A DNA stretch of 64,000 nt from Cymbomonas tetramitiformis (lineage: Eukaryota > Chlorophyta > Pyramimonadophyceae > Pyramimonadales > Pyramimonadaceae): NCBI GenBank assembly GCA_001247695.2, contig LGRX02012613.1, forward strand, positions 1-64,000. Direction: 5' to 3'. The first letter of the stretch is position 1, and each line of letters opens with the position of its first letter. The position numbers and the translations under genes were made by a program. A model generated the notes under the pieces. The model saw nothing but the letters and a program-made list of their open reading frames with translations. It had not been told where the DNA came from and did no database searches. Of the stretch, positions 1 through 64,000 are shown one piece after another.

Positions 1-209
1 TTCAAAAGTCGGTCAATAACTTCTGACACGGTGTGAACCTTAGCGCGGATATCTGAGGTTGTGAAATGCCACTTCGTCGGTCCACCAAAATGATGATTCA
101 GGGCGTCCCGCACAAACTTATCTGAGCGATGGGGAGCTGGTGCATTCCAATTCCACCGACGTACCCCACGCAGGAGCACACGCTTTGATGTTCGAATATT
201 GTCAGCTGA
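1..209 (-). CDS. Partial coding exon of unknown function at window edge
   Basis: The minus strand is open without a stop from about 209 to the window edge, giving about 69 codons. The reading is rich in ordinary protein composition, with the stretches RRWNWNAPAPHRSDK and HHFGGPTKWHFTTSD. A splice acceptor (GATAGCAG on the minus strand) lies just upstream at 210-216, so this looks like an internal exon continuing out of the window. I do not recognise the family. Given the neighbours, a transposon protein is as likely as a host gene. It has no start codon and no stop inside the window. Confidence 0.4.
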
Positions 210-994
210 CTGCTATCTGTTGTGCAGACCGCACGTAATCTGTCGGCAGGCCGCACGGAAACAGAGGGAATTCACTTCTCACAATTCAGTGAAACGAAGG
301 CGACTGCGTGTCACTCGCCTGTCGACTGTGTCTTGTGAAGTCCAAGATACTCATACTGTTGAACTGTCGTGTGTCACTGTAGCGTGTAGGGAACATCTCA
401 TCATCTTCGATCTTGACATTATCGATCATCGGCGCGCGCCTTACAGTACTAGTTACTATTAACTGTCTCTTCGTCACTTGCAATTTATACCTTACTTTGC
501 CCTCCGGGCCCCTGAAATCACCTTACAGGGCCTAATCTCGGGGGTTCAGGCCCTTGAAATCACTTTACAATTTACACCCCTAAAATTACCTTACTAGGCC
601 CTCCGGGCCCTTAAAATCTCCGTTCCGCAACAGCCCTACGGGCCCTTAAATCGCCCTTGCGCCGGGCCTTTCAGGCCCTTCGGGCCAAATCCCTTATTTT
701 TTAGGCCAAATCCCTGATTTCTCGGCGGCTGCAAGGTAGCCGCCGACAAGCACTTTTTCCAGCTAGGGAGGTATATAGCATGCTAAATGTTAGCAACGCG
801 GGTCCCCCCATACCATGACAAACTTGGTATAACATGGATTACTTGGTATAACAAACTTGGTATAATACGGGCATCTTTTGGTGTGACAACGAATTAACGC
901 ATATACACACCTCACAGAACACAGATCCCAAATTACTTACTAGTTGGCAACCATTTTGCAGAGAACATCAAGTCAAATGCTCTGCCTTTTTTCA
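210..994. other. Gene-less stretch with CCCTCCGGGCCC-type repeats
   Basis: No coding region is convincing here. At 495-690 the motif (CCCT)CCGGGCCC followed by TGAAATCACC or TTAAAATC recurs several times, which gives a GC-rich, self-complementary tract. At 818-872 the 11-mer ACTTGGTATAA occurs three times. It could be part of a terminal sequence of the mariner element downstream, but I found no matching inverted copy on the far side. Confidence 0.5.
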
Positions 995-1263
995 GAGGAG
1001 ACAAACAAAAGCTTGAGGATGGGAAGAAACCCCGCACACCGGCCACTGGCTGTCACGCAATTTCGGATCACATCAAGGCCTTGGCTCTGGAGGAAATCAG
1101 GGTTCGAAAACTGGCTATCACCACACTCTCTACCCACTTTCACAAGTTTGACATTGCCGAGGACACCATTCCACAGGCAATTAACGATCTCATTAAGGCA
1201 GGTCCATATGACGGTATTCTGGCGCCACACAAGAGATATACAGCTGGTCATCCCTTTCATTGA
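995..1263 (+). CDS. Possible 5' exon, unknown (maybe mariner N-terminal part)
   Basis: A strong acceptor (TCTGCCTTTTTTCAG, ending at 994) is followed by an open frame to the stop at 1261-1263. It contains KKPRTPATGCHAISDHIK and LAITTLSTHFHKFDIAE, which looks like genuine helical coding sequence rather than a shadow frame. It sits on the same strand and about 730 bp upstream of the mariner catalytic exon, which lacks its N-terminal DNA-binding half. This may be that half, but I could not match it to a helix-turn-helix with certainty. It may equally belong to another element. Confidence 0.3.
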
Positions 1264-1991
1264 TGAATGTCTATTCAGTTATGCAAACTGCCACTTAGTC
1301 AACTCCCTGCCTTATAGACTATGGTAAATTTGATTTTTTTTAATGCCTACTTGCACTACCTTGCACATTTTGTCATCATCGCCCAATTTACTCACATGTT
1401 TGCCTAATGATTATATTACAATCCCATGCTCTTGAAAAATCATCATTAACTCAAACATTTTTTGCAATTGTGTCGATACCTATATACATTCCATAAACGA
1501 AATTGCTCAACACTCAATATGTGAATTGCTCAGCACTAACACTGCTTAACTTTGCTTTCCTATAGTTCGTTCAGCATTAATAAGCATTTAAACCTCTTTG
1601 TTCAATCTCCACATTAGATGATAAAAATTCAGCCGGTGAACTTGGAATTGTAACCAGTCTAACTATCATATATTAGTCCAAATCACCGTAACATGTAGGC
1701 CGAATTTCACATGACCCATAATCAACATCCTATCTAAATGCTGAAAATATGCCTCCCATCCTCGTGTACAATACATTTTTATACATTGGAACCAATGAGT
1801 GGGTATGATTAATACCAACTATCGTCAATACACGTCTACTTCAATTGAATGGCCACCAACCTATTCTTGCACAACCTAATATATTGATTTTTCCCCACCT
1901 GTACGTTCACGTACCCCCTATTTAGAGACTTCATTTCGTTTAGACCAGGTATTCCAAAACGAACACTGATTTGTGATGTGAAAGCAGATAA
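1264..1991. other. AT-rich stretch without genes
   Basis: No coding sequence is supported. The composition is AT-rich and intron-like between the possible exon ending at 1263 and the mariner catalytic frame. A 25-bp sequence at 1974-1998 (TGATGTGAAAGCAGATAATA and the following AGTA) recurs at 22324-22348 just before the second long direct repeat there. Confidence 0.4.
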
Positions 1992-2987
1992 TATAGTACT
2001 TATAGTATCGTACGGGTGGAGGCAAGTCGTTGGCGTTTGGACCCTGCCAATAATTACTTTAGTGAGAGCAGCCCAGTGATTCACATCGACGAGAAATACT
2101 TCTGCTGTCAAAGTGTAAACGTTATGGAGAAGAGGATGAAGGGGGCGAAGTGCAAGATTCAACGCTTCCAGAGTCTTCGCTTCAAGCCAAAGGTGATGTT
2201 CCTGGCCACGATATGTGTCCCCAACCTGTCTGAGGGATTCGACGGTAAGATAGGCATCTACCGCAGCTCGATTACATACAAGGCACGCAGGGGCAGCAAG
2301 AACCACGTCAAGGGAGAATTGTACGAGAAGGATGTGACGATGGATGTCAAGTTGTATCTTGCACTGCTGGAGCGTGTGTACAAGGACGCGAAGAAGAAGA
2401 TGCCGTGGGCAAAGCAGGTCTTCAAACAAGGTGATAACGCTGGACCACATGCGAGTGCGGGAACCGCCGCTGCCGAAAAGAAGCTGAACAAGAAATACAA
2501 CATCAAGCCTATCGCGCAACCACCACAGAGTCCCGATTTCAACTACCTTGACCTGTCCATATTTGCTTCAATGCAGGCGGCAGTAGATAAGATGCAGCAC
2601 TCGAAGCCGAAAACCGCGGAGAACATCGTAGCCGCCGTCACCGAGATTTGGGAGTCTTGCCCACCTTCCAAAATTCTGTTGGGCGTGGAGACATTGAAAA
2701 TCGTGCTGCAGTGCATCAACCTGTATAAGGGCGGGAATGGGTTTCGCATCCCACACACTGGGCTTCGAACAGAGCTCAAGGAGCACTGCGAGGAGTTAGA
2801 TGCATTTTTCGCTGGAGCTCCAGAGCATCCCAGTGAGGAGGACACTGCGTCGGAACATTTTGAGTGCAGTGACGCCGATAGTGAGGAGGAGCCAGATCTT
2901 GGCTCCTTGACAGCACTGGGTCACGACGATCCGAAGCCGTACGGTTGGCAGGACAAGGTTGCATCGACATCACGCCCTCCCCCCTTA

Positions 2988-3232
2988 GGGGAATAGTATC
3001 GGGCCACCGTTTGGGCCCCGGCCGTCCACAATTTGGGCCGTCCACATGTGGACGGCCCAAATCGTGGACGGCCGGGGGCCCAAACATTCTTAACATTCTA
3101 AGATTTCACAAATCAGGGCTCCCATACTTAAGCCCATACTTAAGGAGTGTAACGCGTCGGCCCGCGTCCACGCCTGCGTTTTCACATACTTAAGAAAATT
3201 TAATTTTTTTCTTCATACTTAAGGAATATATA
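2988..3232 (+). repeat. Left terminal inverted repeat of the 7-kb element
   Basis: This pairs with 9821-10065 in inverted orientation. The outermost 18 bp match at about half the positions (GRG start, then GTATYGGGCC), and the inner part is nearly identical. It contains a perfect nested palindrome around GGCCGTCCACATGTGGACGG and four CATACTTAAG motifs. It ends at the shared ACTTAAGGAATATA. Confidence 0.9.
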
Positions 3233-3294
3233 CTGACTCCCCCCTCCCCCCCTAAACAGGGACTCAGGGGGTATAACCCAGTCGCATGCGAGTG

Positions 3295-6200
3295 TCAAAC
3301 GTGCGTCAGAGAGACGAACTCAACGACAGAGCTTGACAATCGTATACGATTGTCACACGTGAGTCTGGGTGTCGGACCTAGTGCACCTGCTTGACAATCG
3401 TATACGCACTGGCACTTGTTGAAGTCCACCGGCTGCTGGACTCCCTCGGCAGCATGCAGCTCCTTGTGTTCGATTTTAAGCTCCATGAATTCAATCACCG
3501 CGCTCTTCGGCTCCCAATCAGGATCGAAAATCTCCGATTCGTTCAGAGCATCCGGCATCCCCTCGCCCCGGCGTGACGCTTTCACACGGAGTTCCAGCCA
3601 TTCCCAAACGGCCTGTAATACGCATCAGAATAAGTCTTCGAACTCAGAGACAGAGCAGACTCTAAGTCAAGGTAACGCCAGAGCTTGACAATCGTATACG
3701 ATTGTCACACTTCTTTTACCAACATTTACCAACTAACCCATGGCATGATCATCACAAGTGTATAACGGGGTCACCTTCGCACCGAACGCGGCGATCTCGT
3801 CATTGATATCTGGCATTTCTTTGGCTTCCATCATCCGCGACGCTGCCAGTACTGCAGGGGCCATATTAATCTGAGACCCAGCTGCTGCTTGAATCGCCCA
3901 TAGCAAATGCAGGCAGTTTTCCTTAAACCCCCTTTTCGTATGGGTGATGCCCAACGTCTGCCGAAACCATGCGGAATCGTATACGGGTGCCTCAGTGTAG
4001 GCAGGGCCATAAAGCTTCGGAATCGTGAACGTAGCCCCAAAGCGACCGGCATTTCGAATCTCGATGTAGTCATCCGGCAAGGAGTGAATGTAGCACAAGA
4101 TCATACGCGTGGCTGCATAGCAAACATCACTGTCATTAGGACTTGTAATCCTGCAACTTAAAAAAAAAAACTTGTGAGGACTAACTCACCAGCGCAATCC
4201 ACAAGAGTCTTGTAAGTATGCATGGTATCCTGCGATGACTTATTCACACTCTTGTCCATAGCCCTTCCTTCCTTGGAATCAACGCGCTTCCATCGTTTTG
4301 CTTTCATCATGCTCTTCATGACCTCATCGAAGCGTGCAGTGTAGAATTTGTTGGAAGATTTGATTAACATCCACACCAGAAGCTTGGTTTCCAAATCAGG
4401 CTCTCTGTGGACGTCTTGCATAAGTGTCTGGTGATGCTTTTGCACGTACGTCATATGCTGCGAATCACGGTAAGAATCCCCATCAAATTCATAGGGTCCC
4501 CAAGGGTTGTCAGCTTTTAGTTTGAGTATAGTATCCTGCGTATCCTCATCATCATCATAGACGTCCCCGATAGCCTCTGCGTATTTATACCAATCTGGGT
4601 ATTTCGTCCAACCCATCAGCGAGGCAAACTTGGCCTTGGCAGATTCGATGACATCCTTGATGAAACCAAGACGATGACAATACGAGCTGAACTCAGTGCC
4701 AGTCAAAAACTTGCCCTTGCAACTGATCCCATATTTCTGGTAGAACTCCTTCCGTTTGTCCACATCGTCCACTAATACTCCTTGCTTCGCCACATTAAGA
4801 ACAAAGAAAAAATATCGTACATCAAACCCTAAGGCTGATAGCGAGGTGCTTATAGCCTCTAGGGTAAGAACAGGCTGCAGATCTTTCGGATAGTTCTTCA
4901 ACTCGAGAGCTTCCTTCCGCCATTCATCTCCCAGTTTTGGATCCAGTAACCGCAAAATCTGCAAGCAAGACACGTTGGACACATGTAAGGGGGGCGACAC
5001 GCTTGTCACGCGTGGGTGAGAACTGAAGCTTGCGCCAAAGCTTGACAATCGTATACGATTGTCACGCGTGAGTCAGGGGCGAAGCTAGCGCCAAAGCTTG
5101 ACAATCGTATACGATTGTCACGCGTGGGTGAGAACTGAAGCTTGACAATCGTATACGATTGTCACGCGTGGGTGAGAACTGAAGCTTGACAATCGTATAC
5201 GATTGTCACGCGTGGGTGAGAACTGAAGCTTGACAATCGTATACGATTGTCACGCGTGGGTGAGAACTGAAGCTTGACAGTCGTATACGATTGTCACACG
5301 TGGGTGAGGACTGAAGCTTGACAATCGTATACGATTGTCACGCGTGGGTCAGAACTGAAGCTTGACAATCGTATACGATTGTCACGCGTGAGTCAGGGGC
5401 GAAGCTAGCGCCAAAGCTTGACAATCGTATACGATTGTCACGCGTGGGTGAGACCTGAAGCTTGACAATCGTATACGATTGTCACGCGTGGGTGAGGACA
5501 CATGAGAGAGCGCGGAAGTTTCATACCTTTTGCGCATCCCGCTCGCGCGATTGGAGGAGGGCAACTTTTGCCGATTGATCCCGAAGTTTGGTAATCTCGT
5601 TAGAGTAGGCCGCCGCGGTCGTATCCCTCAGATTGTTCCGATACCAAGCGTTACTCTTGGCACTAGCTTGCCTTACCGGGAATTGTGTAAAATGCGCCAG
5701 TTGGTCTTCCGAGGCGTCGGCAATATTCAACAGCAAAATCCATTTATCGTGTTCGTGAGAGTCAACAAGACTTTCTGTTTGGTCGGTGTTCGTCAGTGTC
5801 CCGATAAGGCTCTGCGCAAACCGAAACTTGTAAAAAATTCATTCATGTACACACGGTATTTTATTGAAACGATGAAACAATCGATATCATACAAGGATCG
5901 CTTACCAAAACACAAGGAGGTGTTTCTTTCTTCAGAACTGTAATCGTTGTGGCCAACCCCTCCAGAGAGGACCTAGCAGCGGTCCCGGAACCACTCCAAA
6001 ATGCTTTACGTTTCCTTGCGTCCAGGACAAGGTCAAGCCAGGCGTCATAGCGATGCTGGCCATCCACCACGACAAGCTGCATTCGCATGAACTTGTTTTT
6101 CACCCACTTCTTGTAGTCATCAGGACCACTATCGAATAGACTGAGATAGTCGGTCTCCAGATTGTGCACCATGTTGTTGAAGTTGCTTATTTCCTCAGGA

Positions 6201-7296
6201 GCCTCCGCATCCGCCGCTGCAAGCAACCGAAATGAACTCAGGTCTGACAATCGTATACGATTGTCAAGCTTTGTAGGAAAGTCCCGAACCCTTGCATAAT
6301 ACTAGTGCTGACAAGCAATGCCTCACCGGGATAAAACTTGGACATGAGCATTTGCCTATACTCTTCGTCCGTGTAATAGTGTCCAGTCCACCACGCGATG
6401 ACATGTGATTTGTCCACCTCCCATCGCTCCATGATGACCTTCTTCTGCTTCTCTATTCCCTCTTGTGAAGTCGCGCGGGTAAACGAAAGTCGGTTTGAGT
6501 CCCCCTGAACATCAGCAGGATGTACCAGCAAGCCAAGAGGGGCAACTACTGGAAGCTTTTTGTCTTCTCGAGTATTATGCTGGGGACGAAAAGTCCATTC
6601 TGAGATCACTTTTTTGATATTCAGCGGTCCTGGGAATATGTAGTCTTGCCTGTTGTCGTCATCAGTGGTCCCAGATATCGCTGCCTTACCCTTCGGGTCA
6701 CGAGCACGCTTTGGCGGTGGTGCACTCCCCGAGGTCTCGGGTGCAGGAGCTGACGCTGCCTCTGTCGCTGCCTCTGGCGCTGCATCTGCATCAGCTTTTC
6801 TCTTACCTAGCATTCTTTTAAGAGTGCCAGCAGTTTTAGGTGCGTCCGAATTCTTCAGTAATGCAAAAGCTGTATCAACTATCTCCTTACCATCTCCACC
6901 TTCCACAAGGGCCCGAATTCCACTCTCGAGGTCTTTCTTCTCCTTCTGTTTATTTGTAGCGGCATACTCGAGCATTAGCGCAACGACTTTCTCAGCTGGT
7001 TGCTGAGCTGGTTGCTGAGCTGGTTTCGGCGCACCAACTGTAATAGTCAGCTTCCTTGGCGATTTAGCTGCAGGTTGAGGATTACTTGCGACTGGAGTGG
7101 CATCTTCACTTGCGACTGGAGTGGCAGCTCCTGCGGTACCTGGAGCAACACCAGCGGCGGGTAACTCATTTGAACCACCTTCACCGGATGCCAAAGATCC
7201 GCTCTGAGAGGCTTGTGCACCTCCGGAGGCCATACGCTGTAAATCTCTAATTGAGCCTCCGAATTTCTTTCGAGCGGTTTGTTTTGTACGAGCCAT
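3295..7296 (-). CDS. Six-exon gene: histone H3 tail mimic N-terminus, DGQHR ParB-like motif
   Basis: The product, of unknown function, starts at ATG 7296 with MARTKQTARKKFGG. Residues 2-10 are those of the H3 tail, including R2, K4, R8 and K9. Exons inferred from GT-AG sites are 7296-6327, 6243-5906, 5811-5527, 4958-4190, 4150-3775 and 3612-3295. Phases agree at every junction except exon 4 to 5, which is off by one, so either there is an indel or I misplaced a site. Total is about 1,018 codons. Exon 1 is Ala/Gly/Pro-rich with basic nuclear-signal-like runs (KRMLGKRK, PPPKRARDPKGK). Exon 2 holds MQLVVVDGQHRYDAW, the signature of DGQHR/ParB-type domains. Exons 3-6 are helical and charged and I do not recognise them. 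Palindrome copies sit in introns 1, 3 and 5, and in intron 1 the palindrome supplies the acceptor (TTGTCAG). The end of the last exon reads through palindrome sequence, so the true stop may be earlier. Confidence 0.75.
3334..3355. repeat. 22-bp palindrome, copy near the 3' end of the H3-tail gene
   Basis: A perfect palindrome with core GACAATCGTATACGATTGTC. A half copy lies at 3392-3406. Both fall in the tail of the last inferred exon. Confidence 0.95.
3686..3707. repeat. 22-bp palindrome in intron 5
   Basis: A perfect copy inside the inferred intron 3613-3774 of the H3-tail gene. Confidence 0.9.
5043..5500. repeat. Intron 3 minisatellite: ten palindrome copies
   Basis: Ten copies of the 22-bp palindrome (one with a single A to G change) are spaced 43-44 bp, or 56 bp in two places. 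They are separated by CGCGTGGGTGAGAACTGAAG-like linkers. The array fills most of intron 3 (4959-5526, donor AAG/GTATGA, acceptor TTGCTTGCAG). Spacers are repeats of each other. Confidence 0.95.
6245..6266. repeat. 22-bp palindrome forming the 3' end of intron 1
   Basis: A perfect copy whose last bases on the minus strand (TTGTCAG) provide the acceptor of the inferred intron 6244-6326. The donor is CCCG/GTGAGG. This splice joins exons 1 and 2 in frame. Confidence 0.85.
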
Positions 7297-7514
7297 GCAA
7301 TAATGAAATCAATGACACCCCGACATGCATTTATAGGGCTGCAGGTACGCACCTCCCTCACGCCCGGCAGCCACAGCCTGTGCCTTAGCAGTGGGCTTTC
7401 TGACTCTTGTGAACCTCCCTGTAGACATCTGTAAAATTATGAATTATTTTAATATTTTCCTAGTATATATAGATAAAGAAAATCTATAAATATATCTACT
7501 ACAATACTCACGTG

Positions 7515-8018
7515 TGACAATCGTATACGATTGTCAAGCTTCTACCGTACGGTTAATCATATTCAGATGTGCACGAGTAGTGACAAACTCTTCGCGAATA
7601 TCCAGGCAGGGTTATACGACATGCAATAGGATACACGATCTCGGCGCTAAGTCTCTCTCACGTGTGACAATCGTATACGATTGTCAAGCTTCGACCGTAC
7701 GGTTAATCATATTCAGATGTGCACGAGTAGTGACAAACTCTTCGCGAATATCCAGGCAGGGTTATACGACATGCAATAGGATACACGATCTCGGCGCTAA
7801 GTCTCTCTCACGTGTGACAATCGTATACGATTGTCAAGCTTCGACCGTACGGTTAATCATATTCAGATGTGCACGAGTAGTGACAAACTCTTCGCGAATA
7901 TCCAGGCAGGGTTATACGACATGCAATAGGATACACGATCTCGGCGGTAAGTCTCTCTCACGTGTGACAATCGTATACGATTGTCAAGCTTCGACCGTAC
8001 GGTTAATCATATTCGAAT
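7515..8018. repeat. 150-bp tandem repeat with palindrome, upstream of H3-tail gene
   Basis: Three full 150-bp units and a partial fourth start at 7515, 7665, 7815 and 7965, each beginning with the palindrome. The array lies between the stop of the SWIM gene (8144) and the start codon of the H3-tail gene (7296), the expected promoter position of the latter. The linker sequence is unrelated to that of the intron 3 array. Confidence 0.95.
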
Positions 8019-8143
8019 GTGGACGAGGGTGCTAATACATGCAATGGTATACAAAATGTTTTGAATAACGTATATGAAAATGCATACACTGTAAAATATA
8101 TAAGATGCCATCACAGATTTACGTTTGTATTCTAGCTAAGCAA

Positions 8144-9286
8144 CTAGAGATCGAAGTTGTCCGGAATTCCAGGATAATACGATAGTATTTTGCGCACTTC
8201 TGAGGATAGCAGCGATGGCTCGTGAAGGTATCCCACACTTGTAATGATCGGAATTTCGAATATCTCGGAGTACAGCCAAAGGAAATGCTTGCATGGAGCA
8301 GGTCGGGTCCTCGCCATTTCTCGAAAACACGGACACGAACAACGGTATTCTCGTCCAAACTCCAAGAGGTATTCACGGCCATCGGAATCAGGGTGACAAA
8401 CTCGGAAGTTATAGACGGTTGCACCACCAGGAACACATTTCCGGATTTGAGTCAGTGCAAGGTTATCGGTCTTAACCATGCTGTGGAGCGCGGTATAGAA
8501 ATTCGCTATCTTCTTCGTCAAGAAACCCTTGCCACTCGCTTTCACCTTAACACCGTTGCGAAGTCTCTCCTCCACGTCCATCTCCGAATTCTCCGATCTC
8601 ACCAGATGTCCTCGAGCCTCTCCTGGGGTCACATCCTCATGGGCAACGCAAACACCAAGAGAACAGAGACGAGTCTCCTCACTTTCCAGGATCTTTGTGT
8701 CCGGTGCAACAAGAAGTTTGGGTACACGGTTCGCCCCCCCCTCGGGCAGTCCAGGCATCGAAACGTGACAACAATACCATGGGTTTTGAACACATTTCCA
8801 CGAGCAGAATATAATCCTCCGGATCGGGGGAGTGGTCCTCACTTCGCGAACTTGACCCTTTTGAAGAGTTAAGTTTTTTGCTGGAAAATAATAGGTCAAG
8901 CTTCCGGTGTACCCAATAGTCAGCTGCCCTTTCGCGATTGGGATGTCGTGACGAGAACCATTAGACTTCCGTCCATAGCATTTACCGTTAGTGCCTGCCC
9001 GCGTGACGTGAAGCAGGGAAGGTTGGAAGTCCCCACCAGCTTCCGGGTAAACGCGAACTGAAGCACGCTCCGGACGTGCCGCCGAGGTAGGTCTTGCCGC
9101 CGAGGTAGGTGGTGCCGCCGAGGCAGGTCTTGCCGCCGAGGTAGGTGGTGCCGCCGAGGTTCGACAGGTTGCACGTCTTCTGCGCTGCGCAGGTGAAGAA
9201 GCATCGGGGTGTCGGTAAGGGTTGGAAACAAGGCCTGTAGTAACGGAAGAGATATTGGCACGGTATGCGGGACATCCAAAGCATGA
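8144..9286 (-). CDS. SWIM zinc-finger protein of the 7-kb element
   Basis: The frame is open from 9286 to the stop at 8144, 381 codons. The C-terminal half carries YRCSCPCFREMARTRPAPCK, followed by HF: a CxCx13CxH SWIM zinc finger, a DNA/protein-binding module common in Mutator transposases and chromatin proteins. Upstream are Cys-rich (FCSWKCVQNPWYCC) and charged segments. No ATG is in this frame before the SWIM part. ATG 9312 is in another frame, so a short upstream exon, an indel or a non-ATG start is needed. An 18-bp GGC-rich repeat at about 9082-9165 keeps all three minus-strand frames open. I see no DDE domain. The neighbouring array at 9437-9738 lies at its promoter position. Confidence 0.65.
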   Translation of the reverse strand, partial: SCFGCPAYRANISSVTTGLVSNPYRHPDASSPAQRRRRATCRTSAAPPTSAARPASAAPPTSAARPTSAARPERASVRVYPEAGGDFQPSLLHVTRAGTNGKCYGRKSNGSRHDIPIAKGQLTIGYTGSLTYYFPAKNLTLQKGQVREVRTTPPIRRIIFCSWKCVQNPWYCCHVSMPGLPEGGANRVPKLLVAPDTKILESEETRLCSLGVCVAHEDVTPGEARGHLVRSENSEMDVEERLRNGVKVKASGKGFLTKKIANFYTALHSMVKTDNLALTQIRKCVPGGATVYNFRVCHPDSDGREYLLEFGREYRCSCPCFREMARTRPAPCKHFLWLYSEIFEIPIITSVGYLHEPSLLSSEVRKILSYYPGIPDNFDL

Positions 9287-9436
9287 TTACCGTATCGCAG
9301 GGAAGCCGGCATGGTTTCCTAAGGTACCATGAAAAATGAATTATGTTATGAAAATAATACCCTATATAGACATGGTGCCAGTGTTAAAGTTTAAGAAATA
9401 AAAAGCATTCACAATATTGGTATGGGGGACAGAGCC

Positions 9437-9777
9437 TGACAATCGTATACGATTGTCAGAACCGTAGGCGTCGTGCGGAGGACGCACTCCGAGTGCTGAC
9501 TGTATATAGACATGGTGCCAGTGTAAATGTTTAAGAAATAAAAAGCATTTACAATATTGGTATGGGGGACAGAGCTTGACAATCGTATACGATTGTCAGA
9601 ACCGTAGGCGTCGTGCGGAGGACGCACTCCGAGTGCTGACTGTATATAGACATGGTGCCAGTGTAAATGTTTAAGAAATAAAAAGCATTCACAATATTGG
9701 TATGGGGGACAAAGCTTGACAATCGTATACGATTGTCAGAACCGTAGGCGTCGTGCGGAGGACGCACTCCGAGTGCT
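9437..9777. repeat. 140-bp tandem repeat with palindrome, upstream of SWIM gene
   Basis: The palindrome recurs at 9437, 9577 and 9717 in a 140-bp unit that also includes TATATAGACATGGTGCCAGT. The array sits 5' of the SWIM gene start. Its linkers differ from both other arrays, so the palindrome was the seed of three independent tandem expansions or is under constraint. Confidence 0.95.
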
Positions 9778-9820
9778 GACTGATGCGCCGACCAGCACTC
9801 CGAGAATACCCCAAAAACAT

Positions 9821-10065
9821 TAATATATTCCTTAAGTATGGAATTTTTTTTCTTAAGTATGGGGAAACGCAGGCGTCGACGCGGGCCGACGCGTTACACG
9901 CCTTAAGTATGGGCTTAAGTATGGTAGCCCTAATTTGCGAAATGTTAGAATGTTAAGAATGTTTTGGCCCCCGGCCGTCCACAATTTGGGCCGTCCACAT
10001 GTGGACGGCCCAAATCGTGGACGGCCGCCCGCCGGGGCCCAAACAGTGGCCCAATACCTACACTC
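9821..10065 (-). repeat. Right terminal inverted repeat of the 7-kb element
   Basis: The inverted partner of 2988-3232, with a few substitutions and a short CCGCCCG insertion. It carries the same CTTAAGTATG motifs and the nested CCGTCCACATGTGGACGG palindrome. Confidence 0.9.
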
Positions 10066-10350
10066 CCCCCCTTACCTCTGCCACCACGTGGGAGCATCAA
10101 GCATCGTGAAAGACAGATTGTGCTAGGTAAAGATTCCCCAGTGTCTTCCCCAAGGCGAGGCCAAAAGAAAAAGTTGCAGAAGACGATGCCGACAAAGATC
10201 CCCAGCAATGCAGTTCGCGAGAGTACAAAGCGCATCTACTAGAAGTATCGATTGATCAGAATTGTTTGCCCACGCATCTGAATTAACACCAACAGCATAA
10301 TAAAGTTTCAGTACCGTAAACACAACATATTTGTGATATGATATTGTATA

Positions 10351-10393
10351 CCCTACAGATCTGCAACCCTTGGGAAAGCTTTCCATAGGCATG
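10351..10393 (+). repeat. Left CACTA TIR
   Basis: 43 bp, identical to the reverse complement of 17293-17335. It ends in CTTTCCATAGGCATG, so the subterminal motif is already part of the TIR. Confidence 0.95.
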
Positions 10394-11470
10394 TCATCCC
10401 TGTGCCCTCCCTATGCCCGCCCTTGGGAACGCTCGGGAAAATCCGGAAATATTTTCCAAAGGCTTGGAAAGTTTTCCATAGGGTATTTCCATAGGGATAC
10501 CCCCTTTTGGAGTTTCCATAGGGTTTCTATAGGGCTGTATGCCTATGGAAAAGGACGTTCCATAGGCATGGAAGGCCGTATAATCACCCTATGGAAAAGT
10601 AAACATTTCCATAGGACGACTATAGGCATAACCAGGACTATGGAAAACCCTATGGAAAATGTAAAGCCTTCCATAGGGCGGCTATAGGCATAGGGGGCCG
10701 ATGGAAAGCCCTATGGAAAATATAACTTTCCCATACGCTTTCCATAGGCATGTCCAAGGGCGGGCGTAGGGCGGGCGTACGGATAGCGCACCTATGGAAA
10801 CTTAGCGTATACTATGAGTTTTCCACAAGGTTTTCCATAGGGCGGGCATAGCGATAGTACACCTATGGAAATGTACAATTCGCCCTGCGTATTCTCGGGA
10901 ATAAAGTCGTAATTCCATAGGGCCTTCCATAGGGATGCCATAGGTATGGTAGGCCTATGGAAACGTATAATTCACTCTGCGTATTCTCGGGAATATCAAC
11001 GTAATTCCATAGGGCTTTCCATAGGGCCCCCATAGGGATAGTATACCTATGGAAATATACAATTCATTCTGCGTATTCTCGGTCAATAAAGACGTAATTC
11101 CATAGGGGTTTCCATAGGGTTAGCTATAGGGATAACACAGGGTGAGCATGCCGTAGGTATACTCCTGATACAGGTGGCAAAGTCGATACCTATAGTATCC
11201 ATATGGAATACGTTTCCACACGTATACCGTACGTATGGAACCGAGTTCCATAGGTATAGCCAGCCTATGGAATGAGCTTTCCCAGGGGTGAGCCACCCAG
11301 TGGAAAGGTCTTCCGTAGGTATATCATCCGTATGGAAACATGTTTCCCAAGGGATACCGTACCTGTGAAAGGGTTTCCATAGGTATAACCATTCAGGTTT
11401 CATAGGGTGAGCATAGGGTGATGATTCATGATATATCCAGGCTTTCCATAGGGCTTTTACTACATATATA
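10394..11470. repeat. Left subterminal array of CCATAGG motifs
   Basis: Dozens of copies of TTCCATAGG and its reverse complement CCTATGGAA occur at irregular spacing in both orientations. Longer diverged units also recur: GTATTCTCGGGAATA-type blocks at about 10890, 10980 and 11070. Such arrays are transposase-binding regions in CACTA elements. No coding region here. Confidence 0.85.
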
Positions 11471-11866
11471 CATATTAATATACAGAATAATTCCATCTAT
11501 GAAATGAACAAGTTATTCGTCATGTAAGTCGCCCACAAAATCTACATGCCTATCTAGTATGAGCATCATCTTGTCTTTATCATATCTCCATGGTGGATCA
11601 CTGAAACCGAGTTTGTGCTCGCCGAGATAATAATTATACCAACCTATTTGCATCGGGTCGTCCAGCTGGAATTCTCTTGGTCGTGATGAACCGGTCAAAG
11701 TTCCATGGAATGGGTACAATGCACACCAAGCACTCAATCTCAAATGCTTGGATGAAAACCTCGGAAAGGTCCCATGGCAAGTCCGACCTCAACATCATAT
11801 TGTTCGCCACGGTATCTTGAAATGCTGCCTTCAATGGAAACCATCTTACTTTGAGGAAAACAAATT

Positions 11867-12131
11867 CAAGGTAAGGTTTGCGCGGAGTCCAAAAATGCAA
11901 AAACTTTTCAAAATCTAGATTTCGAGATACGAGCGATTTAAGTTTGCGCTTAAGTATGGTTAAGTATGGGGGGGTGACCGAGTGGTATCGACCATAACTT
12001 TTCATTAACGTGATCAATTTGATACCTGAAGTGCGCAATATGTACAGGGCGCTCTGGGCAACCTATTTATCAAATAAAAGATTTTTGAAAAGTTTTTGCA
12101 TTATTTTGGACTCCGCGCAAACCTTACCTTG
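11867..12131. mobile_element. MITE 1 (265 bp), inserted in the CACTA transposase exon
   Basis: The inverted repeats of about 50 bp start CAAGGTAAGGTTTGCGCGGA. The target duplication is AATT (11863-11866, 12132-12135). Removing the MITE and one AATT restores the host exon frame (IGRKQ/FVFLKVRW). The centre contains CTTAAGTATGGTTAAGTATG. MITE 2 at 55542 shares the centre and the terminal CAAGGTA. Confidence 0.9.
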
Positions 12132-12182
12132 AATTGTTTCCTGCCAATCGGGATGCTATAAATTTTCAGAAGCTCGCCGTAC

Positions 12183-12415
12183 CTGCAACACATACTTTCC
12201 AAAGGGTGAGCATAGGGTGGGCACAGGGTGGACATAGGGCGGCTATAGGGTGGGCATAGGGTCAACATAGGATGCAAGGCAATTGTGAATTGGGCATAGG
12301 GTGAGCATAGGGTGGACATAGGGTGATCATAGGGATGTTATAGCGTGGACATAGGGTGATCATAGGGATGTTATAGGGTGGGCATAGGGTGAGCATGTGG
12401 GAGGGATACACTTAC
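12183..12415. repeat. Intronic CATAGGG array
   Basis: Tandem GGGTGGGCATAGGGTGAGCA-like units fill the intron between exon 2 and the last exon. This is where the catalytic exons would be expected. Confidence 0.8.
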
Positions 12416-13009
12416 GATGAAACGTAGTCACAACCGGCAGATCGTCGTTCTCCGCGGGTGTAGTTATCTTCCATGATACCAAGAGCTCGGCCATCTCTGG
12501 TATCAAATATAGCATCGGCAGGAGTTCGTCCAAGCGCCAAAACCTAAATACCTTGTACGGCTTTCCCGGAATAAGCCGTCCGTTACGTCGAGAGCTGGGG
12601 TGACACCGAAGTTTGTGGCAATGGAGGCACTGGGTAAGGTCGTCATGCCGGCCCGGAGTGAAGATCATGCATTCATTCCTGCAAACGTCGGCGGTATGGT
12701 ACGGCAGGGCAAAATCCTTCCACATAGACAAAGCTTGTTTGAAGGAGGTCGGGAAACCATTTCGTCTCTGATTGCCGATGATGTCAACGTTGCCAATCAC
12801 CGTTTGCCGCATGAGATTGAAGATTTGATCAAACATGGATTGGGTAGCATTGTGCTCGGATTTCGTTTCCAGCAGATCAATGACAAGACGATGCATTGTT
12901 GAAACCTTCTCGGCATAGACGTGATCAACGACCTGTGAAATCACGAGAGGCATCCCCAACTTTACAGGAACTGCAAAATAAAAAAAAGGCATTTCCCTCC
13001 GCATGTCCA

Positions 13010-13340
13010 CCCTATGCCCGTCCTATGCCCACCCTATGCCGACCCTATGGAAACATCCAATGCTTTCCATAGGCATGCCTACCCAGTGAACCACCTATAC
13101 CCGCCCTTGGGAATGCTCAGGCCCACCCTATGGAAACATTCCATGTTTTCCCAACCTATGCCCGCCCAATGCTCGCCCTATGCCCACCCACTGGAAACGT
13201 CCAATGCTTTCCATAGGCATACTTACCCAGCGCCCTACCTATACCCGCCTCTGGGAATGCCTGTTCCCACCCTATGGAAACGTTCAACGATTTCCCAACC
13301 TATGCCCACCTGTTGGCATACGTACGCCCACCCTTGGGAA
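13010..13340. repeat. Subterminal-type repeats inside intron 1 of the CACTA transposase
   Basis: CCACCCTATG and CTTTCCATAGGCATG units recur, with a diverged duplicate of about 130 bp (13040-13170 and 13195-13300). Confidence 0.75.
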
Positions 13341-13779
13341 ATACAGAAAGAGGGGTACCTCTTGGTTATCCATATCCTCATCGTTGGCAGCAGGACTTAG
13401 GAGACGGGCACAATGTTCTTCCAGCTTTCTCAAATGATCCTGGAGAATTTCGTCCGCTTCTGCATTGGCATCTTCCATGTCATCATCACCTCCAAGGGAA
13501 CCACCATCACCACCATTACGGTCACCCCCGTCATCACTTGAAGTATCGTCTTCACTACTACTTTCCCCCATGTATACCGCTCCTTGCCATCTCTTGTATA
13601 GCTTCGTATGTCGTTGTATCGTTCGAAGAGGTTTTTCAACTTGTAGTCGGCACACGGTGCAAGGACATGGTGGCATGTCGACCCCGTGGTTGTTTAATAC
13701 TGGCCCACAACACACCATCCATACCAGCACGCATGACTACTTGGAACCGTTGCTTCCTTTTTAACTTTTCATTTGCTAG

Positions 13780-14660
13780 GCATAGGGTGATCATGAGGTG
13801 GTCATAGGGTGGGCGTAGGGTGGGCATAGGCATGGAAACAATACGATGTGTTCCATAGGGCGGTCCGCCCAATGACATCCCTATGGATCGAAGGTGTTCA
13901 ATACCTTCCATACCATGAACGTAGGGTGGACATAGGGTGGACATAGGGTGGACATACGTTAGGAATGCTGTATTCTGGTTCCATAGGGATGCCCACCCTA
14001 TACAACCTATGGGAAAATAACTTGAACTTTCCATAGGGATATTGGGTTGATATTCTATGAACGGTCGAGGTGTTAACCGCCTATAATAGTGGCGTCCGTA
14101 GGGCTGGAAATAATTACACAGGGATGGAAAAACCCTATGTAAAACCTATGGGAACGCATTTCCATTGGCTTTCCATAGGGCAAAAACCTTTCCATAGGGC
14201 ACTTTTAAATCCCCTATCTGAAAATCGTATGGAATGGCTCTGGAAAATTTGCCACAGGCCCCAATGGAAATCGTTTCCACCGGGTGATCATAGGTTGGCT
14301 CACCCCATTTTCGGGATTCCATAGGTTATTTATAGGGATGGAATTAAAAAAATGAAAAATAGGGCAGGATTAAAACAGGCCCTTTTTGGACCCTACAACA
14401 GCAACACGCCGCACTTGGAAAATGCCTATGGAAAATGCAGAATTACACTGTTAAGGAATGCCACAGAGATCATCCCTATGATTGTGGCGTCCATACCTGT
14501 GGAATGGCCTGGAAACAGGTTAAAAAACATCACCAATGTACCCTATGGAAAATCCGGAGCCTGTGGAAAAAGTGGTGTGCCCTATGGGAAATCCAGAGCC
14601 TATCCCTATGGAAACCCCTATGGAAGACCCCCTACCGCCGCCAAAAACCCCCCCAAATAA
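13780..14660. repeat. Internal CCATAGGG repeat tract
   Basis: Irregular CCATAGGG and CCCTATGGAA motifs continue upstream of the transposase start. No coding region is supported. Confidence 0.7.
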
Positions 14661-15245
14661 AATGAGCTTGTTCGATCACCCCCAAGAAAACAAACCATTT
14701 GTTCACTGACGAGGGGGGCAAAAAAACAAAATTGCGGCCTGTATGCGCTGTTTTGGCTAGTCGAGATTTTATTTCTGGAACTTCAAAAAAAATCGGGATC
14801 TCATAGGTTCGATTGAGACTGAGAACGACGGCCACCTCTAGACCATTACGAAGGGTTGATTACATTTAATCCCAGTTTAAATTTTATAAGTCGATTATCT
14901 CCGATGCAATGTCACTGAGAGTCTGAGACATCGCATCGTCATCATCGTCGTCATCGTCGATCGTGCTCGCATGACGAGTCGATCCGATGTGACTTCTGAA
15001 CGGCAAAGTTTTTGAGCACTTCGATTTTTCTGAACGGTCAAGTTCAAACTCACGTTATTGCACTCTTCACAGTTCGCCGTCAGCAATGTTGCAGCAGCCT
15101 CGCCAGTGAGTTGCGTGCTGTGATATTTTTAATTCTCACAGGTTGCAATATGGCACTGGTTTGCAGTGCATGTTTTGGTTATGCGTGTGTATTATTTTGT
15201 GTGTGCTTCGCGCGCTCATACTTGGCATGCGTGAAACTTTGACTA
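14661..15245. other. Unique interior of the CACTA element
   Basis: No convincing gene. A (CATCGT)-type trinucleotide-rich patch lies at 14935-14962. The CCATAGG motifs stop here. Confidence 0.4.
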
Positions 15246-15313
15246 GGAGTGAACGGGAAATTCCCGCGAGTCCTTTGCACTCGAAATAGTTGGTTCAAAT
15301 CCAACTCACTCCA
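15246..15313 (+). tRNA. tRNA-like cloverleaf, anticodon-position TTT, minimal D-arm
   Basis: The acceptor stem GGAGTGA (15246-15252) pairs perfectly with TCACTCC (15306-15312). The anticodon arm is CGAGT-CCTTTGC-ACTCG (15267-15283). The variable loop is AAATA. The T arm is GTTGG-TTCAAAT-CCAAC (15289-15305), a canonical B box. The D arm is only CGGGA-AAT-TCCCG with a 3-base loop and lacks GG, so there is no normal A box. Position 33 is C instead of T. Read literally the anticodon would be UUU (Lys). It totals 68 nt including the discriminator A. A short T run follows at 15321-15324. It may be a degenerate tRNA, a tRNA-derived sequence or chance, although three perfect stems argue against chance. 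Confidence 0.4.
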
Positions 15314-15481
15314 CATCCCCCTTTTACTTTCCTTTGCTTCTTTCGTTGACGACTGCTATTTTCTTTCTTCTTTACTAAACGTTAGTTGGTTGGTTTCGTT
15401 TTTCAGATCCGCTGAAAACGTTCGCGTGGCGAAGTCATATTAGGTTTTCATCTCGCGTTCATATTCGCATTTATTTGAGGT

Positions 15482-15815
15482 TGCTCGGTTGTTAATTATG
15501 TTTTCAATAAAGGTTTATTTTGTGCGTTTCCGCTTTTTACTAAGTGTTGGCTCTTTACTTTCCTTTTCAGATTGGCTGTTTTCGAGGAGGGCGAAATGGA
15601 GGAAATCGACCGCCTCGAGTACAACGTCAACTTCAAGCATCCCTTCAAACATTCTAGGTTGATAAGTCCTTTATGTTTTCAATAGAATATTCTTTTGTGC
15701 GTTTCCGCTTTTTTACTAAGTGTTGGCTCTTTACTTTCCATTTTAGATCGGTTGTTTTGGAGCGAAGCGAGATGGAGAAAATCGACGGCCTCGAGTACAA
15801 CGTCAACGTTTAGGT
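15482..15815 (+). repeat. Duplicated short exon with its upstream intron
   Basis: Two diverged copies of about 150 bp (15500-15650 and 15675-15815) share TGTGCGTTTCCGCTTTTTAC, a pyrimidine tract, and an acceptor-like TTTCAG or TTTTAG. Each is followed by a short open segment ending EIDRLEYNVNF or KIDGLEYNVNV. This looks like an exon duplication in a second, plus-strand gene of the CACTA element, comparable to the second gene of EnSpm elements. I could not build the rest of the gene. Confidence 0.4.
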
Positions 15816-16080
15816 TGGCATCTTGTAAATAGAAAGAGCACGAGAAGAACATTATTTTGCGTATTGTAAATAGAAAGTGCACGAGTAGAACATAATTTTG
15901 TGTATTCGTTGGTATGATAAAATTTGATAGTCCCATTCGTATTCCTTTCTGCCTAGCTAGATACATGTTAATCGTAGTAAAGATGCTCGAGTATTTTGTT
16001 TATCTCGCATAGTGGAAACATAGTGAACACACTGCATGTTGCTAATGTGCAATATGTATGCTACACAGTCAGTGCTACAC
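15816..16080. other. Non-coding interior with a short direct repeat
   Basis: A unit of about 48 bp (TTGTAAATAGAAAGWGCACG followed by ARTAGAACAT) occurs twice at 15825-15900. No gene seen. Confidence 0.5.
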
Positions 16081-17292
16081 GTACAGTATCCCTATACTTG
16101 CCCCACTATTGTGCCTATGGAAAGTAAATATTAATTAAGTTCCATACGTATAGCATCCCGATATTATCCCTATATCGTGCCTATGGAAACCATATATATC
16201 TACCGGTTCCATACCTATACTATGCCTATAGTAAATAGTTTCCATACGGATAACATACGTAGGGAAAGATGTTTTCCATACCTATAATATACGGTTTTCA
16301 TACGCATGGTATCCCTGGGGAAAAAGCTTTCCGTAGGTATAGTACACCTGTGGAAAATGCTCTCCATAAGTATAATAACCGTATGGAATTTGAATTCCAT
16401 AGGGCGGGTCACCCTACGGAAAGCGTTTCCATAGGTATACTCCTGATGCTGTTAACGGAATCATACGTATAATATCCGTATGGAATACCTTTCCATAAGT
16501 ATACAGCACGTATGGAATTGTGTTTCCATAGGTATAGCCATCCTATGGAATAATCTTTCCCAAAGGTGAGCCACCCAGTGGAAAACCTTTCCATAAGTAT
16601 GTCGGCCGTATGGAAACCTATTTCCCAAGGGACGCTAAGTGTATGGGCCCGTCTTCCGTAGGCATAATGTCCGTATGGAAAGATCTTTCCCAGGGGATAC
16701 CATACCTGTGGAAAATGTTCCATAGGTATATCGACCGTATGGAAGATTGCTTCCCAAGGGATACCATGCCTATGGAATTCGCTTCCATAGGTACACCGTC
16801 CGTATGGAAACAGGTTTCCCAAGGGGTACCATGCCTGGGGAAAAGATTTCCATAGGTATGACCTATTAGGTTCCATAGGGCCAGCATAGGGTGATCATAG
16901 GGATGGAACATATCCGTGTGTTTTTCCACAGGGTTTTCCATACGGCTTTCCATAGGAATGCTATAGGGATGACATAGGTACGGAAAACGCTTGATATTCC
17001 AGGACTTTCCATTGGGTTTCCATAGGGTTTTCCATACGATATTTTCCATACGATTCCTTCCATCCCTATGGAAAACGTTCCATAGGTATGGACGCCACAA
17101 TCATCCCTATGGAATGCCTTGGAAAACCCTATGGAAAGCACAATCACCCTATGGAATGCCCTGGAAAAAAATGAAAACCTTCCCAAGGGTGAGTATAGGG
17201 ATGGAAACTCAAAATTTTTGTTTTCGAGATAACCTCCAGTATCCATTTTCCCTTTTCCATAGGGCTTTTCCATAGGGTTTTCACCCGTTTCC
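16081..17292. repeat. Right subterminal array of CCATAGG motifs
   Basis: A mirror of the left array: TTTCCATAGGTATA, CCGTATGGAAA and CCCAAGGGATACCATGCCT units in both orientations. No coding region. Confidence 0.85.
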
Positions 17293-17335
17293 ATGCCTAT
17301 GGAAAGCTTTCCCAAGGGTTGCAGATCTGTAGGGA
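17293..17335 (-). repeat. Right CACTA TIR
   Basis: The perfect inverted copy of 10351-10393, followed by the ATA target duplication. Confidence 0.95.
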
Positions 17336-17828
17336 TACTCACTGCCCACCTCATCATATTGCGTGTTTACACCGCATGCGTCTACAACCCTGGAAACCCT
17401 AAAGGTATGAAAAACACGTCGATATACCCTTCCGGACGTCCCACCGCGTTGAGGCCTCGATTTCGGATGTCACCCGGCCTTGTGCGGTTTTCCCAACTCC
17501 AAATACATATAAAAGCGTGATTTGAATGTAGGGAACCTAGCCGAGCTCCCTTGAGAAAGATGCAGATTTTTATGTTTACGACCTGTGCGGTCACATATCA
17601 TTTTGGACATATCTCCCTTACATCACGTGCCCGATATGTGCCACCAAGGTCAATTTTATTGATATTGGAGTTAATGACCTCCTAAAGGGTTCTTCAACTT
17701 GTAAACCATGCGAAGATTGAGCCAAAATGGCCCCCGGACGGCCGGTGAATCGCAATTCCCGTGAGAGTTATATTTAGGCCATATTTGAGCAAAATCTGAA
17801 AAGTGAAATTCGAATGATTCGGAGGAAG
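17336..17828. other. Flank without genes
   Basis: I see no supported gene or repeat family here. It follows the CACTA right end and leads into the first long direct repeat. Confidence 0.4.
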
Positions 17829-18055
17829 TATATATATATATGCTTGCACTGGAAAATGATAGGCAGTGAGATAGGGTTTCGGTTCGGCTAAAGTCGGATT
17901 AAACTGTAAGATAATTGAGTTTAAGCTGGCGGACGGACCGTGACGCACGAGCGGAGCAGACAGCAGGCACTGCAAGTGACATCCGAGCAGGCGAGGGGTG
18001 ACACAGGGCACCATAGACCTCCCCCCTTATGGGGGGTGAAAGTCAGTGTTCCCAT
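17829..18055 (+). repeat. Long direct repeat, copy 1 (possible LTR)
   Basis: About 227 bp from a (TA)n start through GGCAGTGAGATAGGGTTTCG to AGTCAGTGTTCCCATGA. It is nearly identical to 22349-22575 in the same orientation. A hairpin CCTCCCCCCTTATGGGGGG lies near its 3' end. Confidence 0.85.
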
Positions 18056-18519
18056 GACACCACCTCACCCCGAAGGTGGGAGGTGCACTGCAGGACCAGC
18101 CGGTACTCCCGGGCAGGCGGCTAGGAGAAATGTAATGTTTCCTAGTTACTAGCTAACTCGTGATGTGCCAATTGAGGGTCTCAATCTAGGGTTTGGGTAG
18201 GTTCCAAGCGGTGGCGGCGTCATTCCCGATGGTGAAAGGTGTCGAGCGCCAAGTAGTCAATGTTCAACCAATGCCCGTGCGATGCCAAAGCCAAAAACGG
18301 CCGGGCACCACCAGAGCAAGTGTGCCGTTGCAAGGGGGGCGAGTGCGAAAAATGCGGCGAGACAGCGCGCAATTCTCCAACCCCAAGGCAAAACCAACGT
18401 TAGGGCAAGGTGGGGGGGGTGCGGCAGCACCACCAGCCACCACCAGATGGCAACCAGGGGGCGCACAAGATGTAGGTGTAAACGGTGAAAAACGCGGAGA
18501 GTCGGTGGCTACTATCCCA

Positions 18520-21501
18520 TGGTCCTTGTGGGAGGACCATAATAATCGCTTATGGTCCTCCCACAAAGGACCAAAGTTGCAAGAATTTAATTGGGCATTG
18601 GTTCGGATCTAGAAGGCGCGCCCAATAATTTTTGGTATCAATGGAACATATATTAATTACTTCGATGCTTGGTCCGGCCTGGATCCATCCAATATATCCA
18701 TGGCGTTCGCATTTGCGACAAGCACCCTCAACTTTTTCAGATTGCATTTTTTGAAAATTCAAAAAGGCACAAAAAATACGATATCTTCAATAATTTTTTG
18801 GGAATAGTATGTGCAGGCTACACCTGCGTCCATGCGATCATATCGATCTTATACACATGTCCCCATCATATTTGGGTCATACGTCATGTTGGAGTGCATA
18901 TATTGGCCATCTCTAATGCTTATTAACAACCGTGCACCTTTTTAGTCGGTTTTTAGCCGGAATGGGATAATCGGTGCAAACATGACCCATTATCCACGAT
19001 GCCCGCTAGAGTGCATTCACAGTGTGGTAGGAGCGTATGGTGCTTAAACTTTTGAAGTATATCCATAAAATGATTTTTTGAAAGCTTAACATAAGCCATA
19101 TGGGCAAGTATGTGAGCGATGTGCACTCGTTAGCTTGACGCGAAGTGAAAATTAGAAGTGCAAAAATCACAAAATCCTTATTTCACTCGGGAGTGATCAC
19201 CCGCCACGGTAAACGAGAGCTCAGATGGCGACTAGAGTGTGGACTATCCAACTAAGTTTTCATATTTGGTCATAAACTCAAGGTGTGCGACCATGAGCGG
19301 CCAACACCGCGCACCATGATGCAACCGCTAGTGGCTACTACCCAAATTCATGGTCCTACCACAATGCCTATTCTACTAATCTTACGGTGGGTTAACCCGC
19401 CGTAAGAGGATTTTTCGGCGGCCTCTAGTGGTGGCGTTATGAGGTCTACGGTGTCAAACCTATCGATTTTCAGACAGTTTATGAGTTGAATGAAAGCTGA
19501 GGAACATACTAAGGATGGCTGCGATGTGCCCCATGTGTGTAATGCGCTCGCGAAGTGGGGGGGTGTAGCGCGGGTTCCAATCATATATGCTTACGGTGGG
19601 TTACGACATAATTTTGTATATTGGTAGATATGTGGCCTTCCTCGATGGCCCTTTGGAAATTTGGAGACCTATGTTGTCAAGTTCTCGAGCTGCTCTTTCT
19701 GTAGTGTCTTGTCAAAATTTTCATTCGAGGCCATCTTGACCCTCAAAATGTCACGCGAAGTGAGGGTGGTATGACGGTTTATTACGCTATATGACACGAT
19801 TTATATGCGATAATTGGTTTGCCGGTTTGTGTTTGTGTTTTCAGGTTAAAAACCCCGGATATATCCGATATAATTCTTCGCGGATGCCTCTTGGGAGTGT
19901 CTAAAGTCATCCTGCCACCATGAACATGATCAGGGGGTCAGTTTAGGGGCTGAAATAATCGTTTTACTTAGGGTTGGGTAACCCACCGTAAGGGGTCCTT
20001 ACGGTGTGTAAACCCACCTTTCGTAGAATAGGCAACACGGACCAATGGGAAATTGCGGTTTCGATCACTAAATCGACTATTTGAGGCACAGGCAACATTT
20101 GCACATGATATTTATGAGTTAAATGAATTTTATTTCTTATAGCGACGGCCCCCATGAGACTTTAGGTGTGTGGTTGAACGACACGCTTTAGGGGTGTAAT
20201 TTCACCAAAAGCTTGAAGAAAATGGTGGTCCTACCACAAGGACCACCGTTATTTTGAGTATTAGGAGTCACATGGGGGGCTCACGGTGATGCTCATGGTT
20301 ATACATCTTGAGTTTATGACCACATAAGATACAGTAAACACTCGATTTTAAGAAAACAGGAATTCTAGGTCAGCCTAGCAACTTTATTATTTATATAGAG
20401 ATCTTAAATATGGAGTGTTATGTGTTAAATATTGTGAAGAAATCAAAAAAGCTGGCTACTTTCTTATTGGCGGGTTTTCTTATTACTGAGTGATTACTGT
20501 AACTGAATCGGTTACTTCGCACCCTCATCATCATTTCCGCTCTATTTCAGCATGGCGCATGTTCAACACAATGCAAATTCCGAATTTAGTGAATTTCGGA
20601 CTTTAGAAATTGGCATTCATCCATTCTAAAATGTACACGCCAGCCGAAAAATAAGATATTTGGATGATGTTAGACTTTCAGAAATTCGCAATACACATAT
20701 ACTTGAAGATTTAATGTGCCGCACACACCAACCTTGCGATATATGCCCTCTAGCAAGCAATTATGATGGCTGGCTGGCCAGCTCGCGTGACCACTGTTTT
20801 AAGGGGGAAACCAACGAGCCAATCTTTTAGAGGGGAAGCCAACGAGCCAACGAGCCAATATATGCATTCCAACCGGGCCTACCGCCCAAATATGATTAGA
20901 ACATATGTATAGGTTCAATTTGATGGTATCCGCGCAGGTGCAGTGTTGATATATGATTGGTAAAAAATTATTGAAGATGAGTCACTAATTTGCCACATTT
21001 TGAATGTTCCAAAAAATCCGTTTTGAAAAATTTGAGTGTAGAGGTTTGAAATGCATCCGTCATGGATATAATTATGGGATGGATATAGGCCAAACCAGCG
21101 TTCAAATAAATTAATATAGGACCTATATATACCACCTTTCATTGGTTAGACACCACAAATCACGGGAGATGGCCAATTAAATTATCGGAACAATGGTCCT
21201 CGTGGTAGGACCAAATCGTCGATTTGGTCCTACCACAAGGACTGCGGGGCAGTAGCCACTAGGACGCTTAAAGATTATGGTCCTTGTGGGAGGACCATCT
21301 TTTTTCGACGATTTCCATAAAAAAAAACCTATCAAAAGCGCACCCTTTAAGCACGCCCCTCTAGCACACGCGTGGACGATCCTGTAGGGGAAATTATTCA
21401 ATTGACTCATAAATATGATGCCAAAAGCACGTATACGCCTCAAAGATCCATGTGGCACTCATAATAGTCATCGCGCGTTGGTCCTTGTGGGAGGACCATG
21501 A
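18520..21501. repeat. Eight copies of a GGTCCT(W/S)CCACAAGGACC hairpin motif
   Basis: Near-palindromic 20-mers such as TGGTCCTACCACAAGGACCA lie at about 18522, 18554, 19350 (split), 20226, 21192, 21222, 21279 and 21480, in both orientations. Pairs at 18522/18554 and 21192/21222 form larger inverted repeats. Three copies share an adjacent GTGGCTACTAYCCMAATTCA block. They look like ends of foldback or MITE-type elements. No coding region is supported between them. Confidence 0.75.
19366..20033. mobile_element. 668-bp non-autonomous element inserted in a hairpin motif
   Basis: The ends GCCTATTCTAC and GTAGAATAGGC are inverted. Just inside, TTACGGTGGGTTAACCCGCC and its counterpart repeat the inverted pattern. 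The flanks TGGTCCTACCACA and ACACGGACCA would rejoin to one hairpin motif if ACA is the target duplication. No coding capacity. Confidence 0.6.
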
Positions 21502-21889
21502 ATTTGGATAGTAGCCATCGGAGTCGTCACAGTCAGAGCTCTCGTTGTCGATGTCGTTGCAAACGCTAGTGTCGATGTTGTTGCTTGGTGCACAAGCACC
21601 ACCAAGCACCACCATACTGCAACCGGCGGTAAATTGTTGCCTTCGAAGGAGTTCAAGCGCCGATCTCAGCGCGCCCATGCGCGCACGCTGCCGCAAAGAA
21701 GCCATGCAGCTGCGGCTGTAAAATCTGCAAGATAAGGAGTTTGGGTTTCCAAGGGAAAACGTAACTTTTCGTAAATTTAACAATTTCCAACAATGAAAAA
21801 GTCAAATTGAGGTAGATTTCGACGAGGAACACGGTGGTAATGTCAAAACCGTCGTACGATAAGCCAATCTTCCGGCAGCAGAGGCGCTG

Positions 21890-22255
21890 CTGGCCAGAGT
21901 GTCGGTAATTGTCGGTTACGCACGCAAAAGTGCGCTAGATGTCGGTAGATGTCGGTACTAAAGATGTCGGGATGTCGGGGGTGACCGGTGCGAAGGCAAG
22001 GCGGTCAATGTCGGCAGTAAATTGTCGGAAGATGTCGGTACTAAGAAGATGTCGGACTAAAGAATATTGTCGGTCCATCTGAGTGGTTACGCACGAAAAA
22101 GTGCGCTAGATGTCGGTACTAAAAGAAATGTCGGTACTAAGAAATGTCGGGACTAAGGGTGACCTTTGCGAAGGCAAGGAGGTCGATGTCGGCAGTAAAA
22201 TGTCGGAAGTGTCGATACTAGGTTGATGTCGGGACTAAAAAAAAATGTCGGATAG
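21890..22255. repeat. Irregular GATGTCGGTACTAA minisatellite
   Basis: About 20 copies of ATGTCGG with TACTAA or GACTAA linkers. A longer block (GGTTACGCACGMAAAAGTGC followed by GCTAGATGTCGG) is duplicated at 21912 and 22084. Confidence 0.85.
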
Positions 22256-22348
22256 AATCGCAGGGCGCGAAGCGGACGGAGAACGTAAGAAACAACACCC
22301 CTGAACGTAGGTGGGTCCAGACCTGATGTGAAAGCAGATAATATAGTA

Positions 22349-22575
22349 TATATATATATGCTTGCACTGGAAAATGATAGGCAGTGAGATAGGGTTTCGG
22401 TTCGGCTAAAGTCGGATTAAACTGAAAGATAATTGAGTTTAAGCTGGCGGACGGATCGTGACACACGAGCGGAGCAAACAGCAGGCACTGCAAGTGACAT
22501 CCGAGCAGGCGAGGGGTGACACAGGGCACCACAGACCTCCCCCCTTATGGGGGGTGAAAGTCAGTGTTCCCATGA
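22349..22575 (+). repeat. Long direct repeat, copy 2
   Basis: The partner of 17829-18055 with about six differences. It is preceded by the 25-bp sequence also found at 1974. Confidence 0.85.
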
Positions 22576-23343
22576 ATTTGTGTCACGTTTTTTCTGTCAC
22601 GCTTTTCGACTGCCACGCTTGCGCTTTACACGCTCACGCATGAATATGGAATCGATGTTGTAAATTGTGATCAATATTATTTAATTCGTGAGATCACTGT
22701 GTCACCCTTAAGGGTAGGGTGACAATTTTCATATGACAATTTGGAATTGGACCCTTTGGAAGGATGACAATTTTCATATTTAGAATAATTAAAATTCTAT
22801 TATGAACATGCCATCTTTATGAATTTATAGCGTCGAAAATCGCAACATGACCCCCTATTTTTATTGGCTAGGATCCAAGAATGGTGCGTTTGCCTGATAT
22901 AAAAAAGTTAACATGTAGATTTATTTATAGAAATTATTTATCAGTCGGCTGTACTGTATGGGCTGGTGACATGACAATTAACATGAGACGCAGTCCGCAA
23001 AGCTCCAAGAATAAAAGTTGATGACACTGTTATGAACGTCGGCTGCGGTATGGGCTTGCCCATGGGCGAGCCCCGCAGGAAAGAGGGGGGGGGGGTTCGC
23101 CCCCCCCTTCTGGGCTGGTCGTGCCTCGCAGGGGAATCGACCGCTTACAATTTTTAATGTTTTATTCTTTGAAAGGGGGGACAAGTGGGCTGGCCGAGCC
23201 CCGCAGGGGATTCGGTCGCTTACTATTTTTGGGGGTGAGGCGATATGATAATACCGGTCAATCTACGATTGAGGTGTTTGGGTCTGTTCATTTGTAATTA
23301 CCAATAATGCATGACACTCGCTTTGCATAATGCATAATCCACT
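22576..23343. other. Gene-less stretch with a GGGCTGG-CCCCGCAGGGG repeat
   Basis: Two copies of GGGCTGGYCGWGCCYCGCAG followed by GGGAWTCGRYCGCTTAC lie at about 23110 and 23189, and a partial one at 23053. A GGGGGGGGGG/CCCCCCCC hairpin lies at 23088-23107. No gene seen. Confidence 0.5.
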
Positions 23344-23751
23344 ATGGTGAAGAATCTGGAAAGCTTCCGCGAGGTGCTTGAGAGGTCCCGTACGGCCCCG
23401 ACGGGGGATACGGATCAACCTATGACTCTAACCCCGCGTGCTGATTTGAACGCGGGGGGGCCGGTCCCCCCGCCAATGGGGGACGTCCCGACCGACTTGG
23501 TGTCCCGGGAATCGGGACAGCAAACACCTCCCGTTGTCCCTGTTACCGAAGGCACGGGCCCCCGGCGGCCCCCGTCCCCGTTGCACGTCCGGCCGGGAGC
23601 CGCACAGACCCCGACGTACCCGCCGGGGTTCGGCCCGCACGTGGACCCGAATGCGGAGCAAGGACTTTTCTCTGGTCTCAATCCCCCCGCAAGCCAAGTC
23701 CAAGAACCTCTTCAACCAGCCCAGGTAGCTAGCCCGAGCGCTCCTGCTTGA
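23344..23751 (+). CDS. Proline-rich hypothetical protein, 135 aa
   Basis: An ATG with purine-free context CACTATGGTG opens a 135-codon frame rich in Pro, Gly and Thr (MVKNLESFREVLERSRTAPT...). It has no domain I recognise. Codon composition is very GC-rich compared with the AT-rich flanks. It could be a fragment of a retroelement gag or a chance frame in GC-rich DNA. Confidence 0.3.
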   Translation: MVKNLESFREVLERSRTAPTGDTDQPMTLTPRADLNAGGPVPPPMGDVPTDLVSRESGQQTPPVVPVTEGTGPRRPPSPLHVRPGAAQTPTYPPGFGPHVDPNAEQGLFSGLNPPASQVQEPLQPAQVASPSAPA

Positions 23752-25303
23752 CCTCTCCTTTTCCTTTAGAAATTTGAATTCACTTCGGTTAATTTTGCTA
23801 GGGCCTTCTTCTTCGCTGTAGCTTGAAAAAACTTAATCAGCCTGTTCAACCCGGTTTCACTAATTAGGAATTCTTCCCCTCCTTAAGAATAGTCCGGTCC
23901 CCGTCCTAGTCCCAAAGAGTATATAGTTAGGGCCCTTGCAGTAATCTAGGAGCGCAGTACCTGTGCTTGTGGGCGCTTACTAGGTGGTAAATTTATGGTT
24001 CTTGTGAACTTTTATGCTTGCTGTTTGTGGCCTGCCAATTTAAAAGTATTTGACTTGCTTTGAAAGTTTTGAATTTAAATGCTGCGTGTGTCCCGTGGGG
24101 ACAACAAGAACTGATGTTATCCTCACACTGAGTGAGGCTCTTCTTGGAAGAGTATTTACCCCGTGGGGGTTTTTGTTGCTTGAAATCCTCAGTCTGTGAG
24201 GTGTCTCCTCTTGGTTTACCCCGTGGGGGTTGTTTATGTGGACAATTAGTTTCCAAAAATCTGGTCGGATGTAAGCTCCTGGTTACAGGCCTTCCTGACA
24301 CAAATTGGTTGAAATTACAGGCTCGGGAGGCCGATGAGGAAGTTGTACTCACGAGAACACTGACTGCCCCAACGGTGGGAGACCATCCGGGTTTTTCGAG
24401 TGTGCAGTTTTTTAACATATTTATTCGAATCGTGCCACTCCAGTATATGGGACACAACCCGATTCGGGTGCATTTTAGGAACATAATCCTCGCGACAAGT
24501 CATTTTTGAATCATTATACACGAGTGACGTCAGACTGTATAAATGACATGAAACGTGTTTTTCGTATCAGAATTCAGGAGTGACGTCATCCACGAGGTTT
24601 ACGATATCAGTCGAGTATACTAAATTATCACTGGACGCGCTTTCCGGAACCGATCGGTGAGTATCGTGGCGTTCTTATATATTTTCACTTTTCGGATTCG
24701 ACCGTATTGAAACGTGTGTAATATATAATTCATATTTTTGTGACTCGCGTTGCACATGAAGGAAATACGGTGAACGAGCTCGTGCTATAAATCGTCGTAT
24801 CCAAGATTCGGCCGTTATCCTACGACAATAGTACAGCAGGCAGCAAATCGGTAAGTCTTGCGAATCATCGCGAATATATAACTAGTGTATAAATTCCGTG
24901 GCCTGATGCAATTTGAAATCGGCTGTAGTTCTCTGTTGTCCGTCCAGTATCCTATAAATCAGCATATACAATATTCGGCCGTTATCATACTACAGTTATA
25001 CGATGAGCTGCAAATGGATAAGTTATGCGGATCATCGTGGAAATATAAATATTACATAATTTCCGACCACCGATGCAATTTGGTATCTGCCGAAATTCGT
25101 CTATCGTCGTCCACTATTTGACAAATGACGAAAGTCGCATCGGGCAGCATCTTGGCTCGAAGAACCAAAGCGCCGTCCCGTGATTGGAGATCGAAATGAT
25201 GCCCATCGGGCGCAATGCGCCGTTCATGCGGAAAACATTCGCTCAGTGACATTGACAGTCGAGTGAAGAAAAACATGCATCATCATCACCCGGTCTGTTC
25301 GTT
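23752..25303. other. Gene-less stretch with small hairpins and a diverged duplication
   Basis: Stem-loops occur at 24090-24105 (GTCCCGTGGGGAC), 24121-24137 (CCTCACACTGAGTGAGG) and twice around TTTACCCCGTGGGGGTT. Two GTGACGTCA sites lie at 24524 and 24572. A diverged duplication includes TTCGGCCGTTATCMTACKAC at 24811 and 24971. No gene is supported. Confidence 0.45.
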
Positions 25304-25543
25304 GTGGTCATCGGTGAATTTGAATGCGCCGACGGAGGCAGAAATAAAATCGAATTCTATGCAGAGATAATTTCAAAAATTGCGGTCAAAGATGCAGCAG
25401 CAGCAGGAAATGATTTCGTTCACTGCGTTCTTAAACGCAGCTTCCTTGCGGAAATATATCAAGCGAATGAAATAAGGGCGCGAGGTAAGATTTTGTTCGT
25501 CGCTTGGAAACCCTCGCTAAAGGGAACTCAAATTGGCAACTGA
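25304..25543 (+). CDS. Possible small exon, unknown
   Basis: An open segment beginning with GTG (VIGEFECADGGRNKIEFYAE...) has plausible protein composition and a donor-like GCGAG/GTAAGA at 25485. I recognise no family. It may be an exon of a decayed gene. Confidence 0.2.
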   Translation: MVIGEFECADGGRNKIEFYAEIISKIAVKDAAAAGNDFVHCVLKRSFLAEIYQANEIRARGKILFVAWKPSLKGTQIGN

Positions 25544-26041
25544 GGGTTGCACTGCTTTCACAGCAAAACTCAGCGCGAAAGAGACAAGATGTTTCTATGT
25601 CACACACTTCAATTGGGTAATTTTACCGAAACTTGCGTTTTCCTTTTGGCCAAACTAAGTATTCTTCAACTCGCAGATTTTTCAGCGCGACGCTTTTCTA
25701 CCGCAACCGTTTATCTGACGAAATTTCTGAGAACGTCACGTTACTCTCCGTGAAAAATTATGACATGTAGCTACTTCGTTTGATTCATAATCGAAGTATT
25801 CACGAAAATAGTCCATGGGGCCTGTATTTGTGGCACACTGTGCCACAGTAGGAGGCCTTCCATGGTAGGCCAAAATTCCGAACATCGCATATCAAAGCGC
25901 AAGGAAGGAATTCGTTCCAATGGATGGAATTGAGAAGGTATGAGTCGTCGATCGTTCTATTTTAGTGGCATTAGCTCAAATCTAAAGAGCGCCGAACCAA
26001 GTTCGGAGATCTCAGTTGGACCTGAGATGCCACCTTTCATC
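25544..26041. other. No gene seen
   Basis: Low-complexity, AT-leaning DNA. The one structure is a perfect hairpin TGGCACACTGTGCCA at 25831-25845. Confidence 0.4.
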
Positions 26042-26260
26042 ACATTGCTGTGGCGCACTTCACGAAAATGAGGGTTAGAGCCCCTTACCTAGCAAGAGAG
26101 CGCTCCCTCGGGATCGTGAAGCTAATGAGCCCGGCATGTGAATTATCACATTGCTGTGGCGCACTTCACGATCAAGAAACCGAGGGCAAGAGCCCCTTGC
26201 CTGGCAAGAGAGCGCTCCCTCAGGATCGTGCAGCTAAAGAGCCAAGCATGTGAGCTAAAG
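26042..26260. repeat. Two tandem units of about 105 bp
   Basis: CACATTGCTGTGGCGCACTT...GAGAGCGCTCCCTC-GGATCGTG is repeated at 26041 and 26146. Confidence 0.85.
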
Positions 26261-26283
26261 AGGCAAGCTTGCCAAAAAGGCAA

Positions 26284-26412
26284 GCTTGCCATCCGAGCAT
26301 CCGAACTCGCCATCCGAGCATACCCACTCGCCATCCGAGCATACCCACTCGCCATCCGAGCATACCCACTCGCCATCCGAGCATCCGAACTTGTCATTCG
26401 AGCATACCAACT
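26284..26412. repeat. 21-bp minisatellite
   Basis: Six units of CGCCATCCGAGCATACCCACT with few changes. The unit length is a multiple of three, so frames stay open on both strands. This does not indicate a gene. Confidence 0.9.
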
Positions 26413-26825
26413 AGTCATCCAAGCTTTAAACTTAGCATATACCACTTGCATATCACTCATACAATCATAACTTATCATAACTTATCTTAACACGAGCTTT
26501 TGTTAGCTCATACCTTACATACTCTTCTTGTTGTATTTTTCTAACTTTTTACATACTTATCCTTTCGGGCTGAAATTTAGTGTGCTGAATAGGTTTTGCA
26601 TAGACAAAAATTTCGGTATATAGTTTATTAGCACGATAGGCGTAATATATCGAAAACTATGACACTATCGGTTTGAGGCTACGCACGATTAGCGGAAACA
26701 ATGCATTTCCATAACGACTTGTTACATACTTATCCTTTCGGGCCAAAATTTAGTGTGTTGAGTAGGTATTTGATAGACGAAAAGGTTAATATAGTGTTGG
26801 TGGCGGTGGCGCCTCGGCCTCATCC

Positions 26826-27475
26826 TCTATGCCAATATTTCTCATCTCCGGAATGACTCTCCTCTCCGTGGCATTTCATGAATATTTCATTCGCGTGCCT
26901 CCGGAATATTTGGCATCTCGTGAATATTTCCCATCTCCACTATCACATTCGCGCGACTCCGGAAAAGTTCTCTCCTCCGGAAAATTTCGCATCACCGGAA
27001 TGACTCTCCTCTCCGTGCTATCGTTCGCGTGCCTCCGGAATATTTCTCCCATCTCCGGAATATTTCCCATCTCCACTATCACATTCGTTTGACTCCGGAA
27101 TTGTTCTCTCCTCCGGAAAAATTCTCATCTCCGGAATGACTCTCCTCTCCGTGAAATTCGCGTGACTCCGGAATGTTTCTCATCTCGTCCAAAATATTTC
27201 CCATCTCCACTATCACATTCGCGTGACTCCGGAATATTTCTCATCTCCGGAATATTTCTCATCGTTTCCGGAATGACTCTCCTCACCGTGACATTCGCGT
27301 GACTCCGGCGGAAAAGTTCTCATCTCCGGAATTACTCTCCTCTCCGTGACATTCGCGTGACTCCCGAAGATTTGGCATCTCCTCCAAAATATTTCCCATC
27401 TCCACTATCACACGACGACGATTCGCGTGACGACTCGTCGGAATATTTCCGCTAATTTCCGGAATATTTTTGCAG
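26826..27475. repeat. Diverged tandem repeat rich in CTCCGGAATRTTTCTC
   Basis: Blocks of TCTCATCTCCGGAATGACTC, TCCTCTCCGTGACATTCGCG and CCATCTCCACTATCACATTC recur in varying order about six times. No gene. Confidence 0.85.
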
Positions 27476-28545
27476 TGCATTTTCTTTTCGGCAGAATTTG
27501 ATGGTGTAACGAAATTATCTTACCCCACGAGTTTTAGTTTTGAGAAATTTCGAATTGGGTCAAATAAAATCGCTTGAGACTTCTAAAAATGTGTCGCGTT
27601 ACGTGTACCCGCCGGCCCCGCCTTGACCGGCGAAGTGTTTGCGGCCTCTATCAGCTCGATGGCGCGAACCATCAGCATAAATTGTCTTCATATTGCGCGG
27701 TGTGTAATGATGGTTTATAGTGGATTGTGGAAAGTTGGCGCTTTTAGGGCCTAAAACACAGTGCTCTTAACACTTAAGGCTGAGGGGCAGTGCTTTGCGG
27801 TTCAGATGGTCTTCATAGCGCTACAGTAGCGCCGCGCGGTATGACAGCGACATCGACATGAAAATGTGATGACATGACATGACATGACATGACACGACAT
27901 GACGACGCGACGCGACGCGTACTTGTAGCTCCGCTCCGCTCCGCTCCGTCGCGTCGCGTCGCGTCGCGTCGCTGACAGACTGACGGATGACGCGTTGACT
28001 CGCGCACCAGAATTCATGAGAAAGAGTTCATAACAACTTTGGATTGCCGTTGAGTTAAAGGAGACTGTCGGCTGACGAACGTGCGCCCAGCAGCGGGTCT
28101 TGTCAGCCGTCAGTCTTCTTTTCGTTTTCGTGCTGCGTCCTTTTTCAGATACTTTTTGAAATTTTAGAACACGCTCATACGACTTGTGTATGTTACAGGT
28201 TGGTTTCGCTGGAACTCGCGAGAAAGTAGTTTGGGCGCGCGGCTCCAATTTTGAAGTTGGTAAGGCGGGTGCTCTTCTTTTTGCGGGTGCTTCTCCTTCC
28301 TTGGACAGAAATCTCTCGCATTTGCTGGTCCGATCACACTATCCTCGCTGTTTGTTTTCTGTGACTCACTGACTAATTTCAGCGTTTCTTACGTGTGCAG
28401 GCTTAGACACGTCAGAGGTCTCCCCGCGGAAGCACTCATCGAACGTGGAACGACACAGGTGAGTTTTCTTTTTCCTTAAAAGTCCCCATGCTCATAGCGT
28501 TATGCCAGGTTTGCACAATTCCTTTTTCATCGTGATGTTTCGACA
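27476..28545. other. Mostly non-coding, pentanucleotide tract at 27869-27975
   Basis: (GACAT)n and (GACGC)n at 27869-27918 are followed by (CTCCG)n and (TCGCG)n at 27931-27972. The GACGC and GCGTC runs can pair into a hairpin. Short open frames around 28184-28372 are not convincing. Confidence 0.5.
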
Positions 28546-28546
28546 T

Positions 28547-28575
28547 CACCACCTTCGGCGCAGTGCGCCGAAGGT
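28547..28575. other. Perfect hairpin, 12-bp stem
   Basis: CACCTTCGGCGC and its complement GCGCCGAAGGTG are separated by a 3-base loop (AGT). It is an isolated perfect stem with no nearby gene. Confidence 0.7.
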
Positions 28576-29446
28576 GAATCTTGTGAAATATGACTTCCGT
28601 ATGCTGAGTGCAGTTGCCTTTTTCGCAGGTGCAAGTTTCACGTTTTCTGAGCAAAGGAGAGCCGAGATTCGGAGTTGCTTTAGCAAATTTAGGTTAGACG
28701 TGCCTGTGACCTTGTTTGTATATGTGATAGTAACAGTGATAGACTGTAATAGTGATATGACCGTAATAGACTGTAATAGAATCTGAAATATGTAAGATTT
28801 GTTTATATTTTAATACCGTGTCTCTTGCCTTTCAATATTTCCGAGCATTTGAAAACTGTTTGGCGACGCGCTTCGATCATATCCGAGCATGTTTCGATCT
28901 TGCCGCGGAATTTCGGCATAACCTGTTGGGGCCACGCATCGAGACAGTAGCACTCAGCCGTGCAATATATCTACTGCTGAATGTTACTGTTTTGTCGAGA
29001 CAGTAGCACTCAGTTGTAGATGCATCTGTCCGCATCCTTGTATATGGGAAGCACACGAGTGGTGCATATATAATATAAGTATATTACATATATGTGCGCG
29101 ATGCCTAATACCCGTAGATATGTTGGACCTGCATATATGCGGCATATCTTCGGAATATGTTAATTTTCGCAGGTATGTCGGATCCACAAATATGCAGCAT
29201 ACTTACACGATATGTGATATGCTGCATACTTACGGAACCTGGAGTGATAGTGTGCATGATTGCGGAGGGTGCATATTTCTCGAAAATATGCGGAGGGTGC
29301 ATATTTCCTGAAAATATGCGGAGGGTGCATATTTCCCGTATACATACCGTTTGTATCTTGAATGTGGCAAATTTACATAAGCTATATTCTATTGTAAATT
29401 TACATAACCCGGAGTGATAGTGCGCATGTTTACAGCAGCTGTCTAA
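28576..29446. other. Non-coding, with three GGAGGGTGCATATTTC units
   Basis: At 29265-29338 the unit ATATGCGGAGGGTGCATATT repeats three times. A CGAGACAGTAGCACTCAG unit repeats at 28938 and 28995. No gene seen. Confidence 0.5.
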
Positions 29447-29752
29447 AACCCGAAAATCTACGTAGACTATGCGGGTCGAAAAAACCCGGATGACGACTGT
29501 GCAATTTGCTTAGCCAGCCTGCTGGGAGAAATGCCATGTGTTTCAACTGCATGTAATCATCATTATCATGTAGCCTGCTTTGATGGCCTAGATGAGATGT
29601 ATCATTTGACCAGCCTAGTCCAGCCGGCAGCAATCCATGCTGTATTCACCATGACTTATAGGAAAGTGGTTAGATGTCCGTTGTGTTGTAGGACCGTTCT
29701 GGTGGTGGATGAACTCCCATATGGGGAGGACAGATTCACATATCTGTGGTAG
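29447..29752 (+). CDS. RING-H2 zinc-finger exon (3' part of a gene)
   Basis: The frame is open from 29447 to the stop at 29750-29752. It encodes DDDCAICLASLLGEMPCV, then CNHHYHVACFD, and later RCPLC. These are the eight zinc ligands of a RING-H2 finger (Cx2C...CxHx2Hx2C...Cx2C), the hallmark of E3 ubiquitin ligases. The spacing to the last Cys pair is long, about 35 residues. No ATG fits upstream, so earlier exons are missing or not recognisable. It lies 600 bp before the DIRS gag and may be a host gene remnant or cargo. Confidence 0.6.
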   Translation, partial: NPKIYVDYAGRKNPDDDCAICLASLLGEMPCVSTACNHHYHVACFDGLDEMYHLTSLVQPAAIHAVFTMTYRKVVRCPLCCRTVLVVDELPYGEDRFTYLW

Positions 29753-30371
29753 ACATAGGTGTATGATTATGATGAGGGCAAGTTTGCATGAGGGTTGTAA
29801 TTTCCTAATTGTGGCATGGTTTCAAATGATTTGGCATTAATTGTTGTGATTATGATAAAAATTGTTTGCTGTGATTATGATGAAAAATAATTGCTGTAAT
29901 TGAGATGAAATGTTGCTATTTGAAAAATACGAGTTTGTTAAGGATTACAAAATTTGAATTTGCTGTAAGGACTGCTGGAAATATGATTGAAATTAATTGT
30001 GTTACCATGATGATGGAATTGCTCTAATTATGACAAAATAGTTGCTGTGATGATGGACAATAATTACTGCAATTATGATGACTATGATTGCTTTGTTTGA
30101 TGTGAGGATAGATATGAAGAATTTCTGTGATCCGATCGATGAAAGATTGCATGCTTATGACAAGCTGAAGTTGAAAAATATTGATTAGGGAGGGTGATGT
30201 GATTGCCTCAGATTATGGTCCCTTATGATTATTGCATTACGTGCATTATCAGAGTGGGGGCGAGAAGATGCTACTGCTGTAACACATTATTATGCATGTT
30301 TGTATCGAGACAAAGGACGATATGTGAGTGTTTCCTCAACCTCAAGTAAATGAAGATGGATGGTGGCATGA
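29753..30371. other. AT-rich tract with GATTATGATG repeats
   Basis: Imperfect TTGCTGTGATTATGATGAAAA units occur at about 29840-30080. No gene. It probably holds the 5' part of the DIRS-like element, but no inverted terminal repeat was recognised. Confidence 0.45.
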
Positions 30372-31070
30372 GGGAGCGAGCAGGCTCCCTTGGGATTGGC
30401 ATCATCGGTGACGCCGGGATTCGACATTCAGGCATACGTGGACTCGGTACTCCAAAGATCCATGCAAGAAGAGACCAAGGGGGTCTCCAACTGGTTGAAA
30501 GCCCACCGATTGAGAAGCGAGCTATTGGAGTGGTGCCTGACCCCGGGGAAGGCGGTGCCAGAGATACCGAAGCTGATGCGGAAGGTGGCAGCTGCCTTTG
30601 GCTTGCCGGGAGCCAGTTTGAGGGAGCCGGAGACTCCTCAGTCCTTGTATTCCCTTGCCACTCTCATTGAGAGGAAGTTGTCAGGGGTTACTAGGGATGC
30701 GTCCTTGCCGGACAATCACATTGCCCTGTTTGCACATCAACAAATAAGGGCTACAGTTCCAGAGTGCGAGAAAGATGATGCGCACGAGTCAGAACTGCAG
30801 ATGTTCATCAAAACTCAATCCAAGAAGGCCTCGTTATCAGGAGCCACTAAGCATATTACTGCAAAACCGGGAGCTCCTGCAGATGGTAATGCCAAATGCC
30901 CGAAATGCCAGGGGTCACATATGCTGCGGGACTGCAAGTCTCCTTATGCGTTGAACAAGGATGGATCCATCAATGTGACTTGGGTGGACAAACGAAATAA
31001 GAATGACAATAGGAATAACCAGAACCAGTTGGCTCAGCTGCCACCATCTCATCAGAGGGAGCCTGCCTAG
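30372..31070 (+). CDS. DIRS gag-like protein with CCHC knuckle
   Basis: The frame is open from 30372 (after the stop at 30369) to 31070. Helical capsid-like sequence precedes a basic tail, and CPKCQGSHMLRDC is a Cx2Cx3Hx4C zinc knuckle typical of nucleocapsids. The tail is Asn/Gln/Lys-rich. There is no in-frame ATG near the start, so the N-terminus lies in an upstream exon, or an indel separates it from ATG 30350. Confidence 0.6.
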   Translation, partial: GSEQAPLGLASSVTPGFDIQAYVDSVLQRSMQEETKGVSNWLKAHRLRSELLEWCLTPGKAVPEIPKLMRKVAAAFGLPGASLREPETPQSLYSLATLIERKLSGVTRDASLPDNHIALFAHQQIRATVPECEKDDAHESELQMFIKTQSKKASLSGATKHITAKPGAPADGNAKCPKCQGSHMLRDCKSPYALNKDGSINVTWVDKRNKNDNRNNQNQLAQLPPSHQREPA

Positions 31071-32100
31071 AAACCGCCGAAGTTGCCAGAATGCTGGGCT
31101 GTATAATATGTATATAATGTATCAATATTTGGGAGCGGACCAGGGCAGGGCAGAAGTCCTCTCCGGAGGCCTTTCGGCCAGTTTTCGAGAAAACGTTTGT
31201 TGTTTCTTCTTTTGACATCTTTTTGCATACTTAAGGGTCAAAATTCTTTCGGCCAATCTTCGGCCAAACCCTCTTTTTGGGAGAGTGACTCTCTCGGCCA
31301 GGGGCCGGTCAATCGCGACAGGACTTCTCCCCTGGGCCAGGGTGCCTGTCTTACCGTGTAACATCAGATTCCAGGTTTAAATACCAAATTGAAATGCATT
31401 GTTGCATGTGAAATGGATTTACTTGATAAATTTTGCATTTTTGTGAATTTGCTCTACGTTAGATTTCGAAATTTCGATTTGGCTGATTTTGCTCTGCGTT
31501 AAATTTCAGATTTCAGTCTTCGGGATGCTGGATTTCGAATTTTGATTTTTTTTTTTGCTCTACGTTAGATTTCGTATGACAGTTAAGTATCGAATGGAAA
31601 TGCGTTGTTTCTTGTGGAATGAATTTACTTGGAAAATTGTTTTGCATTTTTTTGTGAATTTGCTCTACGTTAGATTTCGAAATTTCGATTTGGCTGATTT
31701 TGCTCTACGTTAGATTTTCAGATTTCAGTCTTCGGGAGGCTGGATTTCGAATTTTGGATTTTCTTTTTTGCTCTATGTTAGATTTCGTGGGTCAGCTTCG
31801 GAACACTGGATTTCGGACTTTGGGATGCATATCTCAAATTGGAGTGCTTCGCGAATGCAGGCAATTAATGCCAATTATCTTGCCTGCACGGACCACCTGG
31901 TGCCCGTCCGTCATAGAAGCCTCCCTTTTAACATGGGGATGCTGGACGGTTAGAGTACTGACCGCAACGGGTGGGTTAATCTACACGAGTAACACACCGG
32001 AAGTGGCCAGGCTCGAAAATCGTCCATCCCTTTCCACAAGATTGGGGTCCGGTAGAGACCGGGGTGCGATTTTCGAGGAGCAATTCTCCTAAAAGGAAGA
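31071..32100. repeat. Spacer with duplicated block around GCTCTACGTTAGATTTCG
   Basis: A block of about 205 bp is tandemly duplicated (about 31395-31590 and 31600-31795), and the 18-mer in the call occurs in several variants. No convincing gene in the spacer, although the frame leading into RNase H may begin near its end. Confidence 0.75.
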
Positions 32101-32816
32101 GTGCTCTGGTGTGGTTGTTGTCGTCTCGAACAGGGACACGAACCAAACTCAGCCCCACGAAAGGGATTGCTTTTCTTCGATGGTGCATGCCGCTTTAACG
32201 CGTCGCCGGATTTGAGGCAAGCCTCGTTCGGGGTAGCACTCTGCTCAGAACAAGGTCAACAGTGGACTCGGGACTACGGGCGCCTTGGATCCAAAACGAA
32301 TAATTATGCAGAATTCGTGGGTGCCGTGATTGCAATCCAGAGAGCGATACTGTAGAATGGAACTTGACCACAGCAACAATTGTTGGGGACTCGGAGCTAG
32401 TGGTGTCAGCATTTTCGGGCTCCCGTAACGTTATCGCAAAAGACTTGGAGAGACTACTACTTATCATTGGGAAAGCTCACATGGCCTTGCGCCCGGATTG
32501 TGTTTTCAATTTTAAGCATGTGGCACGGGACCACAATAAACTGGCTGACAGCCTGGCCAACTTCGCACTGGATTCTGGCATGCCGGCAACGACAAGTGTG
32601 AGAGACCCGCTTGCGTTTATTACCATGGCGGTTAAGGGCTTCGACAGTGCCCGGGAAGTGATGGAGAGGCAACAGTCTTTAGGGCCGCGTGAGGCCCAAG
32701 GGCAGGTCACCTTGGCCCCTTCAGTAATTGATGCCCTCAGTGGTAATTTGGTCCCGGACCTCCTTTCCGCACCAGCTAGGGATCCGGGGGAGTTCCGGGT
32801 GGGAACTATCCATTAG
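32101..32816 (+). pseudogene. RNase HI domain ahead of the RT, frameshifted
   Basis: The first segment contains LLFFDGACRFN (first Asp) and SKTNNYAEFVGAV (Glu). It stops at 32353-32355. The second segment in another frame contains ATIVGDSELV (second Asp) and HVARDHNKLADSLANFAL (last Asp). Together they give the four DEDD residues of cellular-type RNase HI. A single-base change near 32353 breaks the frame. Canonical DIRS elements have RNase H after the RT, and a weaker RNase H-like stretch does follow this RT, so this copy appears to be an additional, N-terminal one. Confidence 0.7.
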
Positions 32817-32837
32817 TGTACCCAGTTCTGGGACACA

Positions 32838-34706
32838 GTGGTAACATCATCAGAGATGGGATTGCTGGTCAAAGAATGGGCAAAGAATGGAGTCTCCATC
32901 TCGGATTTCTTCCAACATTTTTCAGGCACTTACGAAGGGGCTCGTTTCGACTCAAAAACACCCCCGAGGATGCAATTCAAGAATCATGCGATACCGGATC
33001 ATTTGATCCCCTGGATCTCTGGTAAGATACAGGACGAGCTCGAATGGGGAGCGATAAGAGTCTGGGGCAAAGAAGGGGAGTGCTCTCCCCCGCATCTAGT
33101 TATGCCGGTAGGGGTGGAGCCAGCCAAACCAAGAAAGATCAATGATGCAAGATTCCTTAACCTTTGGTGTAAGGATATTCCGTTTACTTACGAGTCGGTG
33201 ACAATGCTTCCACAAATCTTAGAGGTGGGGGATCCGGCATTTATTATGGACCAAGCGAACGGATTCTTCCATGTGAGGCTTACAGAGGAATCGCAACAGT
33301 ACATGGGTTTCCTGTGGGAGGGCGTATATTACGTCTATACAGTTCTCAATTTCGGATGGAAACTAGCGCCGGTCATTTATAGCGCCTTTGCGGGGGAATT
33401 CGCGGGATTCATCCGGCGGCTGGGGATACCATATTTATACTACATCGATGATAATGCCGGTGGACCGGCCCCAGTGGGAGCTTCGACTCTTACGAAACAG
33501 GAAAGAGCCGCAATCTCGGTGTTCGTTGTCTCGTCATGCATGACGGCGGCGGGATATTTTATTCACCTGGAAAAGACGGAGTTCATTCCGTCCATGACCA
33601 TCACCTGGCTAGGCATTGGCGTTGACCTTGCGAAGCAGGAGTTCTTCATCCCGCAGAGAAAATGGGAGAAGTTCTTGAGCCTGGCAACGGGCCTGCGAGC
33701 TTCGTCAAAAATTTCGGCCAGAGACCTGGAGAGGGTGGCAGGAAAGTTGCTTTCAATGTCAATTGCAGCCCCAGGTATCCTTATAGCATGCAGGAAGTTG
33801 TATGCCTTTCTGGCAAAAAGGCACGAATTCTGCAGGAAAAGTTTTTTCCTGAACAATAAGCAGATGAGACATTTCAAACTCTACTTGAGTCAACTCTTCC
33901 AGCCGTCGTTGATTAAGGTGTCCGCATTCAGAAAGCAGGCCCACTGCTCGATTCTTGTGGATACAAACGACGATTGTACAAAAGTCACGGCATCAATCAG
34001 AGCAGGGGAATTCCAAGATGAAATTTCGTGCTATCGTGATTTGAGAACCTGCTCGTCGGTGGATCAATCATTTTTGATTTCAGAAGCCTTGTTCGAAATC
34101 CCAGTAAAACGGGTCCCGCAACGCTGGGACATAATCTTGGATAAAAATATCTGGGATTCATCGAGAGTCCTCTCGTCTAACCTGGGCACAAAAGCATGCA
34201 AGGACCTGGCAGAAAGGCTCTATAGATTTGTCGCGGATAACAACTTGGAGCTGAAGGTGGTTTCCTTTTCAAGGGGACCTGATGGAGCTATTGTAGTCCC
34301 GGATGAAGAGTCTCATTATTCACTAATGCCACGGTTCTCTCCTCTGTTGAACATGATGTTTGGACGGCACAACATCGACTGCTCCGCAACAACGGCTGAT
34401 GTTCGGGGATGCCCCAAAATGCGATTTTGCTCAAGACTGCCAGAGAAAAAAGCTTGTGGCACCAATGTCTTTGCCTATCCACTAGCGGGACTAAATTGTT
34501 ATGCTAATCCGCCTTTTGCATTAATGGGACCGTTCCTGATGTATCTAAGAGAACAGAAAGCGTCAGCCTCTGTAGTTGCTCCACAGTGGGATGGTTTCTC
34601 TCCAGATGGGTTCTGGTGGACTGCGTACAATGAACTGTGCAAACAGAAGTTCAGAATCGCTGAAGCAGGAGAAGTCTGTTTCCAACAACTTAGAAATGGA
34701 CGATGA
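32838..34706 (+). CDS. DIRS reverse transcriptase with C-terminal DIRS domain
   Basis: A 622-codon frame, open from 32817. Fingers and palm motifs: PRKINDARFLN, then FIMDQANGFFHVRL (first catalytic Asp), NFGWKLAPVIYS, and YLYYIDDNAGG (the YxDD pair). The C-terminal third has the DIRS-family stretch RFSPLLNMMFGRHNIDCSAT and NCYANPPFALMGPFLMYL, often compared with Dam-like methylases, with a closing VVAPQW. The frame is full length without internal stops, in contrast to its neighbours. The first in-frame start is GTG 32838, and ATG 32856 (SSEMGLLV) is the first methionine. It would copy the element's RNA to DNA. Confidence 0.8.
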   Translation: MVTSSEMGLLVKEWAKNGVSISDFFQHFSGTYEGARFDSKTPPRMQFKNHAIPDHLIPWISGKIQDELEWGAIRVWGKEGECSPPHLVMPVGVEPAKPRKINDARFLNLWCKDIPFTYESVTMLPQILEVGDPAFIMDQANGFFHVRLTEESQQYMGFLWEGVYYVYTVLNFGWKLAPVIYSAFAGEFAGFIRRLGIPYLYYIDDNAGGPAPVGASTLTKQERAAISVFVVSSCMTAAGYFIHLEKTEFIPSMTITWLGIGVDLAKQEFFIPQRKWEKFLSLATGLRASSKISARDLERVAGKLLSMSIAAPGILIACRKLYAFLAKRHEFCRKSFFLNNKQMRHFKLYLSQLFQPSLIKVSAFRKQAHCSILVDTNDDCTKVTASIRAGEFQDEISCYRDLRTCSSVDQSFLISEALFEIPVKRVPQRWDIILDKNIWDSSRVLSSNLGTKACKDLAERLYRFVADNNLELKVVSFSRGPDGAIVVPDEESHYSLMPRFSPLLNMMFGRHNIDCSATTADVRGCPKMRFCSRLPEKKACGTNVFAYPLAGLNCYANPPFALMGPFLMYLREQKASASVVAPQWDGFSPDGFWWTAYNELCKQKFRIAEAGEVCFQQLRNGR

Positions 34707-35892
34707 TTAGAGGCAGGCCCACTCCCGTGGGCGGTCTGGATTTTTAGATTCGATTTCGCTTAAGAATACTTCGTATTTCAAAAACAAAAAATCATGTGAT
34801 ATATTAATAACCTCCCAGAGTAATCCGTTTGTCTTGGAAAATAAATTGTTGTGAACACCGGTAACTTTCGGGGAAGGGGAACAATTTGAGGTTGACAGGG
34901 TGGTGACAAGAGCCTGTTGAGAAAAGCCCCTGACTGGGCCGCCATACAGCTAAGAACGAAGGAGCTTCAGGAAGCAAGGGCCCGGGATGTGTATCAATCG
35001 GCCAAACTCCGGAATTTGCGGGCCCTAGGGGAATTCCTGGCTTGCATAACCCCACCAGAATCATTGGATTCGTGTACAGCATAACACATCTTATGGTATC
35101 TTATTTACTTGGAACAGTTCGGTAAGACTAACGTGCATTCGGCCACGTGTCCTCAACTGGGAGGGTGTAATTGCCCAGTCAGACAAGCCGCAAGTTCGGT
35201 GAATTCCCTTATCGGCAGACTTTCTAGTGCCTTCTAGGATTTCGGAAGGTGTGGGTCGGACAACCCGTGCACGGGTAGAGTGGTTAAGGTCTATGTAACA
35301 ATTACCAGGAACGAACAATTGCAAGCAAGCGAATCACCCCAAATCAGGCAACACCACTATTCAGTTGCACGATCGACAAGCTAGTGATTCACATGAACGC
35401 AGAGGCAGCTGGTTTTGCCTCGACACAAGATTGGATACTTTTGTTCATCACTCTTAGATGTAAGGCAATGATCCTGATGGACCTATACGCTCTGAAGAGA
35501 CCGGCGGAGCTGGGCGCCACAAGGGTGGAAGGTATCATAAGATTCCCTGATACCTCTGGTTTTCTCTTCAACTACCAGTACAGTAGGGGAAGACACTCCA
35601 TTCGGGCGATGAACACGTTTTCGGAATCAAAAGGCTCCCCGATAAATATAAATGCCCCATCTCAGCGTTGGAAGACTACCTCCTAGTGATGAAAATTTTG
35701 GGTCTGAACCTTGCACAGGGATTCCTGTTCAGGCCGGTCAGGTCTGGCAAAGTGGAGAATAATCCAATTTCCAGGAAACAGATGAATTCAGACCTCAAAT
35801 GCTGGTTGCAGAAAGCAGGGCTGTTCAATGGGGAAACATTCTTCAGCATTCGGACGGCAGGAGCAATTGAACTTTTCCTTGAAGGAGCCGAC

Positions 35893-36144
35893 TCACGGAG
35901 ACACAGACTCCCCCACAGGGGAGGGAGCCCTGGTCTTTCTGTCACCCCTCGACCCCAGGTGCCAGGTCAGCTCCGTCATCAGTGGTGGGGAAACTAAAAC
36001 CCCTGTATTTTATTTTCATGCATCTTAGACTGTGAGACCACCCGAGCATCTCGTCCCAGCTTCACAGAGTTTGTGGAGACTTAATAACACGCGTATATCC
36101 CACCGTCGTCGTATATACCCACCGTTATTTCACCGTCTCTGTTA
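35893..36144 (+). repeat. 5' LTR of the gag-only element
   Basis: About 93 percent identical to 38190-38443 by eye. It contains TTTTCATGCATCTTA and ends CACCGTCTCTGTTA. Confidence 0.85.
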
Positions 36145-36382
36145 GGTGTTGGGCCTCACCACTGGCGAGTTGGCTCACGCTTTCATTTTCTTTGATCCCG
36201 TACCTTGTGCGATTAACACCTTACTTTTCACCTGATTTGGCTGAGCACCTTCGTCCTCTTCGCCACCATCTTCACCCCGCGTGCCCTTTGACACCGGGAA
36301 ATTATTCGAGCACCTTGTCCTCGACCACATCAACCGTTACCACGCCAACGTTTTCAGCATTTCACGTTACGTACTCCCGACA

Positions 36383-37270
36383 ATGTCTGCGGAGCGCATC
36401 ACGCTTGCCAGCCGCCTTCGCGCTGCCCGACCCACGGCCGGGGCTTCCCCTACCCCCAGTGCCTCCAGTCCGTCTGGGGATTCGTCTGGCGACCCGGTGG
36501 TGCCCATGTCGACGCTGATTACCCGCCCTACGCCGGTGTCGCTTTCACCCAGTGCTGTCGAGTTCCATCACAGCAGCGGCGTGTGGACATCCACGCCTGT
36601 ACGAGCTTCTCAACGTGCTGAATTTACTGAGAAGTTGGACTACGCCTTCGCTTATGGGGAGGAGCTGGCCAAGCTCCTTCGCTCCCATGGATTCAAGTCG
36701 AACGTGGGCCTCTCCTTGGATGGACCTGATTCCGAGACTGACTTCGCCGTCCTGTTGGCGAACATGTCCCACGTCTTCGGTCCTATTTCCCGCGACGAGG
36801 TCTTCAAGCTTCTGGATCTGGACTTCGAGTACGAATCCTACCACTACACCATCAACGAGCTTATTTTTATTACTGTGCTCCCAACTGTACTTCGCGGCAT
36901 GGCGCTCTCCCTCTACGAGGAGTCCGCCGACATTTTCCCTCACGACGGGCGCTGCGCTTTACAGCGCCTACGCTACCAGGTGGAAGGCATTGGCGACCCC
37001 GACACCCATCGTTTCTGGGTCCGCCTTCGCTCGACTGTGATTGACGAGACCATCGAGCCCGCCCCCCAACTGGCTGTCGTGCGCACCCTCGCGGACAAGC
37101 ATCGCCGGCTGCACTGTGACTACTCCGACCGCAGCCTTGTGGAGGACCTGTACACCGTCCTCCGATCGTCCGCGGCCAAGTCCCCCTACGTCACGCCTTT
37201 GTATCTGGTGGTGTTGCGCGAGCTTGGCACCAACCACAACTTCACCTTCGCCTCCCTCACCCTGTGGTAA
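36383..37270 (+). CDS. Gag-like protein of the LTR element, part 1
   Basis: ATG 36383 (MSAERITLASRLRAARPTAG) opens a 295-codon frame. After a Pro/Ser-rich linker come helical segments including GRCALQRLRYQVEGIGDPDT and LADKHRRLHCDY, in the style of Copia-type gag (UBN2-like) capsids. The frame ends at taa 37268. The reading continues in another frame immediately after, so an indel or a programmed shift near 37260 is likely. GC3 is high. Confidence 0.6.
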   Translation: MSAERITLASRLRAARPTAGASPTPSASSPSGDSSGDPVVPMSTLITRPTPVSLSPSAVEFHHSSGVWTSTPVRASQRAEFTEKLDYAFAYGEELAKLLRSHGFKSNVGLSLDGPDSETDFAVLLANMSHVFGPISRDEVFKLLDLDFEYESYHYTINELIFITVLPTVLRGMALSLYEESADIFPHDGRCALQRLRYQVEGIGDPDTHRFWVRLRSTVIDETIEPAPQLAVVRTLADKHRRLHCDYSDRSLVEDLYTVLRSSAAKSPYVTPLYLVVLRELGTNHNFTFASLTLW

Positions 37271-37928
37271 GATTTTCCGAGATGAGTCCCCCCTTGCCCG
37301 ACTCTCCGCGTCTGCTCTGCCGGCGTCTGGTGGTGCTACCCGCACCGGTGGTGGTGGCGGGAAGGAGCCTGCCGGGTCCTTCAATGCCCTCGGCAGGCGC
37401 AAGTTCATCCCGCCCGAGGGGACTTGGAAGAAGAACGAGACCGGCGGGCGCTACCTCGTCTGGGACGGCACCGGCATGCCGTGCGTGACGTGCTTCCGCC
37501 TGTGGGCCGTCACGACCGGCCACATGTACACCGACGGCATCTGCCCCTACGTGTGCGTCCGGGCGTTCGCACCAGGGCCTGCTCCCGCCCTCGCTCCTCC
37601 TGCTCCACCCAAGCCCCCTTCCATGTCCGCATGGCCGCCTTCGGACGCGCCACAAGCCCACGCCCTCCGCGCGCTCGAGCCTGCACTGCAGGATGCTGCT
37701 CCTCCACCTGATGCGGCCGCCTTGTCTGTCCGTTTCTCGGTGGAGCCGCCTCCGCATCGCGGCATCGACCCTCCCCGGGGGGCACCCACGCCTTGCGACG
37801 AGGGCGATCACGACGCGCCTGCGGCGCTCTCCATCGTGCAGCACGAGGACGATGACGTTGACTGGCCGGCCTTTCGGACTACCCCTTGGATTCCGTCCAT
37901 GAGCGGGTCTGCCAGCAACTCCAACTAA
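37271..37928 (+). CDS. Gag-like protein, part 2, with zinc-knuckle-like motif
   Basis: This continues from part 1 after a one-base shift. It contains the Gly-rich GGATRTGGGGGKEP, then GGRYLVWDGTGMPCVTC and HMYTDGICPYVC. Together these give Cys-Cys-His-Cys spacing like an expanded zinc knuckle. It ends in a Pro-rich acidic tail at the stop of 37926-37928. Confidence 0.5.
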
Positions 37929-38189
37929 GCATCGAGTTCCACATCGCCGCCACGGTGCCAACATGCGTGGGCCTCAGTATGTGCATTAGACTTCATCAGT
38001 GACTCAAAACTTTTAATGCCTGACTCCTTAGCCTGTAGATTGTTCCGGGCCAACGCCCGAGCGGGGATCCGCTACTAGTTGGACTGAGAAAGGTCCCATT
38101 GGGCCTGTAACTATCTGTGTGCTTTAGGGTTAGGGCTTTCTGACTTGCATGCCCGATCTGGCACCTCACCTCTTCGGGGTGAGTTGGTG

Positions 38190-38443
38190 TCACGGGAGAC
38201 ACAGATCCCCTCGGGGAGGGAGCCCTGGTCTTTCTATCACCCCTCGACCCCAGGTGCCAGGTCAGCTCCGTCATCAATGGCGGGGAAAATAAAACCCCTG
38301 TATTGTATTTTCATGCATCTTACGTAGACTGTGAGACCACCCGAGCATTTCGTCCCAGCTTCACAGAGTTTGTGGAGACTTAATAACACGCGTATATCCC
38401 ACCGTCGTCGTATATACCCACCGTTATTTCACCGTCTCTGTTA
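38190..38443 (+). repeat. 3' LTR of the gag-only element
   Basis: The partner of 35893-36144, directly followed by the CCGAC duplication and the recombinase frame. Confidence 0.85.
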
Positions 38444-38710
38444 CCGACCTGCAACAGGTTATGGGACAGGCATATTGGAAAACAGAGAGGATTGCTAGAC
38501 ATTATATGAAAGTGTGGCAAGTCTTGGGAATGCCATCCTCAAGGAAGATAGAGAAAGTCTCGACGAAAGAATGCATGGAGCCGAATGCGGCACAATCATT
38601 CGTGCGGGTATTTGTATGAGTAATTTGATTATTAAAATTCTGTTGGCTCGAGTTTGAGAGTTGGGGTGGAAAGGCGTCAAGAGGCGGGGGTTGTGAGTGT
38701 TGGCGGAGAG

Positions 38711-39295
38711 GCGACGTTGGAGTGGTGCCTTGTTGCTTCGCCTTACTTTCCGCTCTTTTTCTCTCCATTCATACCCAACGGGAGCGGATCGGACAAGGTG
38801 AATGGGCGGTCATCCGATTTACGGGGAATCCGCAGGATCAACAGTATCACTGTTGATCGCCGACTTTCCTTCCGTCATCAGTGATGACCGTCATTCAGGA
38901 GACGGATCGTCTGATCTCACTCCCCGGATCGAGGAAATGAAGGATCACGAAGTGGCTGTTCACCTCCAGCTTCGAAGTCCAAGTGTCGCAGAGTGTCGCT
39001 CTTAAGTCGGAAATTGGTGAAAATACTTCACTTTTCCTACCTGCTCTCCTGCTGACGATTGCTGCGTCTTTCTTCTTCGTTTCCTAACGCAATTTTTCTT
39101 CCCTGCCCGCCCACCCTTAAAAATGGGTTCTCCAACTCAGGCTCCGATCTGACGCTGGAGTGGTGCCTTGTTGCTTCGCCTTACTTTCCGCTCTTTTTCT
39201 CGCCATTCTCACCCAACGGGAGCGGATCGGACAAGGTGACTGGACGGTCATCCGATTTACGGGGAATCCGCAGGATCAACAGTATCACAGTCGAG
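38711..39295. repeat. Two direct copies of a 150-bp block
   Basis: GAGTGGTGCCTTGTTGCTTC...AACAGTATCAC lies at about 38714-38862 and again at 39156-39290, with few differences. No gene between them. Confidence 0.85.
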
Positions 39296-39314
39296 TGCAT
39301 GCTTCTCCACAGAG

Positions 39315-39345
<31 letters not shown>

Positions 39346-39767
39346 AATAATAATAATGAAATAAAAATAATAATGAATAAAATAAATCGTATAACGTAGG
39401 AGGGAACGTATACGATATCAACCGATATCGAAAAGATGCAGAAAAGATACAGAAAAGATACAGAAAAGATACAGAAAAGTTATAATAATAATAATAATAA
39501 TAAAACAATAATAATGAATAAAATAAATCGTATAACGTAGGAGGAACGTATATCGTAGGTAAAAATTAGTTGGAGGGAAAATTGAAAGGACGACGACCGC
39601 TGATGGCACGGTCGCGGTCGGGGCTGCCCTTGTAAACCCAGGCAAGCCCGCCTGGTTTGACGAGGCTCAAGCGCTTGACACAAAGGCCAAAGGACAAAGG
39701 ACACAAAGACGAGGTCCGCAGTGAGCAACCGGATCCATTTATGTCCTTCGTGGACACGCTGCTCTTA

Positions 39768-41012
39768 TAGACGAGATAGTTTGAAATAACTTGCCCACAT
39801 ATAGGATCTGCCATTTTCAAAAGTAGTAGGTNNNNNNNNNNNNNNNNNNNNTGTGAACGAGTGGCGGACGCAAGTGGGTAGTCCCCCCCCTCCCCCACCC
39901 CACTTTGCCAAAATTCCCGATAAGAAGTTGAGAGCCCCAACATTTGGCAGCACCGGGGTTCGCATCCGCTAGGCGTGGACGATGTCCTTTTTCGGGTGGT
40001 AGGCGATAGATAGAAATCAATATTGCCATATAAGTACAAAGATGTTCATATCGATGAACGACGACATAGCATTTATTGATCAAGGAACTCGAGCATCTAA
40101 TGAACAACCTTATATTGATAATTATGAACAGAAATTATGAATAATAGTTACCGCATATTTTACTTCTGAGCTTCAATCATTCGCTCGCCATCGTGTAGGG
40201 AGAACTATTAGAATAAGCAACAAGGTTCGCTACCGGATTTTGATATAAATGTGGCACGCCAATCAGTCAATTTCAATTCGGTTAATTGGACTCGTTGATA
40301 TTGATACCGATATGTTCGCGAGGGTATGGATACCAAACCTTGATAATCAAAACGACTTCAATCAGGCAAAAAGGCGGTACTTGCGTCGGCATATTTTGTT
40401 CATAATATATATGTTTTGGCTTGGAGATCATACCGGTGAGATCGCCCTCAGACCTTTCGACGTGATGAGTCGGCATTCCGGGGCCACGAAATGCGATTCT
40501 ACGCTCCTCAGTTTTACTTTTTTTGCTGCCTTTCCCGGCGCTTTCGTCCCCTTTTTTACGTTTCTCTGCAGACTGCCCGAAAAAATTCATAAGTTTCCCA
40601 CTCATACTTCCTGGTATTCTATAGACGTTTATAGAAGCAGTCGAGTGAAAACCTACTCGCCGTGTAGATAAAAGGAGACACGCTTCATAGTGTCCACTGT
40701 ACAAGGACTCTTTCCTTTGAAAGGCTACACTATGCGATGAACAAGTCAGCATGAACAAGTTCACATTAAAATTTTGCCGATCTTCGATTGTGGCATCTTC
40801 ATCTTGTGGCGGAGGTCGTCCCAGGTGGGGGGGGGGTACCTAGGCTCACCGACGCTTCAGGGGATTGGTGGGGGACTTGTCGGTAGCGCCATGGGTAGTT
40901 CCCCTCCCCCACCCAGTTCTGCCACCTCGGTTAGCTTCCCCCACCGCGTCGGCCGGACCAAGTCGGTAGGGGGTCGCGTATGTGGGCAAGTTTTTTCAAA
41001 CTATCTCGTCTA
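39768..41012. mobile_element. Harbinger-like non-autonomous element, 1,245 bp
   Basis: The inverted ends TAGACGAGATAGTTTGAAAW continue into AACTTGCCCACATA, about 34 bp. The 3-bp duplication TTA (39765-39767, 41013-41015) fits the PIF/Harbinger superfamily (TWA). Copy B of the host repeat at 41890-41895 shows the uninterrupted site. A 20-N gap lies inside at 39832-39851. A minus-strand frame (about 40606-40480: MSGKLMNFFGQSAEKRKKGD, basic) may be a gene scrap. No transposase domain seen. Confidence 0.8.
39832..39851. other. Assembly gap of 20 N
   Basis: Unknown bases. True length is not knowable from the sequence. Confidence 0.99.
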
Positions 41013-41577
41013 TTATGGGAGCAGCAACGCGCGACGACGAGGCGCAGGCGCAGGCGGTCATGCTTCGCGTGTATGGGTATTGCAGGATTGAGAATCAAAA
41101 TGACGTGTCACTGAGACACGTCATCACCTATATATGATATATTGACCCGTCCGCTATTATTTATGAGTATAATACAATTACACATATGCACCTTCAGTGC
41201 GAATTAAATATTTTTATTTTTCGTATACCTGAAACCCAACGTATATCAACGTATACAGAAAAGATACAGAAAAGATACAGAAAAGTTATAATAATAATAA
41301 TAATAATAAAACAATAATAATGAATAAAATAAATCGTATAACGTAGGAGGAACGTATATCAAACGCTGCGGTGTCTTGGTGTGTGATGCACGTAATAGAT
41401 TTGAATGCTGTGGTCTTTACGCCGTCGTGTTATAATAATAATAATAATAATAGTAATAGTAATAATGAAATAAAAATAACAATTAATAAAATAAATCGTA
41501 TAACGTAGGAGGAACGTATATGATTATCAACCGATATCGAAAAGATACAGAAAAGATACAGAAAGATACAGAAAAGT

Positions 41578-41628
<51 letters not shown>

Positions 41629-42125
41629 AAAATAATAATGAATAAAATAAATCGTATAACGTAGGAGGAACGTATATCGTAGGTAAAAATTAGTTGGAGG
41701 GAAAATTGAAAGGACGACGACCGCTGATGGCACGGTCGCGGTCGCGGTCGGGGCTGCCCTTGTAAACCCAGGCAAGCCCGCCTGGTTTGACGAGGCTCAA
41801 GCGACACAAAGGCCAAAGGACAAAGGACACAAAGACGAGGTCCGCAGTGAGCAACCGGATCCATTTATATCCTTCGTGGACACGCTGCTCTTATGGGAGC
41901 AGCAACGCGCGACGACGAGGCGCAGGCGCAGGCGGTCATGCTTCGCGTGTACGGGTATTGCAGGATTGAGAATCAAAATGACGTGTCACTGAGACACGTC
42001 ATCACCTATATATGATATATTGACCCGTCCGCTATTATTTATGAATATAATACAATTACACATATGCACCTTCAGTGCGTATTAAATATTTTTATTTTTC
42101 GTATAACCTGAAACCCAACGTATAT

Positions 42126-43167
42126 CGAATCTGTGCTAACGTAAGAGCTAGAGGGCACCTACAGACCGCAGCTAGGACAGCTAGGACACCTTTGTCTTTG
42201 TCTTTGTATGTTTTGACCGGACACCGTAGTAAACATCGTCGACCCCCTATACCGCTGAACGCGGAAAGTGGCGTGAGTGCACATCACGGGGGCAAGCCCC
42301 AGGTCCAGCAGCCCCGGTCCATCCCCGCATTGCCGGGGGGGCTAGCCCCAGCTAGGACACCATATGTCCATTGTCAATAACATATCAATATGTGGTGATG
42401 CTGATGGGTACTTGGGTAGCACTCGACTGTGACGAACACTACTGAGCATTCTCATTAGTAAAGATAAAAAAACCGTGAGAAGGAAACAAGTAAAGTTACA
42501 ATGTGATGAATGCTAAACTAGTCACTTAGCATAATCACGATGGTATTCTCTCCAGGGTCAGGGACCAGGAGTCTTTTCTCGAGAAGACGAAAGATCCTAA
42601 GAAGTGAAAAACTGTTTTCTTTTCAGCTGTGGGATGAAAATGATCCATACGCGGAAATGGAGCTACTGTTTTTTATCGCTTAGTTCGTGTCCCTTGTCCC
42701 CATCCCACGGCGCTCAAACAAAGACGCATCTTGCGGATATTGCTTGGATCACTTGAGGTTGCCCCGGTGGTTTCGAAAGTTCAAACGGAGGTTCTCAATC
42801 GACTGGGCTTATTCAACGCAGTCTCCCCAGAAATACGAGTGTCGTGAAGAGTATGCTACGGCACTGCATTCCTGCTAACCCGGTAGAAGCCAGCTGAAGC
42901 GAGAGGGGAAGAGCGGGCATTGCGTTGAAAATTCCGCGCGTTTCCCCTACATAAACAATAAGGTGAAATATTGACAAGTCAACTGAGGTTAGGCACAACA
43001 AATGTTATTTTCACCAAGCTCGGCACCCGCCTGTCGAGACTTTTCAGGTCTGGACGGCAGGCGAGGCAATCTTCTCTGCATCAAGCCACTGACGTTTCTA
43101 CCGCTTTGATTGACTTCAAAACGTTTGCCAGTCTCTGAACGCACATCGCAGCGAAGTCCCTTCTTCG
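42126..43167. other. Upstream region of the LRR-globin gene, no gene seen
   Basis: No coding region is supported. A CTAGGACA unit recurs at 42172 and 42180, with TAGGACACC again at 42352. CCCCAG-rich DNA lies at 42290-42350. The promoter of the next gene is presumably in 42880-43167, but I see no clear TATA or initiator. Confidence 0.4.
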
Positions 43168-45627
43168 ATGACACCTGTGACGCACTTGAACAGTTTCGAG
43201 CAGACGGAAGGGGTAGCCCCAGCGTCTGAGAAATCGCTCGATGACCTGGAAAACTTCGGAGTAGTTCAGAGATTAGGCACAAAATGGTTGAAAGGGAGTC
43301 GGCGCGCTCGGCGCTTAATGTTGGGGAGGCTCGCATCTGCAGAAAATACGCTGTCCTGGGCTTCCCTCCGCGCCGGGAGACCATCGGTGATACAGACATT
43401 GTCCAATCGCAAGACGCGCAAATACGCGTTGCGAGAGGCTCGCGCCGTTGTCAAAGACTTCTATGTTCCCGCAGCAGGGTACATCTCCCTCGTGCTTCAG
43501 TTCGTGTTTCTGCCGTTCCTCGTCGACCTGCCCTGGGAAGCGCGCTTCCATCAAGGCGGCAAACAAATCGCTTCCCTGGCGTTCCTCGCGTCGCTCGATG
43601 CGGGATGGCAGTCGCGCTTCGTCGTATTCTGCGTAGCGTGCACCTTGTGCTGCCTCTCGGTGCTCGTCTCCGGCACGCCCCAGCAGAAGATTATGCTCGC
43701 CTTCAGCCCGAACGTGCACGCAACATTACTCCTCAGCTCCCGCATGTGCAATACGGTGTTGACCTTACCACTCCTCCGAATCTTGCTCGCCGTGTTCCAC
43801 TGCGAGGGCGGCCAGGTCTTCTCGAACCGAAGCGGCATGGCCTGCCATGGCCCCGCGCATGCCACCACCATGGTCGTCGGAATCGTGGCGTCTCTTCTCC
43901 TCGTGGTCTCCGTCATCCATTACATCTCCGACAGATGCAACCCTCTGGAGGCGGCTAAGCGACGCTGCCGGGAGTCCAAGTTCAACGAGACGACGTTGTA
44001 CTTCCCCTACGCCCTGCTGGGGCTCAAGGTGGTGACCGCCATCACGCTACTTCTCTGGACGCCCCAAGGCAACAAGGTCCACATCATGTTATTCCTGGTC
44101 CTCGCACTCCTGCTCACAATGGCGGTTTTCGTCAGCTCCCAGCCGTACTCCAGCCAGAACATCGCGTGCTATGTGTTCGCCTCCTTGTGCGTCTGCGTCT
44201 GGTCGAACGGCATTGGGGTGTTGGTGGCCATCAACGACGATTCTAGCAACACCACGTTGCTCATCGTGCTGTGGGGTTGCGGGATATGCGGGAGTTTCCC
44301 GATGGGCATCTGGTTGTACAACCTGCTGCTCTGCCGGAAGCTCTTCTTCCTGTACCAGCGTGCGCGCGCCAGCAAGGTGCTGGACTTATCCGCTCTGCAG
44401 GACCCGCGGCTTGCCCCCTTCATCCGAGTTCTGTCGTGGCTCTCCTTCGACTCCGATATTGAGAGACTCATCTTGAGCGGATGCTGGCTGCATCCGTTGG
44501 AAACCAAGATTTTTCTCGCATCCCTGATCTGCAACAGTAATTCAGCGCTACAGGAGATCGAGCTATCACACCAGAATTGGAAAGGCAAGGAGGTGGGGAT
44601 CGAGCTGCTTCCACTTCGGCTGCCGATGCTGACGACGCTCACGGTGGACTTCACCGAGCTGGGTCCTCTCAACACCCTACGGCTCTGCAGCGCTCTGGAA
44701 GGCCCCGCAAGTCTGACTTCGCTCAGCATGGTTGCATGTGGGCTCGACGCAAAAGACGGGGCCGTTCTGGGACGTTGCCTGCGGCGTAACTCGTCGCTGC
44801 GATCCCTCGTCCTCGCCAACAACGACCTGCGCGAGAGTGGCGCCGTGGACCTTGCCAAAGGCATGCAGCACAACTGCACTCTTCACAGTCTCGACCTTAC
44901 ATGGAATCTCATTGGGGAGGTAGGTGCGACCAAGATCGTGGAGGCGTGCTCAGGGCGTGCGCGCGACATTTCTATGAAAGTGCGCCTCACAGGAAATCGA
45001 GTCCCCCGGAAAGCACTGAAAGAGTTGCAACAGCTGCTTGAAAGTGCCGTTAGGGAGTCCGATCCCCAGCCGTCAGCTGTTACTGCACTTTCGGATGCCG
45101 AAACTGAAACGTTATACGCACTCATCGGGAAAACGCTCGCCATGGATCCCGACACCGCCCTGGATGCCCTCTGTGAGAGGTTTTATCTCCTCCTGGTGAA
45201 TGACCCGCAGTGCATGCCGTTTTTTGGCTGTGTTCCAATGGGGCGGATGCAAAAGCTGCAGAAATCGTTCCTTGCTCAAGCACTTGGGGGCCCGAAAATG
45301 TACAAAGGTCGCGACCTGCAAACCGCGCACCGACATCTCAAGATCACCGACGAGCATTATGATGCCGTCGTGGAACATTTCTTTGCTGCATTGCTACACT
45401 TCATCCCGCACCCTCCGACTTTTATGGTGAAGCAGATTCTGGACTTGCTGGAAGGGGCGCGATCGCTTGTCGTCACGAAGGGAATGAGTGAAGCTAGGCG
45501 CTCGTCGCTCGTGTTTGCATGTACTGAGGAACAATTTGACTCAGTGTTTGATCGCAGCCAGTCTAATTTCAGAACACTATTTCCAATCAATCAGGTGAAG
45601 CACCTGCGCCGCAATCTAGCGATCTAA
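43168..45627 (+). CDS. Membrane LRR protein with C-terminal truncated haemoglobin, 819 aa
   Basis: A single exon opens at ATG 43168, the first ATG after the in-frame stop at 43111, with GC-rich codon use unlike the flanks. Residues 1-100 are basic. About eight membrane segments lie at roughly 105-122, 150-168, 190-210, 234-252, 278-297, 305-323, 332-352 and 362-385. Ribonuclease-inhibitor-type leucine-rich repeats span about 430-612 (LRSLVLANNDL, LHSLDLTWNLIG). Residues 645-775 form a group 1 truncated haemoglobin: RFYLLLVNDP with B10-type Tyr673, FF at 685-686, QALGGPKMYKG, and AHRHLKIT with proximal His721. The domain could bind haem and sense O2 or NO, with the LRRs as output or partner surface (inference). 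The order membrane-LRR-globin is unusual. The frame is intact, so it is probably a functional host gene. Confidence 0.9.
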   Translation: MTPVTHLNSFEQTEGVAPASEKSLDDLENFGVVQRLGTKWLKGSRRARRLMLGRLASAENTLSWASLRAGRPSVIQTLSNRKTRKYALREARAVVKDFYVPAAGYISLVLQFVFLPFLVDLPWEARFHQGGKQIASLAFLASLDAGWQSRFVVFCVACTLCCLSVLVSGTPQQKIMLAFSPNVHATLLLSSRMCNTVLTLPLLRILLAVFHCEGGQVFSNRSGMACHGPAHATTMVVGIVASLLLVVSVIHYISDRCNPLEAAKRRCRESKFNETTLYFPYALLGLKVVTAITLLLWTPQGNKVHIMLFLVLALLLTMAVFVSSQPYSSQNIACYVFASLCVCVWSNGIGVLVAINDDSSNTTLLIVLWGCGICGSFPMGIWLYNLLLCRKLFFLYQRARASKVLDLSALQDPRLAPFIRVLSWLSFDSDIERLILSGCWLHPLETKIFLASLICNSNSALQEIELSHQNWKGKEVGIELLPLRLPMLTTLTVDFTELGPLNTLRLCSALEGPASLTSLSMVACGLDAKDGAVLGRCLRRNSSLRSLVLANNDLRESGAVDLAKGMQHNCTLHSLDLTWNLIGEVGATKIVEACSGRARDISMKVRLTGNRVPRKALKELQQLLESAVRESDPQPSAVTALSDAETETLYALIGKTLAMDPDTALDALCERFYLLLVNDPQCMPFFGCVPMGRMQKLQKSFLAQALGGPKMYKGRDLQTAHRHLKITDEHYDAVVEHFFAALLHFIPHPPTFMVKQILDLLEGARSLVVTKGMSEARRSSLVFACTEEQFDSVFDRSQSNFRTLFPINQVKHLRRNLAI

Positions 45628-46660
45628 TCTAGGCCGTCGATCTCGTCCCGAGCATAGCAGTGCAACATATGTTTAGAGCAGCACGGTGCGACATTACTCT
45701 TGTGTCGCCATGAGACAACTTAGATGCTTTGGCAACAATTTTACACCTGTGCATTGCATAAATTATGCATACATACCTGCACACAACTGTACTTCTTAAT
45801 AGCAACGCAGCATAGTAGCTGGGTACCATTTATCTGTATGTTATAGCTGCTTCTTGTCTTGTGATTTTGCAAGTGCATGAACTACCGTAAAACCCTAAAA
45901 AATTATATTGACGACACATGGCACCCTGAATGTGGGGGAAATAGCGAGATAGCATGAAACTTAGCGTTTGATCCTATAAAGTGGAAACGTCTCAGAAACT
46001 TCAGAAATGCACACTATGCTGCTAGACGACACATTTCGATGTCGCTCTTTCACATGGAACGATTAGGATCCCGTGAATCGGACATTAACAGCATGCGCCG
46101 TTCTTATGTGTCAAAGTGTAGTACCATATCACGCGTTTATCAGCACGTGATGACCCTATGCATTTGATATATAGGTGGCCGGTGTATGTGCGCTAAATGC
46201 AATCACTACTACACAAAATTATATACGATATATATATATATATATATATATGTTGTAGCGAGAATGCACGAAACCTATTTTATGCACATAGCAAACTCAA
46301 TAGTGTACAGCGCGTATAAGTATATTCCCCTGGAGTGGAGTCGACCCCACTTTGGGGCAGACGATCTATTTAAAAGAACTCGTGATCGAGCAACTTCAGG
46401 CCCGTTTTAGGTGAAAATAAAAAAAGGTAAGCACGACGATTCATCGTGCATGCGATGGCTTCCTACATTCATAACGCAAACAGCTATCATTCCGATAACT
46501 CGGCATGAGCTCATCTCGTCGACTGAAACCGAAATTTTGTAGGGTCAATGCAGTTAAAGATTTGAGGCGTTATAAAGCGGAACTGGTTCGTAGAATATAT
46601 ATTCTAAAAGATGAATTTGTTTATTAATGAATTGCGGAAGTGTTAACGAGTTTCGCGAAT
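45628..46660. other. Downstream flank without genes
   Basis: An (AT)n run lies at 46226-46251. No gene is supported. Confidence 0.5.
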
Positions 46661-46842
46661 ATACTTTGAAATTTACGCAACGAAGTGTCCCCGGACGAGT
46701 TCGGAAATCTAACCCGGGCGTTTCAAGTAATATTTTATCAGCATATAATGACCTCACAAGAAACGAAATTCCTTACATGAAACGCCCGGGTTAGATTTCT
46801 GACCTCGCCCGGGGACACTTCGTTGTTTTTTAAAGTATGATT
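46661..46842. repeat. Foldback of about 180 bp
   Basis: Arms of about 60 bp centred on CGAAGTGTCCCCGGACGAG and AAATCTAACCCGGGCGTTTC (46680-46724) pair with 46779-46824. The outer arms ATACTTTGAAA and TTTAAAGTAT also match. The loop is about 50 bp. Possible MITE or hairpin RNA source. Confidence 0.7.
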
Positions 46843-48960
46843 TAGCACGCAATACAGGATCCGTTAAATCTGCTTTTTTAGTAACGCCAAAACCGAATCA
46901 TTACAAAAACAAATTATGCAACAATTGCTGGTCGTCGGCGACCTTCTCTAGGAATATAAGCGACAAATTCAGATGAATTCGTTAATCATACTTTAGCTAC
47001 TTTACGTAAAGCGGAATTGGGATTTTACTAATGCGCCCTTATATACCCTAATAACCTCAACTCAAAACTGTTCGACCGGACGCGTTTCATTTTTCATTTC
47101 TGAATTCTCAGTTCATAATGTCAATATCAATTTGTCATAGTTCATTTCCCCCGAGTGCCAAGACGAACGTTAGCATCAACGACGCGACGCGACACGACGC
47201 GACACGACGCGACGACGTTCTCGGTGCGTTGTGTCCGTGGCCATGTCCGTGTCCATGCCCGTGTCCCTTCAGGTGCTAGCCTGACCTCTATTGCGTTCCG
47301 ACTATGACATGCCATGACGACGCCATTGCGTCTCCTGATCGCGATCGTAATGTCTCCAAAATCTGACTCGTCCTATGGAGATGACGCGACACGACATGGC
47401 ATATGATAGTAAAGGATGAGCTGACGTGTGCGACCGGACGCTACGCACGAGAGCTGAAAGGTCTCTAACGAGGTGTGCGAGAAACCGAACGGTCTGTCTC
47501 AGAAGTTCAGAGCCACATTGTCGCTGAATAATAACGGTCATTATGCACAATGAAAATTCTCACTATTTCAATTTTCAAAGTTATGAACGGGCAAATATAC
47601 ATGGAAAACAGTGAGCTGAGAGACTGCAACAAGTAGCAGAAACGGTTGCGGGAAGGCCACTGTGAATTTTATTTTGCGTATTGGTATGTAGAACAATCTT
47701 TTGCGCATTTGTATGATAGAACGTTTATGTGACGTGATGGTATTTTTGGAGTGGCATAGTATCATTTGTATGCGATTGATATTCGCATTTGTATTCCTTT
47801 GTACCTAGTTAGTTACATTACCAATTGTCCTAAAGATGTTCGAGTGTTCCTTGCCTATCACCCCTATCTTACTTATGTGGTGTATTTCGCATAGCATACA
47901 TTTGCAATACATATGCAGGTTATCGATGCACAACTTTGTAGCATGTGCGTGTATAATATACAATATTGTAGCATGTCACCAACACACGGGATAATGGCAT
48001 CAACACTATTGTAGTATATTGCAGCATATCCGTAGTACATATGTGATATATTGAACTTTAACACCTTAAAGACCAAGTCCCTTTTGCAGTATGGAATATC
48101 AGCTTTTATGCGGTATCGGGCATAAGTTGGACGTATACGACCTCGAATGATGGCATATGAAGTTTTTATGTTAAATATACTCAAATGGTGACCCGATGGG
48201 ATGCCACACATGCCTCTTACACCCCTAGTGTGCCCACAACCTCTGCTCATCAAAGTGCGTAGATTTCTCTGCAAACTGTTAAATGTGCACGTATACATAC
48301 TTAAGGATGTGCATCGCACGTCATAATGCAGCTTTATAGAGTCACAATAGTAGAAGATTAGATGATGCTTTCCGATTTACGCAAACTATGAGGTCAATCG
48401 CACACGTATAGCGCAGGATACGCATGTTGTAGCATCATCTTCGAGCTCCAGTTTGAATATCAGCTTTGCAGTACGGGGACTTCCGTCGTCTTTGAGGTGT
48501 TGATGTGCAACACATATGGCGTCATATGCTACATATCCACAGTACATATGCAGTATATTGAAGTTTAATGTGCAATACATACGCAACATTTCCGCAGTAT
48601 ATATCAAATATGTTGAAAGTAAACGTACAACACATCTGCAATACACCTGCAACGATGCATTCAACATCGTGCTTGCAATATGCGTATGTACTGCCCTCCA
48701 CATGCACGCGGCACGTCTTAAACACTGTGTTGAACATACAATATGTTGAAGGCATATTGAAATAGAAAATTTCAATATGTCTTCAATATACCTCCAATCG
48801 GAAAGGCTCACTTTAATACTGTATGTGTCCAACGGCATATTGAACACATATTGAAGAGGTTGCTTGGAGATATGTTGAATACACGTTGAAGCACGTTCTT
48901 TAACATGTTGCACATATACCGTATGTATGGTTTCCATATGCTTTTCACATGTGTTCAATA
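46843..48960. other. Gene-less AT-rich stretch
   Basis: GACGC/GACAC pentamers occur at 47182-47215. At 48000-48960, degenerate units around GCATATTGAA, CATATGCAGTATATTGAAGT and ATGTTGAA recur in both orientations, keeping frames open by chance. No gene is supported. Confidence 0.5.
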
Positions 48961-51140
48961 TGTGTATTGATCATATGTAGAAACGTATAGCAGATGTCGG
49001 ACTTCGAGGTCAATCAGTACGGGGGCTAGAGCTCTTCGGCGGCTGCGGCCACCTACACGGCCACTAAGCTGGACCGCAGGCCTGGCCGTGTCCAGGAGCA
49101 TGTCGCATGCTCAACAAAATAGGAAGGCCCTTCCTTTTTGTTGTTGCCGCCTATCACATTCATGCACTGCTTTGTGGTGATCGTTGTGTGTTGCACTGCT
49201 GGCCGGATTGGCATACACACATGTGCCATAGGTGCCCTATGTGTAATGTGTGTTATGCATGCTGGGCTATGTAGCCGCAGCGAGCTGATTAGAAAACTAG
49301 GGGTTTTCTGATCTGCGGAGGATGACGCGCATCAGTATGATTGTCATGTCACCCGGAGCCGATCTGAAAACTGAGGTTTTCTGATATGTCGGAGGCCTAA
49401 GAGGCGAGCCCGTTGCTGAGAAGGCAATTGCTGTGTTTTGTGATTGTGTGGACGTTTCCGCCCTCCCTCTCTTATGCTTCAGGCACGACTACTGTGGAGA
49501 CACCGCTTAATGTCGGCATGTGCGGCAGAATCTGGAGGATCTGCGTGGAGTAGTTGGGATCTGAGATGGGAGTTGTGCAGCTTGGGCCCGCAGAGGGGCA
49601 GTCGGCTCAGTAGAGCTCCTACGTAGGTGGAGGAGGCTATAGTTTACACCTGTTCCGGTACCGACCGTTGTGGTGGGAATTAGCAATAATTATCCTTCCG
49701 GATGGGAGGGTGCGAAGCTACCTCATGTTGGTTTCCACTTATAGGCGTTTTGCAGTAGGCCTTGCTGGGTGGCGGTTTGTTAATGCCGCCATACCCGACT
49801 CTGTGTTGGAGCGGGTAAGGGGGTGACTTGTGCTTTTTATTTTGAGGGTTTCAACCCCAGCTTGGTATTTAGTCTATAGCGTGTACTCTTTAGGGTAATT
49901 ATACGTGGGGTCCAGCGGGACCGTATTTGGGAGTCAGAGTGCTATATATAGACCTGGGTTATGCGTAACCATAACTGTCATTGGCATGGCATGGCATGGC
50001 ACGACACCGGAGATCTACGTCTGTGGATTGGCACTGTCCAGGATTTTTAAATTTTTGATTCAAAATTTGAGTGCGATTTTGGCCATTAAAAGATTTCAAA
50101 ATATGCTTAAAATTTGGGTGATTTTTCCAAAATATATCAACACTTGATTACCAGATGTAAAAAAATAGAATAAAAAATTGGGCGGGATTGGTAAAATGTC
50201 TGCCTTGTGTGTATCACCCCGTTGTATACCGGACGCTGAGATTTTCGGAGCGCTGCCTGCGTGGGCTCCCCGCGGTCGCACACTTCGTACTTAAGCCCTC
50301 CCCCCTCGCCCCCTCTGTTGTTCTCTCCTCGTTTCATTATTTCTTTTCCCTTTTCCCTTTTCTCTTTTACCGTTTCCCCTTTCCCATTTCTCTTGGTTCT
50401 ACCTCTCACAAATTATTTTATTACTCGCCGTAATACTACCATCTTGTCACCGTAATATTACCACCGCTATATTTCAACGTTCACACGGAACTAGTCCACG
50501 CCTCAACGATCGCGATTTCATCATTCATTTCACAGCACGCGTATTACATGTTACCACTGTAGTATCTCGTATGACCGCAATCTATTATGGCCGTGTGCAA
50601 TAGATATCGGTGATATAGGTGTCGGGGGCGTGATATACATACATACATACATACATACATACATACATAAAATATATATCGGAGGCGTCTAGTGTTTGCC
50701 GGGCTGGCGCGTTGAAATGGATTTCCATCGCCCGCGTACCGCCCACGTACCGCCCGCGTACCGCCCGCGCACCCCCTTCGCGCCTCTAGCAAATTTGAGG
50801 CACTTGCGGCATTTTTGGGCCCCGGAGGATCATTTTATTACAAAAAAAAATAAAAAAATTAGGGGCCTTTTAAAAGAAATGCTGGAAATTTTTAGTATAC
50901 TTTAGGGGGGGGAAATTCAAAAGACAATTTAGGTCAATTTGAAAAAATGTGTGCCAGAGCCAATCTGTGGACGTTGGACAGGAGGGCTAGTGTACAAACG
51001 CTCCCCCGAAATTACCGCCCAGAATCGCACTTTCCAGCGCAATGGGACCTGAAATCGAGAGGACGGTAGGTGCAAAACCTAGTCCAGTATCCTAGCAATC
51101 TGGGTCGCGGCGGCCACTGTCAGGGATATGACCGATGACA
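48961..51140. other. Gene-less stretch with hairpins and simple repeats
   Basis: A GGCCTTCC hairpin lies at 49124-49138, GGCATGGCATGGCAT at 49985, a pyrimidine-rich run at 50330-50400 and (ACAT)n at 50637-50669. No gene is supported. Confidence 0.45.
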
Positions 51141-51172
51141 TATGTGTCATACGTATCATACATGTCATACAT

Positions 51173-51275
51173 GTCATGTCATGTCATGTCATGTCATGTC
51201 ATGTCATGTCATGTCATGTCATGTCATGTCATGTCATGTCATGTCATGTCATGTCATGTCATGTCATGTCGTGTC
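51173..51275. repeat. (ATGTC)n pentanucleotide array
   Basis: About 20 perfect copies. The same pentamer in reverse complement (GACAT) occurs at 27869. Confidence 0.97.
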
Positions 51276-52464
51276 ATATCATATGTCAAAATGGCATACA
51301 GTCGTTGAGTATTGTCAGTACGGTCGACTATGACATGTACAGTCATAATATCTGTCATCCACTTAAGGTGAGCGACATCTGTCATCGAGAGGCCAGGTCG
51401 TTGGCATCGAGATGGCGAAGCAAGACAAGTCTTGAAGAACCGAAGTGTTCTGAGAGGACGCGCCTTCGCTTCAAGCATGAAATGAACAGCATGCGAGTAT
51501 CAATGGCTATTTCGGCCAGCCGATACGGGAAGTTCACCCAATGCCCTCGGGTTCACAACCCGATGGTGGTAACGCATGAGATTGCGTGAGGGCATTGGAA
51601 GTATATGAGGCGCATTGGGCGCATGCAAGCTCTTCTGGACACCAGAGTGCTGCACTCATACCCCACCAAATATTATGGCGTGTTTGCTACAGTTCAATAG
51701 CAGCCGCGTCACACATTAGGTTCGCATAGAACCGTGACAGTGGTATTCTCCGCTCAGGCGAAGAACGAGAACACGAGTGTGTGTGCAGCAGACTTGATAT
51801 ATATCGTATATAGATTTTGTATACGGCGCGACATAGTTCGCATATCTGCATACTGTGCGACAGAACTCGCACATACATATAATCCGAATATCTTCACGCG
51901 TACGACAGCCTTCGCTTCAATATCGTCAGCGAACGGCGGAGTGCGCAACAATATCATCAGCGCGATCATATTCGCAGCTGACAGCATTCGCTTCAATATC
52001 ATCAGTAAATAAATAGCGACAAGGTGTGCGCACGAGCGTACGAATCGTACATGTATGCTGTCAAAATATTGCAGGGTTGGTACGGTATGCGAGAATCAGG
52101 CGCGCGAACGAAAAATGATCGTCAGTATATATGATTCGCATCAAGCGCGACAGGGACGCACGAAATTTCGTTATCAACGCAATCGCATTCGTACTATGCG
52201 ACAGACACCGGCGACAGCGACATACGCATTCATAATGTGCGAAAGAGGTGTGCGACAGCGATGTTCGCAAATGTTCCGCACGAATCGTTCAGTGCGACGC
52301 ACACGTATGATGATTTTGCTATTCGCAAATGATCCACACGAATCGTTCAGTACGACGCGCACGTACGATGATTTTAGCTCGTTCAGTGCGACGCACACCT
52401 GCGATGATTTTATCTTATGCAGGGGAGGCATGATTTGTGGACGCATGATTTGTGATGCATCGAC
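51276..52464. other. Gene-less stretch with a 65-bp repeat at its end
   Basis: At 52260-52423 the block CACGAATCGTTCAGTGCGAC followed by GCACACGTATGATGATTTT recurs three times. Scattered CGCATATTC-type motifs precede it. No gene is supported. Confidence 0.5.
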
Positions 52465-53499
52465 ATGCAGCGCGACATACAATGTGTGTTATGCGCAGAC
52501 ATAGTATGTGTGCCAGGGAACACTGGTCATGTCAAGCCATTCGATTGGCACATTGTATTTATGCGCAGTGGGGCAGTGAAATGGCAATGGGCTCGGAAGG
52601 GGACTCCCGAGCCATTGACTGCGTACTATGGGGAGCGAAAGCCTGGGCTCGATTATAGCTGGCAGCATATTATCGTCCACCCTTCTGGAGCGCTACGCCG
52701 CTGGAAGCGTAATAGGGGCGGTGGCTGGTTTCTGGAAGACGCCACTCGAGCGAAGGGGCCTGTAGCGCCATTTTCATTACCGCTCAGTAATGCGTACTGG
52801 GAGGAGGCGAGGGTGAAGGACGAGTATGAGTATCGCGGGATTCCATACACTGGGCGTAAGAGTGCGACGCCTACGAACAGTGACGATTCGGGTACAGGTG
52901 CTGTGACCTGGAGTAAGGAGAAGCTTCCAGATTCGGATGACAATGATGACGCGGGTGTCACGGACAGTAAGCATGACATGGATACTGCCAGTCCGAAATG
53001 GGTGCCTGACTCGCCTGAATATGATGACACCGAGGATGACGTCAGCGAGTTCGATGACTTGGTAGCTGACGATGCTGAAGAACAGGCTGAAGCTCGAAAG
53101 TTGAAGAGACTGGGACTGCAGTTGATCATGGATGATAAGGGTGAACTTATCTGGGTGCCAAAGGGCACCTCCCCGACCTCACCCGTTCAGCCAGAGGATC
53201 AGCCTATCACCGAGCAGAAGTCTGAGGCCATATCTGAGGATGCTCCAGCCTCTGTGGTGGAGACTGTTCAAGTACAACCGAAGGAACCATCTGGGCCAGA
53301 TACTGGATTGACTTCAATGAGTGAAAATAATGCTGGGGTGTCCGAAGTGACGAAGAGGCAACCCAGGAAATATCCTGCCTGTTGGACAGCTGAGCACATA
53401 GCTTATTTGGAATGTACCCGAGGCAGTGAAAGTGATGATGAAGAAGTGCAGGACGTGGCTCCTCGTAGGAAGAATGCAAAGGCCAACAAGGGACAATGA
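52465..53499 (+). CDS. Acidic hypothetical protein, 344 aa
   Basis: An intact frame from ATG 52465 to the stop at 53497-53499. Residues 20-100 look folded and are rich in Trp and aromatic residues (KPFDWHIVFMRSG, DYSWQHIIVHPSGALRRWKR). The rest is low-complexity Asp/Glu/Ser/Pro, ending in a basic PRRKNAKANKGQ. An acceptor-like TGTGCCAG at 52511-52518 means the true first coding exon might begin at GNTGHVKPFDW. I do not recognise a family. It could be a host gene or a retroelement gag-like protein. Codon use is less GC-rich than in the LRR-globin gene. Confidence 0.5.
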   Translation: MQRDIQCVLCADIVCVPGNTGHVKPFDWHIVFMRSGAVKWQWARKGTPEPLTAYYGERKPGLDYSWQHIIVHPSGALRRWKRNRGGGWFLEDATRAKGPVAPFSLPLSNAYWEEARVKDEYEYRGIPYTGRKSATPTNSDDSGTGAVTWSKEKLPDSDDNDDAGVTDSKHDMDTASPKWVPDSPEYDDTEDDVSEFDDLVADDAEEQAEARKLKRLGLQLIMDDKGELIWVPKGTSPTSPVQPEDQPITEQKSEAISEDAPASVVETVQVQPKEPSGPDTGLTSMSENNAGVSEVTKRQPRKYPACWTAEHIAYLECTRGSESDDEEVQDVAPRRKNAKANKGQ

Positions 53500-54624
53500 A
53501 ATCAACTGTCTTGATTAGGATTGTCCAAATGCAGATTCTCTGATTAGGATTTGTATAGGTGGCAGATGATGATATGCCAGCCGACATGGGACAGATCGAT
53601 CAGAGATATGAAATGCGCGCCTTGAAAGTATAAGACATGAATTCTTGCCCAGTGGAGGCTGTTCTAGCTTGAAGTAATTATTTGGAGGAGCTGTTGCTCA
53701 ACCTGTTAAAATACTGGTCAATCTTTCCTGCCATAAAGATATTGCAATTGCTTAAGTGTAGCCTTGTTCAACTGGCTATCTAGAACATAGCAATTTTGTA
53801 CACTGCAAAATTGCCGAGAACGGACCTGTGCCCCAAGATTGGAAGCAGATTTTACCTCTGACTGACCCTTGAGCTCTTGCTCGGATACAGTCAAGTGCTC
53901 ACGAAGGCTTCACTTGGAAGTGGTATTGCTCTGCGCCTTTTGCTCCCTGCCTTTCACCCTGCATGAATACAGTCGCTTTACCAACACTGTTATGCTGCAA
54001 ACTGGTCAGAAAGTGGGAGCTGAAGCCGCCACCAAGTCAAATTCACCGGGATTAACAACCAAATTGCCCCGAGCCGAGAGTGAAAAGTGGACAATTAGCC
54101 AGATTGAAAAAGGAGGACCTCGGAGGCAGTTTTAACGTGGACAAAAACATTCCTGACACTTCTTGATGGGGTTTTTTCGTTTGGAACCTGGCCCCGACAC
54201 CTGGGTCCTCACAGATCTCGACATTTTAAATTGGGATGGCCAACCGGCACGACAGAGGCAAAATTAGACAAATTTGAGCTCAACAGACTACATAGGAGGA
54301 AATTGAAGCCCAGAAGAATAGTTTTCCATATTTTTTATATTCTTTGAAGGTTAAAAATAGTCTCCACCACTGAGAACAAGCCAATTCGTCCGGATTGCTT
54401 CGGGATGGCCGGCAGGAATTTACCCAATTTGCCGATTGTCACTCAATTTTTGAAATTTGACCACCAGAAACAGCATTGCACACGGGAAACCATATTTTAT
54501 TGTTCACCACGACTTCCACTGCGACAATTAAATGTTTTTCTGAGTTTTCTGGGGAATTTGCCCAAATTGGACAGATTTGACTTCCTCAACGGTCATATCT
54601 CCACTTTTCAGCGCTCAATTCACC
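53500..54624. other. Spacer without recognised genes
   Basis: No coding region is convincing. The style (CTGGCCCCGACACCTGGGTC at 54191) resembles a retroelement leader, but no LTR pair was found. Confidence 0.4.
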
Positions 54625-55311
54625 ATGATGCAGAACGCTAACACGGGGCGCTCACCTCCAACGTCGCCTACGTCTACACCCAGGCGTACGAGAGGACGAC
54701 AGGCCAGTCAGCGCAGCACGAGAGGCGCTGCGGCCACTGGAGCCACTGGCAAGGGGGCGAAGGGCACCTACAAGGCGCCCTCTCCGGGTCAGCCGCCGCA
54801 GGCTGCGACAGCAGCAGGTGAGCCGAGCTTCCAGATACCCAAAAAGAAGTCGACTTTGTCAGCTGCGGCCCCTGAGTTCCACAGCACGACTCCTCTGGTT
54901 CTGGCTACTGGAACAGCTTGTGTGACACCTCCCATGGAGGAGGCTGTAACGGTACCTAAGCAGCGCCCTAATCCGCCCCTGCGTCATGCAAGAGCGGCGT
55001 CACCACGGGTGCTGACTGTTGACACCCCTGGTGCAGGGCGGAACATGAGGGCGACTCCCCAGCGGTATGTCAACCTGATGACCACCCCTTCCTCTGGCAT
55101 CATGCGACTGCCTGGAAGCCGCGATATGAGCCCTCCACCTCCGCGCCAGCGAAGTCCGCCTCGGGCTCGTGACCGGACCCCGCCACCGCCGCGCCGCAGG
55201 AGCCCACCGCGGACGCGCGAGGCGCGACCTGAGTCCTCCAGCTCCGAGACAGCGAAGCCCTTTGCCATCATTCTTACAGGACTCCGCACACTTGGTCTGG
55301 AGCTACGGTGA
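54625..55311 (+). CDS. Pro/Arg/Ser-rich gag-like N-terminal frame
   Basis: ATG 54625 (MMQNANTGRSPPTSPTSTPR...) opens a 228-codon low-complexity frame. It has basic RRTRGRQ runs and repeated PPPPRQRSPPRARD units. It stops at 55311, and a reading in the next frames continues towards 55424. It is probably the N-terminal part of a retroelement structural protein. No diagnostic domain. Confidence 0.4.
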   Translation: MMQNANTGRSPPTSPTSTPRRTRGRQASQRSTRGAAATGATGKGAKGTYKAPSPGQPPQAATAAGEPSFQIPKKKSTLSAAAPEFHSTTPLVLATGTACVTPPMEEAVTVPKQRPNPPLRHARAASPRVLTVDTPGAGRNMRATPQRYVNLMTTPSSGIMRLPGSRDMSPPPPRQRSPPRARDRTPPPPRRRSPPRTREARPESSSSETAKPFAIILTGLRTLGLELR

Positions 55312-55423
55312 TGACCTCCCCGCACGGACAGCTGCCCACGCCCTTCAGCGAGAACGCGCCTCTGGGTGAGCCTGCTGGAGCGGCTTCTGCTGGACAACAT
55401 CTACCTGCTGGCCTACGCCATCT

Positions 55424-57820
55424 CGCGACCCGATAGTAGTGCGAGAATTGGCAGAAGTTAAACTTCCAACATCTGAGCAGGACATGCAGAACGAAGTGGG
55501 CAGAAACAGGGACCCCGCCAATTCCCCTCCCGATCCGATGTCAAGGTATGGCTTACGCGAGGTCGACTTTACACAAAACTTCCGATTTTCTAGATCGTGA
55601 GATAAATGCGATTGAAGTGTGCTCTTAAGTATGGTTAAGTATGGGAGGTAACCGAGCGGTATCGGCCACAACTTTTCAATGCCTGGGTCAATTGTATACC
55701 CAGAGCGCGCAATATGTTTAGATTGGTTTAAGCGACATGTTTATCGAATAAAAATATTTCCCGAAGTTTTGTGTAAAGTCGACCTCGCGTAAGCCATACC
55801 TTGATGTGGCCAACTGGCGAACGCGCCAGCAGCAGGGTGCGACTCTCGCCTGGACTCCGCGCCCTAACCAAGGGGGTGTGGGGGGCAGCGGGGAGGTCAA
55901 AGGGCATGAACCAAAGCATTGCTGGCGAACCCACTGCACACTCAATGCATCCAACTCCCTCCTCAACGAGCAACGGGGAGGTGGGGGCAGCGGGGAGGAC
56001 AGGTGGCTCCGGCTTGACAGGTGGCCCACGCCACATAAGCATAGCATATTCTGGGCAGCCGCTGACCTCGCCGATTACGGATATCGCTACGGAAAATAAG
56101 GTGACCGGTGACTCGCTGACATCACCGCTTACGGAGAAGGTGATCGGTGACTCGCTGACCTCAACGCTTACGCAGAAGGTGACCGGTGACTCGCTGACCT
56201 CACCGATTACGGATATCGCTACGGAGCATAAGGTGATCGGTGACGCTCTGGCAAGGTTATCGGTGACTTTTGAGTCAGAGATGGACAGCGAGGCAACCTC
56301 ACTGACTCCTTCACTGACTCAGGCGACTACGGAGGCAGCTACGGAGGCAGCTACGGATACGGCTATGCTCGAGTCCCTGTTGAACCGCGAGTCCAGACCT
56401 CTGACTACCTCGCTGACCTCAACAACTACGGAGCAGCCAGTCAGTACAGTCAGTTTAGTCAGTTATGCCGACCTCGCGTGCAGGCGTGCCATCGGACTCG
56501 CCGCCTACCAGCCGCCTCCTCTCCCAGTCATCGAACCCCCTTCCCAAGCAGATGTCCTCAGTCGAATCCCAGTCAGAAACTTACCTCTGAGCCAAGACTC
56601 CGTGAACCAGCTTTCTCGCCGGGAGAGACGCCATCAGCGATGGGAACAACACCAGCAGCGACTGGCAGAACAGCGCAGAGTACTCTTCTCTGACCCCGCC
56701 TCAGCCAGAACGCCCGCAGATGCCTCGATCCCAGCACTGAACCATCAGCACCAAGCCCTAATGCAGAATCAGATGATCGATGTTGGAAGTATCAGAGTAC
56801 ATGCAAAATCTACATCAGCAAGTGCTCCAACGCTATCCTCATCTGATTTCGAGTCTACCAGCGGTGGGCGCTCCACCTATGACGCCATACCAGCACACCT
56901 TAGGATGGGCGAGCGGTTTACCAGGTGCACCGGCGCCAGCAGCTCGATCAGGACCCTGGCTGGTACCAGCACCGGCTCAACCGGCTCCAGCACCGGCTCA
57001 ACCGGCGCCGGTATCATTTCAGCCAGATCCACCGGCACCGGTTGATCCACCGGCTACCGGCTCACCGCCTTCTGACTCAGCCGATCCTGATCATCCGTCA
57101 CCAGGGAACTCGCCCCCGCCTTCAGACAATGGTGACTCACGACACAGGCGTCTAGATGTGCTACTCTGGACTTTAGAAGGAGCCTCCTTCTGGTTGAGAA
57201 ATCACATGTCCTCTTCTTCCTCAGTGACTTTCAGCCATGGCGCTGAGGCCCAATATTCTTACCGACTGCCAACCATGCCCGGAAGCGCCAGTCACTTCAT
57301 AACCGACACAAATCGGATTTGGATGACTATGCGGCACATCGGAGTGGACATCCAAGACCTGGCGCAGCATGGGTCAGTGCATACTCCTGTGCGCCTGACT
57401 GAGATTGAGGACAGTGAAGCTTTCACTTTGCAAGTGGAGAAAACGCAAGTGGATGAAGCGCGGCGTTGCGCTGAAAGCCGTACTGGAACTCAGCAGAGGC
57501 GCCTGCCATTGTACTCATGGGTGACCATCTCTGACAATGCCTTGGAGTCCGAGCTGACCGAATTTGACCCCCTTGGACTCCAAATTTGGGCAGCCTTTTC
57601 AGCCTCCGAGGCGTACCTGTTTCGGGAATGGCTGCCGTCAACCAACCAACTCCCGCCAATGTACCGGCAAGACTGGGCGTCAACCGGTTTCCCTCTACGA
57701 TCCAGCCCCTGCCCCGATCCAGCCCCTGCCCATATCCAGCCCTGCTACAATCCGGCCCCTTTTGCCACGATCCAGCCCTGCCACGATCAGCCCCTGCCCC
57801 TATCCAGCCTGCCACGGTAG
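55424..57820 (+). pseudogene. Gag-like frame interrupted by MITE 2 and a frameshift
   Basis: Before the MITE the frame reads VVRELAEVKLPTSEQDMQNE and NRDPANSPPDPM. After it the same frame continues (WPTGERASSRVRLSPG). A fourfold repeat of KVTGDSLTSPLT-like units occupies 56095-56240. Near 56775 one base change moves the reading to SMLEVSEYMQNLHQQVLQRY, then a Pro-rich linker and a folded-looking segment (IWMTMRHIGVDIQDLAQHGS). The frame runs into a minisatellite. It is a likely retroelement structural protein, with no RT nearby. Confidence 0.45.
55542..55803. mobile_element. MITE 2 (262 bp), same family as MITE 1
   Basis: Perfect 41-bp inverted repeats start CAAGGTATGGCTTACGCGAG. The duplication is ATGT (55538-55541, 55804-55807). 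The interior CTTAAGTATGGTTAAGTATG and ACCGAGYGGTATCGRCCAYA match MITE 1, whereas the TIRs have diverged inwards. It interrupts the gag-like frame. Confidence 0.9.
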
Positions 57821-58378
57821 CCTGCCCCGATCCAGCCCTTGCCCCGATCCAGCCCGCCACGATCATTTTGCCACGATCCATTGCCCCGATCCGACCCTAT
57901 ACGATCAGCCCCACTGCCGCGATCAGGTCCATTTGCTCCGATCCAGCCCTGCCCCGCCCGGTCCACGCCCCAATCCAGCCCTACCACGATCGAGCCCACT
58001 GCCACGATCCAGCCACGCCCGTCCGGCCCGCCCCGATCCAGCCCTGCCCATATCCAGCCCCGGCCCCGATCCGGCCTTGCATATCCAGCCTTGCCACGAT
58101 CCAGCCGCCGCGATCCGGCCTGCCGTCAGCCCCTGCCCCGATCAGCCCTGCCCCGATCCAGCCCGCCACGATCAGCCCGCACGATCGACTTCTGCCCCGA
58201 TCCAGCCCCTGCCCCGATCCAGCCCGCTACGATCCAGCCCCTGCTCCGATCCAGCCCCTGCCCCGATCCAGCCCCGCCACGATTTAGTCCCTGCCCCGAT
58301 CAACCCACGCCCCGATCAGCCCGCACGATCAGCCCACCGCTGATCAGCCCGCCACGATGAACCCCTGCCACGATCAGC
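57700..58378. repeat. CGATCCAGCCCCTGCC minisatellite
   Basis: About 40 irregular units of CCCGATCCAGCCCCTGC with CACGATC variants. It borders the left end of the second CACTA element. Long frames through it are artefacts. Confidence 0.95.
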
Positions 58379-58559
58379 CTACAAATTATTGGCCTGTCCG
58401 CACGCGTGGAAAACCGTCCGTCCGACGCGCGGACAGCGTACGGACACCCTATGGACGCTTTTTTTGCTAAATCCACACGTGTGAAATTGTCTAATTTGTA
58501 AAAGTGATGTTCATACGGTGTCCATACGATAAATCCATACGTCGTCCATACGTGCGCAT

Positions 58560-59700
58560 CCGTGTGGACGACGTATGCTAGTAGTTTACCTGATTTTATT
58601 ACGCGTGTGGACTCTCCGACCGTATGGATAGGTGCCGTCCATACGCATGAACCACTGGAAAATGTTGTCCACACGTGCGGACTGCGAGAAATGCCGTTTC
58701 TATCCCTCCTCGGCCATATGGACACCATGGGGACGTGTCCCTGGACCGTACCCACGCGTACGGACGACGTGTGGACGGGCGTATGGACAGTGTGAGGCCC
58801 GTGCCGTGCCACTCTTTTGCGCTTGTCCGCACGTGTGGACAGCCATTGCACCCAGACCTGGGTGTACCCGAGCACTGCTTGCCCCCTCCTCAGCCATGTG
58901 GACACCATGTGGACGTGTCCCTGGACGTACTGATGCGTACGGACGACGTGTGGACGGGCGTATGGACAGTGTGAGGCCCGTGCCGTGCCACTCTTTTGCG
59001 CTTGTCCGCACGTGTGGACACCCATTGCACCCAGGCCTGGGTGTACCCGAGCATTTCCTTCCCCTTCATCAGCCACATGGACACCATGGGGACGTGTCCC
59101 TGGACCGTACCGACGCGTACGGACGACGTGTGGACGGGCGTATGGACAGTTTGAGGCCCGTACCGTGCCACTCGTTTGCGCTTGTCCGCACGTGTGGACA
59201 CCCATTGCACCCAGGCCTGGGTGTACCCAAGCATTTCCTTCCCCTTCATCAGCCACATGGACACCATGGGGGCGTGTCCCTGGGTCGTACCGACGCGTAC
59301 GGACGACGTGTGGACGGGCGTATGGACAGTGTGAGGCCCGTGCCGTGCCACTCGTTTGCGCTTGTCCGCACGTGTGGACACCCATTGCACCCAGGCCTGG
59401 GTGTACCCAAGCATTTCCTTCCCCTTCATCAGCCACATGGACACCATGGGGGCGTGTCCCTGGGTCGTACCGACGCGTACGAACGACGTGTGGACGGGCG
59501 TATGGACAGTGTGAGGCCCGTGCCGTGCCACTCGTTTGCGCTTGTCCGCACGTGTGGACAGCCATTGCACCCGGGCCTGGGTGTGCCCGAGCGTTGCTTG
59601 CCCCTTCATCAGCCATATATGGGCACCATGGGGGCGTGTCAACGAACGAACTCATGCGTACGGACGACGTGTGGACAGACGTATGGACGATCGGAATTCG
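58560..59700. repeat. 180-bp tandem array in the CACTA subterminal region
   Basis: Units start at about 58801, 58981, 59161, 59341 and 59521, each with GCTTGTCCGCACGTGTGGAC and ACGGACGACGTGTGGACGGG. A partial unit lies before. The exact 180-bp period is a multiple of three, which keeps both strands open for over 400 codons without being a gene. Confidence 0.95.
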
Positions 59701-59859
59701 CCAATCCATACGTATGGACGTCAAAATTGGAGTTTGTTGAAACACGCGTGTGGACACATACATCCGCGCGTGTGGATAAGGGTTTACCCGCATGGATTAG
59801 CGGAATCATGCGTGTGAATACAGGTGTCCGCGCACATACGGTTTATTTACATATATAAT

Positions 59860-60578
59860 ACATCGTGTATCATCCGCAATATAATCATCTGAATCAGATG
59901 AACTACTACGGTCATCCTCGCTACTACTAACGACGATCGCTCTTAATTGGAAGATGCGCTCTAAATTGGAAGATTTTTTGAAGGTCATTGTTTTGATGTT
60001 TTTTACATTATTTTAAACATATCATGCCATGCCCAAAAAATAGGGTGGTTATAATTTTGGAAGTTTTTCTCATCGTATGAGGCGGGGTTTTCAGAATTCT
60101 TACGCGTGACTCTTAGGCATATTGAGGAGTGTTCCAAAAATCCACATATGGTATTAGATCGAGATTAAAGGTTATAAAATGGAAGTAAAAAGGGAAAAAT
60201 ATGTACCTGTTTATCGTATGTTTGATATTTTCATCGATTTCAGCACAATTTTGCCAAAACCCCCCTCAAACCCTATGCTTTATCACACGCGTATTCACAA
60301 AGGGCGGGTAACATATGTAAAGGTTCTTGCTAATGGACCCGTCACGTGCTATGTTATAATGTAGTTTGCCATAAAACATATTTGAACAAATAAAATATCA
60401 AGCACTTGCATCTCCGTGCAGATTTCTGGAGCAAATGGCCCTCTAGCGGGGGAAACCCTAAGTGGTAACACCAATTTAGGGTGTAAGCACAACCACATGT
60501 GTACATGCATGCACATACGAACTCTTGACTGCACTTATTTACTCTTCAGAGTTCTCCAGCAGTGCTTTTAACCCCTTA
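59860..60578. other. Interior of CACTA 2, no gene seen
   Basis: AT-rich DNA without supported coding sequence or repeats. Confidence 0.45.
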
Positions 60579-61609
60579 CAGTAAAACGCGGTCTATAAGA
60601 ACATCGACCCATAAGAACCTAGCCGCTAGCTTTTGTCGTAAATCGTTAAGAATGTCTTAAGAAGCTAGCCGCTAGGACGAATTTGACCCGCCATTCAAAA
60701 TGATGCATATTAAGAAGCTGAAACCGCTAAAGAGGCCTGTGACAATAATTCTGAAAACTGCCAATTTAAGAAGCCACAACGCTAGATTATGATACTGTGT
60801 CAAATCTACCGATTTGATATAGTAAATATTTACTACCGACCGTAATATTTACTATCATGTAACAATTTGGCGTTGTCACGACTGCTGAGGCCACTTCTTG
60901 TCGAGAATCAACTGCCCGCTGGAGAGGAGAGCGAGTCGGACCTTGGACCTGGAGAGTGCCATCTAATATTGCACGTTTTTGCTCTCCATACTCAACAGCG
61001 TCGAGTATCTCCATGTCCATAAAATCTTTGATCTCCCTTAACGAATTCTTGACCTCGTGCGTGAGAACATATTTGTAGCCAGCGGGTGGAGAGAGCACTT
61101 TCCCCTTCTCTGCTTTGAAATCTGCGTGGGAGAAGAGGGCATCATCTAAAAGCTGTTTCAATTGCTTCAAAGTTTCCTTGAGTGAAGCGTCCATCACGGC
61201 AGCGAGAGGTGCTCTCGCTAATACCTACGTACGTTGCGTGTTTTGTTGTGCCTATCCGAGAGTTCTCACGCAGTCAAGTGAAAACCCTAAAATTTGCCAG
61301 CCTGATTTAAGAACGTGATCGCTAGATTTTGGCGACACTTCAACCAAGTCTAGATTAAGCATCTAATAAGAAGATGGCATCGCTAGAGTCCACCTCAGAA
61401 ATCAACTGCCCCAGAAGAATCTGGGCGCTAGACATCTTTGCAAACGAATCCAGGGGTCTCAAATTCACCCATATTAAGAATCTGGGCGCTAGATCGACGC
61501 TCCAGATCGTTAACAAGCTGGTCGCTGCGATCTCAAATTGAGCCCCACCCAATAAGAAGCTAGCCGCTAGCGATTTTGAGGCCGGCTTCTTATAGACCGC
61601 GTTTTACTG
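60579..61609. mobile_element. pogo-like Tc1/mariner element, 1,031 bp
   Basis: The inverted ends CAGTAAAACGCGGTCTATAA(GAA) are 23 bp and perfect, flanked by TA on both sides (60577-60578, 61610-61611). A CAGT terminus and TA duplication fit pogo-type elements. Internal units TAAGAAGCTAGCCGCTAG recur about seven times. No transposase domain was found, so it is non-autonomous. Confidence 0.85.
60787..61194 (-). CDS. Small ORF inside the pogo-like element, 135 aa
   Basis: ATG 61194 opens MDASLKETLKQLKQLLDDAL with heptad-like spacing, then a charged helical region and a hydrophobic C-terminus. No DDE motif. It could be a remnant of an accessory or DNA-binding protein, or captured host sequence. 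The frame is intact. Confidence 0.4.
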   Translation of the reverse strand: MDASLKETLKQLKQLLDDALFSHADFKAEKGKVLSPPAGYKYVLTHEVKNSLREIKDFMDMEILDAVEYGEQKRAILDGTLQVQGPTRSPLQRAVDSRQEVASAVVTTPNCYMIVNITVGSKYLLYQIGRFDTVS

Positions 61610-62250
61610 TAGCTGCCAGCTGATGGACATGTCCATCAAACACTCAAAACTGATTTTCTCGGCGACAAATAACTCAAATTCACTTTTGAAGACAGTTTTG
61701 AAAAGCTCTTATCGAGCCGCGTGCAGCCATGCACTTGGGAGCAACCATGTTGCGACGATGCTCTAAATATTTCCCCAGGCGCACTCTATTTTAGCTTGAC
61801 CATAATGAGTCACATTTAGGGCACATGTGGCATAGTGTTACAAACCCCTAATAATATAAGTAGCCCTAACCGCATGTTGAGCACTTGGTAAGATTATACC
61901 TGGAGGTATGGGGTCAATATTAGGGCTTACATTGTTAACGATGTGCACATCCATCAACATTTTTCAGTTGACAATCACGTCATCGGTATCAAGTGTCATG
62001 TATTTCTAACGTTTGCATGTGATTCGCCTTGAGAAGACCATTCCGACACTATTTTCAAAAGTTGAGGCAGGACCCTTATGCCAAAGTTATTGCAAATAAA
62101 CCAAAATTTTCAAAACCCAGAAATTTGCCTCCGACAGCTAAGGGGTTAAAAACTCGGCATTTCTCCTCACAACACGGAAATTCCGCCTTGAACACCAGAT
62201 TTTGCGGTCTCATCAGCATGTCAACACCTCGTTCACGTCAAATGTAGACT
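61610..62250. other. 3' flank of the CACTA 2 transposase, no gene seen
   Basis: No supported feature. Presumably 3' untranslated and subterminal DNA of the element. Confidence 0.4.
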
Positions 62251-63854
62251 TCATGCGAAGGGTGCGAGGCCTTTGTTATCATCGATTTCACGGAAGAAAT
62301 CCGCCTTTGCGATCAACACAGCTTGCAAGCAATCAGTTCGTCGTCGAATGGCCAAAGGGACAACATTTCCTTTGTACCGGGCAACCAAGCCGGCATGAAG
62401 ACATCCTGAATTACCACTTACGATTCTCCAATCTTTGTTTGCGCGAACGAATGGTGAGACGTCCCATGGCATGTCTTTGCGGAGTGAAAAAATGTTCTTT
62501 AGTATCGTCCTGTACTTGACCGCCCCTTTGGTATAGCGGGCCTTCCAGCAGAAGATCTCGTGACCGGGAAGATCAAGCTTGACGATCTTCATGATTTCCC
62601 CATACCTATCTTCAACGTCATCGTCCGGTATCTCGCCTGTAAGAAGTTGAGCTGGAGTTGGCACTCCCGGACTTCGAAAGATGCTCTTGAAATACCGTTG
62701 ACAACTCTTCAAACCAATGTCGCTGTCGTGCACTCGGAAATCTTCACGCCCAATCTTGATGTTAGGATACTCCGTCCACGGGGCGATCCCGGCTAACTCC
62801 TCCTCGGTGAAAGGCTGAATCTGCAAAGTTCTTGGGAACCTTCTCCACGTGTCTGGTTGTAGAAACACCGGAACCACGTCATTCGTCATCGGCCTTCGAC
62901 GACCCGCCCGTCGGTTGCGACGATTCCGTTGTCCAACGTTCCTGCATTCGCAAGTACACACGGGTGGACTCAATGTTCCGTACGTTGTCATACGGTGACC
63001 GTACGCCGTCCGTACGCCGTCCACGTGGCGTTCGCACATTTTACAGACATGCACATAAGTTGGTACCTGTTGAATGAGTCGAGTGTGTCGTCGAACTTTT
63101 TGCACAGAGTGTCGTACTCGGGGAACTCGGTACGAAGGTAGACTTGAATCTTTTCTCTGTCATCTGTTGCGATTGACGCCGCGCAAGTGAATTAGTTGTC
63201 TCATAAGAAGACTGAAGAGAAAAAAAACGGACAATAGTGAAAACCCATCCGTACGTACGGACAGGTATTCCACACATGTGGACGGCGTCATCCGCACGGC
63301 GGGCTCTTCGTCCACGCGCTTGGACAGGTGGTATTGACCAAACGGACAATAGTAAAGTACCGTCCGTGCGTATGGATCGCTGGCCACACGTGTGAACGAC
63401 TTCGTGCACACGTACTTAAAAAGCATCCACACGCATGGAAAGACTAATATGCATGGCACACATGATACTTAGGGATGATGTGCTCACCAGCGGTTGGCCG
63501 CACAGTGCTTGATTTCGTTGTAAAGATGTTCTGCTTTGCAGGAGGTCGATACTGGGGAGCTCGACCACTTCGATGCATTCGCTTGATGCCAGCAACCATG
63601 GAAACCGTTCGCCGCAACTCCAGTCCTTTCATCATGCCGGCGACGGGTTGTGAGCGGGTCTTGATGGACAGCTTCAACAACCCGAAATAGTCTTCGAAGA
63701 CATACATCCAGATTTCCCGTGCAGGGCCGTTGTCCTTCAGCTGGTCGACAATGTGCACGAGAAGATGCGACATAATCACCAACGCCTCAGGGGAGTTGTT
63801 CCGCTCCATCTCATCTCTCAACTGCATGCCTCGGCTCTGCAGCTTGTTCATTTC
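62251..63854 (-). CDS. CACTA transposase, last three exons (DUF4218 and DUF4216 regions)
   Basis: The exons are 63854-63488 (acceptor TTTTGCCTTTCAG, donor GCTG/GTGAGC), 63163-63067 (acceptor CGCAACAG, donor AACAG/GTACC) and 62941-62251 (acceptor GAATGCAG). All phases agree. The first has MSHLLVHIVDQLKDNGPARE then WMYVFEDYFGLLKLSIK, the DUF4218 signature of plant CACTA transposases. The second reads KIQVYLRTEFPEYDTLCKKF. The third has a basic patch and DRYGEIMKIVKLDLPGHEIF then KDMPWDVSPF, equivalent to the DUF4216-like region split by MITE 1 in the first element. Upstream exons with the catalytic core should lie beyond or near 64000. The intact splicing suggests a younger element than CACTA 1. 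Confidence 0.8.
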
Positions 63855-64000
63855 CTGAAAGGCAAAATGAGAGGCAACCTTAATCTCGAACCGGGACATG
63901 CCAGGTGTGAATGGTGGAGGAACACCCGGATGGACAACGGCTTCATACGCCGTCCGTGCGGCGTCCGTACGGTGTCCGAGAACATCCACACGGAAGCACA

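Follow-up and report, generated by a model that had tools for sequence, protein, structure and literature searches.

The element and its genes

The DNA analysed here, referred to as the window, is a stretch of 64,000 nucleotides from the alga Cymbomonas tetramitiformis with a G+C content of 48.3%; the report on the long-read assembly of Cymbomonas gives 914 Mb, 51.4% G+C, and 68.3% interspersed repeats (PMC10675990). The window contains an element of approximately 7.06 kb that is bounded by terminal inverted repeats, each some 236 bp long (Table 1), the core arms of which comprise 180 nt with 94% identity. TA is found at both ends of the element and may represent a target-site duplication, for which 2 bp are weak evidence, and the element is DNA-transposon-like. 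No second copy was found among the matches listed for the window. The element carries two genes, referred to as gene 1 and gene 2, and a 22-bp palindrome, TGACAATCGTATACGATTGTCA, which is present in 19 exact copies and one copy with a single mismatch. All 20 matches to the palindrome in the window, at up to 3 mismatches, are located inside the element, and 100 shuffles give none; the palindrome has 0 matches in viral contigs. The exact copies are distributed among the inferred introns of gene 1 (11), the region upstream of gene 1 (4), the region upstream of gene 2 (3), and the vicinity of the left end (1). The palindrome may be bound by a protein that the element encodes, and its binding by the gene 1 protein in particular would be a guess.

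Gene 2 contains a CxC...CxH arrangement near its C terminus, which by eye resembles a SWIM zinc finger, and has no match in Pfam, PHROGs, or NCBIfam. A recognisable transposase is absent from the element insofar as Pfam returned nothing above the cut-off for the spliced proteins of gene 1 and gene 2. An ORF at 2016-2996, which reaches as far as the left end of the element and shows by eye Tc1/mariner-like DDxD motifs (HIDEKYF, GDNAGPH, and SPDFNYLDL) with no Pfam match, was considered as the transposase of the element and rejected because it lies outside the inverted repeats. Several other units are found in the window. A second mobile-element-like unit (10351-17334) has exact inverted ends of 43 nt and dense TTTCCATAGGG-type repeats, and includes an ORF at 12360-13010 (minus strand) that is CACTA-like by eye and has no Pfam match. 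An RVT_1 reverse transcriptase ORF (32838-34706) and a DUF4218 ORF (63444-63989) are probably further mobile-element remains, and an ORF of 819 codons (43168-45627) matches in Pfam both a leucine-rich repeat and a bacterial-like globin domain, a seemingly unusual pairing.

Gene 1 is modelled with six inferred exons, separated by GT-AG introns of consistent phase, which together give an open frame of 1001 codons. Introns 1 to 3 were placed only by means of the splice consensus and the reading frame, whereas inferred introns 4 and 5 are supported by an alignment that crosses both without gaps, obtained with the only relative retrieved. In this search with region 215-960 of the spliced protein, a single match was found among the 8000 scored candidates, namely P0001 (CYMTET_10357 of C. 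tetramitiformis), in which 236 of 269 residues are identical to gene 1. The annotation of CYMTET_10357 starts at an internal Met and is devoid of the N-terminal part. The exon-1 ORF, compared with 5.8 billion proteins of which the 8000 candidates sharing most words were scored, has no homologue at E ≤ 0.001 among them. Furthermore, a search with residues 1-40 for non-histone proteins with the same start yielded 8 candidates and 0 at E ≤ 10, under a length rule of about 193-616 aa that left out H3 itself. Peptide patterns of exon 4, CYMTET_10357, gene 2, and exon 1 retrieved 9, 7, 6, and 9 stretches, respectively, from viral contigs, with no confirmed relative, and the protein and viral collections searched are possibly devoid of the genome of the window itself.

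CYMTET_10357 extends 395 residues beyond the end of its similarity with the window copy, which is therefore probably deleted at the C terminus. An incomplete copy of the palindrome, TTGACAATCGTATACG, probably represents the deletion breakpoint, seemingly at the palindrome core. The open frame of gene 1 continues past residue 964 to 1001, and its last 37 or so codons are located in palindrome-bearing sequence. Judged from this comparison, the window copy, lacking the 395 C-terminal residues, may be defective.

No domain was assigned to gene 1. For the spliced protein, Pfam gave none above the cut-off, the best being HDV_ag (E 0.099, 13.1 bits vs a cut-off of 27 bits), and neither PHROGs nor NCBIfam had a match for residues ~231-480 of gene 1, for CYMTET_10357, or for a piece of the latter. 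DGQHR in exon 2 is, by eye, a ParB-like motif; exon 2 matches no ParB or DGQHR family profile in searches of Pfam, PHROGs, NCBIfam, PDB sequences, and phage tblastn, and a ParB domain was rejected as an impression from the motif with no profile, PDB, or phage support. Likewise, the C-terminal part of CYMTET_10357 as a DNA methyltransferase was rejected as a motif impression for which Pfam, PHROGs, NCBIfam, and phage tblastn give nothing; two matches to PDB sequences bearing on the methyltransferase and ParB ideas (E 0.99 and 1.9) are taken as chance. Basic clusters similar to nuclear localization signals (NLS), KRKAD and PPKRARDPKGK, are recognised by eye in exon 1.

Table 1. Positions in the window of the element, its genes, and the features surrounding the start of gene 1.
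Feature	Position	Strand	Remarks
Left terminal inverted repeat	2996..3231	+	Gapped alignment; TA at 2997-2998
Right terminal inverted repeat	9823..10057	-	TA at 10055-10056
22-bp palindrome TGACAATCGTATACGATTGTCA	3334..9738	.	Span of all copies
Incomplete palindrome copy TTGACAATCGTATACG	3391..3406	+	At most a few bases from where CYMTET_10357 similarity stops
Gene 1, exon 6	3409..3612	-	From 3612 onward; limit drawn at end of CYMTET_10357 similarity (model residue 964)
Gene 1, exon 5	3775..4112	-	CYMTET_10357 alignment gap-free across both flanking junctions
Gene 1, exon 4	4190..4958	-	3′ part aligns with CYMTET_10357
Gene 1, exon 3	5527..5826	-	Inferred
Gene 1, exon 2	5906..6216	-	Inferred; carries VVVDGQHRYDAW, which includes DGQHR
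Gene 1, exon 1	6327..7296	-	3′ end inferred; H3-like start, then Ala/Pro/Ser-rich stretch
H3-like start MARTKQTARKKFGG	7255..7296	-	H3 residues 1-9 and G12-G13, opening the gene 1 ORF
Upstream ATG frame MSTGRFTRVRKPTAKAQAVAAGREGG... (MSTGRFTRV...)	7309..7428	-	May serve as an alternative first exon or as an upstream ORF
TATAAA	7330..7335	-	Begins 39 nt upstream of ATG 7296
150-bp tandem repeats with 22-bp palindrome	7507..8027	.	Upstream of gene 1
Gene 2	8144..9312	-	~370 aa, one inferred intron
Three 140-bp tandem repeats with 22-bp palindrome	9363..9782	.	Upstream of gene 2

The H3-like start of gene 1

The first ORF of gene 1 (7296..6238, minus strand) comprises 352 codons and starts MARTKQTARKKFGGSIRDLQRM. 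In the numbering without Met, residues 1-9 of histone H3 (ARTKQTARK) are identical in the start of gene 1, and G12 and G13 of H3 agree as well, with S10, T11, and K14 replaced by K, F, and S, respectively. Similarity to histones is absent after MARTKQTARKKFGG, and Pfam gives no histone match with either exon 1 or the spliced protein; thus, gene 1 includes residues 1-9 of the H3 tail without the histone fold and the remainder of H3. The initial annotation had described a gene of the element that opens with the H3 tail, with GG at the H3 spacing, and is otherwise not histone, and this description is confirmed; its location of the segment at 7255-7296 is correct, and the strand, which it left unstated, is minus.

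The nine H3-like codons are GCT CGT ACA AAA CAA ACC GCT CGA AAG. One explanation for their presence is passive capture, by which the element would have acquired a promoter with its TATA box, the ATG, and the codons that follow it from the 5′ end of an H3 gene of the host, to serve as a ready-made promoter and start, and the peptide would be unselected. Host gene fragments are captured by DNA transposons elsewhere, and the match in gene 1 starts exactly at the start codon, ends after codon 10 (K9), and is preceded by TATAAA at a promoter-like distance, all of which is consistent with such an event. However, G12-G13 are kept while S10-T11 are changed, which is not the pattern that a junction falling cleanly behind K9 would leave. 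The nine codons also fall inside the codon usage of gene 1 itself and consequently bear no mark of a recent piece from another gene, although this argument against capture is weak. Capture is overall regarded as unlikely, with an appreciable share of the probability nevertheless left to it.

The position of the segment at the N terminus is likely. An in-frame TGA (7311-7309) is located upstream of ATG 7296 with four codons between, so that ATG 7296 is the first Met of the open frame, barring a splice to upstream sequence. A start site approximately 30 nt downstream of TATAAA would give a leader of roughly 10 nt. The transcript presumably has ATG 7296 in its first coding exon. All considered, a translated N-terminal ARTK start of gene 1 is rated as likely. 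The competing arrangement is that transcripts start farther upstream, that translation begins at the upstream ATG (7428), and that an intron with the GTGCGT donor (7352) removes ARTK, in which case the H3-like start would belong to a minor isoform at most. The signals for this arrangement are an acceptor-like TTTTACAG preceding ATG 7428, a donor-like G/GTGCGT within the upstream frame (GT at 7352), and a good acceptor-like TTTACAG ending at 7237. However, as read by eye, joining the GTGCGT donor to TTTACAG does not preserve the frame of the long ORF. To skip the ARTK segment in frame, a weak acceptor is required, for example TTAGAG with its last base at 7245 (also by eye); furthermore, the exact H3 tail would sit in an intron without reason.

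Codon scores bear on both starts. Over the first 60 codons of gene 1, frame 0 is unsupported (0.4 and -1.6), which favors the upstream start; the next frame reaches 6.3 and 11.4, and the opposite strand as much as 12.3. The score was trained on gene 1 exons of different composition and is weak for the start of gene 1. For the stretch of the upstream ATG, all three frames tested have negative scores (-3.2, -6.5, and -10.4), which argues against the upstream start with a score that is likewise weak. Taken together, translation from the upstream ATG is judged distinctly improbable. The upstream MSTGR frame was also considered as a displaced piece of H3 10-34 and rejected, its score being attained by 839 of 2000 shuffles.

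The resemblance to H3 was assessed by several approaches. In a local alignment with the H3 tail, the first 40 residues of gene 1 reach a score of 53, which was matched by 0 of 2000 shuffles. With whole H3 as the query in tblastn, the best match in the window is the 14-residue start of gene 1 (E 0.024), and the other 11 window matches listed have E 0.63 or worse. Residues 1-40 gave 113 matches at E ≤ 10 with PDB sequences (best E 0.043), and among the matches listed, the best 60 of the 113 are H3 or H3-derived chains. On the codon composition of the window itself, MARTKQTARK is expected 1.1e-8 times per window. An empirical null was obtained from an exact degenerate pattern, covering all codings of MARTKQTARK, over a prokaryotic genome collection of 257 Gb; it is only a rough one because the composition of the collection is unlike that of the algal genome. 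Nine matches were found in the prokaryotic contigs, seven in H3 genes or pieces and two (L001 and L004) not in H3, the latter having no H3 alongside and opening frames of 28 and 19 codons, respectively; the match in L004 is antisense inside an ORF of 286 codons. The H3 genes or pieces of the seven others (L002, L003, and L005-L009) sit in contigs assigned to bacterial metagenome-assembled genomes and likely reflect eukaryotic contamination. The same pattern has 0 matches in viral contigs. That one among very many ORF starts should spell MARTKQTARK by chance can appeal to the two of nine matches outside H3 genes, but both of these open only the short frames given above and about 5e-7 occurrences are expected per 64 kb, before the GG spacing and an ORF of 352 codons are required. 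A match by chance is very improbable.

A possible mimic of the H3 tail

The explanation preferred over capture, an upstream start, and chance, held tentatively and with a likelihood somewhat below even, is that the gene 1 product would be nuclear and would have, once Met is removed, an N terminus (ARTKQTARK...GG) that is a maintained mimic of the H3 tail. This reading draws on the identity of nine residues with GG at the H3 spacing, the first Met, TATAAA, the NLS-like clusters, CYMTET_10357, and the palindromes. If selection acted on that part of the tail which is recognised, it could have left the departure from H3 after K9, except for GG. In H3 proper, K9 methylation and S10 phosphorylation constitute a switch (K9me/S10ph), which the loss of S10 in gene 1 would abolish.

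In the proposed mechanism, the N-terminal peptide would be exposed ahead of a disordered linker and would be bound by host proteins that read the free N terminus of H3 and R2/K4/K9. Candidate binders would be PHD fingers, demethylases of the LSD1 and KDM5 types, SET methyltransferases, and readers of the HP1 or UHRF1 type, and at least some of the readers or enzymes of H3 R2/K4/K9 should recognise a nuclear protein that carries nine residues of H3. Two versions may be envisaged. The gene 1 protein could bring chromatin factors to the DNA of the element, perhaps via the 22-bp palindromes, or could soak up such factors, by which the chromatin of the element would become less silenced. Recruitment is slightly favored over titration because sites that recur within the element would fit a protein of the element that binds DNA. 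As the initial annotation had suggested, recruiting or titrating chromatin factors is a plausible use of the H3-like start. The complete scenario, in which an algal transposon protein with an H3 N terminus, anchored at the palindromes, would display decoy or recruiting tails, shape its own chromatin, and escape silencing, is considered possible and, as a whole, rather doubtful.

Comparison with known mimics of H3

Histone mimicry is known mainly from viruses and from a few host proteins, with motifs that are mostly short or internal. In the literature pairing ARTK-type peptides or mimicry with mobile elements, no such protein was found among the titles and beginnings of abstracts listed, a sample that mostly leaves subscription literature uncovered. 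Histone mimicry is a known kind of phenomenon, and its putative carrier here, a mobile element, is unusual. If the mimic reading is true, nine exact H3 residues at a free N terminus would represent a new answer of selfish DNA to chromatin-based silencing.

The closest host examples concern UHRF1. According to the sections consulted of one report, the PHD of human UHRF1 binds H3 1-15 with a Kd of 1.7 uM and PAF15 1-10 with a Kd of 2.2 uM, contacting 1-ART-3 in H3 and 1-VRT-3 in PAF15, and mouse DPPA3 competes against H3 for UHRF1 (PMC11187062). The binding of H3 and PAF15 by the UHRF1 PHD, as described there, indicates that short H3-like N-terminal peptides are able to bind readers. Like the gene 1 product, PAF15 and DPPA3 are non-histone proteins with an H3-like stretch, in their case VRT, which is read by the UHRF1 PHD as is ART of H3; the stretch of PAF15 is N-terminal. 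By contrast, on the same description, PAF15 and DPPA3 are host proteins with a motif of three residues, whereas gene 1 belongs to a mobile element and has nine residues and GG.

Among foreign elements, NS1 of influenza A H3N2 is listed in the part consulted of a review as having the histone mimic ARSK (PMC7958646). NS1 is similar to the gene 1 product in that a protein of a foreign element resembles the ARTK tail of H3, and, on that account, NS1 acts on the host. The mimic of NS1, as described there, is C-terminal, comprises four residues, and is encoded by an RNA virus, whereas that of gene 1 is N-terminal as in H3, comprises nine residues, and is encoded by a DNA element. A further comparison is with the chromodomain integrases of Ty3/Gypsy elements, which are likewise encoded by mobile elements and engage the H3-tail code, as the gene 1 protein would. 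The relationship differs in direction: Ty3/Gypsy integrases read the H3 tail, whereas the gene 1 protein appears to display it.
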